DNA of 64,000 bases. Origin: an uncultured Bacteroidales bacterium (GTDB taxonomy: Bacteria; Bacteroidota; Bacteroidia; Bacteroidales; JAUNSR01). Location of the stretch: positions 1 to 64,000 of the forward strand of contig CAMTOJ010000013.1 of assembly GCA_947074145.1 (NCBI GenBank). The letters run 5' to 3'. The notes under the pieces were generated by a model, which saw nothing but the letters and a program-made list of their open reading frames with translations, searched no databases and was not told where the DNA came from. Shown here piece after piece: positions 1 through 64,000 of this stretch; within the stretch, counting starts at the first letter, position 1, and each line of letters starts with the position of its first letter. Position numbers and translations under genes: made by a program.

Positions 1-838
1 CATAACAGGATAATGATCAGAGATATAACAGTTGTCCGGTTTATCATCTATTATCTTATGAAACTTGATATTTATATCATCCGATGTGAAAATATAATCG
101 ATAATATTGCCATCTTTGATTTTTCCATAATTATGGAAAGTCATTTCAGGCCCCTCTTTTTTTTTGGGTTCTACACCTTGATTCAAATATAAACTTATCA
201 TCAAGCAATGATTTTATTATATCGGATTGAGGATTAGCATTAAAATCTCCTGTAATTATCAAATGATGGCCATTACTTACTTCTTTCGATATATTCTTAA
301 GAAGATCAACACTTTTCTCCCTGGCCAATTTCCCTACATGATCAAAATGAGTATTAAAAACAACAATAGTGTCATTATTGTTTTTATCAACAAGTATGGC
401 ATATGTCATGATTCTCTCACAAGCGGCATCCCATCCTTTGACACCGATCATCTTAGGATCTTCATTAAGGCCGAAAGTATTGGTTTTGAAAAGTTCAAAA
501 CGATCATTTTTAAAAAATATAGCGCAGTATTCTCCTTTTTTATCACCATCTTCTCTTCCTACACCAACAAATGAATATTCCGAATTCCCGGTTTTGATAT
601 CATTCAACTGATTATAAAGTACTTCTTGAGTTCCTATTATATCAGGTGAATAATCTTTAATCATCTTATTAAAATGATCTTTTCTATGTTTCCATGCATT
701 TTCTTTATCGTAATCAGTATCGTAACGAACATTTGAAGAGATAACACGCAGAGAGTTACCAGATCCTTTTTGAGCCAAATTAGATTGTGATGAAAAACCA
801 AACAATACTGAGAAAATGAGAATAAGATTTTTTTTCAT
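1..838 (-). pseudogene. Secreted endonuclease/exonuclease/phosphatase-family protein, frameshifted and cut by the window edge
   Basis: An exported phosphodiesterase or phosphatase of the EEP fold (DNase I-like). A signal peptide covers about residues 1-22. The metal-binding Glu sits in IIGTQEV (near residue 72), with FNTHFDHVG (near 161) and ITGDFNANP (near 195) further on. The open frame stops at 146 after a run of nine A residues on the coding strand (157-165 on the plus strand). Shifting frame at this run restores the family C-terminus, including GPEMTFHNYGK, IDYIF and SDHYPV, up to the window edge. One fewer A would give a continuous reading frame. The break is therefore a true one-base frameshift, a slippage site, or a sequencing error. 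In Bacteroidota such proteins often sit near polysaccharide or phosphate genes; the substrate cannot be told. Confidence 0.8.
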
Positions 839-932
839 AGGTTAAACAACGATATGATATATTAATATCGATAAAGATATATTTATTTATAAGCTATATC
901 AAATTAAGAAAGACATATATATTATGATTAGG

Positions 933-2255
933 TTAAGACGAAACAGAAACATCAGATATCCTTTTTCTTTCCAGACTCTGATCAACAATAGATGCTACTG
1001 TTGAATCTCCTGTTACATTAACAGAGGTCCTCAACATATCTATCGGTCTTTCTATTCCCAATATCAAAGCCATCCCATATTCCGGAATTCCTACTGATGC
1101 CAAAACCATAGTCATTATAACATAAGATCCTCCCGGAATACTTGGTGTTCCAATAGATGATATTACTGCCATCATAACAATAGTTGCAAGAGAAGTAAAA
1201 GTTAATTCTATTCCTAATACCTGAGCAATGAAGATAACCGCTACGGTCTGAAATAATGATGTCCCATCCATATTTACAGTACATCCGACAGGCAAAACAA
1301 ATGAAGTAACCTCATTAGACACGCCTAATTTCTTCTCTGTCACCTCAAGATTCAATGGCAAAGTAGCTGCTGAAGAACTTGTGGAAAAAGCAAAAAGCTG
1401 AACGGGATACATCGTTTTTATAAAATGTTTTACATTAGTTTTTGTAAACATCTTTATCAATAGGGGATAAAATCCGAACATAAGAAGAAGTAAGCCGAAA
1501 ATAGTTGTAATAGCATATACGCCTAAAGCTAAAAACATACTCAGTTGACCGGAAAAATCAACTACAAGCCCGGCCATTAAAGCAGCAACTCCAATAGGAG
1601 CACTCATTATTATTAAATCTACCACTTTCAGCATTATGAGATAAAACGATTCAAAAAAATTGACAACAGGAGAGACTTTTTCGTTTGGTAAAAGTATTAT
1701 TGCCAAACCTATCATAATTGCAAAAAATATTACTTGTAAAATCTTTCCGTTTTCAGATGCCGCCTTTATAAAGTTTGAGGGTACCAAATCGTTTAAAAAT
1801 GACAATGGAGCTCTGTTTTGTTGCGAAATATTAGAATATTGCTTTTCAACATTTTCATATTTATCAAACAAAGATGTCTGTTCGGTTTTATTCAGATATG
1901 ATCCCGGTTTTACTATTAATCCAAGTGATAAGCCTAAAAGAACTGCAACAACTGTGGTTGATATATATATTATAAGGGTCCGCAATCCTAATCTTGTAAA
2001 TTTGCCGATATCCATCACCCCCATTATTCCTTTTAAAAGAGAAAAAAATACAAGAGGAACTGCTATCATCTGAAGTAAACGAATAAATAAATTACCCCAG
2101 GGGCGAATCCAATCATTCACAAATCCTACTCCTTCACTAAACGACAGAGCTACAAAACCTATTATTATACCTATTATCATTCCAATTGTGATTTGTAAGT
2201 ATAATGGTAAATTTATTTTTTGTATGTATTGTTTCATATTGTTCAGTAAAGTCAT
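933..2255 (-). CDS. Dicarboxylate/amino acid:cation symporter (DAACS family)
   Basis: An inner-membrane, sodium- or proton-coupled symporter for glutamate, aspartate or C4-dicarboxylates. The 440 residues match the usual length of the GltP/GltT/DctA family. Signature parts are visible: the serine-rich hairpin STSSSAATLPLN (near residue 293), the NMDGT motif in CTVNMDGTSLFQ (near 328), and the second re-entrant hairpin IGTPSIPGG (near 370). At least eight hydrophobic segments surround these. The gene appears monocistronic, with 92 bases to the next downstream gene. A second Met at residue 7 is a possible alternative start. Family assignment is secure; the exact substrate is not. Confidence 0.93.
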   Translation of the reverse strand: MTLLNNMKQYIQKINLPLYLQITIGMIIGIIIGFVALSFSEGVGFVNDWIRPWGNLFIRLLQMIAVPLVFFSLLKGIMGVMDIGKFTRLGLRTLIIYISTTVVAVLLGLSLGLIVKPGSYLNKTEQTSLFDKYENVEKQYSNISQQNRAPLSFLNDLVPSNFIKAASENGKILQVIFFAIMIGLAIILLPNEKVSPVVNFFESFYLIMLKVVDLIIMSAPIGVAALMAGLVVDFSGQLSMFLALGVYAITTIFGLLLLMFGFYPLLIKMFTKTNVKHFIKTMYPVQLFAFSTSSSAATLPLNLEVTEKKLGVSNEVTSFVLPVGCTVNMDGTSLFQTVAVIFIAQVLGIELTFTSLATIVMMAVISSIGTPSIPGGSYVIMTMVLASVGIPEYGMALILGIERPIDMLRTSVNVTGDSTVASIVDQSLERKRISDVSVSS

Positions 2256-2361
2256 TTTGTCGTAATTTATTTATTCAACATTACAAAAAGCACACTCTAT
2301 CATGCTTTTCAATTGCTAATGTAAACAAATTAACCAATTTTCAACACATTGCTATACCAAT

Positions 2362-2405
2362 AAAAAAATCAGGACATAGGTTCCTTTCAACCTATGCCCT
2401 GATTT
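2362..2405 (-). terminator. Rho-independent terminator of the pectin-degradation genes
   Basis: Arms at 2366-2382 and 2389-2405 pair over 17 bases with one A/C mismatch around a 6-base loop. On the minus strand the stem is followed by a T-rich run. It lies just after the stop of the gene ending at 2431. Confidence 0.75.
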
Positions 2406-2430
2406 AAATTACTATTTATATGAAATAATT

Positions 2431-4560
2431 TTATTTCAAATAATCATTAAGCTTACAACTTGGAAGTTCTTTTAATCCTTCGATTATAGAAGATGCATTT
2501 ATTTTAGCTCCATCCTGTGTATTATGAACACCATCTACATAATAAGGAGCAGCCTGCTCTTTACCGCCCATAGCCTCAAATTTAACAGCTGAACGTTCAT
2601 TTAGATCGATATAGAAAACACCCTCTTGTTCTGCAACCTCTTTAGACCACTTGCCATATGTGTTTTCACATCTGTTTACTCTGTTTTCTGTCCATCTGTT
2701 AGTTGGTGTATGAGAAGTTACAATTACATGAGCTCCTTTAGCTTTTGCCTGACGTATAAAAATACGAAGATAATGACCGAAAGTATATACCGTCTCTGTT
2801 CCTGCATTACGCTCCATAACTACATTCTGTTTTTCATCACCTGTTCCTCTTAGAGAAGCACGAGCGCGGCCTGTATTTAAAGGACCTCCGTCATTATGTC
2901 CGAAATCAACAATCAAGTAATCACCCTCTTTAATTCCCGGTAAAACTTTTTCCCAAAGACCTTCTGTAAAATATGTACGGCTACTACGTCCGCCAAGAGC
3001 ATGATTCTCAACAGTGATTTTATTATCATCAAAAAACTCCTGGAAGAAGCTTCCCCAGCCCCACATTCCACCTTCACCTTTTCCGCCTCCACATTTCACG
3101 GTACTGTCACCGATTAAGAACGCAACAGGATTATTTCCCTTTCTTGAAGCTCCCGACACAGGACGATTGCTTAGATAGAAAATTGGTTCTGTTTGACCTG
3201 TTGGAGAATTATAGAAATGTAACCCGCTATCATTCATCTGAGGATGTTTTGATTTTGTAAGTTTTATCATTTCAGCACCCGCCATAATCACCGGCCCATA
3301 ACCATGCGCCGCATATTCACTTACAGGTCTATGATAATAAAAAGCAGGATCAAACGCCATACCTGTTCCTACACAAGTTCCCTCTACCTGACCCTCTTTA
3401 TTTATTTTTGTTTTAACTGCATGCCATCCGAGTTGTGCAACCGGTGCATAAGAGATCGCGTCAATCCATCCCTTATTTACAGCATGAGCAATACAATACG
3501 TAAAAATAGCTGTAGCAGATGTTTCAAGATATGAATCCTGTTTATCTAATAATTGATGCCAGAATCCACTTCCGCTCTGATATGAAGCAACACCTTTTAT
3601 ATGAGCTCTCAACTGTTTAAGTACAGCTTCCCTCTGAGGATGATTATTAGGTAAAAAATCAAGAACTTCACACATTGCAAGCATAGCCCAACCGTTTGCT
3701 CTTGCCCAATGGTAATTAGGTTGTTCGGTCAAACCCTCAACCCATCCGTGACGATAAATCCCCTTTTCAGGAAGGAACATACGTTCAGAGAACTGAAGAA
3801 CCTGTTTTGCTGCCTCAGTTTGGAATTTAGCATTATGATCTCTTGCATAAGACCCCATTACAGCGATTGAAGGGATTGCCATATACATATCATCAAGCCA
3901 CATTGTATTATTATGTGGTCTGAAACGAGCAAAAGTTCCATCAAATAATCTATGCTCCTTATACATTATAAAATTGAAATAATTATCAATCATTTGTTGA
4001 TAAGGAAGAGATTTATTATTCATATGAATCTTCATCATAGCCGAGCACATAGCTCCTGCATCATCAAGAGCATGAGGTGTCAACATCTGCTTCATCAAAG
4101 GATCAACCTCGCCATATTGAGTATATACTCTTTGGAAATGAGGGAATATTTCAGTTAAGAAATTAAATCGATCCATTGCATATTTTGTATAAAGAGTATC
4201 TCCCGTAGCTTCTGCAGCTATAAGCATTGCATTATAAGTCACACCCCACTCATAACTACCAATACGAAAAGTCCCTCTTTCAAGTTGGGCATTCTGATCC
4301 ATATTTTCGTAATCCGTAATTACTTTACCTGTCTTTTTATCAACTACTCTTGTGGGTGTACAAGATTCAAGATAACGTAATACTCGATCTATATCTTTTT
4401 TTATTTCATCTATCGATAATGCTCCATAAGGGGTTTCATAATCAGGTTGCAATAAATGCAATGGTGTGTTAGAATCATTGATGGCAGCTTTTTTCTTTTG
4501 TGCCATTCCCGGCGACGCCATCGATAAAAGTAATGCGACTGCTAAAAAATTCTTATTCAT
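2431..4560 (-). CDS. Secreted two-domain pectinase: GH105-type unsaturated rhamnogalacturonyl hydrolase fused to an SGNH rhamnogalacturonan acetylesterase
   Basis: A signal peptide of about 20 residues ends in MAQ. Residues about 45-440 form an (alpha/alpha)6 barrel of the GH88/GH105 type, with WLDDMYMAIPSIA (near 221) and HWARANGWAM typical of unsaturated rhamnogalacturonyl hydrolases (YteR-like). Residues about 475-705 form an SGNH esterase: IGDSTVK with the nucleophile Ser (near 483), GGRSSRTYF, GHNDGG (near 554) and DGVHNTQDGA carrying the Asp-His pair (near 676). Predicted role: remove acetyl groups from rhamnogalacturonan I and cleave the unsaturated galacturonate from lyase products. 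The next gene upstream on the same strand is a PL11-type lyase that would make those products, 97 bases away, so the two probably act together. Confidence 0.88.
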   Translation of the reverse strand: MNKNFLAVALLLSMASPGMAQKKKAAINDSNTPLHLLQPDYETPYGALSIDEIKKDIDRVLRYLESCTPTRVVDKKTGKVITDYENMDQNAQLERGTFRIGSYEWGVTYNAMLIAAEATGDTLYTKYAMDRFNFLTEIFPHFQRVYTQYGEVDPLMKQMLTPHALDDAGAMCSAMMKIHMNNKSLPYQQMIDNYFNFIMYKEHRLFDGTFARFRPHNNTMWLDDMYMAIPSIAVMGSYARDHNAKFQTEAAKQVLQFSERMFLPEKGIYRHGWVEGLTEQPNYHWARANGWAMLAMCEVLDFLPNNHPQREAVLKQLRAHIKGVASYQSGSGFWHQLLDKQDSYLETSATAIFTYCIAHAVNKGWIDAISYAPVAQLGWHAVKTKINKEGQVEGTCVGTGMAFDPAFYYHRPVSEYAAHGYGPVIMAGAEMIKLTKSKHPQMNDSGLHFYNSPTGQTEPIFYLSNRPVSGASRKGNNPVAFLIGDSTVKCGGGKGEGGMWGWGSFFQEFFDDNKITVENHALGGRSSRTYFTEGLWEKVLPGIKEGDYLIVDFGHNDGGPLNTGRARASLRGTGDEKQNVVMERNAGTETVYTFGHYLRIFIRQAKAKGAHVIVTSHTPTNRWTENRVNRCENTYGKWSKEVAEQEGVFYIDLNERSAVKFEAMGGKEQAAPYYVDGVHNTQDGAKINASSIIEGLKELPSCKLNDYLK

Positions 4561-4657
4561 TTTATATAAAGTATTAGATAGGATATTAAAGCATTAAAAA
4601 AAAATAATCAACAGTATATCCTAAAAATGTGTTATTAAATTTATTTTCTATTTATTG

Positions 4658-6727
4658 TTAAAACTTCCAACCTCTGAATTTATTACCTTTTTTATTCAAA
4701 TCAGCACCAAAATAAAATCCGGTTTGGGTTGGTTGATTATATGCTACATTCTGCATAGCAATACTTGTTCGGTAAACAGGGTCATGAAGAAATGTATGAA
4801 ATCTATATTCTGTATCCTCGGTAGATATATAAAGACGTAAAGCATTATTATCTTCTGTTCTAACAAGAACCTCCTCTCTCCAATCCCCTATAATATCTCC
4901 CTGAAGACAAGGATTAGCTTTAGTTCCATTATTACTCAAACAATTGTCAAATTTCACTATTGTTTTACATTCAGCTGAATTATAATCATATTTAGATATA
5001 GCTGTTTTATCCAAAAGCTCTCTCAATAAATCACCGGTCCACCATACAGCCATATTTAAAGATAATTTTTTAGGCGATTCACTTATTACCTCACCCTTAA
5101 AATTTCTTATTCCTCCACTGGCACTACTCCACATCTCAACTCCGGGTGAAGTAGGATCAATATCGGCTGCCATTGCTCTTCCTACATCATCTTTCGAAGG
5201 TATTTGCCAAAGAACTTCTCCTGTACATGCATTTTTAAATGAAGATCCGTCTTTTTTATTTTCATGGCAATTCCAAACCTGAAGAGCATTACTTTCCGAA
5301 TCAAAACAAGTCAGATGCATCGCATCTCCATGTCCCATACCTGTTGTATAAAGACCTGTACCGTCATTATTGAAGACACATGAACCGTAAACTATTTCAT
5401 CACATCCATCTCCATCAATATCCCCAACTCTTAGATTATGATTTCCTTGTCCTGCATATCCTTCATTTCCTTTAACATTACTGTCAAAAAACCATTTTTC
5501 TTTCAATTCTTTACCATCCCAATCATATGCAGCAAGAGTTGTTCTTGTATAATATCCTCGACACATTACAACAGATGGTCTTTCACCGTCAAGATAAGCA
5601 ACAGCAGCTAAAAAACGATCACTTCTGTTAGCTCTCGGATCTCCCCAGCCTTGAGAATCTCCGCGTTGAGGTTTATAATCGGTTGTATATAATGCCTCTC
5701 CCGTTTCCCCACTAAAGACTGTAAGATATTCTGGTCCTTTCAAAATTCGACCCTGATGCAAAGGTGTTATATATTTACCTTTCCACTCCTCTGTATTTTT
5801 AACAGAATCTGTTTTAAGGATAGGACGCATATCATGAGTTCTTGTTTTTGAAGCATCACCGGTTTCCCTATAATCAGCCTTAGGATCTCCTATTATTTTC
5901 CCTTTGGAATCCTTCGAACCATCAGCTGTTTTCATTATTACCTCAGCCTTTCCATCTCCGTCAAAATCGAAAACCATAAATTGAGTATAATGAGCTCCGG
6001 CTCTTACGTTATGACCAAGATCTATCCTCCATATTTTTTCACCTGTTAATTTGTAACAATCTATTATTACATTCCCGGTATATCCGTCATGAGCATTATC
6101 TTTTGAATTAGTAGGATCCCATTTCAGAATTATCTCAAAATTTCCGTCTCCATCTACATCTCCTATACTCGCATCATTTGCTGTATAAGAATATGTATGA
6201 CCTGCAGGAGTAACTCCGTCAGAGGGTTTATCCAATGGTATTTCAATATATCCTATCGGGGAGTCTGCGCTTAAAGTATATGCGCCATTGGCCGCTACTT
6301 TAATCTCTTTATTGTCTATTTGATCTCCGATATTTTCTGTTTTTTTCTCCTTTATTCGATCCGGATCAATCTCCTTTCCTTTTGAAAGAGCTTTTATCAC
6401 ATATTCAGTTTTTACTTTTCCGTCATTCTCAGAATCGACAAAACATGTAGCACCGGTGATTGGCTTTTTATTAATCTTCACACCGTTTTTGTAAACATTA
6501 AATGAAGTTTTATCAGTATCACTTTGAAGTGAACGCCAACTGACGACTACGCTTTTGGCATCCTTGCGAACAGCAACTACGCCTCGATTTAATACTTCTC
6601 TTTGGATTTTGGAATGATCGTAATTTGTTTGGGAAATAATTTCCACGGGAAGAGAAAACAGTGCAACAGAAGCAAATAGATATTTTGCCAACTTTGCAGC
6701 AGGTAACAATTTTAAATTTCTAATCAT
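4658..6727 (-). CDS. Secreted rhamnogalacturonan endolyase, polysaccharide lyase family 11 type
   Basis: Predicted to cut the rhamnogalacturonan I backbone by beta-elimination (YesW/YesX-like). The signal peptide spans about residues 1-32. An N-terminal fibronectin-like segment starts with RGVVAVRKDAKSVVVSWRSL. The beta-propeller body carries calcium-binding Asp-rich loops such as DVDGDGNFE, DFDGDGKAE and DIDGDGCDE, and also RAGAHYTQFMVFDFDGDG and HDGYTGNVIID, which are typical of PL11. At 689 residues it is a full-length single-module enzyme. It lies upstream of the GH105-esterase fusion and both likely share a transcript. No SusC/SusD pair is in this window, so this is a small pectin locus rather than a classical polysaccharide utilization locus. 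Confidence 0.9.
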   Translation of the reverse strand: MIRNLKLLPAAKLAKYLFASVALFSLPVEIISQTNYDHSKIQREVLNRGVVAVRKDAKSVVVSWRSLQSDTDKTSFNVYKNGVKINKKPITGATCFVDSENDGKVKTEYVIKALSKGKEIDPDRIKEKKTENIGDQIDNKEIKVAANGAYTLSADSPIGYIEIPLDKPSDGVTPAGHTYSYTANDASIGDVDGDGNFEIILKWDPTNSKDNAHDGYTGNVIIDCYKLTGEKIWRIDLGHNVRAGAHYTQFMVFDFDGDGKAEVIMKTADGSKDSKGKIIGDPKADYRETGDASKTRTHDMRPILKTDSVKNTEEWKGKYITPLHQGRILKGPEYLTVFSGETGEALYTTDYKPQRGDSQGWGDPRANRSDRFLAAVAYLDGERPSVVMCRGYYTRTTLAAYDWDGKELKEKWFFDSNVKGNEGYAGQGNHNLRVGDIDGDGCDEIVYGSCVFNNDGTGLYTTGMGHGDAMHLTCFDSESNALQVWNCHENKKDGSSFKNACTGEVLWQIPSKDDVGRAMAADIDPTSPGVEMWSSASGGIRNFKGEVISESPKKLSLNMAVWWTGDLLRELLDKTAISKYDYNSAECKTIVKFDNCLSNNGTKANPCLQGDIIGDWREEVLVRTEDNNALRLYISTEDTEYRFHTFLHDPVYRTSIAMQNVAYNQPTQTGFYFGADLNKKGNKFRGWKF

Positions 6728-7045
6728 GGTGTGTGTTAACGTTGTGTTATAAAATAGTGTAATTAACCTAAATGGTTTTCGGTATATGTATAGTGTTCCA
6801 CAAATTAAATTAAAATATTCTTGATTATCATTATTTAATTAAATTTTATTCTTCTTTATTTATTAAAAAATGGAGAAATAACCTATAAATTCAGTATTTC
6901 TTCTTTCGATAATTTATTTATTCTTAATCTGCAAAATAGATCTAAAAAAAAACCGGATAAACATCTCAATGATGCTATCCGGCTTTTCTTTATTATGTAT
7001 TCTGAAATATATAACGTTCTGTTATTATTTCAAAGGATTATATAT
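6728..7045. other. Intergenic region, 318 bases
   Basis: Very AT-rich sequence upstream of the lyase gene and downstream of the L,D-transpeptidase-like gene. It contains a terminator-like hairpin near 6944-6990 and no convincing small gene. A full TTTG/TAnnTTTG promoter pair for the lyase was not found. Confidence 0.5.
6944..6990 (-). terminator. Probable terminator after the L,D-transpeptidase-like gene
   Basis: CCGGATA at 6953-6959 pairs with TATCCGG at 6976-6982. Nested pairing of ATC with GAT lies inside the loop. A-rich and T-rich flanks stand on either side, so it could work in both directions. Confidence 0.55.
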
Positions 7046-7801
7046 TCAACTATTAACACTATCTATCAATTCCGATTTTTTATTATAATCGTCATTATTT
7101 GCATAGATATATAATACAGATCCATCTTTTATAGTATTTATAATTGGCTTATTCAATGTTTGAGGAAGAGCCGGACAACCAAGACTTCTGCCTAAACGAC
7201 GCCCATTTACTGCAACTGAAGGATTAGCATAAGCTGCACCATGTATAACTATGGCACGCTCGCGAGCTTTATCATTGAATCCCTTTTCAAGTCCGTCAAG
7301 TCGTAGAGAAAATCCATTCCCACCCTGATATGTCTCTGAAGTGAGGTAAAAACCAAGCGAACTCTTATTAGACCCTGATATATTTGAAAAAGAAGTTGCG
7401 TACATCTCTCCGCTATTCTTGCCATGAGCAACCACTGTTGAATAAAGAATCTTTTTATCCTTCATATCGATAACATACATACGATCTTTATTCGAGGGTT
7501 TTGTAAAATCAATTATAGTAAGTATCTCTTTCTTCTTATCTGTTATCTTCTCATATCCGCTATATGCCTGACAAAAAGCTTCATAAGAAACTTCATTTTC
7601 AAGCTTCAGCTCATCAAACAACGACTTAGCTTGTAAAGCATCAAAACTTTTTGATTCTTTTTCATCTATATCAGTTTTTGGTGATACGGTCACCGATTCT
7701 ATGGCTTGTTCCGCTTTTTTACTTAATGTCTGAGAATTAAGCATTACACCACTAATGCCGATAGCCATACATAAAAGAATTGAAGAAGTAAACTTTTTCA
7801 T
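7046..7801 (-). CDS. Exported murein L,D-transpeptidase catalytic-domain protein (YkuD_2 type)
   Basis: A periplasmic protein with an N-terminal signal segment (residues about 1-24). The C-terminal half shows VIHGAAY (near 186) and GRSLGCPALP with the candidate catalytic Cys near 205; these match the HG and SLGCP motifs of the YkuD_2 family. Such proteins are predicted to make or exchange peptidoglycan cross-links, although most family members are uncharacterised. The next gene upstream on the same strand encodes a second, differently built L,D-transpeptidase, 88 bases away, so the two may form an envelope unit. Confidence 0.82.
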   Translation of the reverse strand: MKKFTSSILLCMAIGISGVMLNSQTLSKKAEQAIESVTVSPKTDIDEKESKSFDALQAKSLFDELKLENEVSYEAFCQAYSGYEKITDKKKEILTIIDFTKPSNKDRMYVIDMKDKKILYSTVVAHGKNSGEMYATSFSNISGSNKSSLGFYLTSETYQGGNGFSLRLDGLEKGFNDKARERAIVIHGAAYANPSVAVNGRRLGRSLGCPALPQTLNKPIINTIKDGSVLYIYANNDDYNKKSELIDSVNS

Positions 7802-7889
7802 AAAATAGTAATTTAGATTGAGTTATTAATTAATTAGCTCTTATCAATAAAAGAGCGCTAAATATAAGATAATGGTATATAAGATTATT

Positions 7890-8840
7890 TTATTCTATAA
7901 CAACAACAAGTGTATCGAAAGTTTTAGCCCAGTCGTAAACGAATTTAGCGTGAGAAGTTGCATTCCTTACACACATATGAGATCTTGGTGTTGTTCCAAG
8001 CGATGGGCTATATTCTTTAATTTCTGTTGAAGGATAATTCACAGGTATTCCATGAATATATCCCCCTTTTGTAAATCGACTTGCGTAAGGAGAAAATCCC
8101 GCTATTTCGGTTGAGCCATCTTTTAAATATAACATCTTTTGCTTTTTTTCCTGAACAACAAATATACCCAAAGGTGTTGGCGACATATATGGAGGTTTTT
8201 TAAGACCAGTTGTTGCAGGATTCATACTTTTCACGACCCAAATACCACTATCTTTCTCTATTGTTGTTATATTCTGGTTCTTTCTGTCAACGAATATCAC
8301 TTTATTCATATTCATTTTCGAACTCCTGGGAATATATCTCTTTGGGATAAGCCAATCATTACCATCATTTATTGAATGAGCATAAATAAATGTACCTATA
8401 GTATCAATTATCACTACGGGCCAACCATCTTTCCCGTAAATTTCAGGAGTTATAGTATCATTAAGAGAATAAAGCGGAACCGATTGGTATCTTTCTGTTC
8501 CAAGAGTATCAGAGACTCTGTTATATTCATTTCTTACATAATTCTTGACCACAGGAGCTTCCCTGTTTCGGTTTTTGTAGTTGTTCAAAACACCCCATTC
8601 GTGCTGTTCATCTCTCACATTATCAATAAGAATAAGATATTCACCAATCTTATCCCATTGAAAGACTCTTATTTTATTATTGTATTTCACCGAGTCTTTA
8701 GGGACATATTTAGTGAAAACCAAATCTTTTTTCAATATTACATTATCAATCTTTATTATCTCTGATTTTAGTTCTGAAATAAAAAGAGAAAATATAATAA
8801 TAACCGCACATCTTATATTATTGAAACAGTTACTTGTCAT
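7890..8840 (-). CDS. Exported L,D-transpeptidase (YkuD family)
   Basis: The N-terminal hydrophobic segment (about residues 10-25) is a signal peptide or anchor. The C-terminal domain from about residue 205 carries SPTPLGIFVV, GGYIHGIPV (His near 261) and PRSHMCVRN (Cys near 288). These are the HG and SH-x-C-x-R motifs of YkuD L,D-transpeptidases, which link peptidoglycan stem peptides through 3-3 bonds or attach other molecules. The usual Gly in SHGC is replaced by Met. A middle region around DGWPVVIIDTIGTF may be an SH3-like or wall-binding part; that is a guess. A CAAAnnTA match at 8882-8889 is a candidate -7 element on the minus strand, without a clear -33 partner. Confidence 0.83.
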   Translation of the reverse strand: MTSNCFNNIRCAVIIIFSLFISELKSEIIKIDNVILKKDLVFTKYVPKDSVKYNNKIRVFQWDKIGEYLILIDNVRDEQHEWGVLNNYKNRNREAPVVKNYVRNEYNRVSDTLGTERYQSVPLYSLNDTITPEIYGKDGWPVVIIDTIGTFIYAHSINDGNDWLIPKRYIPRSSKMNMNKVIFVDRKNQNITTIEKDSGIWVVKSMNPATTGLKKPPYMSPTPLGIFVVQEKKQKMLYLKDGSTEIAGFSPYASRFTKGGYIHGIPVNYPSTEIKEYSPSLGTTPRSHMCVRNATSHAKFVYDWAKTFDTLVVVIE

Positions 8841-9214
8841 AATCTATAAATAATATATTATTCCTCCTAAGTAACTAACCACAAAATTAGATATAATGTT
8901 CTGATTTTGAAGTTAATATTATCAAACTAAACATAAGTATCCTAATACTAAAAAGCTCTTAATTTGGGTATTTATAATACTCAAATAAGTCTGTTTCCTT
9001 TAACTTATTTTCAATATATAACATCTTCTAAAACATCTATTCTACAAATATCAATAGCAAGTATCATGTAAAGAAAAACAGATCCCAATCTAATATAACA
9101 GAACTAAAATGTAGTAAAAATGAAATAGTAATTAAATGATATTATAACAGAATAGAAACACTTATGAAACCCTATACCTATTTATTTGCACTGACAAAAT
9201 AATAGAATTAATAA
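8841..9214. other. Divergent intergenic region, 374 bases
   Basis: AT-rich DNA between the L,D-transpeptidase gene and the TonB-receptor gene. It must hold promoters for both directions. A minus-strand -7 candidate lies at 8882-8889. No repeat, RNA gene or operator could be recognised. Confidence 0.45.
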
Positions 9215-11956
9215 ATGAAAGATTGCTTGTTATCATTTCTCTTTTTTCTTGCTTCAATTAATATTTGGGGAGCCGGAAATATTAAAGGTACAGTTAAAGA
9301 TTTAAACACAAAAGAAGAGTTGATTGGAGCTACAATAGCTATAGCTGACCAATCAGGAAAAGGAACTGTCACAGGACTGGACGGATCATTTATTTTACAT
9401 GGATTATCTCAAGACAAAGAGTACACTATTGAATGTGCGTATGTAGGTTATGAAACAAAGAAGATTAAAGTTACACCAAAGGGAAAGCACATTGAGATAT
9501 TCCTAAACCAAGCCACTCATGAACTTGCCATGATAGAAGTAAAAGGTGAAATATCAAGAAATAATGAGGTCGGAGCAAGATTGATGGAGAAAAACTCTCC
9601 GATTGTTTTAAATATTGTAAGTGCCAATGCAATAGAAGCATCTCCCGATCTGAATGTTTCAAATATTCTGCAACGTGTCTCCGGTGTTACTATAGATAAA
9701 AACGGTTCTGGAGAGGGTGAATATGCCGTTTTACGCGGTATGGATAAAAGATACAATTACACTCTTGTAAATGGTGTAAAAATCCCAAGTCCGGATAACA
9801 AAAACAGATATGTACCTCTTAATATATTCCCGGGTGAACTTCTCGATCGTCTTGAAGTTTCTAAATCTCTTACTGCCGATATGGAGGGTGACGCTGTTGG
9901 CGGAGTGGTGAATATGATAATGAAAGATGCCCCCTCTTCCAGGAATCTGAATATAAATTTGGCTGGCGGATATGCCACGAATTTGCTTTCCGATAAAATT
10001 ACAACATTCGACAATTCAGAGATAAACGATAAATCTCCAAGAAATATAAATGGAGCTGATTATTCAGCTAATATGAATGATTTTAAAAACGGTACTTCTT
10101 CTCTATCTAACAAAAATGCTTTACCGGACATTGTAGGTGGATTTGTTTATGGCGACAGATTCTTTAATGAAAAATTAGGACTTATTGCAGCTCTTAGTTA
10201 TCAGAGAAAGACAAAACATACCGAATCAATATTCTACAACGATATAATGACACAAACCGAAACTACTGTAAGGTTGACGTCTTTAAATGAGAGAAAATAC
10301 TCCGACGAACAGACTCAATATGGAGGACATCTGAAATTTGATTATAGGATATCTGATAAGAACAAACTTGAATGGTGCAACTCTATTATCGGTAGCACCA
10401 ACACTCAGGTAAGAGAGGGAATATCAACCAATCTTTCTCTTAACTACAATCCTGAAGCGGGTAATACATTGCAAAATATTCAGACGCGTTCAAGAACGAC
10501 TAATCAGAATATTTATGCCTCCACATTAAAAGGTGTACATTTTATTGGTAAATACCTTGAACTTAATTGGGCTGGTGTAGCATCATATGCAACTAACGAA
10601 CGTCCCGATCAAACATATATCAATCTTGAAAATCTCACACAGAACTTTGACAGTTATGTCACCGCAGATGGTGCAGAAAGAAGATGGGAAAGAAACACTG
10701 ACAGAGATTATGCAGGCTATCTGACTTTGAAATATTTTAAAAAATTTGACGCTTCATCTCTTTCTTTAAAGACCGGTGGTATGTATCGGGATAAAGAGAG
10801 AACCAACGATTTTATTGCTTACAGATTCTCGCCTGACTCTGAAACAAGACCTGTAATGGGTGTCGATTTCAAATCTATTGATCAGATTAAATGGAAACTT
10901 ATAAACCCTAAAGGTAGCGTGGGTCCTCTTAATTATGAGGCTTCCGAAAACATTGGAGCGGGATTCCTCATGGCAACTTTCGAAAATAACCTTTTCAATA
11001 TTATTGCAGGGGCAAGAGTTGAAAGTACTCTGCAAAGTTATCTTATGGAGTTCCCCAATGCTGACGATTCTCCTGAAGGAAAACAGAATTATTATGATCT
11101 CCTCCCATCTTTTGTAGTAAAATACAAAGCAGGAGAAAAAAACAATTTAAGAGTATCTTATTTCAAATCAATCAATCGTCCCGGCTTCTTTGAAATAGTT
11201 CCTTATTCAATTATAAATGAAGATTATACCGAATATGGCAACAAAGAGCTAAAAAGAGCCTTAATAGATAATGTTGATTTCAGATGGGAATACTTTCCGT
11301 CAAACAATGAGCAGATAATGGCAGGGGTTTTCTACAAAAAGATAAAAGACCCGATTGAGTATGCTTATTATACCAAAAACAACCGACAGTTTGGTTATGG
11401 TCCTGCTAACCTTGGTGATGCAACAAACATCGGTGTGGAACTTGACTTTATAAAATATATCCGAAATTTCGGTATAAAGGCAAATTATACATATACCCAT
11501 TCCTCAATCACAACACCCAAAACTCTTTATACGACAGATGAGAATGGAGTATTAAAAAGAGAGGATGTCGATCAGACAAGATCACTTGTTAACCAGGCTC
11601 CGCACATTGCTAATCTGTCTCTTTTATACAAAAGCACTCGATATAATTTTGATGCTCAGATAGCAGCAGTGTATACCGGTGAAAAAATAATTATCGCATC
11701 CCATTATCTTGATTCCGACTATTGGGAAGGTGCTTCTGTCAATCTGGATCTATCTGCCGAGAAAAGATTTAAATCCGGGTTATCGATTTTTATGAAGATA
11801 AATAATCTACTTCCGCAGCCATCAAGAAGATATATCAAAGGAGTAAATGAATACAATAAATCATTCGTCAAACAAGATACTTACAATGACAAAACTCTAA
11901 TCAGAGAGGATAAAAACTACACATCCGGTATGATTGGATTCAGATATAGAATGTAA
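9215..11956 (+). CDS. TonB-dependent outer-membrane receptor
   Basis: The signal peptide (about residues 1-19) is followed by a carboxypeptidase-regulatory-like domain (about 22-105, IKGTVKDLNTKEELIGATIAI...). A plug domain spans about 130-240, with ASPDLNVSNILQRVSGVTID and LRGMDKRYNYTLVNGVKIP. The rest is a beta-barrel ending in FRYRM with the terminal aromatic pattern. The protein is a gated porin for a ligand too large or rare for diffusion, energised by TonB-ExbBD. It lacks a SusD partner. A beta-helix-like lipoprotein and a secreted acid-phosphatase-like enzyme follow in the same direction, which suggests a phosphorus-related ligand; this is inference from context only. Confidence 0.92.
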   Translation: MKDCLLSFLFFLASINIWGAGNIKGTVKDLNTKEELIGATIAIADQSGKGTVTGLDGSFILHGLSQDKEYTIECAYVGYETKKIKVTPKGKHIEIFLNQATHELAMIEVKGEISRNNEVGARLMEKNSPIVLNIVSANAIEASPDLNVSNILQRVSGVTIDKNGSGEGEYAVLRGMDKRYNYTLVNGVKIPSPDNKNRYVPLNIFPGELLDRLEVSKSLTADMEGDAVGGVVNMIMKDAPSSRNLNINLAGGYATNLLSDKITTFDNSEINDKSPRNINGADYSANMNDFKNGTSSLSNKNALPDIVGGFVYGDRFFNEKLGLIAALSYQRKTKHTESIFYNDIMTQTETTVRLTSLNERKYSDEQTQYGGHLKFDYRISDKNKLEWCNSIIGSTNTQVREGISTNLSLNYNPEAGNTLQNIQTRSRTTNQNIYASTLKGVHFIGKYLELNWAGVASYATNERPDQTYINLENLTQNFDSYVTADGAERRWERNTDRDYAGYLTLKYFKKFDASSLSLKTGGMYRDKERTNDFIAYRFSPDSETRPVMGVDFKSIDQIKWKLINPKGSVGPLNYEASENIGAGFLMATFENNLFNIIAGARVESTLQSYLMEFPNADDSPEGKQNYYDLLPSFVVKYKAGEKNNLRVSYFKSINRPGFFEIVPYSIINEDYTEYGNKELKRALIDNVDFRWEYFPSNNEQIMAGVFYKKIKDPIEYAYYTKNNRQFGYGPANLGDATNIGVELDFIKYIRNFGIKANYTYTHSSITTPKTLYTTDENGVLKREDVDQTRSLVNQAPHIANLSLLYKSTRYNFDAQIAAVYTGEKIIIASHYLDSDYWEGASVNLDLSAEKRFKSGLSIFMKINNLLPQPSRRYIKGVNEYNKSFVKQDTYNDKTLIREDKNYTSGMIGFRYRM

Positions 11957-12012
11957 TAAACTAAAAAAATACAAAACAAATAAGATTAATTAATTATTTA
12001 AATTTCAAGATT

Positions 12013-13341
12013 ATGAAACTCAAAAACTTTTTGTTCTTATCAGCACTAATTACAATGATTGCTTGTGATAAAGAATCAGACACTCTTAACTCAGACAAAG
12101 GAGATAACAATAAAGATGATAATAAAACAGAAGTCAACAAATATCCTTCCGGTTCAATTGTATGGGGAAAAGACACAACAGTTATCTTAAAGGATCACTA
12201 CCTTATTGAAAAAAATAAATCATTATACATAGAAGAGGGTGCAACCATTATATCATCTAATTCAGAAGTTAAACCGGAAATTATTGTTCTTGGAAACCTT
12301 TATTGCCTTGGAACTAAAGAGAAACCTGTAACATTCACAGTTGAAGGTTCATCTAAAAATGATCGTTTTTCAAGAAACTGGGGTGGTATAATATGCGGAT
12401 TTGATTCAAAAGAGGTTTATATGAACTACACCACTATCGAGTATTGCGGTGCTATAACTACTGAAAACTCCCTTTCTTTCAAAAACCAATTATTTAAAAC
12501 AGAATCAGGTGAGGGTGTTCCGGCATTTCACTTTTGTAACCCTGACGGAAAGTTCATTATTACAAATTCCACTTTCTACAATAATGCAGAAGATCATATT
12601 TATATCACAGGAGGTAAGTCTATTGTAGCTAATAATAGTTTTATAAGCAGCGGTTATGACGGAGGTGAAGCTATTAACTATAAATCGGAATGTAGTGCAG
12701 ATATAGCTTTCAACCTTATATATGATGCTAACACAAATGCTCTTAAACTCTCAAACGCAGGTTTCGTACAAACCCAAAGTGTAATTAACTGCTATAACAA
12801 CACAATTGTAAACACAGGTTGGAGACGTCCCAAAATCAAAGGGGGATCAATATGGTTGGAACAAAATATAGTTTCTAACCTTTATAACAATCTTATTGCC
12901 GATTGCAGATGGGGTCTGAAAGAGAGTACAGAATCAGGAAGAGCTGCCAATTCTATTATAACACCTAATTATTATTTTTCATCAACCGATGCCGGTATAA
13001 TTCAAAACTCTTCAAATGTAGCCGACGGTATTCTTAATGGAGAAAATGACATTATAAGTGCCTTTGCAGGTGATAAAGACCCTCTTTTCAAGAACTTCAC
13101 TCAACAAAGCAATATAAATATCAATGTGGGAGGTAATACCGATGGTGCACCGGCTCAATTTAATAATTCATGGTCGTTCAATCTATCAAAAGGCTCACCT
13201 GCTCTTTCAGGAGGAAATACAAACTTCAAACGTCATTTCTCTTCTGAGGCATTGGTCTTCGATGGTCTTAAAGATATAACAGAAAACAATAGTTTTAACT
13301 CTCCTGCTCCGGCATCCTATTTTGGAGCATTCGGCGAATAA
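12013..13341 (+). CDS. Lipoprotein with right-handed beta-helix-like repeats
   Basis: The signal peptide ends in a lipobox (ITMIAC, Cys near residue 19), followed by a low-complexity Asp/Asn/Lys linker. From about residue 55 short turns recur with the N/G-rich pattern of parallel beta-helices, such as SLYIEEGATI, IIVLGNLYCLGT, WGGIICGF and INCYNNTIVNTGW. No catalytic motif was recognised. It starts 56 bases after the TonB receptor and is almost certainly co-transcribed with it, so a surface-exposed partner of the receptor is likely. Similar proteins in Bacteroidota are listed as hypothetical. The stop at 13341 is followed by a long inverted repeat before the next gene. Confidence 0.8.
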   Translation: MKLKNFLFLSALITMIACDKESDTLNSDKGDNNKDDNKTEVNKYPSGSIVWGKDTTVILKDHYLIEKNKSLYIEEGATIISSNSEVKPEIIVLGNLYCLGTKEKPVTFTVEGSSKNDRFSRNWGGIICGFDSKEVYMNYTTIEYCGAITTENSLSFKNQLFKTESGEGVPAFHFCNPDGKFIITNSTFYNNAEDHIYITGGKSIVANNSFISSGYDGGEAINYKSECSADIAFNLIYDANTNALKLSNAGFVQTQSVINCYNNTIVNTGWRRPKIKGGSIWLEQNIVSNLYNNLIADCRWGLKESTESGRAANSIITPNYYFSSTDAGIIQNSSNVADGILNGENDIISAFAGDKDPLFKNFTQQSNININVGGNTDGAPAQFNNSWSFNLSKGSPALSGGNTNFKRHFSSEALVFDGLKDITENNSFNSPAPASYFGAFGE

Positions 13342-13365
13342 AATCCTTCATTTCAATATCTATTT

Positions 13366-13428
13366 TTGTAAGGATTCTCACTCGGTTTATTGGTCATCTA
13401 CCTTGAGAATCCTTCTTATTCTTTTTTC
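13366..13428 (+). terminator. Long-loop inverted repeat with T-rich tail, probable terminator or attenuator
   Basis: AAGGATTCTCA at 13370-13380 pairs perfectly with TGAGAATCCTT at 13404-13414, followed by CTTATTCTTTTTTC. The loop is 23 bases. It stands between the beta-helix lipoprotein and the phosphatase gene, so it may only reduce read-through. Confidence 0.6.
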
Positions 13429-13468
13429 AAGTAAAAAAACACTAAGCAATAAAAAACAATTCTATAAA

Positions 13469-14479
13469 ATGACTTTTAAAAATAAAATATCGCTATTTAT
13501 ATTCTCATCATATATCTGTTCTGCTATTTTTGTCGGTTGTCAACCATCAATCAATAATGCTAAAGCAAACGAATCGATTAGCAAAATTTCAGACTCTTCA
13601 TTACAATATGAATTACCTCAAATTGATGAGGATGCAAAAAACTTCTATGTTGTAAACGATCTCGGGCGAAATGGCTATTATAGTCAGAAAAAAATAGCTG
13701 AACTTCTTGGGTGTATGGCTGAAAAAATCGATATCGAGTTTGTTGCGGCTCTTGGTGATACTCATCATTTCGATGGAGTTGCAAGTGTAAACGATCCTTT
13801 ATGGATGACTAATTATGAAACAATATACTCTCATCCCGAACTTATGATAGATTGGTTCCCGGTTTGTGGCAACCATGAATACAGAGGCAATACACAAGCT
13901 GTCATTGATTATTCAAATATAAGTCGTCGCTGGAATATGCCCTCTTATTATTATTCTAAAACGGTGGATGCAGGAGAAAATGAAAAAGCATTACTTCTAT
14001 TCATTGATACCACTCCTATAATATCAAAATATAAAATTGAGAGCGAAACTTATCCTGATGCAAAAGATAAAGATGTTGAAAAACAACTCAAATGGATTGA
14101 CAAAACACTCAATGAAAGTGATGCAAAATGGAAAATAGTAATGGGACATCACCCCGTGTTTGCTCAAACTTTAAAATCAGAATCAGAAAGGAAAGAATTA
14201 CAACAGAAACTTATGCCTATCCTTGAAAAGCATAAAATTGATGCTTATATGGCTGGACATATACACTCTTTCCAACATATAAAACCAGAATCCGGCGAGA
14301 TAGAATATTTTGTTAATTCTTCCGGCTCACTTTCAAGAAACGTTTCCCCTATTGACGGGACTCGTTTTTGTTCATCTGATCCCGGTTTTATGATTGTTTC
14401 TATGAATGATAATAATCTAAAATTTATAATGATTAATCAGGATGGGAAACCTATTTATACTTATGATCGTAAAAAATAA
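13469..14479 (+). CDS. Exported metallophosphoesterase, purple acid phosphatase (ACP5)-like lipoprotein
   Basis: The frame is open from 13322, but the Met at 13469 starts a good signal peptide with lipobox (AIFVGC), so that start is chosen. Metal-ligand motifs appear in order: VVNDLGRNG, LGDTHHFDG, VCGNHEYRGN, MGHHPVF and MAGHIHSFQH. The segment WFPVCGNHEYRGN...SRRWNMPSYYY follows the tartrate-resistant acid phosphatase pattern closely. Predicted role: hydrolysis of phosphate monoesters at the cell surface or in the periplasm. Together with the upstream TonB receptor and lipoprotein this looks like a phosphate-ester scavenging unit. Substrate and Pho control are not shown by the sequence. Confidence 0.87.
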   Translation: MTFKNKISLFIFSSYICSAIFVGCQPSINNAKANESISKISDSSLQYELPQIDEDAKNFYVVNDLGRNGYYSQKKIAELLGCMAEKIDIEFVAALGDTHHFDGVASVNDPLWMTNYETIYSHPELMIDWFPVCGNHEYRGNTQAVIDYSNISRRWNMPSYYYSKTVDAGENEKALLLFIDTTPIISKYKIESETYPDAKDKDVEKQLKWIDKTLNESDAKWKIVMGHHPVFAQTLKSESERKELQQKLMPILEKHKIDAYMAGHIHSFQHIKPESGEIEYFVNSSGSLSRNVSPIDGTRFCSSDPGFMIVSMNDNNLKFIMINQDGKPIYTYDRKK

Positions 14480-14554
14480 AACTGTCATTATCACCAATAT
14501 AGACTTTTAAATACTATGATAAAACACATTTTAGTATATTATAGATAAGATTAT

Positions 14555-14600
14555 ATCCCGCTCATATTAGTGATTAATACAGGCGGGATTTGTTTTATTT
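14555..14600 (+). terminator. Terminator after the phosphatase gene
   Basis: ATCCCGC at 14555-14561 pairs with GCGGGAT at 14583-14589, followed by TTGTTTTATTTT. The loop is 21 bases. Confidence 0.55.
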
Positions 14601-14812
14601 TAATGTCTGACTGCTTTCTTAGGTGATCCTGACCAGGAACATCCCAGACAAAAAACTTCCGATATATCAAAACCCTCAAGTGAGGCATCGGGATCTTTTG
14701 TTATAACTTCTGCTTCTGAAGTTACATAAACATTTAATCTCTCTCCCGATTCATTTTTTACATAAAATGCGCCGATCTTGCATTGCGGACACAACATTTT
14801 TCTCATAGTCAC
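14600..14812 (-). CDS. Small zinc-ribbon-like protein
   Basis: A 70-residue protein with CPQC near the N-terminus (residues 9-12) and CLGC near the C-terminus (55-58), spaced like a small zinc ribbon that could bind one metal ion. The rest is acidic (SLEGFDISEV) with no membrane segment, so it is cytoplasmic. It lies between the phosphatase gene and the DUF4435 gene, 86 bases from the latter. I do not recognise a named family; small proteins of this kind occur in many Bacteroidales. Function unknown. Confidence 0.7.
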   Translation of the reverse strand: MTMRKMLCPQCKIGAFYVKNESGERLNVYVTSEAEVITKDPDASLEGFDISEVFCLGCSWSGSPKKAVRH

Positions 14813-14898
14813 CGGTTTGTTTTTTTAGCAAACTGCTTTAATTTCAATATATTAAAAATACAATATCAACTGCAAAACTTTTTCGAGAGTTGCGATAT

Positions 14899-15852
14899 TT
14901 ATCTCCATATAGTGTAAATGTCATCCAGACATTTACGTATCTCAGGGTAATCCCATCTCAGATTATTTCGCATGCACTCCTCTTTAAACACTCTTCTGGA
15001 GGAGAAAAGATGAGCGACCTCTTCATATCTTACTTTATGGTTTAGTTTTTTTATCTCATTTCGTATCAAAGTATTACAAACTTCATTACCGATTGAAATC
15101 ATCAGATCGAATATATTATGCCCTCTGATATAGAGATATGCATTATCCTTATTAAGACCCAAAGACTGATATCTATCTCGTTCCTTATGCTCATTAAACA
15201 AAGGATAGATCTTTTTCATTGCATCCATTCGTTCGGCAACCTCATCTTTAAGCAATTCAATCACCTTTTCTCCGTTATTATCAATCCTTTCATGAAATAT
15301 ATTCATATTAATCACCCTTCGAAGCTGATCCATCGGGAAAATACGCAAAGGTTGCTTTGATGCATATAAAAACATTATAAAGAGCGGATAGATCTCATTT
15401 GAGTAACTTTTAAGGAAAATATCGTAATTAAAAATATCATTTTTCAATCCGCTAATCTTCTCTGTCAATTCGTTAAGCCGCTCGGGGAAACAAAGATGAT
15501 TTTCAAAAGAATAAGTATATGTTTGAAGAATATAATTGGATGCATTAATTCCGTTTTGTTGCCTTAAATATCTTAAATCGCTATCTATTGCTATGGCAAA
15601 TTTTTCATCAAGAAAATCTCTATACATCAGACACACACTGCAACCGGTAGCCACCCTCCCTTTCTCGGTGCGGGAATAGGTGATAAAACGGAATCTGTCA
15701 TGGGGACAAACCCTTTTCATAAGTTTTGTCCAAAATGCCTCATCATCTTTGTCCTCAACATGAATAGCCGCCTTCATATTTAGCAGCCGCAAAGATGCTT
15801 TATGATATTTTGCTACGTTTCTGTAATGTGCGACTTTTTCAGGACTCATCAT
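14899..15852 (-). CDS. DUF4435 protein, AriB-like TOPRIM-type putative effector nuclease
   Basis: Residues about 28-36 (HVEDKDDEAFW) supply an acidic pair, and FAIAIDSDLRYL (near 86-93) supplies a D-x-D after a beta strand; this spacing fits a TOPRIM-type catalytic centre. A DUF4435-typical segment, YIRGHNIFDL, lies near 245. There is no signal or membrane segment. The gene starts one base after the stop of the ATPase gene, so the two are translationally coupled. ATPase plus DUF4435 in this order is the arrangement of PARIS (AriA/AriB), where AriB is a toxic nuclease held by the ATPase until a phage anti-restriction protein is sensed. Assignment to PARIS rather than to a sister group is inference. 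Confidence 0.78.
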   Translation of the reverse strand: MMSPEKVAHYRNVAKYHKASLRLLNMKAAIHVEDKDDEAFWTKLMKRVCPHDRFRFITYSRTEKGRVATGCSVCLMYRDFLDEKFAIAIDSDLRYLRQQNGINASNYILQTYTYSFENHLCFPERLNELTEKISGLKNDIFNYDIFLKSYSNEIYPLFIMFLYASKQPLRIFPMDQLRRVINMNIFHERIDNNGEKVIELLKDEVAERMDAMKKIYPLFNEHKERDRYQSLGLNKDNAYLYIRGHNIFDLMISIGNEVCNTLIRNEIKKLNHKVRYEEVAHLFSSRRVFKEECMRNNLRWDYPEIRKCLDDIYTIWR

Positions 15853-15853
15853 T

Positions 15854-16720
15854 TTAACCCTCAGTTTTCATTATATCTTCCATGAAAATTAATTTATCCT
15901 CCCATCCGTCAGCAAATATACTCGGCGAATGTGTTGTCATTATTATCTGACAATTAGGATTTAGACTTCTTATCGCTTCAATCAGTTTATTCTGCCACTC
16001 TATATGAAGTGATAGTTCCGGTTCATCCATTAATAGTAAACTCGGCTTTTCATCTTTTAGGAAAACTCTGAAGAATATTATCAATAATTGTTTCTCTCCC
16101 GAAGAGAGTTGTTCCGGTTCAATTATACATTCATTATCGGGGAAATAAAACACTATCTTATTATCCGGCGTAATCTTGATCCTTTTTCCCGATAGTTCGA
16201 AAAACTTATCAATAGTATTAAAAAGCAAACTTATTCTCTCCCTTATTCTATCATGATCGATATCGGGATTTAGAAGTTTCATCCTGTAATCGGTGAAATT
16301 ATCAACCTCTTTCACCCTTTGATAAAGCACTGCATCCAATGCCTGAAACAGAGGCGACTTATCGCTTTTCTTTGAGGTCGGAGCATCGAAAGTGTTTATA
16401 TAATCAACATCGACGAAAACCGTTTCTTTAAGTTCGATACTCTTTCTTGACTCTACATACTCTATTGACGGACCCTCTTTGAATATGATTTTCCCGGAAT
16501 CAATCTGTTTTTTCAACTCCTTAATATCACCTTTTACCGCATTATTTATGATACGCAAAAATGTCGATTTTCCGCTACCGTTAGTCCCGACAAGGATATT
16601 CACTTTTTCATCTACATTTTCCCAATGCACATCATTAGTTTCCCACATCCCTTTGATATCAATCTCTGATATCAATCTCGACATATTTGTTTTATCCATA
16701 TTCATAAATATTTCGCTCAC
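15854..16720 (-). CDS. ABC-type ATPase, AriA-like partner of the DUF4435 protein
   Basis: A soluble SMC/RecF-like ATPase. The Walker A is VGTNGSGKST (near residue 45), the ABC signature LSSGEKQ (near 204), Walker B LLLMDEPELSLH (near 230) and the H-loop MTTHSPSIF (near 262). At 288 residues the ATPase core has little inserted material, so it is short for a PARIS AriA. Several Met codons (residues 1, 6, 8, 13) could be the start; the first is used. It is the first gene of a tight two-gene unit with the DUF4435 gene. Its upstream region contains a palindromic repeat cluster. Predicted role: sensor and scaffold that restrains the downstream TOPRIM effector. Confidence 0.85.
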   Translation of the reverse strand: MSEIFMNMDKTNMSRLISEIDIKGMWETNDVHWENVDEKVNILVGTNGSGKSTFLRIINNAVKGDIKELKKQIDSGKIIFKEGPSIEYVESRKSIELKETVFVDVDYINTFDAPTSKKSDKSPLFQALDAVLYQRVKEVDNFTDYRMKLLNPDIDHDRIRERISLLFNTIDKFFELSGKRIKITPDNKIVFYFPDNECIIEPEQLSSGEKQLLIIFFRVFLKDEKPSLLLMDEPELSLHIEWQNKLIEAIRSLNPNCQIIMTTHSPSIFADGWEDKLIFMEDIMKTEG

Positions 16721-16792
16721 GGTTAGATTAATCCGTTGTGAATACTAATATATAAAATATCAGTCTAATTCTGCCGATTACGTTGGTATTTT

Positions 16793-16874
16793 ATTGACAC
16801 CTTGCTAGGTGTGATATAAAACCTTGCTTGGTTTCAATCGACACCTTGCTAGGTGTGATATAAAACTATGCTTG
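16793..16874. repeat. Two tandem units of a dispersed palindromic repeat, locus A
   Basis: Each unit starts GACACCTTGCTAGGTGTGAT (16796-16815 and 16840-16859), followed by ATAAAAC and then TTGCTTG or ATGCTTG. The period is 44 bases. ACACCT and AGGTGT form a 6-base stem with a 4-base loop. The same unit with a perfect 16-base palindrome recurs at 48348-48417, so this is a dispersed family. Confidence 0.85.
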
Positions 16875-17041
16875 ATTGATTAAAAACTATCCAGGCTATT
16901 ACATTTTTGTGTTGTTTAGTTAAAATAACGCCATAAATGTAGGGTTTTTTCACACTTAAATTGCTATCCCATTAATTTACAAACACTTACATTTTTGGCA
17001 CGATAATTGAAATAATAATTATTGATGATCACATTTTGATC

Positions 17042-17187
17042 TTTTTTTTGAAAACCATTATCTCCCAAAAAGATAACGTTACTGATCTCTTTATTTGATG
17101 ATGATTAATTTTTGATGATTTTTTTTGAGAATCATTATCTCCACAAAAGATAACGAACTTCCCTCCAACTGATTTCTTTATTTGAAC
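17042..17187. repeat. Imperfect direct duplication with hairpin, upstream of a T9SS cargo gene
   Basis: Two blocks share the order T-run, GA-AAxCATTATCTCC, AAAAGATAACG, then ACTGAT-TCTTTATTTGA. Copy one is about 17042-17098 and copy two about 17119-17184. In each, TTATCT and AGATAA form a short hairpin. The second copy ends 20 bases before the start codon at 17203, so it may be a promoter or regulator-binding element. Confidence 0.7.
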
Positions 17188-17202
17188 ATTAATATATGAG
17201 GT

Positions 17203-18381
17203 ATGAAAAAAATTGTACAATTTATTATTATTATGACATTTACACTTTCGGTAAATGCTCAAAACTGGAAGCCCGACGAGGGTACCCCTACCGTATTTGA
17301 TCCCGATGAAGTGGGTACGGTGACTGATTTTGACGGCAATGTTTATAAGACCGCTCGCTTTGGCGATACTTGGTGGATGCTGGAGAATCTGAAAAATACG
17401 CATTATAATGATGGTACTCCTGTTAAGTTTTTTGAAGATATAGAGGCGGTAAGACCTGACGGAGAAAGTTTTTGGGGTTGGTTTGCTACCGATTCGTACG
17501 CCTACCCTATGCGCGATGCATCTTATGTTGAAAAATATGGGTTGTTATATACTTGGATGGCTGCTACTGATGTATTATTAAAGGGAGGGAGTAATCTATA
17601 CTATAAATTCAACGTTCATGGCGGACTTTTACCTCCGGGCTGGAAAGTGGCTGACACTACTGCTTGGCACGACCTTGGCAGACGTATTGTGGGTGAAGAG
17701 AATCTTATTGGTGATTGGTTCACTCAAAATACGCCCCAAGGTGGTACTGAAACAGTATTTTGGATACGAAACATCCCAAATCTCGGACTTTATCTAAAGA
17801 AAGGGCGCGCCGACGGCTGGAAAGATAATTTGGATTTGCCAAGAGCAAACGACAAAAGATGGAACAAATTGAATTTTGGGTTGGTGGGAGCAGGAAAAAT
17901 AGGTACAGACACAAGCATTCCTGGTACAGTTCCCTATCATGAAGGGCTTGATGAGTTTACCTGGATTTGGACTGATCAGTTTGTACATGAAGATTCTACG
18001 GGAAGCGGGAAACAATATGCATACTTCTCTAATATAGATAACAACTTTCAAAAAAGAAGTAACTCATGTTGCAACCACGCTTCTGTACGCGGCATTATGA
18101 GAGTGGAAAGAAACACTCCTGATAGCGACGGTATTACAAAAGTGGGAAGTGTATCAACTTCTGATGATTTTCTTATTTATCCTAACCGTACAGCAGATCT
18201 GTTTGCTCTGGTTTCTACTAAAAATACAGATTATAAAATTTATAGCTCCGGTAACGGTAAACTTAGCAAAAGCGGCTATGCCAATTCAGGCGAAAATATA
18301 ATAGATATCTCTGATCTTACTCCCGGACTATATATTTTGGATATAGAGGGTAAGCAGTTCAAAATAATAAAGTTGAATTAG
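17203..18381 (+). CDS. Secreted FISUMP-domain protein with T9SS type A sorting domain
   Basis: The signal peptide (residues about 1-19) ends in VNAQ. The body carries the Fibrobacter succinogenes major paralogous domain: VTDFDGNVYKTARFGDTWWM, LENLKNTHYNDGTPV, YGLLYTWMAA and the closing SVRGIMRVERN. The last 70 residues (from about FLIYPNRTADLFAL, through DISDLTPGLYILDIEG) are a type A T9SS C-terminal domain, which is cleaved on export and attaches cargo to the surface through A-LPS in known species. The gene is 48 bases upstream of a second T9SS cargo gene. The body domain is common in surface proteins, and its molecular role is unknown. Confidence 0.88.
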   Translation: MKKIVQFIIIMTFTLSVNAQNWKPDEGTPTVFDPDEVGTVTDFDGNVYKTARFGDTWWMLENLKNTHYNDGTPVKFFEDIEAVRPDGESFWGWFATDSYAYPMRDASYVEKYGLLYTWMAATDVLLKGGSNLYYKFNVHGGLLPPGWKVADTTAWHDLGRRIVGEENLIGDWFTQNTPQGGTETVFWIRNIPNLGLYLKKGRADGWKDNLDLPRANDKRWNKLNFGLVGAGKIGTDTSIPGTVPYHEGLDEFTWIWTDQFVHEDSTGSGKQYAYFSNIDNNFQKRSNSCCNHASVRGIMRVERNTPDSDGITKVGSVSTSDDFLIYPNRTADLFALVSTKNTDYKIYSSGNGKLSKSGYANSGENIIDISDLTPGLYILDIEGKQFKIIKLN

Positions 18382-18429
18382 GATCATCTAAATTTTATTC
18401 AATATAAACGAATTCTAAAAATAAATATT

Positions 18430-21400
18430 ATGCGAAAATTAATTACAATTATATTATCGGTATTGTGTGTGTCGGTGGGATATGCACAGAGTGAACCAAG
18501 AGATATGATAACAATAGATTTTGGAACAATAACAAGTGGAAGTTCTTATACAGATGACAAGCCTATATATATGTTTACAGCAAGTGACAACAATACCGCC
18601 AAAAGACATATTACATTAAATAATGGTAATTATGATATAATTATCTATAAGCTAAATCTTAGCACAACAAAATGGAGCGGAATAGTAATGAAAGATAGCA
18701 TTTTCAATATCAACATTAAAGGATACAATAATTGGGGAAATACTAACGGTCCACTTATGCTATATTCAGGAAGAGTATTTATATCGGGTGATACTTTAGA
18801 AAATGGCATTGACCAAGAAAAGGTACTTATAAGTACAAATTACAGTATAGATGAAAATACAGATAAAAAAAGTATAATTATTGAAAGTGGGTATTTCAAC
18901 TGGGGTTGCATACAAAGTAGTGTATCAACATTAGATACATTAATGATAAATAATGGCGTAATTAGAACAAAATTCCTTGCGGCAAAAACAATTATTCTTA
19001 ACGGTGGTAGTATAAAACTAACAGATAATACAAATATAGTACAAAGCAATGACGGTAAAACAGTTATTAACAATGATGGAGATACACTATACTGTTTAAA
19101 AGTACCACATGATGGGTCGTATGAATTAGATGTTAAAAAGTCTGGCATACCTTATAAAAAGTACAGTTTTACTGCACACCACGAAGGTGATGACAATTAT
19201 TACATTTGGTTACCAACAGGTGAATATGATATAGATAACGGAACAAAAACATGTTCTATTAATTTAGAAGCTTACGATTTAAATTTAGAAAATATACCTC
19301 TCTTAATACCCAACTTAAAAAAGATAACTCGTGAAGGTAACGGTATAATAACACTATCTCCCGATTCTCTATTTGAATTTACAGAGACAGGGTATTCTCA
19401 GTATCACGAATTATCGAACACTAATGTTTATTATACTTATAGCGGAAATAAATATATATTTATAGGAAACACTAATGCAGGTATAGATTTTAAACCTGCA
19501 TTCCCTGCCGATACAATTATAATAAGAGATTTGACAATTGAAAAACCTGAGGATCATTCTTTGGCAATACTTACCGAAGATGATATAGTATTACTTATTG
19601 AGGGAGAAAATATTTTTGACTCAGATAAAACCACATTTTCTACTCAGCCGGGATGTGTAATAGAAAAAAATTGCCTCACTTCAATGCTAACTATTGACGG
19701 AACAGGCACACTTAATATAATTGTATTTGGAGGTTTTTATGATAGATTGGGTATATTTGGTAGTGAATTCAACAAAGATTTTTCAGGACTTACAATTAAA
19801 GGTGGAAATATTAATATAAATTCAAGGCTTTGCGAAACACCTTTATTTGGTAACGGATTTTATAACCCGACAGACAGAAGTATAAACACATCAACATGTA
19901 AAATATCAAATATAAATATTACAGGTGGGAATTTATATGTAAGAGAATACCAAGTAAATAAGCCATTACCTTTGGCAAATGGTGAATTTATTAATGTTAC
20001 AGGTGGTAATCTGTATTTTTGGCATAAAATATTACACGGTTATAATATTTCTGGTGGAGTTGTTAATCTTGAATCGAAGAGTTATGAAGCTAATAGTTAT
20101 GTTGCTGGTTTATTGGACGGTGAAAATATTAAACTAACAGGTGGTAGTTTAAACTCCGAGTATCAAAATAATGCAGCAATAACATCTCGTCTTGAAAGAG
20201 ACGGCGAAGAGCTTTACCGTTCAAGATTATTCTTGCCATCTACAGGCGAAAAACAACTTATCTCGGCTATAACTATTGAGTATGGCGATAAAGTAATTAA
20301 CTGGGGCTGTAACGACCTTTATACCGATACCGACGGTATGTTTACCCTTTGGATGCCGGCAGGCGTTGATGCTAAATACACTGTTGTAACTGCCGCTGGC
20401 GATACTTTCTTATACAAAGGTCCTATCGCTCAGTTTGACGATATATCAACCGGTTCGGGCGAAGCAAACTTCCTTCTTCAAGGCAAAAAATATAAAGGTG
20501 GCGAAGCAGAAGGCTGGAGTTGCGTAAATGGTGACCCTTACGAAGTGGTTTACGACCCTAACGAAATGGTTGTGATGGCTAATAAATATATTCCACCATT
20601 CCTGGCTCAACAAACAAATGTTATTATCCCTACCGAAGATGGTAAATACACTGCAAGCAATATCGTAATTAGTCGCAATGCTGATTATTATATGCCTGTA
20701 GATGTAACAGCCACATCGGCAGAGTTCTCTTACAAACCTTCTGTTTATGCGAACTCGCTTGGTGGATGGGAAGCAATGATGTTGCCTTTTGCATCAGATA
20801 ACGTTTCGTCAACATCAAAAAAATTAATTAAACCATATACTACAACCGCAGATGGGGATTTTGTAGTGAAATATGCATCTGACAATGGTGCCAAAATTGA
20901 GTTCGCTCTACCTGAAACAGATATTATTAACGCTCATGAACCATTTATAATCGCTATTCCTGAAACTATGAGTGGCGATGAAATAAAATTTGGAGCATCA
21001 GATGTTTTAATTGGTTCAACAACTCAAAAAACTGTTTCGGGTACATTAAACGGAACATTTGAAAAGATTCCTTATTCAGAAAACGACGTACTATATGTTT
21101 TAAACAGTACAGGTACTGAATTTGAACTGTTAACCAAAGGTTCAATCGCTCCGTTTGGCGCATTCTTCACTAAATTGTTGCCTGCAAAAGCTCAAACTTC
21201 AGTGTTAGCAATAGCTGAGCCGATAGTAGGAAAAGAGACACCGGGCGATCTGACAAGCATTGGTGAAACAGATGCTAAAACAATAAGCATTTATGCTTAC
21301 GATGGAGATATCTTCATTACAACCGGTGAAGATGAAATCATCACAATTTTCTCATCAATGGGTGCAACAGTAAAAACTGTTGAATGTAAAGCGGGAGAAA

Positions 21401-21465
21401 CATATAAAATCTCAAATCTCCCACAAGGAATTTATATTGTTAAAGGCAAAAAAATTGTGATCTAA
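18430..21465 (+). CDS. Large secreted T9SS cargo protein with beta-helix-like repeats
   Basis: The signal peptide (about 1-20) ends in GYAQS. The N-terminal half (to about residue 610) is built of short Gly/Asn-rich strands such as TIKGGNININS, ITGGNLYVRE, VTGGNLYFWH, ISGGVVNLES and LTGGSLNSE, a pattern suggesting a right-handed beta-helix or solenoid. A central region of mixed beta sandwiches follows. The final 70 residues (from about TISIYAYDGDIFITTGEDE to PQGIYIVKGKKIVI) form a type A T9SS sorting domain. Codon use looks different between the first half (more AT-rich) and the second half, which hints at a replaced N-terminal module. Adhesion or glycan binding is plausible; no catalytic motif was seen. 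Confidence 0.82.
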   Translation: MRKLITIILSVLCVSVGYAQSEPRDMITIDFGTITSGSSYTDDKPIYMFTASDNNTAKRHITLNNGNYDIIIYKLNLSTTKWSGIVMKDSIFNINIKGYNNWGNTNGPLMLYSGRVFISGDTLENGIDQEKVLISTNYSIDENTDKKSIIIESGYFNWGCIQSSVSTLDTLMINNGVIRTKFLAAKTIILNGGSIKLTDNTNIVQSNDGKTVINNDGDTLYCLKVPHDGSYELDVKKSGIPYKKYSFTAHHEGDDNYYIWLPTGEYDIDNGTKTCSINLEAYDLNLENIPLLIPNLKKITREGNGIITLSPDSLFEFTETGYSQYHELSNTNVYYTYSGNKYIFIGNTNAGIDFKPAFPADTIIIRDLTIEKPEDHSLAILTEDDIVLLIEGENIFDSDKTTFSTQPGCVIEKNCLTSMLTIDGTGTLNIIVFGGFYDRLGIFGSEFNKDFSGLTIKGGNININSRLCETPLFGNGFYNPTDRSINTSTCKISNINITGGNLYVREYQVNKPLPLANGEFINVTGGNLYFWHKILHGYNISGGVVNLESKSYEANSYVAGLLDGENIKLTGGSLNSEYQNNAAITSRLERDGEELYRSRLFLPSTGEKQLISAITIEYGDKVINWGCNDLYTDTDGMFTLWMPAGVDAKYTVVTAAGDTFLYKGPIAQFDDISTGSGEANFLLQGKKYKGGEAEGWSCVNGDPYEVVYDPNEMVVMANKYIPPFLAQQTNVIIPTEDGKYTASNIVISRNADYYMPVDVTATSAEFSYKPSVYANSLGGWEAMMLPFASDNVSSTSKKLIKPYTTTADGDFVVKYASDNGAKIEFALPETDIINAHEPFIIAIPETMSGDEIKFGASDVLIGSTTQKTVSGTLNGTFEKIPYSENDVLYVLNSTGTEFELLTKGSIAPFGAFFTKLLPAKAQTSVLAIAEPIVGKETPGDLTSIGETDAKTISIYAYDGDIFITTGEDEIITIFSSMGATVKTVECKAGETYKISNLPQGIYIVKGKKIVI

Positions 21466-21770
21466 TCAACAATTAATCTCATATCACTTAATATAAATTG
21501 TTTAAGAAAGGCGGTACGCGTGAGCGTATCGCCTTTCTTTTTTCAAAATTCTGACATGATTACAAGAATTAATTATTTAAGAACGGACATTTATGAATTT
21601 TACCAAAAGTTGATCTATTGAATTCTTAATATATAAATGACCATGTAGGTTTATAATAATGTTTTGATTTTCAAAATCAAACAAATTCGAAATCCATACG
21701 AAAAATCTTATAATATGTCATGATATGGCATATACAAACATCAATTTTGTAGAAACAAATCTTTAGTATT
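21466..21770. other. Intergenic region, 305 bases
   Basis: It contains the strong terminator at 21505-21543. The rest is AT-rich upstream sequence of the small hydrolase gene, in which no promoter pair or repeat could be assigned. Confidence 0.5.
21505..21543 (+). terminator. Strong Rho-independent terminator of the T9SS cargo pair
   Basis: AGAAAGGCGGTACGC (21505-21519) pairs with GCGTATCGCCTTTCT (21524-21538), with one G/U pair and a GTGA tetraloop, then a T run. Confidence 0.9.
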
Positions 21771-22310
21771 ATGATTAATGTACTTTATATTCATGGAGCA
21801 AATTCTAATGCAAACTCGAATACAGCAAACTGTTTGCAGGAGGCTTTAGGTTTTAATTTCAAAATTTTTCATCCTACATTCTCTCCATACTATGACCAAT
21901 CTGTTGCATTAGCAAATAAGATTATTGAGACAAAAAATATATCAGTCGTAATAGCTTCCTCTCTTGGTGCTTTCACTGCAATCTCTGTCAAGCAAAGGGT
22001 TCTAAAAATTCTTATCAATCCTTGCGTCAACCCACTGATAGAGTTACCAAAAGTAAATATGAGTCCGGAGATTGTTGCGTCATACCCTACAATGGAGTGT
22101 GTTTTAAACAACATTGATTTGGAAGAACGAGAAAACGTTTATGCGGTTTTTAGTAAGAATGATGAACTATTCTCTCATAAAAATATATTTATGGAGTATT
22201 ATTTGACATCACATATTTTAGAGACACAAGGCAAACATAAACTAACGAATAGCGAAATACAGAGATCGGTGATACCTTTCATTCTGGAAATATTTCCCAT
22301 GTCACATTAA
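21771..22310 (+). CDS. Small alpha/beta-hydrolase, YqiA/UPF0227-like
   Basis: A cytoplasmic 179-residue protein. VLYIHGANSN at residues 4-13 supplies the oxyanion-hole HG motif. SVVIASSLGAFTA (near 60-72) is the nucleophile elbow S-x-L-G-A typical of YqiA-like esterases. A conserved Asn-Pro region (ILINPCVNP) follows, then FSKNDELF with the acid and GKHKLTN with the His. Family members are probable thioesterases or esterases with unknown substrates. The gene stands alone, between the T9SS cargo terminator and the next two-gene unit. Confidence 0.8.
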   Translation: MINVLYIHGANSNANSNTANCLQEALGFNFKIFHPTFSPYYDQSVALANKIIETKNISVVIASSLGAFTAISVKQRVLKILINPCVNPLIELPKVNMSPEIVASYPTMECVLNNIDLEERENVYAVFSKNDELFSHKNIFMEYYLTSHILETQGKHKLTNSEIQRSVIPFILEIFPMSH

Positions 22311-22403
22311 ATCTAAATTTCACACTATTTTTTTAACAAAAAAAATAAAATTATTACATTAGCTACAACTCAACAATTAACTCATTAAATCATTAATAAT
22401 ACC

Positions 22404-23183
22404 ATGGAAACAAAATCAACATCTTTCAAAAAATTAGTAGAAAAAGCAAGAAAAAACAATTTTTATATAGGAGAAGGCAACCCGCTATCTAACATATTGA
22501 TAATTGGTAAAGAGTGCGCAATAGATAATGAAGGTTTGGACCATGAAGAGAAGTGCGATATTGTAAACGAAAAGAATATCAGTAATTGGGAAAAATTATC
22601 TATAGATTCTACAATCACAGAAATAAAGGAACGCTCAGATAAAAATTACACAAATGAATTTTATCCTTTGTTTCCTCATTTTGGACAAAAGTTTCAACAA
22701 CGCAGGCTAAATGGTGATAAAGGGATTGATGGAACTGCTCCTACCTGGTACTTCTACCAATGGCTTATTGATGAAATAAATGGAAGCGGAAAGAAAAGCA
22801 GAGAGGATTTATTAGATTTTCATCTTAATAGTTTTCATACCGAACTTAGTCAGATACCTCTGCAAATGAGCAACGACTTACCAAGAGAACTGGAGAATTA
22901 CCGTAGAGAAAGCATTGAAAAGAGAACTGCCTTTTTTGAAGATCCTTTTTTTGATCACTTTCCTATTGTGATTGTTGCTTGTGGTCATTACGTTAGGGAT
23001 TATAATATCAATTTAGAAAAAATATTCAAAGTTAAATGGGATGGTAATACTATAAATGTTGGCAATAAATGGATAAATGTACATACTTCACAAAACAGAG
23101 TACTTATCCATACGAATCAATTAAGTATGATATCTGAAGAATTAATCACTCAAATTGCTGAAACAGTAAAAAAGCATCAATAA
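22404..23183 (+). CDS. Uncharacterised protein, possible uracil-DNA-glycosylase-like fold
   Basis: A cytoplasmic protein of 259 residues. GEGNPLSNILIIGKE (residues 23-37) resembles the first motif of the uracil-DNA glycosylase superfamily (G-x-GNP-x-A-x-ILxIGE). A later strand, FPIVIVACGHYV (near 193), and the segment VLIHTNQLSM (near 230) fall where that fold has its central strand and the HP-S motif. The DNA-glycosylase catalytic residues cannot be identified, so this is a fold guess only. The stop is 3 bases before a WYL-domain regulator, forming a tight two-gene unit. Lying between two ATPase-TOPRIM pairs, it may be a defence gene under WYL control; that is inference. Confidence 0.55.
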   Translation: METKSTSFKKLVEKARKNNFYIGEGNPLSNILIIGKECAIDNEGLDHEEKCDIVNEKNISNWEKLSIDSTITEIKERSDKNYTNEFYPLFPHFGQKFQQRRLNGDKGIDGTAPTWYFYQWLIDEINGSGKKSREDLLDFHLNSFHTELSQIPLQMSNDLPRELENYRRESIEKRTAFFEDPFFDHFPIVIVACGHYVRDYNINLEKIFKVKWDGNTINVGNKWINVHTSQNRVLIHTNQLSMISEELITQIAETVKKHQ

Positions 23184-23186
23184 AAT

Positions 23187-24119
23187 ATGACGCATAGTTC
23201 CTCAAAGGAGAATATGGCACGATTATTTAATCGATATGTTTGGCTTGTAGATTTGATATATAGATACAACCACAAGTTTACTTTCGATGATATAAACAAG
23301 CGTTGGCTCTCTTCTGATCTAAATAATTATAATGAGGATTTACCATTAAAAACCTTTCACAATCATAAAACGGCAGTAAAAACTATGTTTGATATAAATA
23401 TTGAATGCGACCGTAAAAACGGTTTTACATATTATATCGAAGATATAGATAATCTTGAGCTTTGTGATATTAAAAAGTGGCTTATTAACAATTTTGCTAT
23501 CAATAATTTGATAATTGAGAGTAAAAATATAAGACATCGTATTCTTTTTGAAAATATACCGAGTGGTCAGCAATTTCTTACGACTATTATTCAGGCTATG
23601 CGTGATAATCGTATTCTGGAAATATCTTATCAGAGTTTCTATCAGGATTCAGCTACACCTTTAGAGATTGAACCATATTTCGTTAAACTCTTTCGACAAC
23701 GTTGGTATCTTATAGGTAATAGTTATAAAGGAATACGAATTTACGCACTCGACCGTATTAAGAATATCCTCATTACGGATCAGGAATTTACTATACCAAA
23801 AGATTTTGATTCGAAAAAGTACTTTTCTGAATGTTTTGGAATATCAAGAGATACAGATATAGAAGTTGATGATGTAAGACTCAAAGTTATCAAGACAGAA
23901 AACAAACATCTGTATTTCGATTCGTTGCCTTTACATCATTCACAATACATTATTGAAGAAACTGAGGATTATATAATTTATGGTTATTATCTTCGACCTA
24001 CATACGATCTTAGGATGGAGATTCTTTCGCATGGAAGCGATATTGAAGTTTTATCACCAAATTCATTTAGGAAACAAATTGCCGAGATAATTAGTCAACA
24101 AAATAGATTGTATAAATAA
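23187..24119 (+). CDS. WYL-domain transcriptional regulator
   Basis: A 310-residue cytoplasmic protein. The N-terminal part (residues about 10-75, MARLFNRYVWLVDLIYRYNH...) is helical and likely a winged-helix DNA-binding region. Residues about 140-235 are a WYL domain with ILEISYQSFYQ, LFRQRWYLIGN and IRIYALDRIKNI, a ligand-binding Sm-like fold. A WCX-type C-terminal part follows. WYL proteins often regulate phage-defence operons, binding nucleotide or nucleic-acid signals. It follows the upstream gene with a 3-base gap and is closed by a strong bidirectional terminator, so the two genes form one unit. Confidence 0.88.
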   Translation: MTHSSSKENMARLFNRYVWLVDLIYRYNHKFTFDDINKRWLSSDLNNYNEDLPLKTFHNHKTAVKTMFDINIECDRKNGFTYYIEDIDNLELCDIKKWLINNFAINNLIIESKNIRHRILFENIPSGQQFLTTIIQAMRDNRILEISYQSFYQDSATPLEIEPYFVKLFRQRWYLIGNSYKGIRIYALDRIKNILITDQEFTIPKDFDSKKYFSECFGISRDTDIEVDDVRLKVIKTENKHLYFDSLPLHHSQYIIEETEDYIIYGYYLRPTYDLRMEILSHGSDIEVLSPNSFRKQIAEIISQQNRLYK

Positions 24120-24180
24120 AGAAATGACCTCAAAAAGCCGGATAATTGATTTGTCGGCTTTTTGAGGTCATTTCTTTTTA
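24118..24180. terminator. Long perfect bidirectional terminator
   Basis: A 23-base perfect stem (24118-24140 with 24155-24177) around a 14-base loop, flanked by A-run and T-run. It overlaps the stop codon of the WYL gene and serves both it and the convergent RloB-like gene. Confidence 0.92.
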
Positions 24181-24195
24181 TCTTAATATTTATTT

Positions 24196-24795
24196 TTAAT
24201 TTTTATGCAGTTCATTCAATAATTCAATCACCCTATAAACTTCGGAATAGCAGATCTCATCATCAGGATTTTCCTTGCTTAATTGACTCAAATATTTTCC
24301 ATTGATAACAGCTCTTTCTATATCTCCGTGCTTTTCAAGAAAAGAATATAAATCAGTTTTTTTAAAATAACGTTTTGTCTTTTCATATCCCGGCATATAC
24401 TTTTGAAGCTCCGGTATCAATTCTTCATAAGATCTATATTTACGTTTGGATAGGTTAGGCAAAAAATGCAATAAAAACCAAAATTCTGTACATGGATGAG
24501 TTTCTATAAACCAAATCTTCTTGTATTGTTTTTTATGTTTTATTGATAGATATTTTTTCATTTCGGCCGGAAGTTGCTTCATTCTATCCATATCAATAAG
24601 ACAGATCACATAATCGAATTTTTCCATTGAGTATCTTTCTGCAAGAGAAAGAATATGTCCGAAGTCGGAATGAGAAGGCATTCCTGGTACCATTTTAAAA
24701 GGATATCTTTTAGATATTCTAAGAGAATCGAAATAGAACCATTCCGTTTCTCCCTCCCCTATAATAGCGACACTCTTGTTTACTCTTCCTCGCAT
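24196..24795 (-). CDS. rloB: RloB-family TOPRIM protein, putative nuclease
   Basis: A 199-residue RloB domain. IGEGETEWFYF (residues 12-22) provides the catalytic Glu and DYVICLIDMDRM (61-72) the D-x-D of a TOPRIM centre. CTEFWFLLHF (near 103) is a typical RloB segment. It overlaps the 3' end of the ATPase gene by 16 bases, so the two are translated as a unit. RloA/RloB pairs were named from restriction-linked loci, and ATPase plus TOPRIM pairs are common in anti-phage modules. Activity here is predicted, not shown. Family assignment is strong. Confidence 0.85.
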   Translation of the reverse strand: MRGRVNKSVAIIGEGETEWFYFDSLRISKRYPFKMVPGMPSHSDFGHILSLAERYSMEKFDYVICLIDMDRMKQLPAEMKKYLSIKHKKQYKKIWFIETHPCTEFWFLLHFLPNLSKRKYRSYEELIPELQKYMPGYEKTKRYFKKTDLYSFLEKHGDIERAVINGKYLSQLSKENPDDEICYSEVYRVIELLNELHKN

Positions 24796-26093
24796 AGCTT
24801 ATCATCTTTAAGATAAATACTTCCAAGAAACGGTAGTTTAACTAATTTACCTTGCCTATAAGCATTGTATGGTGATAAATTCTTATGAAGACCTAAGGAC
24901 GAGAGACGTGTTAATATTGTTTCTCCGGAACTGTCTTTATCGGTAAACCAAATAGTGTCTCTTCTTATAAAATCTTCATCTAATAAATTAATATCATGGG
25001 TAGTTATAATCAACTGTGACGGTGTACAACTATTTGCCAAATAAACTTTTATAAAATAGGACAACAGTTCATAATGAAGACTTGTTTCCACCTCATCAAT
25101 TAAGGTTATTTTTTGATCTATCAATAGCTGCTTTAGCAAAACAGCAATACCCATTAACCTGATAGTACCTCGCGACTCCATCACTTCGGGAAGCGAAAAA
25201 ACTCCGGAATCAGTAGTGTGACTAAAAATCAATTCAGAATCAGTTACCTTTCCTTTCTGAACCATCTGTTTCTTTGCTTCTTCAGGAATTGGAGCAGATT
25301 GGATCATTTTTTCCATTTCAGGTGTTATCACAACCTCTTCTTCCGTCAGCTCAATATCACTGATATTAAAATCTGAAGCTTTTAAAAAATTAATAAGAAA
25401 TCGTTTAAGAATACCGTCAGAATCAGCATTTAAATATTTCTTTGAGAATGAAGATAAAGAAAAATTAGGATGTAAAATATCTTTAAATCCCCCAGAAAAG
25501 AAGTTGTATACAATATTTAGTCGTGAAGATTCAACATTAGATTTTCCAAAAGCTGCTAATACAGAACAATTATTTATAGTATTACCAACAATTGCGATAT
25601 GTCCTTTCTTTCCTATTCCTAATTTGTTACCAAACTTCACTTCTGAGATATCTCCCTCGGGATTATATACCCTATGATATAATGTGGCAGGTTGAGTGCC
25701 GGGATAAAATTCCAATTTTTCAGAATATATACGTTTCTTATCCAATACAACAGATAAATTATACCGTTCTTCTCCCAAATAGAATGTCATTGACATCTCT
25801 GTGTTTTTATTTCTTGATACTTCATCAAGAAGAAAAGGAGTAAACTCAATCTCTTCAGTTTTGTCTTTAGGAACATCAACCATCAAATCTCTAAAAAAAG
25901 AGAGAGCAAGTAATATATTGGTTTTTCCTGAAGCATTAGCTCCATATATTGTAGCTATTTTTAGCAACCTTACCCCTTCTTTGATCTCATAACAATATTC
26001 ATCTTTTTCGAATGTATCTGTTGTGGGTTCAAAGCTCAATATTTGCTCATCTCTTATTGAAAAGAAATTCTTGAATTTAAATTCAGCTATCAT
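24780..26093 (-). CDS. rloA: RloA-like AAA/ABC ATPase
   Basis: A SMC/OLD-type ATPase of about 437 residues. The Walker A is IYGANASGKTNIL (near residue 49). A signature-like segment ESRGTIRLMGI, Walker B ITLIDEVETSLHYELL and the H-loop IITTHDINLL lie in the C-terminal third. The frame is open to 26123, but a promoter at 26121-26152 places the transcript start near 26115, so the Met at 26093 (MIAEFKFKNF) is the better start. It is paired with the RloB-like gene downstream. Predicted role: DNA- or nucleotide-sensing ATPase that controls the TOPRIM partner. Confidence 0.87.
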   Translation of the reverse strand: MIAEFKFKNFFSIRDEQILSFEPTTDTFEKDEYCYEIKEGVRLLKIATIYGANASGKTNILLALSFFRDLMVDVPKDKTEEIEFTPFLLDEVSRNKNTEMSMTFYLGEERYNLSVVLDKKRIYSEKLEFYPGTQPATLYHRVYNPEGDISEVKFGNKLGIGKKGHIAIVGNTINNCSVLAAFGKSNVESSRLNIVYNFFSGGFKDILHPNFSLSSFSKKYLNADSDGILKRFLINFLKASDFNISDIELTEEEVVITPEMEKMIQSAPIPEEAKKQMVQKGKVTDSELIFSHTTDSGVFSLPEVMESRGTIRLMGIAVLLKQLLIDQKITLIDEVETSLHYELLSYFIKVYLANSCTPSQLIITTHDINLLDEDFIRRDTIWFTDKDSSGETILTRLSSLGLHKNLSPYNAYRQGKLVKLPFLGSIYLKDDKLCEEE

Positions 26094-26120
26094 ATCAATA
26101 TATTTATATATAAGATTATT

Positions 26121-26152
26121 CAAATATATAAATACTAAAGACTAATATCAAA
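26121..26152 (-). promoter_or_regulatory. Promoter of the RloA/RloB unit
   Basis: Read on the minus strand: TTTG (26149-26152), a 20-base spacer, and TATATTTG (26121-26128). This matches the Bacteroidota primary-sigma consensus TTTG-N19-21-TAnnTTTG exactly and supports the start at 26093. Confidence 0.8.
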
Positions 26153-26668
26153 TTATATTTGCATTTTTCGTAATTTTCATACGTATAATTAAAATAGAAA
26201 TCATTTTTTCACAATTATAAAATCCGGTTTATTGAAGATTTGTCAATTTTCATACTTTTAATTCTACGGTACATACTTTTCAAAGCTGTATCTTAATTGA
26301 TTGGCATTAACTATAGGTTATATAAGGTTATTATTTTAGCAATGATATCTCTCATTTATTTAATATCTCTAATAAAGAATCAAGATTAAGAGAAATAAAG
26401 GATATATTTCGGCTCGATAGTAGATGCGATATTTTTTGAGATAAGTAGAAAATCAACCTAATATTTTGCTTGAGTCCATTTTTTTCAAAAAACACAAAAC
26501 AACCGGGATTTATCCGCAGATCCGATTTATCCGCAGATCCGTAATATATGGTCTGTTTTCATGATGTAAAGATAAACCTAAATCTAAATATTAAACTTCA
26601 ACAACCGGGTTTATCCGTTGATCCGGTTTATCCGTTGATCCGCTTGATGCGATATTCCCGGTAGGTAT
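26153..26668. other. Intergenic region, about 520 bases, with a composite repeat
   Basis: AT-rich DNA between the RloA promoter and tRNA-Arg. The only structure seen is the paired tandem repeats at 26500-26642. No gene is convincing. Confidence 0.55.
26500..26642. repeat. Two copies of a composite element, each with two 17-base tandem units
   Basis: ATTTATCCGCAGATCCG stands twice in tandem at 26508-26541, and GTTTATCCGTTGATCCG twice at 26609-26642. Each pair is preceded by CAACCGGG (26500 and 26602), 102 bases apart. Within a copy the units are identical; between copies three bases change together. TTATCCGCA differs from the DnaA box TTATCCACA by one base. Confidence 0.85.
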
Positions 26669-26700
26669 AAAAAAAATAGCCTTCAAAATGAAGGCTATTT
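26669..26700 (-). terminator. Terminator of the tRNA-Arg gene
   Basis: TAGCCTTCA (26677-26685) pairs with TGAAGGCTA (26689-26697). On the minus strand it is followed by a run of T. Confidence 0.85.
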
Positions 26701-26704
26701 TCAG

Positions 26705-26778
26705 TGATCAGGAAGGGATTCGAACCCTTGACCCACAGCTTAGAAGGCTGTTGCTCTATCCAGCTGAGCTACCCGACC
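26705..26778 (-). tRNA. tRNA-Arg (anticodon TCT)
   Basis: Minus strand from GGTCGGG (26778) to CCTGATCA (26705). The acceptor stem pairs 7 bases with G-U pairs. The D arm is GCTC...GAGC, the anticodon loop CTTCTAA carries TCT, and the T arm is AAGGG-TTCGAAT-CCCTT. CCA is not encoded. tRNA 3' ends are common integration sites, but no duplicated tRNA end was seen on the accessory side. Confidence 0.95.
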
Positions 26779-26815
26779 ATCCTTGTTGCACTCGTGTTAT
26801 TTCCCGATTGCGTTG

Positions 26816-26846
26816 CAAAGGTAGTGATAAATTTCAATTGCGCAAT
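26816..26846 (-). promoter_or_regulatory. Promoter of tRNA-Arg
   Basis: On the minus strand TACCTTTG (26816-26823) matches the -7 consensus TAnnTTTG. TTG at 26843-26845 gives a -33 half-site at 19 bases. Confidence 0.55.
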
Positions 26847-26950
26847 AGTAGGAATATCTTTTTTTTGATGTTTTCAGAACACGTTTTATTAGTGTTTTTA
26901 TAACCTGTTGATAAAAAAAAGATTACGAAACCAATAAGAAAATATTTTTT

Positions 26951-29248
26951 TTAGAAAGGATATCCAACAGCGAAGTGAAAAGTCATATTTTTCAGATTTT
27001 CTTCAAAAGGATGTTTTATTACCCATGGATCAAAATCGATTAAAGACGGGTCATATGCTTTTATACCCATATCAAAACGAAGCACAAAAAAGTTAAAGTC
27101 AAAACGGATTCCAAGTCCGTAAGATAAAGCAATCTCTTTGTAGAAAGTATCAAAACTAAATTCTCCGCCCGGTTGAGTTTCATAGTTTTGTATAGTCCAT
27201 ACATTGCCTGCATCTAAAAATGCTGCCATTTCAAGTTTCCAAAACAGTTTAGAGCGATATTCAATACTTGAATCCAGTCGAATATCACCACATTGATTGA
27301 AATAATCTAATGCACCAAGAGTTGAAGAATAACGTCCCGGACCGAGCGATCTTACCGACCATCCTCTAACACTGTTTGCTCCACCTGCATAATATCTTTT
27401 TTCGAAAGGCATAACAGAAGAGTTGAGATAAGGTACACCTATCCCTGATGCAAAATGGAGAGCTAAAGAGTTTTTACTATTAAATTTCTTTGTATATGCA
27501 TAATCCAAATCGAACTTCCAATATTGCTCAAAACGGAGTCCTGCAATAGAATATGAATCATTTACTTTTTCTCTTTTTAATGCCTTCGATGCTCCATAAA
27601 GTATGTTTCCTGCAAATTCAGTTGCTATACGAAGAGAATAAACATCTCGTTGAGAATTATTAATATTAATATTATAGTTGCTTTTCGAAAAGGAATAACC
27701 AGTTCTTGATATAAGGTGATTACTATAACTAGAATAAGATATTGGATTTTGATTTATAATACTATCAACGAAAGCTTCTGATTTGTAAGGAAGATAAACA
27801 TAATTAATATCAATAAAATCTAAAGTATGACGAAAAGGGCTATGACGTGTAGCCCAATTATACCTGAATCCGGCCCCTGCTATCACTCTCTGATACTCGG
27901 GACGCTGCTGATAATCGTAGCTTAATTTGAATTCTGTATTTGCTCTGATCATCTTCTTAAAGTTACTATCAAGAAAAGGAAAAAGAAACTTAGGAAAAGT
28001 GATTCCTACTTCAGCTCCATATTCCATATAATTGTTTTTAATAAGATTGGCAACTTTCCCTGTTAGGTTTTCATAACCACCATGTACCTTGGCAGTAAAA
28101 ACTTCTGCTCCTTTAAATATATTTCTATGTTGATATGTAATAGCTGCAGCAAATCCGAAATCCCCTGCTGAATTTGTACCCTCGAGTTCTGATCTTAATG
28201 TTTGATTCTTACCTTTGGACATAAGGATATAACAGTCGAGATTTGAGTTATCGTCTGATGATGGATCAAATTTTATATTTACGTATTTTAGATTCTGGAG
28301 ACGAGAAAAGGATGAATATGTTTGCTCAACTGATCTATCGGAGTAAAATTCGCCGGGAATAATAAAACAATTATTGACAAGGGTTGAAGCAGATATAAAT
28401 CTGTCTTCTCCATAAATTATATGATAGTTATCAGCTACAACAGTATCTTTTCTCATAGCTAAAGATCTTTGAGGGTAAAGAGGATCATAATCTGTAATCA
28501 TAATAACTTTACCAATACGAAATCTTTTGTGATCGATTATCTCCATATCTCGATCTTTATTGGGCAATACATTAAGAGTCAAACCAACCAGCTTAGATGT
28601 CGCCATAGTATCTGCATTGTAATTGATATACTCTTTATTAAACTCATAAAAGCCCTGATTTCTTGCTCTTGTAGTTAGTCGGATTCTTTCTTTATCGAGT
28701 TGAGCTCTATCTAATAGCATTCCCTGACGAAGGATGGAGTGGTTAAACTCTCTTTCTAAAAGTGATCCGAGAGAATCGCTTGTATTATTGAATCTTATAG
28801 AATCAATTATCAAAGGATCAAGACAATTAATTTTATACTTTACGAAAGCATTCTTCTTTTTGTATATAACTTCTGTTGTTATCTCTGCATTAGTATAACC
28901 TTTATTGGAAAGCATCTTTTTCATCTCATTTTCGGAGCGTAAAGAGAGAATTTCGTCATACACGACCGGCGCCGATCCTGATTTTTTAAGAAAGCGATTA
29001 AGCCATTTTGTTGAATCTTCTCCGGATATGGAATAAAGTCCAAGTTGCATTGGGATAAAACCAAAGGTCTTGTGATTGATGTTTTGTTTAATATAGGGTT
29101 TCAATTCCGATGATTTTACATTCTTATCATCGACAACCAACTCAACCTTTTTAAGCAAATATTTATCTTGTGGGACATATTTGGTCAAATTGCATGAGGT
29201 AGATACAATTAAAATGAATAAGTAAATTAATTTATGAATGTAATTCAT
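26951..29248 (-). CDS. tamL: TamL-type outer-membrane assembly lipoprotein (BamA/TamA family)
   Basis: An Omp85-superfamily protein that inserts outer-membrane proteins together with TamB. The frame extends to 29299, but a -7 element (29297-29304) overlies that ATG, and the Met at 29248 begins a lipoprotein signal with lipobox STSC. POTRA-like repeats fill about residues 25-340. The 16-strand barrel includes YYAGGANSVRGWSVRSLGPG (near 620), the typical loop-6 VRGW/F motif. The C-terminus ends in HFAVGYPF with the terminal aromatic. In Bacteroidota the protein is lipidated, unlike proteobacterial TamA. It is divergent from an SpoU methyltransferase gene. Confidence 0.87.
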   Translation of the reverse strand: MNYIHKLIYLFILIVSTSCNLTKYVPQDKYLLKKVELVVDDKNVKSSELKPYIKQNINHKTFGFIPMQLGLYSISGEDSTKWLNRFLKKSGSAPVVYDEILSLRSENEMKKMLSNKGYTNAEITTEVIYKKKNAFVKYKINCLDPLIIDSIRFNNTSDSLGSLLEREFNHSILRQGMLLDRAQLDKERIRLTTRARNQGFYEFNKEYINYNADTMATSKLVGLTLNVLPNKDRDMEIIDHKRFRIGKVIMITDYDPLYPQRSLAMRKDTVVADNYHIIYGEDRFISASTLVNNCFIIPGEFYSDRSVEQTYSSFSRLQNLKYVNIKFDPSSDDNSNLDCYILMSKGKNQTLRSELEGTNSAGDFGFAAAITYQHRNIFKGAEVFTAKVHGGYENLTGKVANLIKNNYMEYGAEVGITFPKFLFPFLDSNFKKMIRANTEFKLSYDYQQRPEYQRVIAGAGFRYNWATRHSPFRHTLDFIDINYVYLPYKSEAFVDSIINQNPISYSSYSNHLISRTGYSFSKSNYNININNSQRDVYSLRIATEFAGNILYGASKALKREKVNDSYSIAGLRFEQYWKFDLDYAYTKKFNSKNSLALHFASGIGVPYLNSSVMPFEKRYYAGGANSVRGWSVRSLGPGRYSSTLGALDYFNQCGDIRLDSSIEYRSKLFWKLEMAAFLDAGNVWTIQNYETQPGGEFSFDTFYKEIALSYGLGIRFDFNFFVLRFDMGIKAYDPSLIDFDPWVIKHPFEENLKNMTFHFAVGYPF

Positions 29249-29296
29249 CAAATAACAGGGATCTAAAATAAAACATAACAACAGATGGAACCTCCA

Positions 29297-29331
29297 CAAA
29301 GATAATATTTCAGTTTTTCTTTTTAGCTTTG
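29297..29331. promoter_or_regulatory. Divergent -7 elements for tamL and the methyltransferase gene
   Basis: CAAAGATA at 29297-29304 is a minus-strand TAnnTTTG. TAGCTTTG at 29324-29331 is the plus-strand form. Neither has a clear -33 TTTG, so these are -7 matches only. Confidence 0.5.
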
Positions 29332-29396
29332 TAGCACTCTATAAATCAATAATTTTAGAGTTCATAGAAAGCAACGAAAAAATATTAGGTTATATT

Positions 29397-30155
29397 ATGA
29401 TTCTAAGTAAAAATATTATAAAGCAATTAAAATCACTTGATCAAAAGAAATTCAGAAATGAAAAAGGCATTTTTTTGGCCGAAGGGACAAAAATTGTTTG
29501 CGATAATATCGACACTATGAAATGTGAATTTATCATAGCAACTCAAAATTGGTTTGATTCTCATCAAGAGATTCCCGATAAAATAGAAAAATGTATAGCT
29601 ACAATTGATGAAATAAAAAAGATAAGTTTTTTAAAGACACCTCAAGAGGTACTCGGGGTATTCTCTATACCTCAATACAATCTTGATAATGAATCAATAA
29701 AGACAAAACTATCTATTGTATTAGATACAGTTCAAGACCCCGGAAATATGGGAACCATAATAAGAATAGCTGATTGGTATGGGATAGAAAATATAATCTG
29801 TTCTTTGGAATCTGCCGATATTTTTTCGCCTAAAGTTGTACAGTCATCTATGGGTGCTGTAAGTAGGGTAAAAGTTCATTATACAAATCTTGAAACGTTT
29901 TTATCTGATATGAAAGGGATGGATATATTCGGTACTTTTCTCGAGGGTGAAAATATATATAAGAAAGAGTTACCTCAAAATGGACTAATTATAATGGGAA
30001 ATGAGGGAAAAGGTATAAGTGACAAAGTTGCCTCATATGTAACTGAAAAATTGTTTATACCTAATTATCCTCAAGATAGATTAACTACAGAATCTCTAAA
30101 TGTTGCTGTTGCAACGGCAATAATATGTTCAGAATTCAGACGCGGATCATATTAA
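29397..30155 (+). CDS. TrmH/SpoU-family RNA 2'-O-methyltransferase
   Basis: A SAM-dependent SPOUT methyltransferase acting on rRNA or tRNA. An N-terminal substrate-binding part (residues about 1-100, KKFRNEKGIFLAEGTKIV) precedes the knotted domain. The three SPOUT motifs are present: VLDTVQDPGNMGTIIRIADW (motif 1), IIMGNEGKGISD (motif 2) and IPNYPQDRLTTESLNVAVA (motif 3, with Ser-Leu-Asn-Val). Its 252 residues fit the RlmB/TsnR-like group. The target nucleotide cannot be told. The gene is divergent from tamL, an arrangement seen in Bacteroidales. Confidence 0.9.
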   Translation: MILSKNIIKQLKSLDQKKFRNEKGIFLAEGTKIVCDNIDTMKCEFIIATQNWFDSHQEIPDKIEKCIATIDEIKKISFLKTPQEVLGVFSIPQYNLDNESIKTKLSIVLDTVQDPGNMGTIIRIADWYGIENIICSLESADIFSPKVVQSSMGAVSRVKVHYTNLETFLSDMKGMDIFGTFLEGENIYKKELPQNGLIIMGNEGKGISDKVASYVTEKLFIPNYPQDRLTTESLNVAVATAIICSEFRRGSY

Positions 30156-30163
30156 AAAGGTCA

Positions 30164-30204
30164 AAAAAAAGATTTTAGGTCATTTACCTAAAATCTTTTT
30201 TATT
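30164..30204. terminator. Bidirectional terminator between convergent genes
   Basis: AAAAAAGATTTTAGGT (ending at 30181) pairs with ACCTAAAATCTTTTTT (from 30187) around a 5-base loop. It overlaps the 3' end of the small minus-strand gene. Confidence 0.88.
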
Positions 30205-30482
30205 ATAAGTTTATCATAAGAACCGGTTTCTATTATCTTTTGATCATAATTAAGAATTTGCCAAAGATTAATTTGATCTCCAATCTTAATCTCTGTACTA
30301 TCGGCAAAAGGTTCAGAACCGTATCTGCCGACCAAAATAGCCCCATCAAAAAATTTTGTAAAAGGATATTCTGTATTAAGTACCTCTATATTTTTAAGAG
30401 TATTTTCTTCTGCAAAAACAACTCCGTTTATAATGATCTTTTGTCCCAGAATTACTCTGTTTGAAGCAAAACCATTTATCAT
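30180..30482 (-). CDS. Small hypothetical protein, third gene of the lspA operon
   Basis: A 100-residue soluble protein with mostly beta prediction (ILGQKIIINGVVFAEENT, FDGAILVGRYGSEPF, IKIGDQINLWQIL). It has no signal peptide, no membrane segment and no recognised motif. It begins 10 bases after the DUF4296 lipoprotein gene, in the lspA unit. The frame stops inside the bidirectional terminator. Same-strand order and spacing make it a real gene; I do not know its function. Confidence 0.65.
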   Translation of the reverse strand: MINGFASNRVILGQKIIINGVVFAEENTLKNIEVLNTEYPFTKFFDGAILVGRYGSEPFADSTEIKIGDQINLWQILNYDQKIIETGSYDKLIIKKILGK

Positions 30483-30492
30483 AAGAATAAAA

Positions 30493-31464
30493 TTACTTTT
30501 TAATATTTACGCTATTGTTGTCAAGCAATTTCACACTGTCTGAAGAATTTGAAATCTCCGTTTCGTTTTTATCGATATTGCGAAGCTTTTTATCCGGTTC
30601 ATTCGATATATTTTCTTGATTTACTAAGGAATCTTTCACTATATTTTTCAAACTGTCAGAAGAGGCTGTTATACTATCTTGAGATGCAGATTCTTGCACT
30701 GTATGTATCACTCCTTTCTTGTGATATCTCATAAGTGTTATCGAATCTATATAAATTTCAGTAGGAGATTTTCCTCTCTCTATCAATGTGAATGAAGTAA
30801 ATATATTATCACCTTGCTTATATTCATCATCATTAACAGTCAGCGTGTACCATCCGGTTTTATTTATATGCTCTGATATTGCGGTAGAATTATCATTTGT
30901 CGTTGAATTTCCGAGTGCGGCAATGATATATGAATTAGAGTCTTTTGGCTGATTCATAAGTTTGAATTTTAGCTCAAGAACATCTTCTTTCCAGAAATTA
31001 GTATCAACTTTCACTTCAAATATCTTATTCCCCAAAACGCCGGGTGTAAGAATCAATTGAGCACTTTTTTTCCATATATTGACAGAATCTCCATAAGGAG
31101 TCAGAAGCGAGCGTTCATAGGCTAAAACACTCTCTTTAAGTTGATCTTTTTGAGCTGTTAATCTTTCTGAGACTTTCTGATATATTTTCATATAAAGATC
31201 CAAACGGCCACTATAAAAGGAAAGAGAAGAGTCAAACTCAGCTTTGGTTACACCGTTTTTTTTAAGAATTTCAGCTGCAAAATTTTCTTTCTGCTCTGTT
31301 GATCCATATTCGGTATAATTCATTTCAGATACAGCTTCCGCTGTATGTATATCTACAAGAATATTCTCCATCTTATTCATTTTTATCACACCTTTAGGAA
31401 TATTGGTACATGAAAAAAATGCTAAGAAAAGCAGAACATAAACTATTTTTAAATGTGTATTCAT
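30493..31464 (-). CDS. DUF4296-domain lipoprotein
   Basis: The lipobox FFSC gives a signal peptide of about 18 residues. DUF4296 (residues about 25-110, MENILVDIHTAEAVSEMNY...) is the Bacteroidota family commonly found beside lspA. A long Ser/Asp/Lys-rich tail (about 255-323) looks disordered. It starts 27 bases after lspA ends and precedes a small gene, so it is the middle gene of a three-gene operon. Periplasmic lipoprotein of unknown function; linkage with the enzyme that matures lipoproteins is suggestive only. Confidence 0.88.
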   Translation of the reverse strand: MNTHLKIVYVLLFLAFFSCTNIPKGVIKMNKMENILVDIHTAEAVSEMNYTEYGSTEQKENFAAEILKKNGVTKAEFDSSLSFYSGRLDLYMKIYQKVSERLTAQKDQLKESVLAYERSLLTPYGDSVNIWKKSAQLILTPGVLGNKIFEVKVDTNFWKEDVLELKFKLMNQPKDSNSYIIAALGNSTTNDNSTAISEHINKTGWYTLTVNDDEYKQGDNIFTSFTLIERGKSPTEIYIDSITLMRYHKKGVIHTVQESASQDSITASSDSLKNIVKDSLVNQENISNEPDKKLRNIDKNETEISNSSDSVKLLDNNSVNIKK

Positions 31465-31491
31465 ATCATATGAATTGGTAATGAGGAATAC

Positions 31492-32154
31492 CTATTTATT
31501 GTTTTGTATTTGTGAATCATCCTCCTTTTGTGATTCTACATCTTTCTTTTTCTCTCCTAGATAATGACGATAGAAAATGAATAAAAGTATAACACCTACA
31601 GTGATTGCCGAATCGGCGATATTGAATACAGGCTGAAAAAATAAATAATATTTACCTCCTAAGAATGGAACCCATTCTGGCCAAGTAAAACTAAAAAGAG
31701 GGAAATAAAGCATATCGACAACCTTGCCATAGAAAAATGGTGCGTAACCTCCTCCTTCTGGAAACATAGTTGCAACTCTACCAATACTGTCGGTAAATAT
31801 TTTTCCATAGAATACCGAATCCAATATATTACCGGTTGCTCCTGCAATTATTAAAGAGACGCAAACAATAAAACCTGTCGGCATTTTTTGCTTAATTATC
31901 TTGATAAGATAATAGGTAAAGAGTGCAACAGCCGCGATACGAAAACTTGTTAGGAAAAGTTTATTGAATATCTCTATTCCATATGCCATTCCGTTGTTTT
32001 CAGTAAAATAGATCTGAAACCACGATGTGACTTTTATGCTCTGATGCATTATCATGTGAGTTTTCACCCATATTTTAGATGCCTGATCTGCAATAAGTAC
32101 TAAAAGAATAACAATTATAGCCCAGGTTTTTTTTGAAATTTTAGGTTTACTCAT
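31492..32154 (-). CDS. lspA: Lipoprotein signal peptidase II
   Basis: An inner-membrane aspartic protease that cleaves prolipoprotein signal peptides after lipid attachment. The catalytic Asp residues appear in AGATGNILDSVFYG and FNIADSAITVG, with four hydrophobic segments around them. At 220 residues it carries an insertion (about residues 105-140) between the two Asp-bearing helices, typical of Bacteroidota LspA. An Asn/Lys/Asp-rich C-terminal tail is cytoplasmic. First gene of the lspA-DUF4296-small-protein operon; a TAnnTTTG -7 match lies at 32228-32235 on the minus strand. Confidence 0.94.
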   Translation of the reverse strand: MSKPKISKKTWAIIVILLVLIADQASKIWVKTHMIMHQSIKVTSWFQIYFTENNGMAYGIEIFNKLFLTSFRIAAVALFTYYLIKIIKQKMPTGFIVCVSLIIAGATGNILDSVFYGKIFTDSIGRVATMFPEGGGYAPFFYGKVVDMLYFPLFSFTWPEWVPFLGGKYYLFFQPVFNIADSAITVGVILLFIFYRHYLGEKKKDVESQKEDDSQIQNNK

Positions 32155-32261
32155 CTTTTATAGAACTTTTTATTTCTGTTTTGACTGACATTTGTCAATT
32201 GTGCAGTTTATTATGGTTATTTAAGTGCAAATATAGAAAAATGCAATATAAATGAAAACAG

Positions 32262-32300
32262 AAAAAGCCATAATCCCCCATTCAGGGATTATGGCTTGGA
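32262..32300 (-). terminator. Terminator of the DksA-like gene
   Basis: AAGCCATAATCCC (32265-32277) pairs with GGGATTATGGCTT (32285-32297). On the minus strand a T run follows. Confidence 0.9.
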
Positions 32301-32316
32301 ATATCTTTTTTATAGT

Positions 32317-32694
32317 TTATTTTTTTGTATTCTTTGCATCAATGCTTAATGTGGCATGAGGCACTGCTTTTAATCGCTCTTTAGGAATAAGTTTTCCGGT
32401 TTCTCTACAAATACCATATGTCTTATTTTCAATTCTAATAAGAGCTCCTTTTAGGTGTTGAATGAATTTCATCTGACGTTGAGCAAGCTGTCCTGCCTCC
32501 TCTTTTGATAACGTTGATGCTCCTTCTTCAAGTACTTTGAATGTTGGTGCAGTATCTGCATCATCATTTCCATCAGTATTCATTACTGCTGCTTTAAGAT
32601 GATCGTAATCTCTACAAGCCTTTTCTAATTTCTCTGTTATGATGGCCTTGAACTCCTCAAGTTCCGCATCCGAATATCGTGTTTTTTCTGTCAT
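32317..32694 (-). CDS. TraR/DksA-family regulator
   Basis: A small coiled-coil protein that in this family binds RNA polymerase in the secondary channel. The frame is open to 32733, but the family start is the Met at 32694 (MTEKTRYSDAELEEFK). The helical coiled-coil spans about residues 5-90. The zinc-finger segment YGICRETGKLIPKERLKAVPHAT keeps one Cys of the usual four, so zinc is probably not bound; this form is common in Bacteroidota. The acidic tip found in DksA is not clear, so ppGpp cooperation is open. Single gene with its own promoter and terminator. Confidence 0.88.
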   Translation of the reverse strand: MTEKTRYSDAELEEFKAIITEKLEKACRDYDHLKAAVMNTDGNDDADTAPTFKVLEEGASTLSKEEAGQLAQRQMKFIQHLKGALIRIENKTYGICRETGKLIPKERLKAVPHATLSIDAKNTKK

Positions 32695-32808
32695 TACAAT
32701 TAAGTTTTTGGATGAAACAATAGGAATAATCATCTTTTGATTCTATCAATTTTATTCCCTATATAATTAATTTATTAAATTTAGTAGCTTTCGCTTATTT
32801 GATTGCCG

Positions 32809-32840
32809 CGAAAATATAAACTTAAATCGTTAATATCAAA
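32809..32840 (-). promoter_or_regulatory. Promoter of the DksA-like gene
   Basis: On the minus strand TTTG (32837-32840), a 20-base spacer, and TATTTTCG (32809-32816), one mismatch from TAnnTTTG. The 5' untranslated region would be about 110 bases. Confidence 0.6.
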
Positions 32841-33103
32841 TCTTTATATAATAATTTCATTACAATTCTATTAAAAATGATTTTTTCCTTATTATAACAG
32901 ATTAACAAACAAAATCAAATAAATATTTAATAGGTAGTTATATTTTATTTATTTTCACTTTGGTGCCTTGTAAATTTAATTACATTAATCTTTCCATTTG
33001 ACTGTTTCTCGTTTAATAATTAATTTTTTTATTAATGACTCTCTAAAACTTTGATTTTTATTTAAAATATCCAAAATGATTTTGGTCGTTAAATTTATAA
33101 AAA

Positions 33104-33138
33104 CAAAAAAAGTCGCTCCTATAAAGAAGCGACTTTTT
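33104..33138 (-). terminator. Terminator of pgk
   Basis: AAAAAGTCGCT (33106-33116) pairs with AGCGACTTTTT (33128-33138); the loop is 11 bases and the minus strand ends in a T run. Confidence 0.9.
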
Positions 33139-33160
33139 ATATCGTAACTGATTATATCAA

Positions 33161-34426
33161 TTAACCGCGAATAGCTTTTACACCAGGAAGATCTTTTCCT
33201 TCAATCATTTCAAGAAGAGCTCCACCACCGGTAGAAACGTAGCTTACTTTATCAGCAAGATCAAATTTATTGATAGCTGCAACAGAGTCACCACCACCGA
33301 TCAAAGAGAACGCTCCGTTTGCAGTAGCTTCTGCGATTGCTTCAGCAATTGCTTTTGTTCCTGCCTGGAAGTTTGAGAATTCAAATACTCCTGCAGGACC
33401 ATTCCAAAGGATAGTCTTAGAAGATTTTACTACATCTGTCATTTTAGTGATAGATTCAGGACCAAGGTCAAGACCTAACCAACCATCAGGAACATCTGTA
33501 TCTTTACAGATCTGAGTAGCAGCATCGTTAGAGAATTTGTCTGCAGCAACACAGTCAACAGGAAGCACAAGGTTTACTCCAAGTTCTTTAGCTTTAGCCA
33601 TAACTTTAAGAGCAACTTCGATCATATCATCTTCACAAAGAGAGTTACCGATTTTTCCACCAAGAGCTTTAGAGAAAGTAAATGCCATACCACCAACAAC
33701 AAGAAGATTATCTACATTCCCAAGAAGGTTTTCGATGATAGTGATCTTAGAAGAAACTTTAGAACCACCAATGATAGCAGTTACAGGTTTAACAGGGCTA
33801 GAAAGAACTTTACCTACTGATTCAACTTCTTTAGCCATTAGATAACCGAACATTTTGTTTTCAGGAGCAAAAAGATCAGCGATAAGAGCTGTAGAAGCGT
33901 GAGCACGGTGAGCAGTACCGAATGCATCGTTTACATAAACATCTGCAAGTTTAGCAAGATTTTTAGTAAATGTTTTCTGGCTCTCTTTTACCGCTTTTTT
34001 AGCTTCTGCTTTTTCTTCAGCTGTTGCATCTTCAGCAAGACCACGAGGTTTTCCCTCTTCTTCTGCGTAGTAACGTAGATTTTCAAGTACAAGCACTTCT
34101 CCCGGTTTTAGTTCAGCAGCAGCTTTTTCTGCAGCTTCACCCTGACTGTCGTCAACAAATTTCACTGTTACTCCAGGTAGTAGTTCCTGTAAATGAGGAA
34201 CGATATACTTAAGAGAGAATTTTGGATCCGGATTTTTCTTTGGACGACCAAGATGAGAACCAATGATTACAGAACCGCCATCAGCAAGAATTTTCTTGAT
34301 AGTTGGCATAGCTTTTACCATACGAGTGTCATCTGTGATCTGCATATCTGCATTCAAAGGTACATTGAAGTCAACACGAACGAAAGCTTTCTTTCCGTTG
34401 AAATTGTAATTGTCAAGTGTTTGCAT
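33161..34426 (-). CDS. pgk: Phosphoglycerate kinase
   Basis: A glycolytic enzyme converting 1,3-bisphosphoglycerate and ADP to 3-phosphoglycerate and ATP in the cytoplasm. N-terminal RVDFNVPL (residues 17-24) and the substrate-binding SHLGRPK are intact. The hinge and nucleotide parts include [18 protein letters not shown] and GGGDSVAAI followed by STGGGALLE. Its 421 residues match the family length. Codon use is less AT-biased than in neighbours, as expected for a highly expressed gene. It has its own terminator. The next gene upstream on the strand is pyrF, 168 bases away. Confidence 0.98.
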
Positions 34427-34594
34427 TGTTTTTTAATATTTAAAACGTTATCGTTAATAATAAACTTATTTGTGAATTACTTATAAGAAAGTAATTTAAA
34501 GCAAAAGGAATATTAATTTTTTTGCATCGCAAATTTAAAAAAAAATGGATTATAAAGTTCCTTTTGTTAGAAGTTATATATGGATGATTTTATA

Positions 34595-35422
34595 TTATAA
34601 TCCTCTTTTAGACAATAATTCATCCATTTCAACTTGAACCTTCTTTGCCTCAACCCTTGCAGATTGTGCAAAATCTTCATCTTTTCCTGCATAAATGATC
34701 TGACGTGATGAATTTACCAATAATCCACAGCTATCATTCATACCATATTTTGCCACATCCTGAAGACTTCCTCCCTGAGCTCCAACTCCGGGAACAAGAA
34801 GAAAATGATCAGGTGCTACACGACGAATATCTGTAAACATTTCACCCTGAGTAGCTCCAACTACATACATCATCTGATTGTCTGTTGCCCAGGTCTGAGA
34901 TATACGAAGGACCTTTTCAAATAGTTTTTCACCATCTTTATCTTCTGTAAACTGGAAGTCATGAGAGCCTTTGTTTGAGGTTAAGGCAAGAAGAATAACC
35001 CAATGCCCTTCATAGACAAGAAAAGGTTTAACACTATCCTCTCCCATATATGGAGCAACCGTTACCGAATCAATATTAAGATGATCGAAAAAACTACGAG
35101 CATAAAGTTCAGATGTATTTCCGATATCTCCTCTTTTTGCATCCGCTATAATAAATTGATCAGGATAGTTTTTCTTAATATATTCTACAGTTTTCTCAAA
35201 AGCTATCCATCCTTTAACACCAAGACTTTCATAAAAAGCCAGATTAGGTTTATATGCAACACAAAGATCTGCTGTGGCATCAATAATCTCCTTGTTAAAT
35301 GCAAAGATTGGATCTTCATCAGCTAAAAGATGCTGTGGAATCTTCTTAATATCGGTATCAAGACCTACACAAAGAAAAGATCGTTTGCGCTTGATATTTT
35401 CAAATAATTGTTGCTTGTTCAT
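34595..35422 (-). CDS. pyrF: Orotidine 5'-phosphate decarboxylase (type 2)
   Basis: The final step of UMP synthesis, decarboxylating OMP. The catalytic Lys-Asp array is in [18 protein letters not shown] (near residue 90). LCVGLDTD at the N-terminus and [11 protein letters not shown] (phosphate loop) are intact. At 275 residues it belongs to the longer group used by Bacteroidota and Mycobacteria. It lies downstream of prfA and a HAD phosphatase gene on the same strand, the prfA-pyrF neighbourhood being common in Bacteroidales. Confidence 0.97.
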
Positions 35423-35550
35423 AATTTATATGTTATTAATCTGTTTATTAATTAGTGTTTTTATAATAGGTAATACCTCTATTATCATAAGTTATGGGAT
35501 TCTTGATTATTCACAACTTTGTAATTCGTTACTTTATTAGGCTTGCTTTA

Positions 35551-36210
35551 TCACTCGTTACACATCATTTTTTCACTCATTGTCGCCCCCTCTAAAATAG
35601 CATCAACGGCCATCCTCCAATCCTCATTCTGAGCAGGTTGATAAGTTCTTATCCCTAATAATTGTGCAGTCATACAATTGGGTTGAGCATCGTCGATAAA
35701 CAATGTCTCATTGGGATCAATAGATCCGTCATTCAAGATAAAATCAAAAATAGATTTATCGGGCTTCATCATTCCCAACTCATTAGAAAGCCAAACTTTC
35801 TCAAAGAAGTCATTAATGGTCAAACCCTTATAATTAAACATTGTCTTAAGTGAAAGATTCCAGTGAAGAACATTTGTATTGCTAAGAAGATAAACCCTAT
35901 AGTGCTTTCTAAGTTCAATTATTTTATCAAGTTTATATTGAGGTATAGTATCAAGCATAGAGAGCCACGCTTTTTCAACATCCAGGGGTTCTATCTCCTT
36001 TTGCGAAAGTTTACAAACTTCTTTACAAAAAATCTCAGGAGTAACATTTCCGAGTTCAAAATCTGCAAATATCCCTTTATGCAAAGCGGTACCTGTAAGA
36101 GATTCTATTGTGGTCACTCCGATTTTTTTAAAATTTTCAATGAATCGGAATCTATTAAGATCAACAAGAACCACTCCAAAATCAAATATTATATTTTTTA
36201 TTTCTTTCAT
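35551..36210 (-). CDS. HAD-superfamily phosphatase, YihX-like
   Basis: A cytoplasmic HAD hydrolase of subfamily IA. Motif I is IIFDFGVVLVDLN with the nucleophile Asp at residue 10; the second Asp of the classical D-x-D is Gly, as in YihX-like and epoxide-hydrolase-N-type HADs. Motif II is LLSNTN, motif III has Lys in MMKPDKSIF, and motif IV is LFIDDAQPNC. A four-helix cap lies between motifs I and II. Related enzymes dephosphorylate sugar phosphates; the substrate here is open. It is between prfA and pyrF on the same strand, separated from prfA by a terminator-like hairpin. Confidence 0.88.
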   Translation of the reverse strand: MKEIKNIIFDFGVVLVDLNRFRFIENFKKIGVTTIESLTGTALHKGIFADFELGNVTPEIFCKEVCKLSQKEIEPLDVEKAWLSMLDTIPQYKLDKIIELRKHYRVYLLSNTNVLHWNLSLKTMFNYKGLTINDFFEKVWLSNELGMMKPDKSIFDFILNDGSIDPNETLFIDDAQPNCMTAQLLGIRTYQPAQNEDWRMAVDAILEGATMSEKMMCNE

Positions 36211-36220
36211 TAAAACACAT

Positions 36221-36271
36221 AAAAAAAGCCGGTAGAAATCCCCTGTTACGAGAAATTTCTATCAGCCTTTT
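36221..36271 (-). terminator. Terminator of prfA
   Basis: Minus-strand arms (36254-36271 and 36221-36239) pair with one mismatch and two wobble pairs. The loop is about 14 bases and a T run follows. Confidence 0.7.
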
Positions 36272-36275
36272 CGGA

Positions 36276-37385
36276 TTATAATTCGTTTTCTTTCATTCTT
36301 TCCGCATTTTCGGCAACTATCAATTTATCAATACAATCCTGAATATCCCCTGCCATAAAAGCAGTCAGATTATAAATTGTATAATTGATACGATGATCTG
36401 TTATTCGTCCCTGAGGATAATTATATGTACGGATTTTTGCAGAACGGTCGCCCGTTGAAACCATAGTTTTTCGACGAGATGCTATATCGTCGATATATTT
36501 CTGATGTTCCTTATCATAAATATATGTACGAAGTCTGGCCAACGCTCTTGCTTTATTCTTAGGTTGATCACGAGTTTCTGTACATTCGATAAGTATCTCA
36601 TCTGTTTCACCTGTATTAGGATTCTTCCATAAATAACGCAGACGTACTCCCGACTCCACCTTATTTACATTCTGACCACCTGCACCACCTGAACGGAAAG
36701 TATCCCATTTGATCTCTCCCTCTTTGATTTCTACATCAAATTCTTCGGCTTCAGGAAGTACGGCTACAGATGCTGCCGAGGTGTGTACTCGTCCTTGTGT
36801 CTCGGTCTGAGGTACTCGCTGTACACGATGAACTCCCGATTCATATTTCAAAGTACCATAAACGTTATCTCCTGTTACAGAAAAAACAATCTCCTTAAAG
36901 CCACCGGCTGTTCCTTCATTGAAGCTTGAAACTTCAACTTTCCAACCTTTTGTTTCACAATATTTGGTATACATTTTAAATAAATCACCTGCAAAAATTG
37001 CAGCTTCATCACCTCCCGTACCACCACGAATCTCTACGATTGCATTTTTATCATCTTCTGGATCAGCAGGAATAAGCAACAGCTTTATCTCCTCTTCAAG
37101 CACAGGAATACGAGCATTATTGACATCAATCTCTTCCTTTGCCATCTCCCTCATTTCAGGATCATTATCATTTTCAAGGATCAATTTTGCTTCTGCGATT
37201 CCGTCAAGAAGTGATTTATATTCTTTTTGAGCATTCACGATCAATTCAAGATCACGATACTCTTTATTAAGACGCACATAACGGTTCATATCCGATATCA
37301 CAGATGGGTCTGTAATAAGAGTTGAAACCTCTTCAAAACGGGCTACAAGACCGTCAAGTTTTTCTAATAATGAATTTTTACTCAT
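36276..37385 (-). CDS. prfA: Peptide chain release factor 1
   Basis: Recognises UAA and UAG in the ribosomal A site and triggers peptide release. The catalytic GGQ lies in RSGGAGGQNVNKVES (near residue 230), where PrmC would methylate the Gln. The stop-codon anticodon region VHRVQRVPQTETQGRVHTSA (near 185) has the P-x-T-type motif of RF1, PQTE. The 369 residues are near the family length. A good promoter lies directly upstream at 37404-37435. Confidence 0.98.
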   Translation of the reverse strand: MSKNSLLEKLDGLVARFEEVSTLITDPSVISDMNRYVRLNKEYRDLELIVNAQKEYKSLLDGIAEAKLILENDNDPEMREMAKEEIDVNNARIPVLEEEIKLLLIPADPEDDKNAIVEIRGGTGGDEAAIFAGDLFKMYTKYCETKGWKVEVSSFNEGTAGGFKEIVFSVTGDNVYGTLKYESGVHRVQRVPQTETQGRVHTSAASVAVLPEAEEFDVEIKEGEIKWDTFRSGGAGGQNVNKVESGVRLRYLWKNPNTGETDEILIECTETRDQPKNKARALARLRTYIYDKEHQKYIDDIASRRKTMVSTGDRSAKIRTYNYPQGRITDHRINYTIYNLTAFMAGDIQDCIDKLIVAENAERMKENEL

Positions 37386-37403
37386 ATTTTTGTTTTATGA
37401 ACG

Positions 37404-37435
37404 CAAAGGTAATCATTAATGCAATTTCTTACAAC
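37404..37435 (-). promoter_or_regulatory. Promoter of prfA
   Basis: On the minus strand GTTG (37432-37435), a 20-base spacer, and TACCTTTG (37404-37411), a full -7 match. The transcript would start only a few bases before the ATG region. Confidence 0.6.
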
Positions 37436-37501
37436 TAAGATTATTGGGGAACAATCTTTTTTGATATAAACAAACCAGTTTATTTACTTAGTTTGCTGTA
37501 C

Positions 37502-38164
37502 TTAATCTTCATAAATCGTTTTATCCTCAATTCCGGCATCATTCATAGCCTCTTTTCTTTCAACACAAGTTCCGCATTTTCCACAATGCACATCATTACC
37601 TTTATAACAACTCCAGGTCTTTGCGTAATCAAGACCCAACTTTTTACCATGTCTTGCTATATCACTTTTTGTAATCTTTGTATAAGGAGCAAAAATTGAG
37701 ATATTATCGTAAGTTCCATTTTTAATAGCCAGTTCCATAGCCTGAATAAACTCATTTCTGCAATCAGGATATATTGCATGATCTCCGCCATGATTGGCAA
37801 TCATAAGACGTTTTAAAGAATTACTCTCTGCAATACCGGCTGCTATTGAAAGCATAATACCGTTTCTAAAAGGAACTACTGTCGATTTCATATTTTCATC
37901 TTCGTAGTGTCCCTCGGGAATATCTTCTCCACCTTCCAGAAGGGAACTTTTAAAATAGGTTTTCATAAAGGCCAAAGGGATCACAATATGAGGAATCCCC
38001 AATTCTTTACAAGCCATTTCAGCACAAGGTATCTCTTTTGCATTATGTTTTGAGCCATAATCGAACGTTACTGCAAGAGCAATCTCCTCTTTATATTCAT
38101 ATAACATTGTAATACTGTCCATTCCTCCGGAAACAACGATTACTGCATCTTTTATTTTTGTCAT
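37502..38164 (-). CDS. queC: 7-cyano-7-deazaguanine synthase
   Basis: Converts 7-carboxy-7-deazaguanine to preQ0 with ATP and ammonia, a step toward queuosine in tRNA. The PP-loop motif is VVSGGMDSITMLYEY (near residue 11), and zinc is bound by Cys residues in CYKGNDVHCGKCGTC near the C-terminus. The frame runs to 38224, but the Met at 38164 (MTKIKDAVIVVSGGMD) fits the family and leaves a 13-base gap to the stop of the MscS gene. No preQ1 riboswitch was seen, because the gene follows directly on the channel gene. Other queuosine genes are not in this window. Confidence 0.95.
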   Translation of the reverse strand: MTKIKDAVIVVSGGMDSITMLYEYKEEIALAVTFDYGSKHNAKEIPCAEMACKELGIPHIVIPLAFMKTYFKSSLLEGGEDIPEGHYEDENMKSTVVPFRNGIMLSIAAGIAESNSLKRLMIANHGGDHAIYPDCRNEFIQAMELAIKNGTYDNISIFAPYTKITKSDIARHGKKLGLDYAKTWSCYKGNDVHCGKCGTCVERKEAMNDAGIEDKTIYED

Positions 38165-38177
38165 AGTTATTGTAGTT

Positions 38178-39233
38178 TTAGTTTTTCTCAATGAAAAGTG
38201 TTTGAGTAGGATAAGCAAAATCAAGTCGATTCTGATTAAATAAGGTAAGTATTTTTAAATTCACTTCAGATTGTGTTCCAAGAATATCTTCCCCTTTTTT
38301 AATATAATATATAAATAATATACCCAGACTCGAATCACCGAATGAGTTAAACGAAATTAGATATTTGTCATGAACCGATGTATGCTCAATGGCTATTTGA
38401 CCAAGCAAATCCATTGCAAGTTTGATTTTTTCGGGCTCAGTCTGATAAGTAAGACCCAAATTAAGAGTTATTTTTCGCGATTCTTCCAGAGATACATTTT
38501 CTACACATGAATCCGTCACCTTTGAGTTGGGAATGGTAACGACGGTACCTTGCAAAGTTTTCAAATGAAAACTTCTAATTCCCAGCTCTGTAACAGTTCC
38601 GTCAAATCCGGCAATTTTTATCCTATCTCCAACTTTAAATGGTTTATCTGTAAAAATGGTAATACCTCCGAAAAAATTTGAAACGGTATCCTTTGCCGCC
38701 ATCGCCATTGCCAAACCTCCGATACCCAGAGATGCAAGTATAGCTCCAACATTATATCCGGCATTATTGAGCCCTACAATAATCCCTATGGCCCAAATTA
38801 TATATATAACTGATTTTTTTACTATCGGATAAATCTGATTATCAAAATCTGTTTTCGATCTTTCTGTCAAAGGCAATATATAAAGATCCATCACAGTTTC
38901 CACTGTGCGGGTCATAACCCATGAAATATTGAAAGCGATAAGAATAATATACGATTTTGAGAACCAACTCTCTATATCGGGATGTAGATTGAGTGTTTTA
39001 AGACCTATCCATACACCTATAATTATAATAGCAAAGATTATAGGCTTTTCAAGACGATCTATAAGATGATCATCTAATTCAGTTTTGGTTTTTGATGTAA
39101 GTTTTCTTAAAAACTTTGTACTTATCAAATAGAGTATTTTTCCTAAAATAAATGAACCGAAAATTATAGATAATGCTATCAGCCATTCTTTTATAGTATT
39201 ACCATAGAAACCTTTTGTTAAAAAATCAATCAT
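38178..39233 (-). CDS. MscS-family mechanosensitive channel
   Basis: An inner-membrane channel that opens under tension to release solutes. Four or five hydrophobic segments fill residues about 15-175. The pore-lining TM3 is seen in GAILASLGIGGLAMAMAAKD with Gly/Ala packing, followed by NFFGGITIFTDKPFKVGDRI and a beta domain with VTIPNSKVTDS. At 351 residues it is a compact MscS-like form with one extra N-terminal helix compared with E. coli MscS. A -7 match CAAATTTA lies at 39257-39264. The downstream queC gene is probably read from the same transcript. Confidence 0.93.
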   Translation of the reverse strand: MIDFLTKGFYGNTIKEWLIALSIIFGSFILGKILYLISTKFLRKLTSKTKTELDDHLIDRLEKPIIFAIIIIGVWIGLKTLNLHPDIESWFSKSYIILIAFNISWVMTRTVETVMDLYILPLTERSKTDFDNQIYPIVKKSVIYIIWAIGIIVGLNNAGYNVGAILASLGIGGLAMAMAAKDTVSNFFGGITIFTDKPFKVGDRIKIAGFDGTVTELGIRSFHLKTLQGTVVTIPNSKVTDSCVENVSLEESRKITLNLGLTYQTEPEKIKLAMDLLGQIAIEHTSVHDKYLISFNSFGDSSLGILFIYYIKKGEDILGTQSEVNLKILTLFNQNRLDFAYPTQTLFIEKN

Positions 39234-39344
39234 AAAATAAGCTTTATAAGAAAGTACAAATTTATAAAACTATTTTATCTTTCATGACTCTCAGCAAGTC
39301 TTAAATGATATATCATATATAGCTCAATATTCAGTAATAGATGT

Positions 39345-40448
39345 TTAGAAGTTATCTACCACTATTGAAAATCCTACATAACCATATCCTCCCGTATTCC
39401 TAAATTGCCCATATGGCACAATTCCATAATAACCATGAAGGTAAAAACCTACACTATTTATATAATGTCTATCCTTAGGTAAAAACTTCCAACCCCAATA
39501 TACATTGTAACATGTCGCTCTGGTATGGGGAGAATCAAAAAGATAAAGTTCTCCCGTAGTTTTATCTTTATCCATTGTTGGATATCTGTAACGAGCTCTA
39601 TTTCTTATTTCGGCTGATAATACATTAATCATATTATCTTTCACCGCCCATCCCTTGGATCTTTGCCACTCATAATTGAGATAAAATTCAAAAATATTTG
39701 TCATATCTCTATTATATACAGTATCTCCTTCATTGGCATAAATCTTAAACCAACTCTTTGCAAGATTATTTCTTGCCATCATCCCCACTTTGAGTGCCAT
39801 ATTATTATCCCTTGTTCCATTTGGATCATTAAGACAAACTGATATTTCAGAATATTCATATGACACATTTACTCTTGTTATCGGAAATCCCAACTCTTTT
39901 CTTGTCACCGTAAGCTCATCTCCTATATGTGTACTTTCATGATTGTAAGGAGCAAATCGGATCGAAAGATTTTTGATATATTTATTGCGATGATGAAACA
40001 TCTTCAAAACTTTAATCTGACCCACCGCAAATCGATAATCAGTGTTAAGAACAGGAGCTGACATAGTTTTTAAATCCAACCATAAATGAAACGCAATAGG
40101 GATATCGACCCCTATAAACCAACCGTATTTGAGTTCTGTCGACCATATAGGAATATTAGTTCCAAGGGATACATTTAGATAAGGTGACATTCTGGTTCCT
40201 TTATATTTGGTATGTGTATATTCCTCTTTAGCACGACCAAAACCCTCTTCAACCTTTGTAAGTGTGGATTCCATCTCTGCTACAAAAGGTCTTGCAAATC
40301 TTACAGGTACAAACCAACCAAATTGACTTGCCTCATTACAAACTTGTTGTGCATTGCATTTATATACTATGCTAAATAATAACGTTAATAGTATTACAAA
40401 ATTCAAATAGTAATTTTTACTATTATAATAAGAATATTTTGAATTCAT
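39345..40448 (-). CDS. Probable outer-membrane protein, DUF1207-like
   Basis: The hydrophobic N-terminus (about residues 16-33) ends in CNAQQ, a signal peptide. The rest is rich in alternating aromatic strands (YLNVSLGTNIPIW, YGWFIGVDIPIAFHLWLDL, GYVGFSIVVDNF) and ends in a terminal Phe, as in outer-membrane barrels. Segments such as NHESTHIGDEL resemble DUF1207 proteins; the match is from memory and tentative. Single gene, divergent from the hemerythrin gene. Function unknown. Confidence 0.7.
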   Translation of the reverse strand: MNSKYSYYNSKNYYLNFVILLTLLFSIVYKCNAQQVCNEASQFGWFVPVRFARPFVAEMESTLTKVEEGFGRAKEEYTHTKYKGTRMSPYLNVSLGTNIPIWSTELKYGWFIGVDIPIAFHLWLDLKTMSAPVLNTDYRFAVGQIKVLKMFHHRNKYIKNLSIRFAPYNHESTHIGDELTVTRKELGFPITRVNVSYEYSEISVCLNDPNGTRDNNMALKVGMMARNNLAKSWFKIYANEGDTVYNRDMTNIFEFYLNYEWQRSKGWAVKDNMINVLSAEIRNRARYRYPTMDKDKTTGELYLFDSPHTRATCYNVYWGWKFLPKDRHYINSVGFYLHGYYGIVPYGQFRNTGGYGYVGFSIVVDNF

Positions 40449-40670
40449 TAATAGTGTTTTCGTTTTATATATATAACTATATATAATTCATTTTGTTTGT
40501 CTCTATTATTGTATATTAAAATTTATAAAGATTACATATATCCATTCGCAAAAAAAACACAACAAGATTAATAATCTGAAATTTTCTTAAATTCAATCTT
40601 TTGCTGTAAAACAAAAAAATACGTTATCAAATATTTCACAAAATAATTTTTTTAATCACTTATAATTCAT

Positions 40671-40678
40671 TATGTTTG
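40671..40678 (+). promoter_or_regulatory. -7 element for the hemerythrin operon
   Basis: TATGTTTG matches TAnnTTTG; the -33 position carries TTTT instead of TTTG. The start codon is 30 bases downstream. Confidence 0.5.
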
Positions 40679-40707
40679 GATATTATTTAGAATCAGTATA
40701 AATCAAT

Positions 40708-41409
40708 ATGTATAAAATCGGAATTTATAAAGGCTCTGACCTGATGTGCGATCTAATTTGCGATAATTATCCTATATTAATGGTAATGAGCAGGTTTGGA
40801 ATTGCCTTGGGTTTTGGAGAGGAAACAATAGAAAACGTTTGTAAAAATAATGGAGTAGATACAGCAACATTTCTGGCTGTAGTAAATCTTCTTAATAATG
40901 AAGAGCATCTTATTGAAGATACCAATATATCTGATGTATCAATAAAATATCTTGTTGACTATTTAAGAAATTCTCACTCATATTTCCTTGATTTCAGACT
41001 ACCACAGATTAGGAGAAAACTAATTGAAGCCATAGATTGTGGAAACAACGATTTGTCTCTTGTTATTATAAAATATTATGATGAATATGTAGCGGAAGTA
41101 AGAAAGCATATGTCATATGAAGAAGATAATGTTTTTCCTTATGTAGAAGAACTGATAAGTGGTCAATTATCAGGAAAATACAATATTGACATATTTAGTA
41201 AACAACATGAAAATATAGAATATAAACTTTCCGAACTTAAGGATATAATAATAAAATATTATCCATCTAAAAGCAGTAACGAACTAAACGGAGTTTTATT
41301 TGACATCTTTTCTTGTGCAGAAGATCTTGCATCTCACAATGATGTGGAAGATATACTATTTATTCCTGCTATTCGTTTTGCCGAGTCTAAAAATGATCCT
41401 AAAATATAA
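40708..41409 (+). CDS. Hemerythrin-domain protein with ScdA-like N-terminus
   Basis: A cytoplasmic protein of 233 residues. The N-terminus (about 1-60, LICDNYPILMVMSRFGIALG) resembles the DUF542/ScdA N-terminal domain but lacks its CC-Gly motif. The C-terminal four-helix bundle has di-iron ligands: His in NSHSYF (near 91), H-x3-E in HMSYEEDNVFP (near 133), His in KQHEN (near 170) and H-x4-D/E in SHNDVEDILF (near 211). Such proteins sense or detoxify oxygen or nitric oxide, or repair iron-sulfur clusters. The next gene, a LuxR-type regulator, starts 6 bases after the stop, so a redox-signal pair is likely. Confidence 0.85.
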   Translation: MYKIGIYKGSDLMCDLICDNYPILMVMSRFGIALGFGEETIENVCKNNGVDTATFLAVVNLLNNEEHLIEDTNISDVSIKYLVDYLRNSHSYFLDFRLPQIRRKLIEAIDCGNNDLSLVIIKYYDEYVAEVRKHMSYEEDNVFPYVEELISGQLSGKYNIDIFSKQHENIEYKLSELKDIIIKYYPSKSSNELNGVLFDIFSCAEDLASHNDVEDILFIPAIRFAESKNDPKI

Positions 41410-41415
41410 TTATAT

Positions 41416-42009
41416 ATGGCAAGACGAATACATATCGTTATAGTTGAACCTTCTGTTATAATACGTACCGGACTTAGCGGTATTCTTAAAAGAATTACTG
41501 ATCTCAATATAGATATTGCAGAGATTCCGGAAATAAGTATTATGATGAATAGGATTAAAAAATTATCTCCAGATATTGTTATAATGGATCCCGTCTGTTT
41601 GGGTTTGACAAGTCCTCATCAATTTAAAACACAAATTGAAAATGAGCAAATTAAACTTATTGCTCTTCAAACATCACTTCAGTCGATAAACAGCATAAAA
41701 CTTTATGATGATTTTATTACTATTTATGATAATGCGGAAACGATAAAAGAAAAATTATCGAGCATTATCAATAAAGAAAATATTGAGGAAAATGAAAAGC
41801 AAGAACTCAGTGCTCGTGAACGAGAGATTGTTGTTTGTATTGTTAAAGGTATGACAAATAAGGAGATTGCAGACAAACTCTTTTTATCTACTCATACTAT
41901 AATGACGCACCGTAGAAATATTGCAAATAAGCTTAAAATTCATTCACCTTCCGGATTGACAATTTATGCCATTGTGAATAAACTTGTCGATATCAAAGAT
42001 GTAAAATAA
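41416..42009 (+). CDS. LuxR-type response regulator with atypical receiver domain
   Basis: The N-terminal receiver-like domain (about residues 1-120) reads HIVIVEPSVIIRTGL and DIVIMDPVCLG. The phospho-acceptor Asp is kept, but the first acidic pair is Glu-Pro instead of Asp-Asp. The C-terminal LuxR helix-turn-helix (about 133-195) is ELSAREREIVVCIVKGMTNK...STHTIMTHRRNI. No histidine kinase gene is adjacent; the partner is a hemerythrin protein 6 bases upstream. The regulator may answer to redox state without normal phosphorylation; that is inference. Confidence 0.87.
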   Translation: MARRIHIVIVEPSVIIRTGLSGILKRITDLNIDIAEIPEISIMMNRIKKLSPDIVIMDPVCLGLTSPHQFKTQIENEQIKLIALQTSLQSINSIKLYDDFITIYDNAETIKEKLSSIINKENIEENEKQELSAREREIVVCIVKGMTNKEIADKLFLSTHTIMTHRRNIANKLKIHSPSGLTIYAIVNKLVDIKDVK

Positions 42010-42026
42010 TAAAGATATAAAAAAAC

Positions 42027-42077
42027 AAAGACCATAATAACTGATATTTAAAGATCTGTTATTATGGTCTTTTTTTG
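42027..42077 (+). terminator. Terminator of the hemerythrin-regulator operon
   Basis: AAAGACCATAATAAC (42027-42041) pairs perfectly with GTTATTATGGTCTTT (42058-42072), followed by T residues. Confidence 0.92.
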
Positions 42078-42139
42078 ATAAATCGTCAGAGGAATCAACA
42101 TAAATTCTTTTTTATTCAATCAGAATAAAAAAATGTTTA

Positions 42140-44320
42140 TTAATTACCCATTTCCGACAAGAATTTTATTCTTACAAGTCTGATCTCTTCTTCGGTATAA
42201 TCATTTCCTAATTCTTGATATGCATGCTCAAGACTATCGGTTTCCGCCTCTTTGAAATAATCAAATATATCATCAATATGATCTTCATCAATTATCTCAT
42301 TTAGGAAATAATCTATATTTATTTTTGTCCCTGAAAAGACTATTGCTTCAATCTCATCAAGAAGATCTGAAAAATCAAGCCCCTTTGATTCAGCAAGTTC
42401 ATCTAAGGCAAGTTTTCTGTCTATCCCTTGAATGATAGAAACTTTCATTTTCGATTTGTTAGCCACAGTCTTCACTCGAAGATCTTCAGGTCGCTCAATC
42501 TCATTTTCCTCACAGTGAGTCTTAATAAGTTTAAGGAACTCTTCTCCATATCTTTTTGCTTTACCGGCGCCAACTCCAGGAATATTTTGAAGTTCATCCA
42601 TTGTTACAGGATAAGTCGTCGCCATAGCTTCTAATGAAGGATCCTGAAAAATCACATAAGGAGGTAACTCCAATTTTTTTGCGATTTTCTTTCTCAAATC
42701 CTTTAACATATTATATAGCTGCTCATCGGCTGCACATGAACCAACACTTTTTACTTGTGTTTCTTCATCTTCCTCTTCGAACTCATTATCTTCTACAATC
42801 TTGAAAGAAACTGGTTTTTTCAAGAATTGCTGTCCTGATTTTGTTACTTTTAGTATACCGTAGTTTTCAATATCTTTATCTAAATAACCCGCGATTAAGG
42901 CTTGGCGTATTACGGTATTCCATGTTTTTTCATCTTCTTCCTGTCCGCAACCGAACAATTCCAATTCATCATGCTGATAAGAAAGGATATCTTCAGTTTC
43001 TTTTCCAAGAAGTACATCAATTACATAATCAGGCTTAAACTTCTCTTTTAATGCAATAACCGTTTCAATTACTGCACTTAATAAATCTTTAGCTTCCACT
43101 TGTTTTTTAGGATTTAAACAATTGTCACAATTACCACAATTTTCTTCTTTATACTCTTCTCCAAAATAGTGCAACAAACTTTTCCTTCTGCAAACAGAAG
43201 ACTCAGCATAGCCGGCTGTTTCCAATAACAGAAGTTTTCCGATCTCTTGTTCTGCAAGTGGTTTATTTTGCATAAACTTCTCCAACTTCTGTAAATCCTT
43301 ATAAGCATAAAAAGCAATACAACGACCTTCTCCTCCATCTCTTCCGGCTCTACCTGTTTCTTGGTAATAACCTTCAAGACTTTTAGGCATATCATAGTGT
43401 ATAACATATCTTACATCAGGCTTATCGATACCCATACCAAAGGCTATGGTAGCAACTATCACATCAACTTTTTCAAGAAGAAATGAATCCTGATTCTGAC
43501 TTCTTACACTACTATCCATTCCGGCGTGGTATGCCAAAGCATTTACTCCATTCGCTCTAAGTATCTCTGCGAATTCTTCAACCTTCTTTCTGCTTAGGCA
43601 ATAAACAATACCGGATTTTCCGCTTTGAGACTTAATAAACCTAATGATATCTTTATCTACATCTTTCTTTTTCTGTCTAATCTCATAATAAAGATTATCT
43701 CTATTAAATGAAGATTTGAATACCATGGCATCAAGCATTCCCAGATTCTTCTGTATATCACTTTGAACCTTTGGCGTTGCTGTAGCCGTCAAGGCAATCA
43801 ATGGTCTTTTTCCTATCTCATTAATTATCGGTCTGATCCTTCTATATTCAGGACGGAAATCGTGCCCCCATTCTGAAATACAATGAGCTTCATCAATGGC
43901 ATAAAATGAAATTTTTACCTGTTTTAGAAACTCTATATTATCTTCTTTTGTCAAAGACTCAGGTGCCACATATAAGAGTTTGGTCTTTCCTGTCACTATG
44001 TCTCTTCTAACCTGTTCGATTGCACTTTTGGTCAACGAAGAGTTTATAAAATGAGCTACCCCGTCCTCCTCACTGAAACTTCTCATAGCATCAACTTGAT
44101 TTTTCATCAACGCTATCAATGGAGAAATTACAATAGCCGTACCTTCCATCAACAATGAAGGTAATTGATAACAAAGTGACTTACCTCCGCCCGTAGGCAT
44201 AAGCACAAATGTATCATTACCTGCAATCAAACTTTCAATTACAGCTTCCTGGTTTCCTTTAAATGAATCGAAACCAAAATGTAGTTTTAGTCCATCATGA
44301 AGATCTAATGATTTTGTCAT
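42140..44320 (-). CDS. recQ: ATP-dependent DNA helicase RecQ
   Basis: A 3'-5' DNA helicase for recombination and fork repair. Walker A is MPTGGGKSLCYQLP (near residue 40), the DEAH box AIDEAHCISEWGHDFRPEY (near 140), and motif VI QETGRAGRDGGEG (near 320). The RecQ zinc-binding Cys cluster is CRRKSLLHYFGE...CGNCDNC (near 375-395). A winged helix and an HRDC domain (about 540-620, YNMLKDLRKKIAKKLELPPY) follow. A C-terminal extension of about 100 residues with more HTH-like helices is usual for Bacteroidota. It lies downstream of clpX on the same strand. Confidence 0.97.
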   Translation of the reverse strand: MTKSLDLHDGLKLHFGFDSFKGNQEAVIESLIAGNDTFVLMPTGGGKSLCYQLPSLLMEGTAIVISPLIALMKNQVDAMRSFSEEDGVAHFINSSLTKSAIEQVRRDIVTGKTKLLYVAPESLTKEDNIEFLKQVKISFYAIDEAHCISEWGHDFRPEYRRIRPIINEIGKRPLIALTATATPKVQSDIQKNLGMLDAMVFKSSFNRDNLYYEIRQKKKDVDKDIIRFIKSQSGKSGIVYCLSRKKVEEFAEILRANGVNALAYHAGMDSSVRSQNQDSFLLEKVDVIVATIAFGMGIDKPDVRYVIHYDMPKSLEGYYQETGRAGRDGGEGRCIAFYAYKDLQKLEKFMQNKPLAEQEIGKLLLLETAGYAESSVCRRKSLLHYFGEEYKEENCGNCDNCLNPKKQVEAKDLLSAVIETVIALKEKFKPDYVIDVLLGKETEDILSYQHDELELFGCGQEEDEKTWNTVIRQALIAGYLDKDIENYGILKVTKSGQQFLKKPVSFKIVEDNEFEEEDEETQVKSVGSCAADEQLYNMLKDLRKKIAKKLELPPYVIFQDPSLEAMATTYPVTMDELQNIPGVGAGKAKRYGEEFLKLIKTHCEENEIERPEDLRVKTVANKSKMKVSIIQGIDRKLALDELAESKGLDFSDLLDEIEAIVFSGTKINIDYFLNEIIDEDHIDDIFDYFKEAETDSLEHAYQELGNDYTEEEIRLVRIKFLSEMGN

Positions 44321-44451
44321 ACTTCTTCTTATATGTAATATTTTCTAAACACCTGTATTAATATTTGCATTTCAAAGGTAATAACATTGATATACCTATT
44401 GCTATATGTGGATTATATTTTTCTTTAAAAATCAGCAAAGAATCAAAAAAA

Positions 44452-45699
44452 TTATGCATCCATCATATTCTCGAAATTTGATCTTTCGAGCATCTTTTTA
44501 GCATATTCCAGTGTTACATGAACCTCACTCTCTCCTGTAGAGGGAATTTCAAACATAGCTTCCATCATCATTGATTCTACAATTGAACGAAGACCACGTG
44601 CCCCTAATTTATGAATCAATGCTTGGTCCACTATATAATCATAAACATCATCGTCAAAATTAAGATCGATTTTGTCCATGGAAAATAGCTTCTTATATTG
44701 TTTTATTATAGAGTTTTTAGGTTCGGTAAGAATTCTTCTTAATGCTTCTTTTCCTAATGGTTCGAGATATGTAAGAATAGGCAAACGTCCTATCAATTCC
44801 GGAATAAGTCCATAAGTCTTCATATCTGTATGATTTACATATCTTAAAAGATTCGATCTGTCAATCTGTTTTTTTCCATCAGAAGCATAACCTACATACC
44901 TTGAGTTCATTCGCTTTCCTATCACTCTTTCAAGTCCGTCAAATGCACCTCCACAAATAAATAATATATCCTTAGTATTTACCGCAATCATTCTTGCTTC
45001 GGGATGTTTGCGTCCTCCATTAGGCGGAACGTTAACAATTGAACCTTCAAGCATTTTCAATAATCCCTGCTGAACACCCTCTCCGTTTACATCTCTTGTA
45101 ATCGACGGATTCGCGCTCTTGCGTGCTATTTTATCAATTTCGTCTATAAATACCATACCTTTTTCTGTTGCTTCAACATTAAAGTCTGCATCTTGCAACA
45201 AACGGGTCAAAATACTCTCAATGTCTTCCCCTACATAACCGGCCTCTGTAAACACCGTAGCATCCACTATTGTGAATGGCACATGTAACATTCGTGCTAT
45301 TGTTCTGGCAAGAAGAGTTTTCCCGGTTCCGGTAGAACCAACCATGATAATATTTGATTTTTCAATATCTACACCGTCATCGTCAACTTTCCCTTTTTCC
45401 TGAAAAACCCTTTTATAATGGTTATAAACTGCAACAGAAAGGAACTTTTTTGCACTTTCCTGACCTATTACATATTCGTCAAGTCTCTCCTTGATTAGTT
45501 TTGGTGTTGGAATATCTTGAGCGGTGATTAGCTTATCACCAACCGACGATTTTAAATCCTTCACATTTTCTTTTACGATATCTGCCGCTTGTAGAGAACA
45601 TGAATCGCAGATGCAACCTTCAAGCCCTTCTATAAGAAGATTTACATCTTTTCGGGCTCTTCCACATAGCGAACAATGATCACCACTTTGTTTTGCCAT
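44452..45699 (-). CDS. clpX: ATP-dependent Clp protease ATP-binding subunit ClpX
   Basis: The unfoldase that feeds tagged proteins to ClpP. The N-terminal C4 zinc-binding domain is seen in [11 protein letters not shown]...CICDSC (residues about 8-36). Walker A is [12 protein letters not shown] (near 116), Walker [13 protein letters not shown] (near 180), followed by sensor 1 and sensor 2 regions including LGARGLRS. The pore loop and the ClpP-contact IGF-type loop, here VIGKRM/CGGAFDG, stand in the middle. It is 14 bases downstream of clpP, and both are probably on one transcript. Confidence 0.98.
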
Positions 45700-45713
45700 C
45701 TAAATAATTGTAT

Positions 45714-46382
45714 TTATTTTTTTACTCTTGTCAATACCTGGTCAATCATTCCATACTCTTTTGCTTCATCTGAAGTCATCCAGAAATCTCTATCTGAATC
45801 TTTTTCGATTTTTTCAAAAGGGTTGTGAGAGTGATCAGCTATAATTGTATATAATTCCTTTTTTAGTTTCTGAATCTCTCTGACTGTAATCTCCATATCA
45901 GATGCCTGCCCTTGCATTCCTCCAAGAGGCTGATGAATCATAATCCTTGAATGTTTTAATGCGAAACGCTTATTCTCTGCTCCGGCAACAAGTAGTACTG
46001 CTGCCATAGAGGCTGCCATTCCTGTACAAATTGTCGATACATCACTTTGAATATATTGCATTGTATCATATATCCCAAGTCCTGCATATACAGAACCTCC
46101 GGGTGAATTTATATATATAGAAATATCTTTACCCGGCTCAGCGGAATCAAGATATAAAAGTTGTGCCTGAATTACATTGGCTGCATAATCATCAACTTGT
46201 GTTCCAAGGAAGATAATTCTATCCATCATAAGACGTGAAAATACATCCATTTGTGCTACATTTAGCTGACGTTCCTCTATGATTGTCGGTGAGATATAAC
46301 TGCTCGAGATATTCATATATTTATCCAAAGCATTAGCATTCATATTTAAATGCATTGTAGCAAATTTTTTAAACTCATCCAT
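45714..46382 (-). CDS. clpP: ATP-dependent Clp protease proteolytic subunit
   Basis: A tetradecameric serine protease in the cytoplasm. The catalytic triad is visible: Ser in [13 protein letters not shown] (near residue 120), His in IMIHQPLGG (near 145) and Asp in [16 protein letters not shown] (near 195). Length 222 is usual. A short N-terminal propeptide precedes the axial loop region. Its neighbours are trigger factor upstream and clpX downstream, the classic protein quality control order. A terminator hairpin between tig and clpP suggests part of the clp expression is independent. Confidence 0.97.
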
Positions 46383-46453
46383 AATAATAAAGATATTAAT
46401 TTTTTAGTTCGAGTTAGCGATTTTTTCAATTTTCAAAATTGAAATTAAGAATA

Positions 46454-46487
46454 AAAAAATAACCCCGCAACTGCGAGGTTATTTTTT
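46454..46487 (-). terminator. Terminator of trigger factor gene
   Basis: AAAAATAACCCCGCA pairs with TGCGAGGTTATTTTT with one C/A mismatch and a very short loop. A T run follows on the minus strand. Confidence 0.8.
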
Positions 46488-46508
46488 TATATTAAAAGAG
46501 AAAAATAT

Positions 46509-47867
46509 TTATTCTTTTACTTCAAATAATTTTTGAAAATCTTCTACAGAGATACCCTTTTCGTCAAGAGTTACGATATCTTTTATAGTAGCAACGATTT
46601 TATCTTCGATAGCTCTTTCAGAGATATTACGTGCTGTCTCTTTATTCTGAAGCATCTGTTTTGCATAATTTTCAAGTAGTTCTTCCGGAACATTAGCCAT
46701 TCCATATTGAGCGAACTGAGCCATTGTAGATCTTTTTGCAATTTCAAGAAGATCAGCTTCTTCAACCTTGATATTGTTTTGTTTTACAATTTCCTCTTTA
46801 ACAAGATGCCATTTAAGTTCAGGAAGCATTTTTGGGAACTCCTCTTCTACCTGTTCTTCTGTACGATCTTTACCTGTTGCTACCATCCAACGTTTAAGAG
46901 TTGCTTCAGGCATCTCTAAATCACCAATCTTAGATTCGATCATCTTACGAGCATCGATTCCAAACTTGTAATCCTGTTCAGGAACAAGTTGCTCAGCAAT
47001 CATTTTTTTGATATTCTCGATAAATTGCTCTTCTGTAGTGCAATCTTCGCCACAAGCGTTTTTGAAGAATTCTTCATCTTTTTCAGCTGCAACGAAACGA
47101 GTAATTTCATTTACAGTGAAACGGAAGTTTGATTTAAATTCAGCTGCTTCTTCTTTGCTCATTTTAAGCATAGAACCAAGTTCTGAATCATTACCTGCAG
47201 CTGCTTCAGAAGGATTAAAATCAATACTTGCAAATTTCTTAACATTTGCAAATTTTGCTTTTTGTTCATCGTTATGGAAATATGAAGGCATCAATGATGC
47301 ACCTTCTACCACAAGACCACCCTCTTTAATGTTACCATCAGCATCAAGTTCTGCAAGATCACCTTTAAGCATATCTTTATCTTCAGCCTCTTCTACCTGC
47401 TCGTATTTACCGAATCTGTTACGAAGTGCTTCTGTCTGCTGCTCAATCATCTCATCTGAAATAGCGATGTTATAATAATCTACTTTATCAGCTTTTGAAA
47501 GTTCAACTTTAATTTCCGGTGCAAGTGCAATATCGAATGAAACTGTGAAATCTTCAGCTGTTTCAAAATCTACAGCCTCCTGTTGCAAACTTGGTAGAGG
47601 TTCCCCTAAAACATTCAGTTTGTTTTCACGGATATATCCGAACAAAGCTTCACCGATAGTTTTGTTAATCTCTTCCATTTTAGCTTGTTTGCCAAACATC
47701 TTATTGATCATACCCTTTGGAGCCATACCTTTACGGAATCCAGGGATATTTGCTTTTTTACGATAATCTTTAAGCACGCTATCTACCTTTTCTTGATAGT
47801 CTGCCTTTGAAACTTCAATCTTGATAATTGCATTAACATTATCAACGTTCTGTAGTGAAATGTTCAT
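46509..47867 (-). CDS. tig: Trigger factor
   Basis: A ribosome-associated chaperone that receives nascent chains and has a PPIase domain in most species. The ribosome-binding signature is RKKANIPGFRKGMAPKGMI (residues about 35-53, with GFRKG). The middle domain is diverged from FKBP, as usual in Bacteroidota, so prolyl isomerase activity is doubtful. The C-terminal arms fill about 265-450. The promoter at 47952-47983 lies upstream. First gene of the tig-clpP-clpX stretch. Confidence 0.95.
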   Translation of the reverse strand: MNISLQNVDNVNAIIKIEVSKADYQEKVDSVLKDYRKKANIPGFRKGMAPKGMINKMFGKQAKMEEINKTIGEALFGYIRENKLNVLGEPLPSLQQEAVDFETAEDFTVSFDIALAPEIKVELSKADKVDYYNIAISDEMIEQQTEALRNRFGKYEQVEEAEDKDMLKGDLAELDADGNIKEGGLVVEGASLMPSYFHNDEQKAKFANVKKFASIDFNPSEAAAGNDSELGSMLKMSKEEAAEFKSNFRFTVNEITRFVAAEKDEEFFKNACGEDCTTEEQFIENIKKMIAEQLVPEQDYKFGIDARKMIESKIGDLEMPEATLKRWMVATGKDRTEEQVEEEFPKMLPELKWHLVKEEIVKQNNIKVEEADLLEIAKRSTMAQFAQYGMANVPEELLENYAKQMLQNKETARNISERAIEDKIVATIKDIVTLDEKGISVEDFQKLFEVKE

Positions 47868-47951
47868 TCTTTCGAATTTTTATGATGTTTATAATTCCTA
47901 TTCTTTATATTAAAAAACGGATCTTAAAATCCATTTCTATATTAAGGTTTG

Positions 47952-47983
47952 CAAAAATAGTGTCTTTATTTCTTAATTACAAA
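47952..47983 (-). promoter_or_regulatory. Promoter of tig
   Basis: On the minus strand TTTG (47980-47983), a 20-base spacer and TATTTTTG (47952-47959), an exact match to the Bacteroidota consensus. The 5' untranslated region is about 80 bases. Confidence 0.85.
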
Positions 47984-48347
47984 CCTATCTATTAAATATT
48001 TATCAATCGGGATTTATTATACATCGATTAATCATCTTATAAACATCAAATTATAGAAAAATGGTTCGGATCATTATTCTATTTATTAAAATATAATGTT
48101 TAAACATTAATCTCTTAATTTATATATACACTGATTGCTCTTTTCAACCTAATAATATTTAGCCGGAGATAAGTTATCTCAATAGGGACTCATGTAAACT
48201 GAATCAGTGATATACTTTTATTTTGAAAACAGATTTAGTTATTAGTTCTTTGATTGTAAAAAAGTATAAGAGATTACATTTAAAAATGTAAACTAATTTC
48301 AGTGAAAGTCAGATATCTTTTTCATCGTCTTTACAAAGATTTTAATT

Positions 48348-48417
48348 ACACCTTGCAAGGTGTCGATTAAAATCTTGCTTGTTTTCAATTGACACCTTGC
48401 AAGGTTATGCAAAACTA
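48348..48417. repeat. Two tandem units of the dispersed palindromic repeat, locus B
   Basis: The first unit holds the perfect 16-base palindrome ACACCTTGCAAGGTGT (48348-48363), then CGATTAAAATCTTGCTTG and TTTTCAATT. The second starts GACACCTTGCAAGG at 48391 and is degraded after it. The period is 44 bases, the same as at 16793-16874. Confidence 0.85.
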
Positions 48418-48547
48418 TCTTATTGATTTTCAAAAAAGGTATTGATGTTTAAGTTCACTCTCAAAAGATTTATTTTAAATCAAGTTCGGTTGATTGATAT
48501 TAATTTTTTTTTTTTTCAATAATCTGAATAGACTTTATTTGAATTAA

Positions 48548-48602
48548 ATTGATTTGATCTGAATTGATTTGATCTGAATTGATTTGATCTGAATTGATTT
48601 GA
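48548..48602. repeat. 15-base minisatellite
   Basis: Three perfect copies of ATTGATTTGATCTGA (48548-48592) and a 10-base partial fourth. It sits 155 bases beyond the 3' end of the AraC-type gene. Confidence 0.92.
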
Positions 48603-48756
48603 ATTATGTACTAAGGAGTAAAAAATATCGATTTTATAATCTTAATTATGAAATCTCATTGTCATTGAAGTTTTTAGGCTATTGTAAATCTGCTGAAGAG
48701 AAAAATAAAATATATTATTGACTGGTGATTATATTCGGTAATATCTAAAACAAATA

Positions 48757-49641
48757 TTATCTGCTTTCCCTATATTCTCTTGGAGAGATACCGGATTTAC
48801 GTTTGAAAAATTTTCCGAAAGAGGATTGATCAGAAAAATTTAATTCTGCCGATATTTGCTGAATTGATAAAGTAGATATCTCCAAAAGATTGCGGGCTTC
48901 GCTATAAAGCATATCAAAAATCATATCTGAAGCACTTTGCCCCGTGACTCTCTTTATTAATAATGTAAGGTAATGAGTCGAAAGATTAAGTTTTTCGGCA
49001 TATGTGTCTACTGTATGCCAAATTCTGAAATTAGTTACAACAAGATCGATAAAATCCTTTATGATACTTTCCTGACGAGTAAGATTTTTTTCCTCATAAA
49101 ATCCACCCTTTCCCTCTATTGCATTGCTTACGTCGATATAGAATGTGTTCAGCATACTTAGAATTAGGTCATTTCTATACTTATGTGTTTTATCATTTAT
49201 CGAGGTTGTTAAATCATCCATTCTTCGTTTTAATACACCTTTTGAATATTCAGATAGCGAAATGACAGGATTGCGGAATATCATTACTTCATATTTCATT
49301 CTTTTATAGACCATATCGGTTGAATCCATTGAATCTGTAAATTCTCGACTTACGAAAATAGCCTTGGCTCTGAAATCATGGCTACATCTGGTGAATTCAA
49401 AAAGATGAGAAGAGGAAAGTAATATAAGGGTACAATCACTCAGTTCATAATTGCAATGATTGATATTCATAGATGCATATCCATTTAAAACCAATATTGA
49501 AACAGATGCACGAAGTATGGTGCATGCACTCAGTTTATTTTTTATCATATCTTGATTGATATCACAACTGTTCACAACATTCTCCGACAAAGTGTTTCCG
49601 GTTTCGGTTTCAAATAATTCTGATAAATTCTGAATTCTCAT
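48757..49641 (-). CDS. AraC-family transcriptional regulator
   Basis: The N-terminal cupin-like sensing region (residues about 30-170) precedes two helix-turn-helix motifs (about 190-290). These are seen in YAEKLNLSTHYLTLLIKRVTG and IQQISAELNFSDQSSFGKFF followed by KRKSGISPREYR, the AraC signature. It is divergent from a TolC-HlyD-MFS efflux operon, 146 bases away, so control of that operon is the simplest role. The inducer is not predictable. Confidence 0.93.
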   Translation of the reverse strand: MRIQNLSELFETETGNTLSENVVNSCDINQDMIKNKLSACTILRASVSILVLNGYASMNINHCNYELSDCTLILLSSSHLFEFTRCSHDFRAKAIFVSREFTDSMDSTDMVYKRMKYEVMIFRNPVISLSEYSKGVLKRRMDDLTTSINDKTHKYRNDLILSMLNTFYIDVSNAIEGKGGFYEEKNLTRQESIIKDFIDLVVTNFRIWHTVDTYAEKLNLSTHYLTLLIKRVTGQSASDMIFDMLYSEARNLLEISTLSIQQISAELNFSDQSSFGKFFKRKSGISPREYRESR

Positions 49642-49787
49642 TATATTTCAGATTAAAAGACAGTGTAAAAATAACTAAAAAAATGTTCATTTAAAACCAG
49701 TTTATATATTCTTTAAACTTTTCAGACTTTCGTTTTCACCTCATCTTTGCATTAAGTTTTAGTATCTAAATTTTAAGTTCCCTAAAC

Positions 49788-51095
49788 ATGAATAAAATGA
49801 TATTGACTGCAATGACAGTTAGTCTGTTATGCAGTTCTATCTCCGTTTGTGCCAAACGAAAACTGACGATAGAACAAATGTTTGAACTGGCAGACAAAAA
49901 CAGTAAGCAGATAAAAAGTTTCACAATTGCATACGATGAATCTCTACAAAATATCAAAGTGGCAAAAAATGCTCTATTACCTGAGCTTGAAACTTCTCTT
50001 TCTGTAGGTTATTTAGGAGATGTATGGCTTGCGGATAGAGATTTTTCAAATGGCATGAATGCACATATGCCTCATTTTGGCAATAATTTTGCAATAGAAG
50101 CATCCCAGGTTTTATATGCCGGAGGAGCTATCACTGCTGCCATAACTATGGCAGAACTAAAATCACAGATTGCATATCTTGACATCGAAGCAAATCGTCA
50201 GGATGTTAGATTTTTATTGGTAGGTAATTATCTGGAGCTATATAAAATAAACAATCAACTTAAAGTTTATGATCAAAACATAGAACGCACCAAGCTCCTT
50301 CTTTCTGAAATGAGAGCCAAGGAAAACCAGGGATTGATTTTACCTAACGATATCATAAGATACGAACTACAGCTCCAGACTCTTGAGCTTGCCGTGATTC
50401 AACTTAATAACAGTAAAGAGATTATAAACAATCAACTAATTACAATTCTCGGGTTATCAAATGATGAGGAGATAGAAATTGATCATTCGGTTACTCAAAA
50501 TATGCCACTTATAAATAGTGAAGAATATTGGCAAAATATGGCCAAAGAAATTTCTCCTATCATAAAAATAGCAGAAACCTCTGTTCGGCTATCAAAGGAA
50601 AATGAAAGAATAATTAAATCGGAAAATCTTCCCTCTTTGGCACTTTTCGCAGGTGACAAACTGGATGGTCCTATTATTATTGAGGTTCCTCCTATTAACA
50701 AAAACTTAAATTATTGGTATGTCGGGGTGGGTATAAAATATAAAATATCTTCAATATATAAGACTAATAAAAAAATCTCATCTGCTCGTCTTAAGACTTA
50801 CCATTCAATAGAAGATAAACAATTCCTTGAAGATAATATACAAACCTCTGTAAATGCCGCTTTTATCAGATACGAAGAATCTTTCAGGGTTTTATCTACA
50901 AGGATAAAGAGTCTTGAACTTGCCACACAGAATTATAAAGTTGTCAATCAGCGATATCTTAATGACTTAGCTGTTCTGACTGATATGCTTGACGCCAGCA
51001 ATTCAATGCTTAATGCGGATTTACAAGTAGTTAATGCAAGAATCAACATATTATTTCATTATTATCAATTAAGGAAAAGAGTCGGTAATCTATAA
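49788..51095 (+). CDS. TolC-family outer-membrane efflux protein
   Basis: The exit duct of a tripartite pump. The signal peptide (about residues 1-23) ends in VCAKR. Two long coiled helical repeats typical of the OEP family are seen, with ALLPELETSLSVGYLGDV in the first half and SENLPSLALFAGDKL in the second, followed by a helical tail that ends in YYQLRKRVGNL. At 435 residues it is a standard length. It starts an operon with an HlyD-type adaptor 12 bases downstream and an MFS pump. A CATCTTTG near -40 (49742-49749) is one mismatch from the -7 consensus. Confidence 0.92.
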   Translation: MNKMILTAMTVSLLCSSISVCAKRKLTIEQMFELADKNSKQIKSFTIAYDESLQNIKVAKNALLPELETSLSVGYLGDVWLADRDFSNGMNAHMPHFGNNFAIEASQVLYAGGAITAAITMAELKSQIAYLDIEANRQDVRFLLVGNYLELYKINNQLKVYDQNIERTKLLLSEMRAKENQGLILPNDIIRYELQLQTLELAVIQLNNSKEIINNQLITILGLSNDEEIEIDHSVTQNMPLINSEEYWQNMAKEISPIIKIAETSVRLSKENERIIKSENLPSLALFAGDKLDGPIIIEVPPINKNLNYWYVGVGIKYKISSIYKTNKKISSARLKTYHSIEDKQFLEDNIQTSVNAAFIRYEESFRVLSTRIKSLELATQNYKVVNQRYLNDLAVLTDMLDASNSMLNADLQVVNARINILFHYYQLRKRVGNL

Positions 51096-51107
51096 ATATC
51101 AAATAAA

Positions 51108-52142
51108 ATGAATCATAAATCAAAAAAACTAATCTATAACATAGTCGCTTTGACTTCCCTTTCTTTAGCACTTATATGGATATGCTCTCGCTTCGTTCAT
51201 ATTGGAAATGTTGAATTTACCGACAATGCTCAGGTAAAACAACTTATAGTACCGGTAAATTCAAGAGTTCAGGGATTTGTATCCGGTATATATTTTGACG
51301 AGTATTCAGAAGTCAAAAAAGGTGATACATTAATGGTGATAGAAGATATAGAATATCGTGTCAGAGTTGCTCAGGCTGAGGCTGATTATCAAAATGCACT
51401 CGTTGGTAAATCTGCGATGAAGACAACGATTAATACTACTCACAATAATATACTTGTGATGGATGCAGGAGTTGATGAAGTAAAGGCACGCCTGGATAAT
51501 GCTAAATCGGAATATGACAGATACAGTAAACTTTATGAGCAGAAAGCTGTAACAAAACAACAATTTGATGCGGTTTTGACTAATTATAATGCAATGAAAG
51601 CAAGATATGAATTACAGGTTAGACAGAAGAATTCAACATCACTTGTTAAACAAGAACAGACTGAAAGACTTGACCAGACAGAAGCTGGTATAAAACTTGC
51701 TGAGGCAGCTCTTGAATTGGCTCGATTAAATCTGTCTTACACTGTTATAACTGCTCCTTGCAACGGGACAACAGGACGAAAAAATATTCGTGAAGGTCAA
51801 CTTATACAGCCCGGACAAACTATAATCGAGATAGTAGATAACAACGAAAGATGGATAGTTGCAAATTATAAGGAAAAACAGATAGCTAACATTAAAGAAG
51901 GGAATGAAGTTGAAATTGAAATAGATGCCATTCCTAATCAAACTTTCAAAGGAAAAGTAAAATCAATATCTCGTGCTACGGGTGCAAGTTTCTCGTTGAT
52001 ACCTCAAGATAATTCAGCTGGTAATTTTGTAAAGATTCAACAAAGAATTCCAATAAGAATAGAGTTTTCAAACTCTAATGATTCACAGGCAATGAAACGT
52101 CTAAGATCCGGCATGAATGTAGAATGTAAAATAATTTATTAA
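51108..52142 (+). CDS. HlyD/EmrA-type membrane fusion protein
   Basis: The periplasmic adaptor joining the MFS pump to the TolC-type duct. A single N-terminal membrane helix (about residues 9-27) anchors it. A biotinyl-lipoyl-like half (VNSRVQGFVSGIYFDEYSEV, about 45-75), a long coiled-coil hairpin (about 85-205) and a second half (NLSYTVITAPCNGTTGRKNI) with beta-barrel domain follow. The length of 344 fits EmrA. It stands 2 bases before the MFS gene. Confidence 0.94.
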   Translation: MNHKSKKLIYNIVALTSLSLALIWICSRFVHIGNVEFTDNAQVKQLIVPVNSRVQGFVSGIYFDEYSEVKKGDTLMVIEDIEYRVRVAQAEADYQNALVGKSAMKTTINTTHNNILVMDAGVDEVKARLDNAKSEYDRYSKLYEQKAVTKQQFDAVLTNYNAMKARYELQVRQKNSTSLVKQEQTERLDQTEAGIKLAEAALELARLNLSYTVITAPCNGTTGRKNIREGQLIQPGQTIIEIVDNNERWIVANYKEKQIANIKEGNEVEIEIDAIPNQTFKGKVKSISRATGASFSLIPQDNSAGNFVKIQQRIPIRIEFSNSNDSQAMKRLRSGMNVECKIIY

Positions 52143-52144
52143 TA

Positions 52145-53722
52145 ATGGATCATCATTCAGGACCCTTTTCTATCCCCGCGATACATCATTTCATTCCTGA
52201 AAAATTACGGCCGTGGGTAGTAATACTCTTCGTAATCTGTTTTCAGTTTTCAGGAGGAATATATCTTGCAGCGATAAGTGAAATGGTTGGCTCGACAGCA
52301 CTTATGCAGGAAGATATACTAATGATAGGATATGCTTCAATGGTAGGAATGTCGCTTACTTTCACGGTGATGTTCAGATTGAAATTTGCCGTAAAACCCA
52401 AAATCACTCTTCTGATCTGTTGCTCGGTTCTTATTATTTGCAATCTGATATGTATGCATTGTAGTAATATACCTCTGCTTGTGGCAACAAGTTTCATAGC
52501 GGGCATATTTCGAATGTGGGCTACATTCGAATGCAACTCCACCATACAGTTGTGGCTGACACCAAAACGAGATATGTCTATTTTCTTTTGTTATGTATAT
52601 TTACTAGTACAGGGATGTATTCAACTTTCCGGAGTTACGACTATCTATACATCGGTTTTCGCCAAGTGGGAATATATGCATCTTTTAATTATCGGAATGC
52701 TTTTGTGTGTCATGATTGCAACTCTTTTAATCTATAATAATAAAAGATTTATACGAAAGTTACCTTTATTTGGCATCGATTGGCTGGGAGGCGCAATGTG
52801 GGGTATTACGATATTATCCATAATATTTATATGTATATATGGAGAACATTATGATTGGTGGAATTCAGAGTGGATAATAATGGCATCAATATGTGGCATA
52901 CTAACATTAGCACTCAATTTGTTTAGAGCCTCTTTCATTAGACATCCTTTTATATCTCTAAAAACATGGCAATTCAAAGTTGTATGGATTACATTGTCTA
53001 TATATATAATATTTGATATTCTTATTGCCCCGGCTCATATTCTTGAACATATTTTTCAAAGTTCGATTTTAGGCTATGACGAACTAAATACACTATCTTT
53101 AAATTGGATATCAATAATCGGAATTATATCTGGAGTAATTTTTACATTCCATTTTTTCGCGATAAAAAAGGCTTCATATCAATCAATGACCGTAACATCA
53201 TTCGCATGTGTGACAATATATCTTTTAATATATTATTTTACGATAGATTATAATCTTCCTAAGGAATCGTTATATATTCCTGTATTTTGCAGAAGTTTCG
53301 GTTACGTTATACTTGCTATAACACTTATAACAGCATTGATGCGTGTACCTTTTGAATATTTCTTTCAATCAATATCAATTCAGGGGTTTGTAAGTGCAGG
53401 TATCGGCAGTGTATGTGGCAGCGCTATTATCGGAAGAGTGTTTAATATATTATTACGAAAAAACACAATGCTTTTGAGTTCAGGAATAGATAATGTTGCA
53501 ATAAGCACATTAGGAGTAAGAATGGAAGAATTATATGGATCGGTTATGCAACAGGCTGTAGTTGTAACAATAAAAGAGATATACGGATGGCTTTCTATTA
53601 TTGCTTTGACTTGTTTGCTTTATTTTCTTGTAGCTAAAACAGGAATACGACCATTATCACTTATTCATCCGTCTTTCAGAAAATTACGCAATCTGATGAA
53701 ATATCAGCTTTTTGATAGTTAG
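52145..53722 (+). CDS. MFS drug-efflux transporter, EmrB-like (DHA2 type)
   Basis: An inner-membrane, proton-driven exporter. The 525 residues show about 14 hydrophobic segments, the DHA2 arrangement. The start is 2 bases after the adaptor gene. The conserved motif A loop of MFS pumps is weak (MFRLKFAVKPK after TM2), and motif C is not clear, as is usual for Bacteroidota members. Together with the two genes before it, it forms a full tripartite pump under a divergent AraC-type regulator. Likely substrates are bile acids, fatty acids or hydrophobic drugs; this is inference. Confidence 0.9.
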   Translation: MDHHSGPFSIPAIHHFIPEKLRPWVVILFVICFQFSGGIYLAAISEMVGSTALMQEDILMIGYASMVGMSLTFTVMFRLKFAVKPKITLLICCSVLIICNLICMHCSNIPLLVATSFIAGIFRMWATFECNSTIQLWLTPKRDMSIFFCYVYLLVQGCIQLSGVTTIYTSVFAKWEYMHLLIIGMLLCVMIATLLIYNNKRFIRKLPLFGIDWLGGAMWGITILSIIFICIYGEHYDWWNSEWIIMASICGILTLALNLFRASFIRHPFISLKTWQFKVVWITLSIYIIFDILIAPAHILEHIFQSSILGYDELNTLSLNWISIIGIISGVIFTFHFFAIKKASYQSMTVTSFACVTIYLLIYYFTIDYNLPKESLYIPVFCRSFGYVILAITLITALMRVPFEYFFQSISIQGFVSAGIGSVCGSAIIGRVFNILLRKNTMLLSSGIDNVAISTLGVRMEELYGSVMQQAVVVTIKEIYGWLSIIALTCLLYFLVAKTGIRPLSLIHPSFRKLRNLMKYQLFDS

Positions 53723-53738
53723 AATTAATTATAGAATA

Positions 53739-53781
53739 GAAAAGGAGAATACCGATAACCAATATCATATTCTCCTTTTTA
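53739..53781. terminator. Bidirectional terminator after the efflux operon
   Basis: AAAAGGAGAATA (53740-53751) pairs with TATTCTCCTTTT (53768-53779). It also lies beyond the 3' end of the convergent DUF4857 gene at 53809. Confidence 0.85.
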
Positions 53782-53808
53782 CATTATACTTTATATTCTG
53801 TCAATTAT

Positions 53809-54870
53809 TTATATACCAAATCTTGGATAAACAAATTTATCAAGAGGATGGGTAAATCTTAATGATATTGAAGAAAGAAATCCCAAAAATCCTTTTCCGA
53901 TATATTCAGTCTGAGGTTCTTCATAAATTTTTATCAAAGAATAGTCCTCTGCATTCACGGCATAATAGACAACTTTATCCGGCGAAGAGATTTTAATAGT
54001 CCAATCTATCATATTTCCATATATCATCATCATATTCTTTTCGGGAATAAATTCCGGAATACCAACATTCCGGAATTTATAAGTTTTATTTTCAATGACA
54101 TAGAAATTATTTTCCGAATCGGAAGCAAATCCTAATATTTTGCGGTTCTTAAATTCCGTGATAAATACATTTTTAAGTGAGATACCTTGAGGTATATCTA
54201 TTTTTCTTACATAAGGACGTCCTATAGTCTGTTTCAGGTGGAAAAGTTGATTATTCCGGTCAAGAACAAGATAGTCTTCGTCGTAATCTTTTTTTACCGA
54301 CGGGTTGCCCGATAGATAATTTGCCGGAAAAGAAAATCCATTACCTGAAAGCATTTCTGAGAATCGTTTACTTTTTTCGATGTTAATAGTATTTGACTCT
54401 GCATCGATAAACTCTATTGAGTTGTCTGTAAAGCGAAAAACATCATCCGGAGATTCAAGCTTTACCCTCGATGACATTGACTCCATCAATTGGTAAACAC
54501 CGATGCAAGGAGCATTTATATCCTTGGGATTTATACGATAATAAAATGATTCGTTTTGTGTATCCTTAAATGTTATATGCATTCCATTTATTGTATCAGG
54601 AAATCGTTCATCTTTTAGAAGCTGACGGGCATAAAAAAAAGGATGAATACTGTCAAGTTCGCTTTGTGTATATATGTTACCATCAAGGTCCTGGTGACAC
54701 ATACCGGAGCCGGAATAAACAGATGTCGTAAAATTGTTGATTATACAACTGTAAAGGACAAATGGTGATTTATCTTTTTGTGGTGTTACGAACTTATATA
54801 ACCATGGTAATTGCCATAAACATAAAAGGATGACAGTCAGTATAAGTAATATGTTGCTGATTTTTTTCAT
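53809..54870 (-). CDS. DUF4857-domain protein, last gene of the uptake operon
   Basis: An N-terminal hydrophobic segment (residues about 5-22) anchors or exports the protein. The rest is mainly beta, with GSGMCHQDLDGNIYTQSELD (near 55) and HPFFYARQLL typical of DUF4857. A second hydrophobic stretch near the C-terminus, GFLGFLSSISLRF, may touch the membrane. It starts 20 bases after an ABC permease gene. No enzyme motif was seen. Its fixed place after ABC genes suggests an accessory part of the transporter. Confidence 0.82.
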   Translation of the reverse strand: MKKISNILLILTVILLCLWQLPWLYKFVTPQKDKSPFVLYSCIINNFTTSVYSGSGMCHQDLDGNIYTQSELDSIHPFFYARQLLKDERFPDTINGMHITFKDTQNESFYYRINPKDINAPCIGVYQLMESMSSRVKLESPDDVFRFTDNSIEFIDAESNTINIEKSKRFSEMLSGNGFSFPANYLSGNPSVKKDYDEDYLVLDRNNQLFHLKQTIGRPYVRKIDIPQGISLKNVFITEFKNRKILGFASDSENNFYVIENKTYKFRNVGIPEFIPEKNMMMIYGNMIDWTIKISSPDKVVYYAVNAEDYSLIKIYEEPQTEYIGKGFLGFLSSISLRFTHPLDKFVYPRFGI

Positions 54871-54890
54871 ACTTATTAATTATTTCATTT

Positions 54891-55562
54891 TTAATCTTGT
54901 TTTCCATCTTTGAATCTGGAGACGGAAAGGAAAACAAAAGATGTTGACAAAGCGGTATATACAAATAACAGAGGAAGAAATTTATTATATGCCTGCCCTG
55001 ATACATTGTAGAAAAATATCTTTATCAATAATATGCTTATCACAATATTCAAAATTCGCCTTCTCCATGTCGGTTCTAAGACACACCAAGAACAAAGAAG
55101 ATATGATAATAAACCGGAAAGAAACCAAACTATTGCCGTCAGAATAATATGATTGGCCAGTTGTTCAACAAGAGTAATTCTCATATTGACATAAAAACAG
55201 AGTAAAATAGTTGTAAAAAGCAGACTCAACATCAATAATCCGTATCCTGTCATACTGAGTATCATCTTGCGAGAATCACAAGGCAAATGAAGTGTCAATT
55301 TCAAACATTTACGTTGCATCTCAGGTACAAACTGTGTAATACCGAAAAGAATTCCGATTATAGGGGGAATGAACTTTATAGTATCAATAAAGAGAGCATC
55401 ACGCTGTATCATAACTTCCCAGATATGCACTGCACCCTTTAACTCTATCATTCTGTAGATATTAAATATCAAATAGATTGAAAAACCTAAAAGAACAATA
55501 GCAGAAAGAATGAATATCCATTTTGTTTTAATCCATTCTTTATAAAATATAGCTTTTATCAT
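54891..55562 (-). CDS. ABC transporter permease-like membrane protein
   Basis: 223 residues with six hydrophobic segments (about 17-38, 60-80, 105-130, 140-165, 172-188 and 193-212), starting MIKAIFYKEWIKTKW, typical of ABC-2-like permeases. The gene is 25 bases downstream of the ABC ATPase gene, which supports its role as the channel-forming partner. It has no signal peptide or periplasmic domain. The substrate and direction are unknown. Confidence 0.82.
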   Translation of the reverse strand: MIKAIFYKEWIKTKWIFILSAIVLLGFSIYLIFNIYRMIELKGAVHIWEVMIQRDALFIDTIKFIPPIIGILFGITQFVPEMQRKCLKLTLHLPCDSRKMILSMTGYGLLMLSLLFTTILLCFYVNMRITLVEQLANHIILTAIVWFLSGLLSYLLCSWCVLEPTWRRRILNIVISILLIKIFFYNVSGQAYNKFLPLLFVYTALSTSFVFLSVSRFKDGKQD

Positions 55563-55587
55563 TTTTATCTCATATTGGTTTTATATA

Positions 55588-56472
55588 TTAATATTTACCT
55601 GTCAGACCAATAAAGGCATCTTCAAGATTAAGAAATTCTGTTCGTAAATTATTATTGGGTATTTGACGTTCATGAAAATAAGATCTAATCTCCTTTTCTG
55701 GCAAAAAAGTATAAACCTCTAATTTAGACCCAATAAGCGAGGGATTATAAAAATCAGTCATATCCTCTAAACTATATCTTTCGGGTAAAGAGCATGTTAC
55801 TTTCTTGAAATTATCAAGCAGATTCTTTATTGGTAACTGACTAAGTATTTTTCCATAATCCATAATAATGCAGTCATCTATAAGTCGCTCCATATCTTGA
55901 ATAATGTGAGAAGTAAGAAAAACAGTTTTATCTTCACTTGTAGCATATTCCTTCAGGTAATCAACAAAAAGACGGCGATATCCGGGGTCAAGGCCCAATG
56001 AAAAATCATCAAGAATCAAAAGTTCGGGATCTTGTGCAAGAATAAGGCCTAATGCAACTTGAGAACGTTGTCCGCAAGACATACGAGAAATTTTTTGTTT
56101 AGGTGCAACTTTTAATCGACTCATTAATTCATAATATGCTTCCTTTTTCCATTTTGAATAAAAACGTGAGTAAAACTTTTCAATCTGTTCTATATTCATA
56201 AAATCATACTGTACATGTCCCTCTATAAGGAGTCCGATTTTTGATCTTGTGTGATGTTTCATATCTATTATATTTTCACCAAAAATGAGACACTCTCCCT
56301 CTTTAGGTTTAAGGTATCCGCTAAGTATGTTTATAGATGTAGTCTTTCCTGTTCCATTTTTACCTAATAGTCCCAGAATGCGTCCTTTTGGAACGGAGAA
56401 ATTAAGATTCTCATAAATTTTTCTTTTATTATAATAATGTGTCAGATTACGACACTCGATTATATTTTCCAT
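55588..56472 (-). CDS. ABC transporter ATP-binding protein with altered catalytic motifs
   Basis: A cytoplasmic ABC ATPase for the adjacent permease. Walker A is GLLGKNGTGKTTSINIL (near residue 38). The signature reads SCGQR instead of SGGQ. Walker B is LLILDDFSLGLDP with Asp in place of the catalytic Glu. The H-loop FLTSHIIQDM is intact. A C-terminal part of about 75 residues is like that of drug or bacitracin-type exporters. Hydrolysis may be slow with the Asp. It lies between the PepSY-type protein gene (10 bases) and the permease gene. Confidence 0.88.
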   Translation of the reverse strand: MENIIECRNLTHYYNKRKIYENLNFSVPKGRILGLLGKNGTGKTTSINILSGYLKPKEGECLIFGENIIDMKHHTRSKIGLLIEGHVQYDFMNIEQIEKFYSRFYSKWKKEAYYELMSRLKVAPKQKISRMSCGQRSQVALGLILAQDPELLILDDFSLGLDPGYRRLFVDYLKEYATSEDKTVFLTSHIIQDMERLIDDCIIMDYGKILSQLPIKNLLDNFKKVTCSLPERYSLEDMTDFYNPSLIGSKLEVYTFLPEKEIRSYFHERQIPNNNLRTEFLNLEDAFIGLTGKY

Positions 56473-56481
56473 AATAATATT

Positions 56482-57084
56482 CTATTTTGTTATCCATAAA
56501 AAGAGTATGGGTATCAGAAGACCGATAAGAAATTCAATTCCACCTCGTCCGAAAAAGCCTTTTGATCCTTTCATCATTGTAAATCCGGTTACCACAACTA
56601 TAATCATGGAAATACTAAAAATATCTGAAAAGATTGTCCACCACTTTCCGGGATTGTAATGTAACTTAATCATATCACTGACTATAGGTCGTTTGGAAAG
56701 GATCTCAATCACTGCTGTTCCTGAAAGTTGATCTATCTCAAGTATTGAACCACCTTTAATAAAAACTTTCACAAAGTCTTCTTTAGGATAATAATGTTTC
56801 GTGTAATTTGATTGAAGATCATAATATTTCAGAATATCTATTATCTCTTCTTTAGACATTTGTGTACCCATTGGATATTTATCAACCACAAATTCCTTTC
56901 TATCGACTGTATAGTGAAGATTAACTTTATCTCTGTGATTCATATATACCCCTGATATTGCATAAATTATAAGAATTCCGGAAAATACATATGATAAATC
57001 ACGATGAATAAGCCTGCTCCATTTTCTGAAAACAGAGCCATTTGTTTTTAATCCATAAGCAGTTCTGTTCTGATTTTTAATCAT
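56482..57084 (-). CDS. PepSY-associated transmembrane protein
   Basis: Residues about 16-48 (FRKWSRLIHRDLSYVFSGIL...) form the PepSY-TM first helix with its His and Arg. A periplasmic PepSY-like region covers about 55-130 (YDLQSNYTKHYYPKEDFVKV), followed by helices about 150-170 and 180-197. Such proteins are linked to iron uptake and reduction of metal complexes in the periplasm. Gene order with a TonB receptor and ABC transporter supports a metal role. No heme-binding motif was proved. Confidence 0.85.
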   Translation of the reverse strand: MIKNQNRTAYGLKTNGSVFRKWSRLIHRDLSYVFSGILIIYAISGVYMNHRDKVNLHYTVDRKEFVVDKYPMGTQMSKEEIIDILKYYDLQSNYTKHYYPKEDFVKVFIKGGSILEIDQLSGTAVIEILSKRPIVSDMIKLHYNPGKWWTIFSDIFSISMIIVVVTGFTMMKGSKGFFGRGGIEFLIGLLIPILFLWITK

Positions 57085-57099
57085 TAAATATTTATCTTA

Positions 57100-57681
57100 T
57101 TATTGGACTTCGTATTGTTTGGCTGTTAAATGGAAGAATGAAAGATAATCTTTACCATTTTTTTCTTTCTGTTCGGCTATTCTCTGACGGAACTGATCTA
57201 TTCTTGTCTGTGGAGAATTGGCGGTTTCACCTCTTGCTTTCTTTTCGGTAGTACATCCGGCTTCACTATCACCATGATTTTGGATATTCTGTTGTTTTAA
57301 AGTTTCTTCCCATTTAGTAAGATAAGCTTCATCAATTTTTTCTTCTACAAGCACTCCTTTTACCTTTACAATGCTATTCACACATTTCTGATCAAATTTT
57401 CCAAGTTCTCCCGATTCTATACGAAGAGTGTATTTATCACTACTTCCCATTAGAAATATTTTTCTACCTCCGTGTTTACATATGTGTGTGCATACACCTT
57501 CTATCTCTATTTCCTGACCAATAAGGCGTTCTCCATTTTGCATAACATCATCTATTTGAAGTATTGAAGATTTATTATCTGTAGTTTCCGTATCTGATGA
57601 ACCTTTTGTAGATGAAGAACAAGAAGACAATGAAATCATTGCTGAAAAGATTGTTACTATTAGAAATTTGATTTTTTTCAT
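57100..57681 (-). CDS. Lipoprotein with OB-fold-like domain
   Basis: The lipobox LSSC gives a signal peptide of about 20 residues. Residues about 40-130 look like an OB fold: QIDDVMQNGERLIGQEIEIEG, CTHICKHGGRKIFLMG and IVKVKGVLVEEKIDE. The C-x3-C-x-H-G-G segment could bind a metal. The C-terminal tail is charged and helical. It lies between a DUF6850 gene and the PepSY-type gene in the same operon. No enzymatic role is known to me. Confidence 0.78.
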   Translation of the reverse strand: MKKIKFLIVTIFSAMISLSSCSSSTKGSSDTETTDNKSSILQIDDVMQNGERLIGQEIEIEGVCTHICKHGGRKIFLMGSSDKYTLRIESGELGKFDQKCVNSIVKVKGVLVEEKIDEAYLTKWEETLKQQNIQNHGDSEAGCTTEKKARGETANSPQTRIDQFRQRIAEQKEKNGKDYLSFFHLTAKQYEVQ

Positions 57682-57725
57682 AAGTTTTTATTTTTAATTA
57701 TTTGTTTATTACATGTTTTTCTAAT

Positions 57726-59174
57726 TCAGAATTCAAATCCGATGGCAGTATTCAGATTTCTTGATTTTATTTCATTATTACCTAAATGATTATAATTTGT
57801 CTTTACCAACATGGCTAACTTTTCGTTAATTCTGAACAGAAGTTTGAATGCGGGATTAAAACTGAAATACCCGGATGTTCTGAATTCAAAATATCTGATA
57901 AATGGTTCTTCCCATATTACAGATCCTGATAAAGATGAAAAGGATGAAAGATTCTTATTATATTCACCTGAAACACAAAATTCAATACTGGTTATTTTAG
58001 AAATTCTCGAAGTGAAATTAAAATTCATACCGGCAATGAGATTTGTAAAATTTTGTTCCTTGACAGGAGATTTATATGTTTCTATATCATTTTCAATTCC
58101 GCAATTAAGAGCTAAAATCCATGAATAAGTTTTATGTTCTGTCCCGATAAAACCGTTTAGCTTTGCGTTATAGTTATTATGCTTATAAAAGTTCAGAGTT
58201 TCGATAAGCGGATAAACGTTATTGGCTGCATCATCGAATATATTTTCATCTCCGTTTCTTAATTTCAGATTAGCTGAAAAACTTATTCCTTTTCGATATA
58301 GATCATTTTTTTGAATTCCTGCTTCTGCAAATAATTCATTTTCTCTGACTTTTGCCATTGGTAATTCATTTAATGATGATATAATTTTTTCAAAAGTGAA
58401 ATACCTGATTCCCGCTGTAGCAAATATTATCTTATCGTTAGTCAGAGAATATAAATCAAGAGTTGCTTTCCCCTGATAACCATTATAATAATTATCATAG
58501 TTACTTCCTCTAAATCTATAATAATCAGTTCCCAAACCTGTAAAATGGAGTACGTCAGGAACTCCAAGATCATTATAAAATATTATATGATTAGTCTGTT
58601 TATACTTTAATCCTGAAACATTGATACCTATAAAAGTCTCATTAATTAAATTATAGGCAAGAGCCATATCTAAGTTTAATGAAGAGGTGATATTTCTGGG
58701 TCGTGGATCTATGTCTCGGTATTGATTTCCTGCATCATATACACCTTTAACTCCTACAATCCATCCATTTTTTCTGTATGATAATCCTCCTATGAAATGA
58801 TACTTTTTAGTTTCCATATCACCTCCAATAGAATCTGAGGTTATATAAGGATAAAGAAGTAGGTAGTCGGATGTTTCATTATATTTCACATCATATTTTT
58901 TACCCGTTGCATATAAGGCCTCTCCCCATATCTTCATATTCCCTATTCTCTTTACTGAGTTCACCTCAAAAAAACCAAAATCATAACCATTTCCGTCCTG
59001 AAAGAGAATATGTTTATTTTGTCGATTATGCGCATAGCCACCAAGAACATCGGTAACCTCTTTTTCTGATGAAAAATATCGAAGAGCAACATTCTCGAAT
59101 ATTTTCTCATCCGCTGCCTGCATAACGGTTGTTAAGAGTATAAATAATATAAGTTTTACTATCTTTTTCATCAT
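57726..59174 (-). CDS. DUF6850-family outer-membrane beta-barrel protein
   Basis: A signal peptide of about 19 residues ends in MQAAD. The 482-residue protein is a string of amphipathic beta strands with many Tyr and Asn turns (FLYP, YHFIGGLSYRKNGW, GYQGKATLDLYSL, RYFTFEK) and ends in FEF, typical of outer-membrane barrels. Its start overlaps the stop of the DUF4876 gene by 4 bases (ATGA), so translation is coupled. It likely works with the TonB receptor of this operon, for example as a second porin or surface partner; this is inferred from context. Confidence 0.83.
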   Translation of the reverse strand: MMKKIVKLILFILLTTVMQAADEKIFENVALRYFSSEKEVTDVLGGYAHNRQNKHILFQDGNGYDFGFFEVNSVKRIGNMKIWGEALYATGKKYDVKYNETSDYLLLYPYITSDSIGGDMETKKYHFIGGLSYRKNGWIVGVKGVYDAGNQYRDIDPRPRNITSSLNLDMALAYNLINETFIGINVSGLKYKQTNHIIFYNDLGVPDVLHFTGLGTDYYRFRGSNYDNYYNGYQGKATLDLYSLTNDKIIFATAGIRYFTFEKIISSLNELPMAKVRENELFAEAGIQKNDLYRKGISFSANLKLRNGDENIFDDAANNVYPLIETLNFYKHNNYNAKLNGFIGTEHKTYSWILALNCGIENDIETYKSPVKEQNFTNLIAGMNFNFTSRISKITSIEFCVSGEYNKNLSSFSSLSGSVIWEEPFIRYFEFRTSGYFSFNPAFKLLFRINEKLAMLVKTNYNHLGNNEIKSRNLNTAIGFEF

Positions 59175-60454
59175 TCTGAAACGGGAGTAAACCCGTCATA
59201 AGTTATTATTGTAGCTGGTGTTCCCATTGCATCTGTTGCTGTTCGTTGCAATTCAATAAGAGAAGGAATACATTCGGTATTAAAATCATTTGTTGAATTA
59301 TTGGTATCCTTATATACGCTTCGTCCGTCAACTGTCTTATAAAGAAATTTTCGGCGTATGCTCTTGAAATATCTGTTTGCATCTGAGTCTGTATAACCAC
59401 AATGAGTCCATCCGGCATCAATATCAGGGGGAAGGATATTCCATAATCTTTTAGTCTCCACACTACAATTCACTCCATCAACAATCCAATTGTTTGGTAA
59501 CTTATATGCACTTTTTTCCATATAGAAATTTCCGGCAGGTAAACTCATCGTATATGAATATTTATAGAAGTAATCTTTCATATATTCATCTTTTCCAATT
59601 GGGATTCGGGCTATTGCATAAGATTTAAATCCTCGGTTATGAAGAACCCAGAAACTATTGGTATAACAATACCATTTATCAAGATTTGGTACTGTTTCGC
59701 TATCTATATCCATATTTGAGGGAGAGTTAGATTCATCGTACCATTCATAATCGGCTTTACTTAGATCAAATGAATTTGGATTTGCAACACGGTGATCAAT
59801 TCCCACGTCACATAAAATGAATCCTTCACCAGGCATTACAGGATGATCTGTTCCTGAACCTGGTATTACATATAGAGCCTGTATGCTCATTGTATCTTTT
59901 CGTATATCTGGTCTATAATCATATTTTTGTGTAGAAGTGAAATCGGATTCAACAAGAGCAATTCCGTCAGCATATAAAATATGATCAGTGTTATTGAAAA
60001 TTTCTACATAACCATCTCCATAATATTGCTTACCTGTCGATCTTAATGTTCCTGTAAAAAATATTTCTCTTATTATAAAATCATTTTTTGATGCGAATAG
60101 ATAAGTTTCAATAGAGAAAGATGTCTCTTCCTTTCCTAATTTCACAGAGAAAGAACTACCTAAAAGTTGTGCTTTTACAATAATGCCTTCTACCTCATAA
60201 TTAATTATAGATTCATAATGGCAATCATAAAGACCGGGAAGGAGATTGATTTTATTACCATAATTTATATTTACAGTCTCATTTGTTGATCTGTTTACTA
60301 ACGTTAATAGGGCATTTTCTTCATTTACTAAACCTGAAATCTCGGGATATATGATGGAGATATCAGTAGTATCTTTTTCAAAGAACAAAGATTCATTATC
60401 CGAACATGCCGAGACAATGAGAATCAGGAGTATAAGTTTTAGTATATGTTTCAT
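59171..60454 (-). CDS. DUF4876-domain lipoprotein
   Basis: The lipobox VSAC (Cys near residue 17) marks a surface or periplasmic lipoprotein. An N-terminal Ig-like part (about 30-125) is followed by the DUF4876 body with GYVEIFNNTDHILYADGIAL, a lamin-tail-like or beta-sandwich motif. It is 30 bases downstream of the TonB receptor gene and overlaps the DUF6850 gene by 4 bases. In this family the partner is regularly a TonB receptor, so it probably binds ligand at the surface. The ligand is unknown. Confidence 0.85.
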   Translation of the reverse strand: MKHILKLILLILIVSACSDNESLFFEKDTTDISIIYPEISGLVNEENALLTLVNRSTNETVNINYGNKINLLPGLYDCHYESIINYEVEGIIVKAQLLGSSFSVKLGKEETSFSIETYLFASKNDFIIREIFFTGTLRSTGKQYYGDGYVEIFNNTDHILYADGIALVESDFTSTQKYDYRPDIRKDTMSIQALYVIPGSGTDHPVMPGEGFILCDVGIDHRVANPNSFDLSKADYEWYDESNSPSNMDIDSETVPNLDKWYCYTNSFWVLHNRGFKSYAIARIPIGKDEYMKDYFYKYSYTMSLPAGNFYMEKSAYKLPNNWIVDGVNCSVETKRLWNILPPDIDAGWTHCGYTDSDANRYFKSIRRKFLYKTVDGRSVYKDTNNSTNDFNTECIPSLIELQRTATDAMGTPATIITYDGFTPVSE

Positions 60455-60484
60455 TTTATTTATTGGATTTTTATTTAATCTGAT

Positions 60485-63265
60485 TTATATTTTCAAGCTC
60501 ATTTCAAAACCGAAATAGGGTGATACGTTACGTCTTATCAAGACACCATTCCTTGTAAAATCAGGTGTATAATCGAATAATCTGTTAGAAAAAAAAGAAA
60601 GCAAAAGTTTCTCTCCTATCTTCTTAGTTATCTTAAGATTAAGATAAACAGCAGGAGGTATTTTGTACTTATTAAACGATGATTCATTAATATTATAAAC
60701 AAGATATTGTAACAGATAATTATCTTCAACTGCCTTATCGTTATATGTATGCAAAAGTCCGTCTTCTACAGAAATATAGCTTTCAGGAATTCCGTTTTGA
60801 TATAATCTTTGAGTGGAAATAAACCACATGCTTTGAACAGAAGTTGAGAAAATCAATCCAAGTGAAGGAACCTGTGTATCAAGAAGAATTGATGTACTTA
60901 ATTGTTCGTTTTCACGACCATCATTCCAATTATACAATCCAACGTAATTGTCAGAAATAGATACATTATCGATTACGCTACTTATAGCATTAAACATAGG
61001 TCGGCTGTTTTGATAAGTAGATTTGAACCATGCTCCGCTAATTCTGATTGCTGTATAAATTGGTTTGATTCTTTTTATATCTAGTTCTATCTCGATGCCC
61101 TTTTTAAGTTGTTTACTTCCGTTTTCCACATACTGATATCCGTAAAGTTTTTTTGACAGTTCATAGTTAAGAGACGAAAGTTCTGGTTTAGAAGTCAATG
61201 AATTTCCATTTATTGTCGATACATCATATTTCTTGAATGTATATGGTGAATATGTATTTGAGTATCTAAATCCGGAATTAAGATTTTCTGAAAATACCGA
61301 TATCCAAAATCTGTGCCCGGCATATTCAATATCGGCTCTTATCTCGCTTTTTATGTTCCTGGCTGGCTGTAATTCATAATTAGTTGCATCCTGTTTATAA
61401 CTAATAATATTGTAACGACTATATTCCTGAGGATTAATTGTATTATAATATCCAAGTTGTATTATATCGCAATAAGAAGGATCGGGATAAAGATAATTTA
61501 GAGTTGGCATTTTAGTATTTCGGCCATAACCGGCAGAAATAGCAAACGATAATATTCTATTTTTTTCAGTCTGTGTTTCATATTTCCATCGTGCGTTGAA
61601 ACGAGGGTCTATATAAACTTTTCCACTCATTGTAAATCTTTTATCAAGACCAGGAATTGATTCTCCTCTTAACCCTGCTTCAATTTCTACGAGTTGTTTT
61701 TCAATTGCATATTTTAAATTATCCTGAATATAGAACGATTGGGTTTGAAGTCCCGGTATCGATTTATAAGTTCGTGGTCTGTTTCCCCATCCTGATGCAG
61801 TTAAAGGGCGTGAAAGATCGTAGATCTGTCCCTGTCCATAATTTTTAGTATAACTCCATTCATAGCCGGCTTTTATACTGTTTCTTTCTGTCAGGAATGA
61901 TGGTTTTAAAGTTGTATTCGCTCTTATGAATGCAGAAAACGGTTTGCCGTCTACTGTAAATTCTGACACATATTCACTAAAAATAAGATGAGCATCATAT
62001 TCCCCCGGTTCTGTGGAAGAGGGTGCTATTGCTGCACGTTGTGGCGAAACAAGTTTAGATCGCTCAAGTTTATCAAATTGACTATTTACTCCTATATTTA
62101 TATTAGTCTTTCGTATTAGTCGCGATTTATTTGAGATATCGAATCCTGAATTAATTATTAATCTACGAAAAGTTGATTTATATTTATCTATATTCCCATA
62201 GTCAAGATCCGGATCTGTTTTATAATCATCAAAAGACCCGGAAAAATCAATACCCGGTGTCCAAATAAACCTGTTTTCTCCTAAATCGGTTGAATAAGTA
62301 TATCTCAATGCGGCATTTATTCTTTTATAATTTTCAAGTCTGTTTCTTGGATCTGAACATGCATTAAGAAATCCGGTATTTAAATTAAGTATATGATTAT
62401 CGGAGTTTAATCTAAAACCTTTACCAAGTGATAAAAGAGTACTTTTTTCATCTTCTTTCCATCTTAATGTCAGTTCTGTCGCACGACGTATCTTTTTAAT
62501 ATCAATAACTCCACTTGTAAGGTTTCCATATTCAGCCGAAGGAATACCTCTAATTATAGCAACGGTTTCTATGTCATCGGTACTTATCGATCTCATATCT
62601 ACTCCTTTATTGGTAGTATTTCGTGCATTTTCTGCTGATACGCTACTATTAATTGTAGTATATTGAAGATTTGCATCCGTGATAACGGGAGCACCATCGA
62701 TAATAAATAATGTTCCGAGAGAATTTGTAGCGTAATCTGCATTATTACTTTTAGCCCCTGTTGCTGACAAAGGTCCGGTTTCACGTAATGAAATGGAGTT
62801 TACTGAGGTCATATCGGGATCTTTTGATATACCTCCGGGGAGAAGTTCCATAAGGTCATTAAAAGAGGTTGGTTGCAAGTGTTGCATTGCATCCCTCCCT
62901 ATTTTGGAAACTGATCCGAGTCCCTTTGACTCTGATGCTGTTATCACCACTTCTTTCAATCTGTTAGGTTTTGGCTCTAATTTATATTCCAGTAAATAAT
63001 CTCCGGTAATTTGTACCTCATAAACGACCGAAGAATAAGACAAATGGGTTATATATAATTTATATGTATCATTTTTAATTTTAGTCCTGGCCTCTCCGTT
63101 TTCGTCAGTAATGATTATAAAAGGAGTATTATTCTTATTGATAAAATTTATGACAGCATCCGAAACCCCTAAGCCGGAACCACTGTCTTTCAGACTGATA
63201 GATATATTCTGTGATGTTATATTATGGCAGTAAAGTATTATTAATAACAAATAGAATTTTTTCAT
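60485..63265 (-). CDS. TonB-dependent receptor, first gene of the uptake operon
   Basis: The signal peptide (about 1-18) is followed by a carboxypeptidase-regulatory-like domain (about 20-105). A plug spans about 115-270 (QPTSFNDLMELLPGGISKD, LFIIDGAPVITDANLQY, IRGIPSAEYGNLTSGVIDIK), then a long barrel to the C-terminus (YFGFEMSLKI). It begins a minus-strand operon of eight genes ending at 53809. A -7 match CAAAATTA lies at 63270-63277, very close to the start codon. Presence of PepSY and ABC partners suggests uptake of a metal or metal complex. Confidence 0.92.
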   Translation of the reverse strand: MKKFYLLLIILYCHNITSQNISISLKDSGSGLGVSDAVINFINKNNTPFIIITDENGEARTKIKNDTYKLYITHLSYSSVVYEVQITGDYLLEYKLEPKPNRLKEVVITASESKGLGSVSKIGRDAMQHLQPTSFNDLMELLPGGISKDPDMTSVNSISLRETGPLSATGAKSNNADYATNSLGTLFIIDGAPVITDANLQYTTINSSVSAENARNTTNKGVDMRSISTDDIETVAIIRGIPSAEYGNLTSGVIDIKKIRRATELTLRWKEDEKSTLLSLGKGFRLNSDNHILNLNTGFLNACSDPRNRLENYKRINAALRYTYSTDLGENRFIWTPGIDFSGSFDDYKTDPDLDYGNIDKYKSTFRRLIINSGFDISNKSRLIRKTNINIGVNSQFDKLERSKLVSPQRAAIAPSSTEPGEYDAHLIFSEYVSEFTVDGKPFSAFIRANTTLKPSFLTERNSIKAGYEWSYTKNYGQGQIYDLSRPLTASGWGNRPRTYKSIPGLQTQSFYIQDNLKYAIEKQLVEIEAGLRGESIPGLDKRFTMSGKVYIDPRFNARWKYETQTEKNRILSFAISAGYGRNTKMPTLNYLYPDPSYCDIIQLGYYNTINPQEYSRYNIISYKQDATNYELQPARNIKSEIRADIEYAGHRFWISVFSENLNSGFRYSNTYSPYTFKKYDVSTINGNSLTSKPELSSLNYELSKKLYGYQYVENGSKQLKKGIEIELDIKRIKPIYTAIRISGAWFKSTYQNSRPMFNAISSVIDNVSISDNYVGLYNWNDGRENEQLSTSILLDTQVPSLGLIFSTSVQSMWFISTQRLYQNGIPESYISVEDGLLHTYNDKAVEDNYLLQYLVYNINESSFNKYKIPPAVYLNLKITKKIGEKLLLSFFSNRLFDYTPDFTRNGVLIRRNVSPYFGFEMSLKI

Positions 63266-63370
63266 AATGCAAAATTAGATATGAAAATTTCTCCTATAAA
63301 TACCTACTAATGATTAAAATTTAAGAGATTATCAATGCGATTAGGTATTTTAGAATGATTACAGGTAAGG

Positions 63371-63378
63371 TAGTTTTG
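63371..63378 (+). promoter_or_regulatory. -7 element of the secreted-protein gene at the window end
   Basis: TAGTTTTG matches TAnnTTTG 24 bases upstream of the ATG at 63403; no TTTG at -33. Confidence 0.5.
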
Positions 63379-63402
63379 CATCAGATTTAAAACTAAATTT
63401 AT

Positions 63403-64000
63403 ATGAAAAAAACTTTACTATTTTCTTTATTAGGTACATCTATCGGCCTTTCTGCTATCGCAGAAAATAACAATGATTTTATCGCAGGGCCTAAACTTGA
63501 ATGGTTTTCTCCATTATATGTAAACAGCAATAAAGGGCAGACGACTATCAACACTCTAAAAACTAACTCAAAGGGAGAGGTATTTCAACTTGCATCTTTC
63601 GGTTCCCACTCCTCGACTTCTGTTACCGGCAATTTCCTTAACCATTCTTTCGATGGTGCTCCTTATGAAAATGGGACATCATATAATAACAATTTACTTC
63701 TAACAAAGTATAATATGAAAGGAGAAGTTAGTTGGAACATTTTCAGCAATTACGGTGATGTCTCGATTTCAGCATGTGCGCTTATTCCAACTTCGGATGG
63801 AGGTGCTATTGCAGCTCTTAAAGTTCGTCACACAAACAGTGATGAGCAATCGAGAAATATTCTTTTTTCAGTTGTTTCTCAAAACGGAAATCAAACAGAT
63901 ATAAAATGGGACTATCCGGGTAAATGGATATATCAGGGAATAATAATAAAGATTGATAATAAGGGGAATATAGTTAAAGCAAAGAAAATTGATATCGATC
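63403..64000 (+). CDS. Secreted protein, N-terminal part, cut by window edge
   Basis: The frame starts ATGAAAAAAACTTTA and stays open for 199 codons to the window end. A signal peptide of about 20 residues ends in AIAEN. The visible part has beta-strand and Asn/Ser-rich turns, such as NTLKTNSKGEVFQLASFGSH and YNMKGEVSWNIF, with the pattern KYN-x-KG-E-W recurring in later text (KIDNKGNIVKAKKI). Such repeats occur in beta-propeller surface proteins, often T9SS cargo. It is divergent from the TonB receptor operon and may share its control. Function unknown. Confidence 0.8.
   Translation, partial: MKKTLLFSLLGTSIGLSAIAENNNDFIAGPKLEWFSPLYVNSNKGQTTINTLKTNSKGEVFQLASFGSHSSTSVTGNFLNHSFDGAPYENGTSYNNNLLLTKYNMKGEVSWNIFSNYGDVSISACALIPTSDGGAIAALKVRHTNSDEQSRNILFSVVSQNGNQTDIKWDYPGKWIYQGIIIKIDNKGNIVKAKKIDID

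Follow-up and report, generated by a model that had tools for sequence, protein, structure and literature searches.

A conserved gene cluster of gut Bacteroidales previously labelled a fimbria locus is most likely a widespread iron-acquisition system

Introduction

Iron is limiting for gut bacteria during inflammation. An operon on a contig of an uncultured Bacteroidales bacterium (CAMTOJ010000013.1, assembly GCA_947074145.1; the window is its first 64,000 nucleotides) raises the question which compound is handled by a set of proteins that spans the cell envelope. An earlier note on this DNA had described an eight-gene uptake operon and had suggested iron or another metal as the ligand. Our search of the literature found no functional study of the operon. 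Here we suggest that the gene cluster is most likely a widespread iron-acquisition system of gut Bacteroidales which was previously labelled a fimbria locus.

Results

The eight minus-strand open reading frames at positions 53809–63265 were confirmed in the order claimed, and the intergenic gaps from the receptor gene to the DUF4857 gene are 30, −4, 44, 15, 9, 25, and 20 bases. The description as one envelope-spanning unit with overlaps or short gaps which includes several unknown families is thus borne out. Identical gene order is seen in Bacteroides, Phocaeicola, Alistipes, and further Bacteroidales, and this recurrence argues against a chance arrangement. In the 67 distinct loci of Bacteroidales whose sequence reaches 8.9 kb or more upstream of the DUF4857 gene, the ATPase is always present, followed by the permease (65 loci), the OB-fold lipoprotein (64), the TonB receptor and the DUF4876 lipoprotein (63 each), DUF6850 (60), and the PepSY protein (54). 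A terminator-like structure was not found at the operon end, and Rfam gave no RNA element in 49000–64000. The neighborhoods L210–L219 carry OB, PepSY, and ATPase genes with a different ABC ATPase (∼23% identity, normal LDEP) and are therefore no extension of the operon.

The unit extends past the coordinates of the note and comprises nine or more genes. The divergent ninth gene (plus strand, 63403–64000 in the window and continuing to contig position 65238) belongs to the same module, having a common promoter region and being a recurrent partner. Its translation gives a surface-type protein of 611 amino acids with a C-terminal DUF6383 domain (7.9e-7), and homologues are found in 18 distinct loci of the operon family. 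The matching locus of Bacteroides thetaiotaomicron, BT3625–BT3633, has been described in a way that suggests fimbrillin synthesis or transport (PMC10434189), and in fact a fimbrillin-like protein is the fourth gene there and in a locus of B. faecis (L028). But in many loci this slot is empty, and elsewhere it is occupied by FISUMP, GLUG, LRR, or DUF6383 proteins, whereas the remaining eight genes stay constant. As the slot is variable and fimbrillin is one type of protein among several encoded there, we reject the fimbria reading, which appears to us the least probable of those considered here.

The first three genes of the operon form its outer-membrane half. The receptor (60485–63265, 926 amino acids) has the Plug domain of TonB-dependent transporters (Pfam, 7.8e-9). 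The single receptor sequence gave no match to solved structures; with the family profile, the plug is nearest to ferric enterobactin receptors, a weak similarity. The DUF4876 lipoprotein (59171–60454, minus strand as all eight, 427 amino acids, DUF4876 2.3e-71) has an invariant lipobox cysteine and is a probable surface partner of the receptor. PDB entry 4q1z, a putative lipoprotein, is homologous over nearly its full length (E 2.4e-46); the molecule name of this entry gives no function. The DUF6850 protein (57726–59174, 482 amino acids, DUF6850 7.9e-84) probably sits in the outer membrane, and a PDB profile search yielded no solved relatives.

The next two genes appear to form a functional pair. 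The OB-fold lipoprotein (57100–57681) has no Pfam family, neither by its own sequence nor by a scan with the OB alignment above threshold, and nothing was found in the PDB profile search. The OB fold was nevertheless confirmed by an AlphaFold model (pLDDT 85.5) which matches the OB domain of AsnRS (Z 12.6, 2.0 Å over 85 residues). Conservation analysis of this protein highlights C64-x-H66-x-C68-x-H70, C100, H136, and C143. The PepSY-type inner membrane protein (56482–57084, 200 amino acids, PepSY_TM_like_2 5.1e-11) has three hydrophobic segments, estimated to be transmembrane, and three invariant histidines. These lie on both membrane faces as in FoxB-type reductases, with H27 and H50/H142 at opposite ends of TM1 and before TM2. 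On the other hand, the two PepSY domains and at least four transmembrane segments of the FoxB type are lacking, and the full PepSY_TM family (PF03929) scores 22.8 bits, below its cut-off of 28.8, with PF16357 matched instead; a dimer could supply the remaining domains and segments. The two genes also travel together, as 19 of 21 distant OB homologues adjoin a PepSY gene. Outside the Bacteroidales the pair stands by itself and is twice found near feoAB, once adjacent (L117) and once close by (L118), both in other Bacteroidota. The genome of the window organism encodes FeoB apart from the operon. PepSY_TM proteins studied so far are mostly ferrisiderophore reductases (PMC13038864).

The last three genes look like an ABC-2, export-type transporter with an accessory protein. 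The ATPase (55588–56472, ABC_tran 5.6e-23) has Walker A, signature (MSCGQ), Walker B, and H-loop. The permease (54891–55562, 223 amino acids) is assigned by gene order, about six transmembrane segments in the hydropathy plot, and a match to ABC2_membrane_2 of 13.3 bits which is below the cut-off of 27.2; no family exceeded the Pfam threshold and the PDB profile search was also empty. The DUF4857 protein (53809–54870, DUF4857 7.2e-97, model pLDDT 83) consists of an N-terminal transmembrane anchor and a beta-rich periplasmic part that is possibly propeller-like; since the propeller matches in the fold search were no better than middling (Z 7.7), we do not claim a propeller as shown. In all 21 ATPases aligned the position of the catalytic glutamate is an aspartate (LDDFS), which suggests slow or regulatory turnover. 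This replacement, together with a periplasmic protein unlike known exporter parts, would fit an ATP-driven motor of slow turnover, or an importer, that acts on the OB/PepSY pair or carries the chelate inward. We regard such a role as improbable, because the ATPase most resembles those of exporters, PmtA, DrrA, and GldA among them, and a binding-protein-dependent import permease is not present. The resemblance of this half to exporters restricts the term uptake, which the note had used for the whole operon, and it can therefore be argued solely for the outer-membrane half.

How the operon is regulated gives a hint which metal is handled. At the operon promoters we noticed a palindrome, AATACCTA-N4-TAGGTATT. 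In selected stretches of six genomes, including that of the window, the same palindrome is found ahead of genes of the published iron stimulon, namely those for flavodoxin, porin/imelysin, and hemerythrin, hmuY, and a xus-type receptor gene, and ahead of esterase genes. With a matrix built from the non-operon sites, 40 of 59 operon promoters score at least 10, compared with 1% of the shuffled sequences. The distance between motif and −7 box is fixed in 29 of 41 promoters and also on both strands in the window. There, a weak copy at 63299–63318 (minus strand, score 7.0) faces the receptor gene and a second one at 63330–63349 (plus strand, score 6.3) faces the ninth gene. Each has the canonical distance to its own TAnnTTTG (−7) box, namely TAATTTTG at 63270–63277 on the minus strand and TAGTTTTG at 63371–63378 on the plus strand, both 20 bases past TAGGTATTT. 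Finding two such copies by chance has p ∼0.0016, the better copy alone p ∼0.05. The copies are individually weak and the total motif counts in the genus of the window are not above the control, which speaks against the model set out in the Discussion. The Fur box of E. coli is reportedly not bound by the Fur protein of Porphyromonas gingivalis (PMC6613475), and a canonical Fur box was therefore not assumed. The genome of the window organism encodes three Fur-family proteins. In the literature searched we found no earlier description of this Bacteroidales iron operator.

Discussion

The promoter motif in common with iron-stimulon genes and the published induction of BT3625–33 by 37–128-fold under iron starvation (PMC10434189) place the operon in the Bacteroidales iron stimulon. 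The note had held that the lack of any metal response, together with strong induction by another nutrient, would refute its proposal; the matching locus does respond to low iron. Of "iron or another metal", iron can now be named with fair certainty, based on the operator, this induction, and the linkage of OB-PepSY to FeoAB. Thus, iron is very probably the metal, an iron system is in our view highly likely, and iron uptake is well supported. Copper or another metal could be taken up by a similar TonB and PepSY pathway, as a TonB receptor and PepSY_TM pair for copper is known from Bordetella (PMC12914433, PMC13038864) and the Cys/His motif of the OB protein would suit Cu(I). This is nonetheless very improbable, as the operator is common to flavodoxin, hmuY, and xus and iron depletion induces the matching locus.

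The main rival ligand is heme or another iron tetrapyrrole. The receptor would import heme, the OB-fold lipoprotein and the PepSY protein would hold or relay it, and the ABC-2 pair would act on them somewhat like CcmAB on the OB-fold heme chaperone CcmE. Heme is the preferred iron source of Bacteroides (PMC13142918), the OB Cys/His motif could bind it, and in P. gingivalis a DUF4876 gene ranks with HmuY and flavodoxin among the genes that respond most strongly to hemin (PMC10470040). In addition, one distant OB gene (L207) is found alongside an HmuY-like protein, TonB receptors, and flavodoxin. On the contrary, feoAB adjoins OB-PepSY without heme genes, heme is already handled by the hmu operon in these species, and the plug is closest, if weakly, to ferric enterobactin receptors. 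The OB and permease alignments gave no Pfam match to CcmB or CcmE of cytochrome c maturation system I, although a distant relationship is possible. The HmuY lipoprotein and the CobN-like HmuS families of HmuYRSTUV are absent among the eight genes of the window. We consider heme rather unlikely and prefer a ferric chelate, whose import we judge likely.

One of the closest known systems is XusABC (BT2063–2065), the xenosiderophore system of Bacteroides (PMC13142918), likewise an iron-repressed operon with TonB receptor, surface lipoprotein, and PepSY protein; a xus-type receptor has the same operator upstream. Our operon differs in having DUF4876 instead of the DUF4374 lipoprotein (no DUF4374 match in Pfam) and a PepSY protein of half the size, and adds DUF6850, the OB-fold lipoprotein, the ABC-2 pair, and DUF4857. 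BT3625–BT3633, iron- and colitis-responsive, is the same kind of locus with matching gene content and order, but is labelled fimbrillin and has a fimbrillin/FISUMP protein in the fourth slot, where the window has the divergent DUF6383 protein. PG1019–PG1022 of P. gingivalis, 20–214-fold up in low iron, likewise comprises DUF4876 and a TonB receptor, whereas its published gene list includes no OB, PepSY, ABC, or DUF4857 genes (PMC10434189).

We suggest that the two divergent promoters are derepressed when iron is scarce, in line with the operator geometry and the induction in B. thetaiotaomicron. The DUF4876 lipoprotein and exchangeable proteins of the ninth-gene type would then capture at the cell surface a ferric chelate, which most likely is a foreign siderophore, and pass it to the receptor, as we infer from XusB and XusA. 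The PepSY protein, which probably bears heme b, and the Cys/His OB-fold lipoprotein would next reduce Fe3+ in the periplasm so that the chelator releases the iron; alternatively, the pair might hold the freed Fe2+. The invariant histidines and cysteines and the conserved gene pair incline us, by a small margin, towards reduction. The Fe2+ would enter the cell via FeoB, and the ABC-2 unit with DUF4857 might clear the spent chelator, which is a tentative guess. In Bradyrhizobium a periplasmic reductase, Feo import, and periplasmic siderophore export do work together (FsrB/FeoAB/ExsFGH; PMC10760861); there the exporter is of the RND type and the genes do not share one operon, the likeness shown being one of scheme. 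As a whole, we slightly favor this model of iron-starvation-induced chelate import with periplasmic iron release. The absence of the PepSY gene from 13 of the 67 loci and the size of its product, half that of FoxB-type reductases, count against the model, and export is disfavored by the ABC half having no known siderophore-export relative and by an ATPase without the usual catalytic glutamate. A bolder and doubtful version would be a self-contained machine for reduce-and-recycle iron piracy, with exchangeable surface proteins that capture different ferric chelates, a two-part reductase, a chelator-ejecting ABC-2/propeller unit, and an iron operator. Its reductase, composed of the OB-fold lipoprotein and the half-size PepSY protein, would be new, its Asp-type ATPase slow, and FeoB would take the iron.

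Bacteroidota are not known as siderophore makers (PMC13142918). In B. thetaiotaomicron the locus belongs to those that respond strongly to iron, but its function is unassigned and its label misleading. If our model is true, DUF4876, DUF6850, DUF4857, and an unnamed OB-fold family would gain roles, the inner-membrane step left open in the Xus scheme would be addressed, and a testable operator would become available for the iron stimulon of the Bacteroidales.

Gene content and conservation of the operon

All eight genes that the earlier note had placed at 53809–63265 (TonB receptor, DUF4876, DUF6850, OB-fold lipoprotein, PepSY, ABC ATPase, permease and DUF4857) are present on the minus strand, and the overlaps and short gaps that it described are found as intergenic spacings of 30, −4, 44, 15, 9, 25 and 20 bases. 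In the operon proteins Pfam confirms the TonB plug, DUF4876, DUF6850, PepSY_TM_like_2, ABC_tran and DUF4857. No Pfam family exceeds threshold for either permease or OB protein. The OB fold is confirmed by a confident model of the lipoprotein (pLDDT 85.5), which matches the OB domain of asparaginyl-tRNA synthetase with a Z score of 12.6; this predicted likeness carries no information on function. Plus-strand genes at 49788–53722, which encode an outer membrane protein of the TolC type together with a membrane fusion protein and an MFS-like exporter, converge on the operon end and look like an EmrAB–TolC efflux operon.

An alignment search with DUF4857 yielded 157 related sites across the genome collection. 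The 80 that were kept are Bacteroidales going by their titles; they derive from Bacteroides, Phocaeicola, Mediterranea, Alistipes, Coprobacter, Barnesiella, Rikenella and uncultured relatives. Sufficient flank is available at 67 distinct loci, and each of the other seven operon genes occurs in 54 to 67 of them; the PepSY gene is the one most often absent (13/67). The operon consists of two halves, receptor–DUF4876–DUF6850 and OB–(PepSY)–ATPase–permease–DUF4857, which are divergent yet adjacent in several genomes. One related stretch, L044, has a second receptor–DUF4876–DUF6850 module (11719–14625 and the genes after it) directly behind DUF4857, suggesting that the receptor half was duplicated to serve a different ligand.

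Many loci encode an extra surface-type protein between the operon halves or at their flank: FISUMP, fimbrillin plus FISUMP, GLUG, LRR, or a protein of 580–810 residues with DUF6383 at its end. The ninth gene next to the operon is of the DUF6383-ending type, is divergent from the receptor gene, starts at 63403 and ends at contig position 65238. Its homologues are found at 18 distinct loci of the operon family; most of them are located between the two halves, divergently from the receptor, or immediately 3′ of DUF4857. The ninth gene should be counted as a component of the system.

Promoters and the link to iron

A palindrome scan revealed a recurring AATACCTA-N4-TAGGTATT in the receptor-gene promoters across the family. 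With TACCTA-N4-TAGGTA as the scoring pattern, at least 10 of the 12 positions match in 27 of 59 promoters, compared with 1.6% of shuffles; this count is to some extent circular, since the motif was chosen from the same promoters. The other genomic locations of the motif are independent evidence for the iron link. Sites with at most two mismatches number 6 in B. ihuae, 10 in P. faecium and 10 in P. vulgatus versus 2 or 3 for the control, and behind many of them lie genes for flavodoxin–DUF2023, a receptor with a gene read as xusB directly 3′ of it, porin–imelysin, TetR–ABC, hemerythrin–response regulator and an esterase (some identified by Pfam; porin, imelysin, TetR and XusB named by eye). The set matches the genes reported for the iron stimulon of Bacteroidetes (PMC10434189). 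A weight matrix built solely from the non-operon sites gives scores of at least 10 for 40 of the 59 operon promoters versus 1% of shuffles. Within the window's own genome the palindrome lies upstream of flavodoxin and the porin, and also upstream of a PepSY_TM gene and of prfC; a sister genome has it upstream of hmuY. Total palindrome counts in the window's genus are not above control. The palindrome is also found upstream of enolase in two genomes (L149 and L161) and of a peptide chain release factor 3-like gene in two (L170 and L171), which are not obvious iron genes.

The sequence TAnnTTTG is the Bacteroides −7 element. Among the 41 operon promoters considered for its spacing, it starts 21–23 bases 3′ of the palindrome in 29 and exactly 22 bases in 24 (chance ∼0.002). 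At its right end the palindrome probably overlaps the −33 element; its left half lies clear of it. The divergent promoter of the window (137 bases) harbors two weak copies with scores of 7.0 and 6.3 (p ∼0.0016 for finding two), each with precisely the canonical spacing to a TAnnTTTG box on its own strand. The operon and the ninth gene thus appear to share their regulation. Three Fur-family genes are present in the window's genome.

Locus BT3625–33 of B. thetaiotaomicron, reported to be induced 37–128-fold under iron starvation (PMC10434189), is annotated as DUF4857, hypothetical, ABC ATPase, two PepSY, fimbrillin, two DUF4876 and TonB receptor genes. Judged by order and annotation, it corresponds one to one to the nine-gene order of B. 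faecis (L028), a close relative; the literature searched gives it no tested function. In P. gingivalis the DUF4876/TonB genes PG1019–22 are up 20–214-fold (PMC10434189). Palindrome and published low-iron induction together support the earlier suggestion of a metal system, and we are confident that the metal is iron. One P. gingivalis DUF4876 gene ranks with HmuY and flavodoxin among the genes that respond most strongly to hemin (PMC10470040), and heme is the main alternative ligand. Most likely the operon imports a ferric chelate and unloads it by reduction.

Proposed roles of the operon proteins

Among solved structures, the ferric-enterobactin receptors are closest to the receptor plug, a likeness that is no more than suggestive. 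The DUF4876 homologue of solved structure, 4q1z, bears an entry name without function. By analogy with XusB on XusA, the surface lipoprotein and receptor of the xenosiderophore system of Bacteroides, DUF4876 would act as the receptor's partner at the cell surface and capture the ligand.

Within Bacteroidales the lipobox Cys of the OB protein is invariant, and C64-x-H66-x-C68-x-H70, C100, H136 and C143 are invariant or nearly so; H66 and C68 are invariant even in the distant relatives compared. Outside Bacteroidales the PepSY gene adjoins 19 of 21 strong OB homologues without the remaining operon genes. In one such locus (L117) the OB–PepSY pair stands immediately behind the genes for FeoA, FeoB and another FeoB-like protein, and in a further one (L118) it is at most ∼5 kb from FeoAB. 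The two homologues without PepSY adjoin TonB receptors, one also with an HmuY-like protein and flavodoxin. Three His of the PepSY protein are invariant; they lie at either end of the first TM segment and ahead of the second. Most PepSY_TM proteins characterized to date are periplasmic ferrisiderophore reductases whose hemes are held by His pairs (PMC13038864), and the Xus scheme assigns this reductase role to XusC (PMC13142918). The operon protein is half as large and scores under the PF03929 cut-off; thus it may work like these reductases and is at most a putative member of the family.

In one distant family (L210–L212 and L215–L219) the gene after the OB–PepSY pair encodes an unrelated ABC ATPase whose Walker B has the normal LDEP; here the pair is associated with an ABC protein independently. 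L122–L126 and weak matches represent a broader DUF4920-like lipoprotein family (Cys and GCW motif) distantly related to the OB protein; in L124 such a gene adjoins a PepSY gene.

The nearest named families of the ATPase are PmtA, DrrA and GldA. All 21 members compared have Asp at the position of the catalytic Glu, and nearly all have an MSCGQ signature. The window's ATPase (55588–56472) has both and is presumed to be a homodimer; with both sites altered in a homodimer, the sequence suggests slow turnover. The permease has about six TM segments, and DUF4857 is TM-anchored, beta-rich and, as modeled, possibly propeller-like. In Bradyrhizobium a periplasmic reductase cooperates with FeoAB and with an exporter that removes siderophore from the periplasm (PMC10760861). 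Following this precedent we tentatively propose that the ABC half might clear the spent chelator. The operon is a modified form of TonB-dependent iron acquisition and not a wholly different system.
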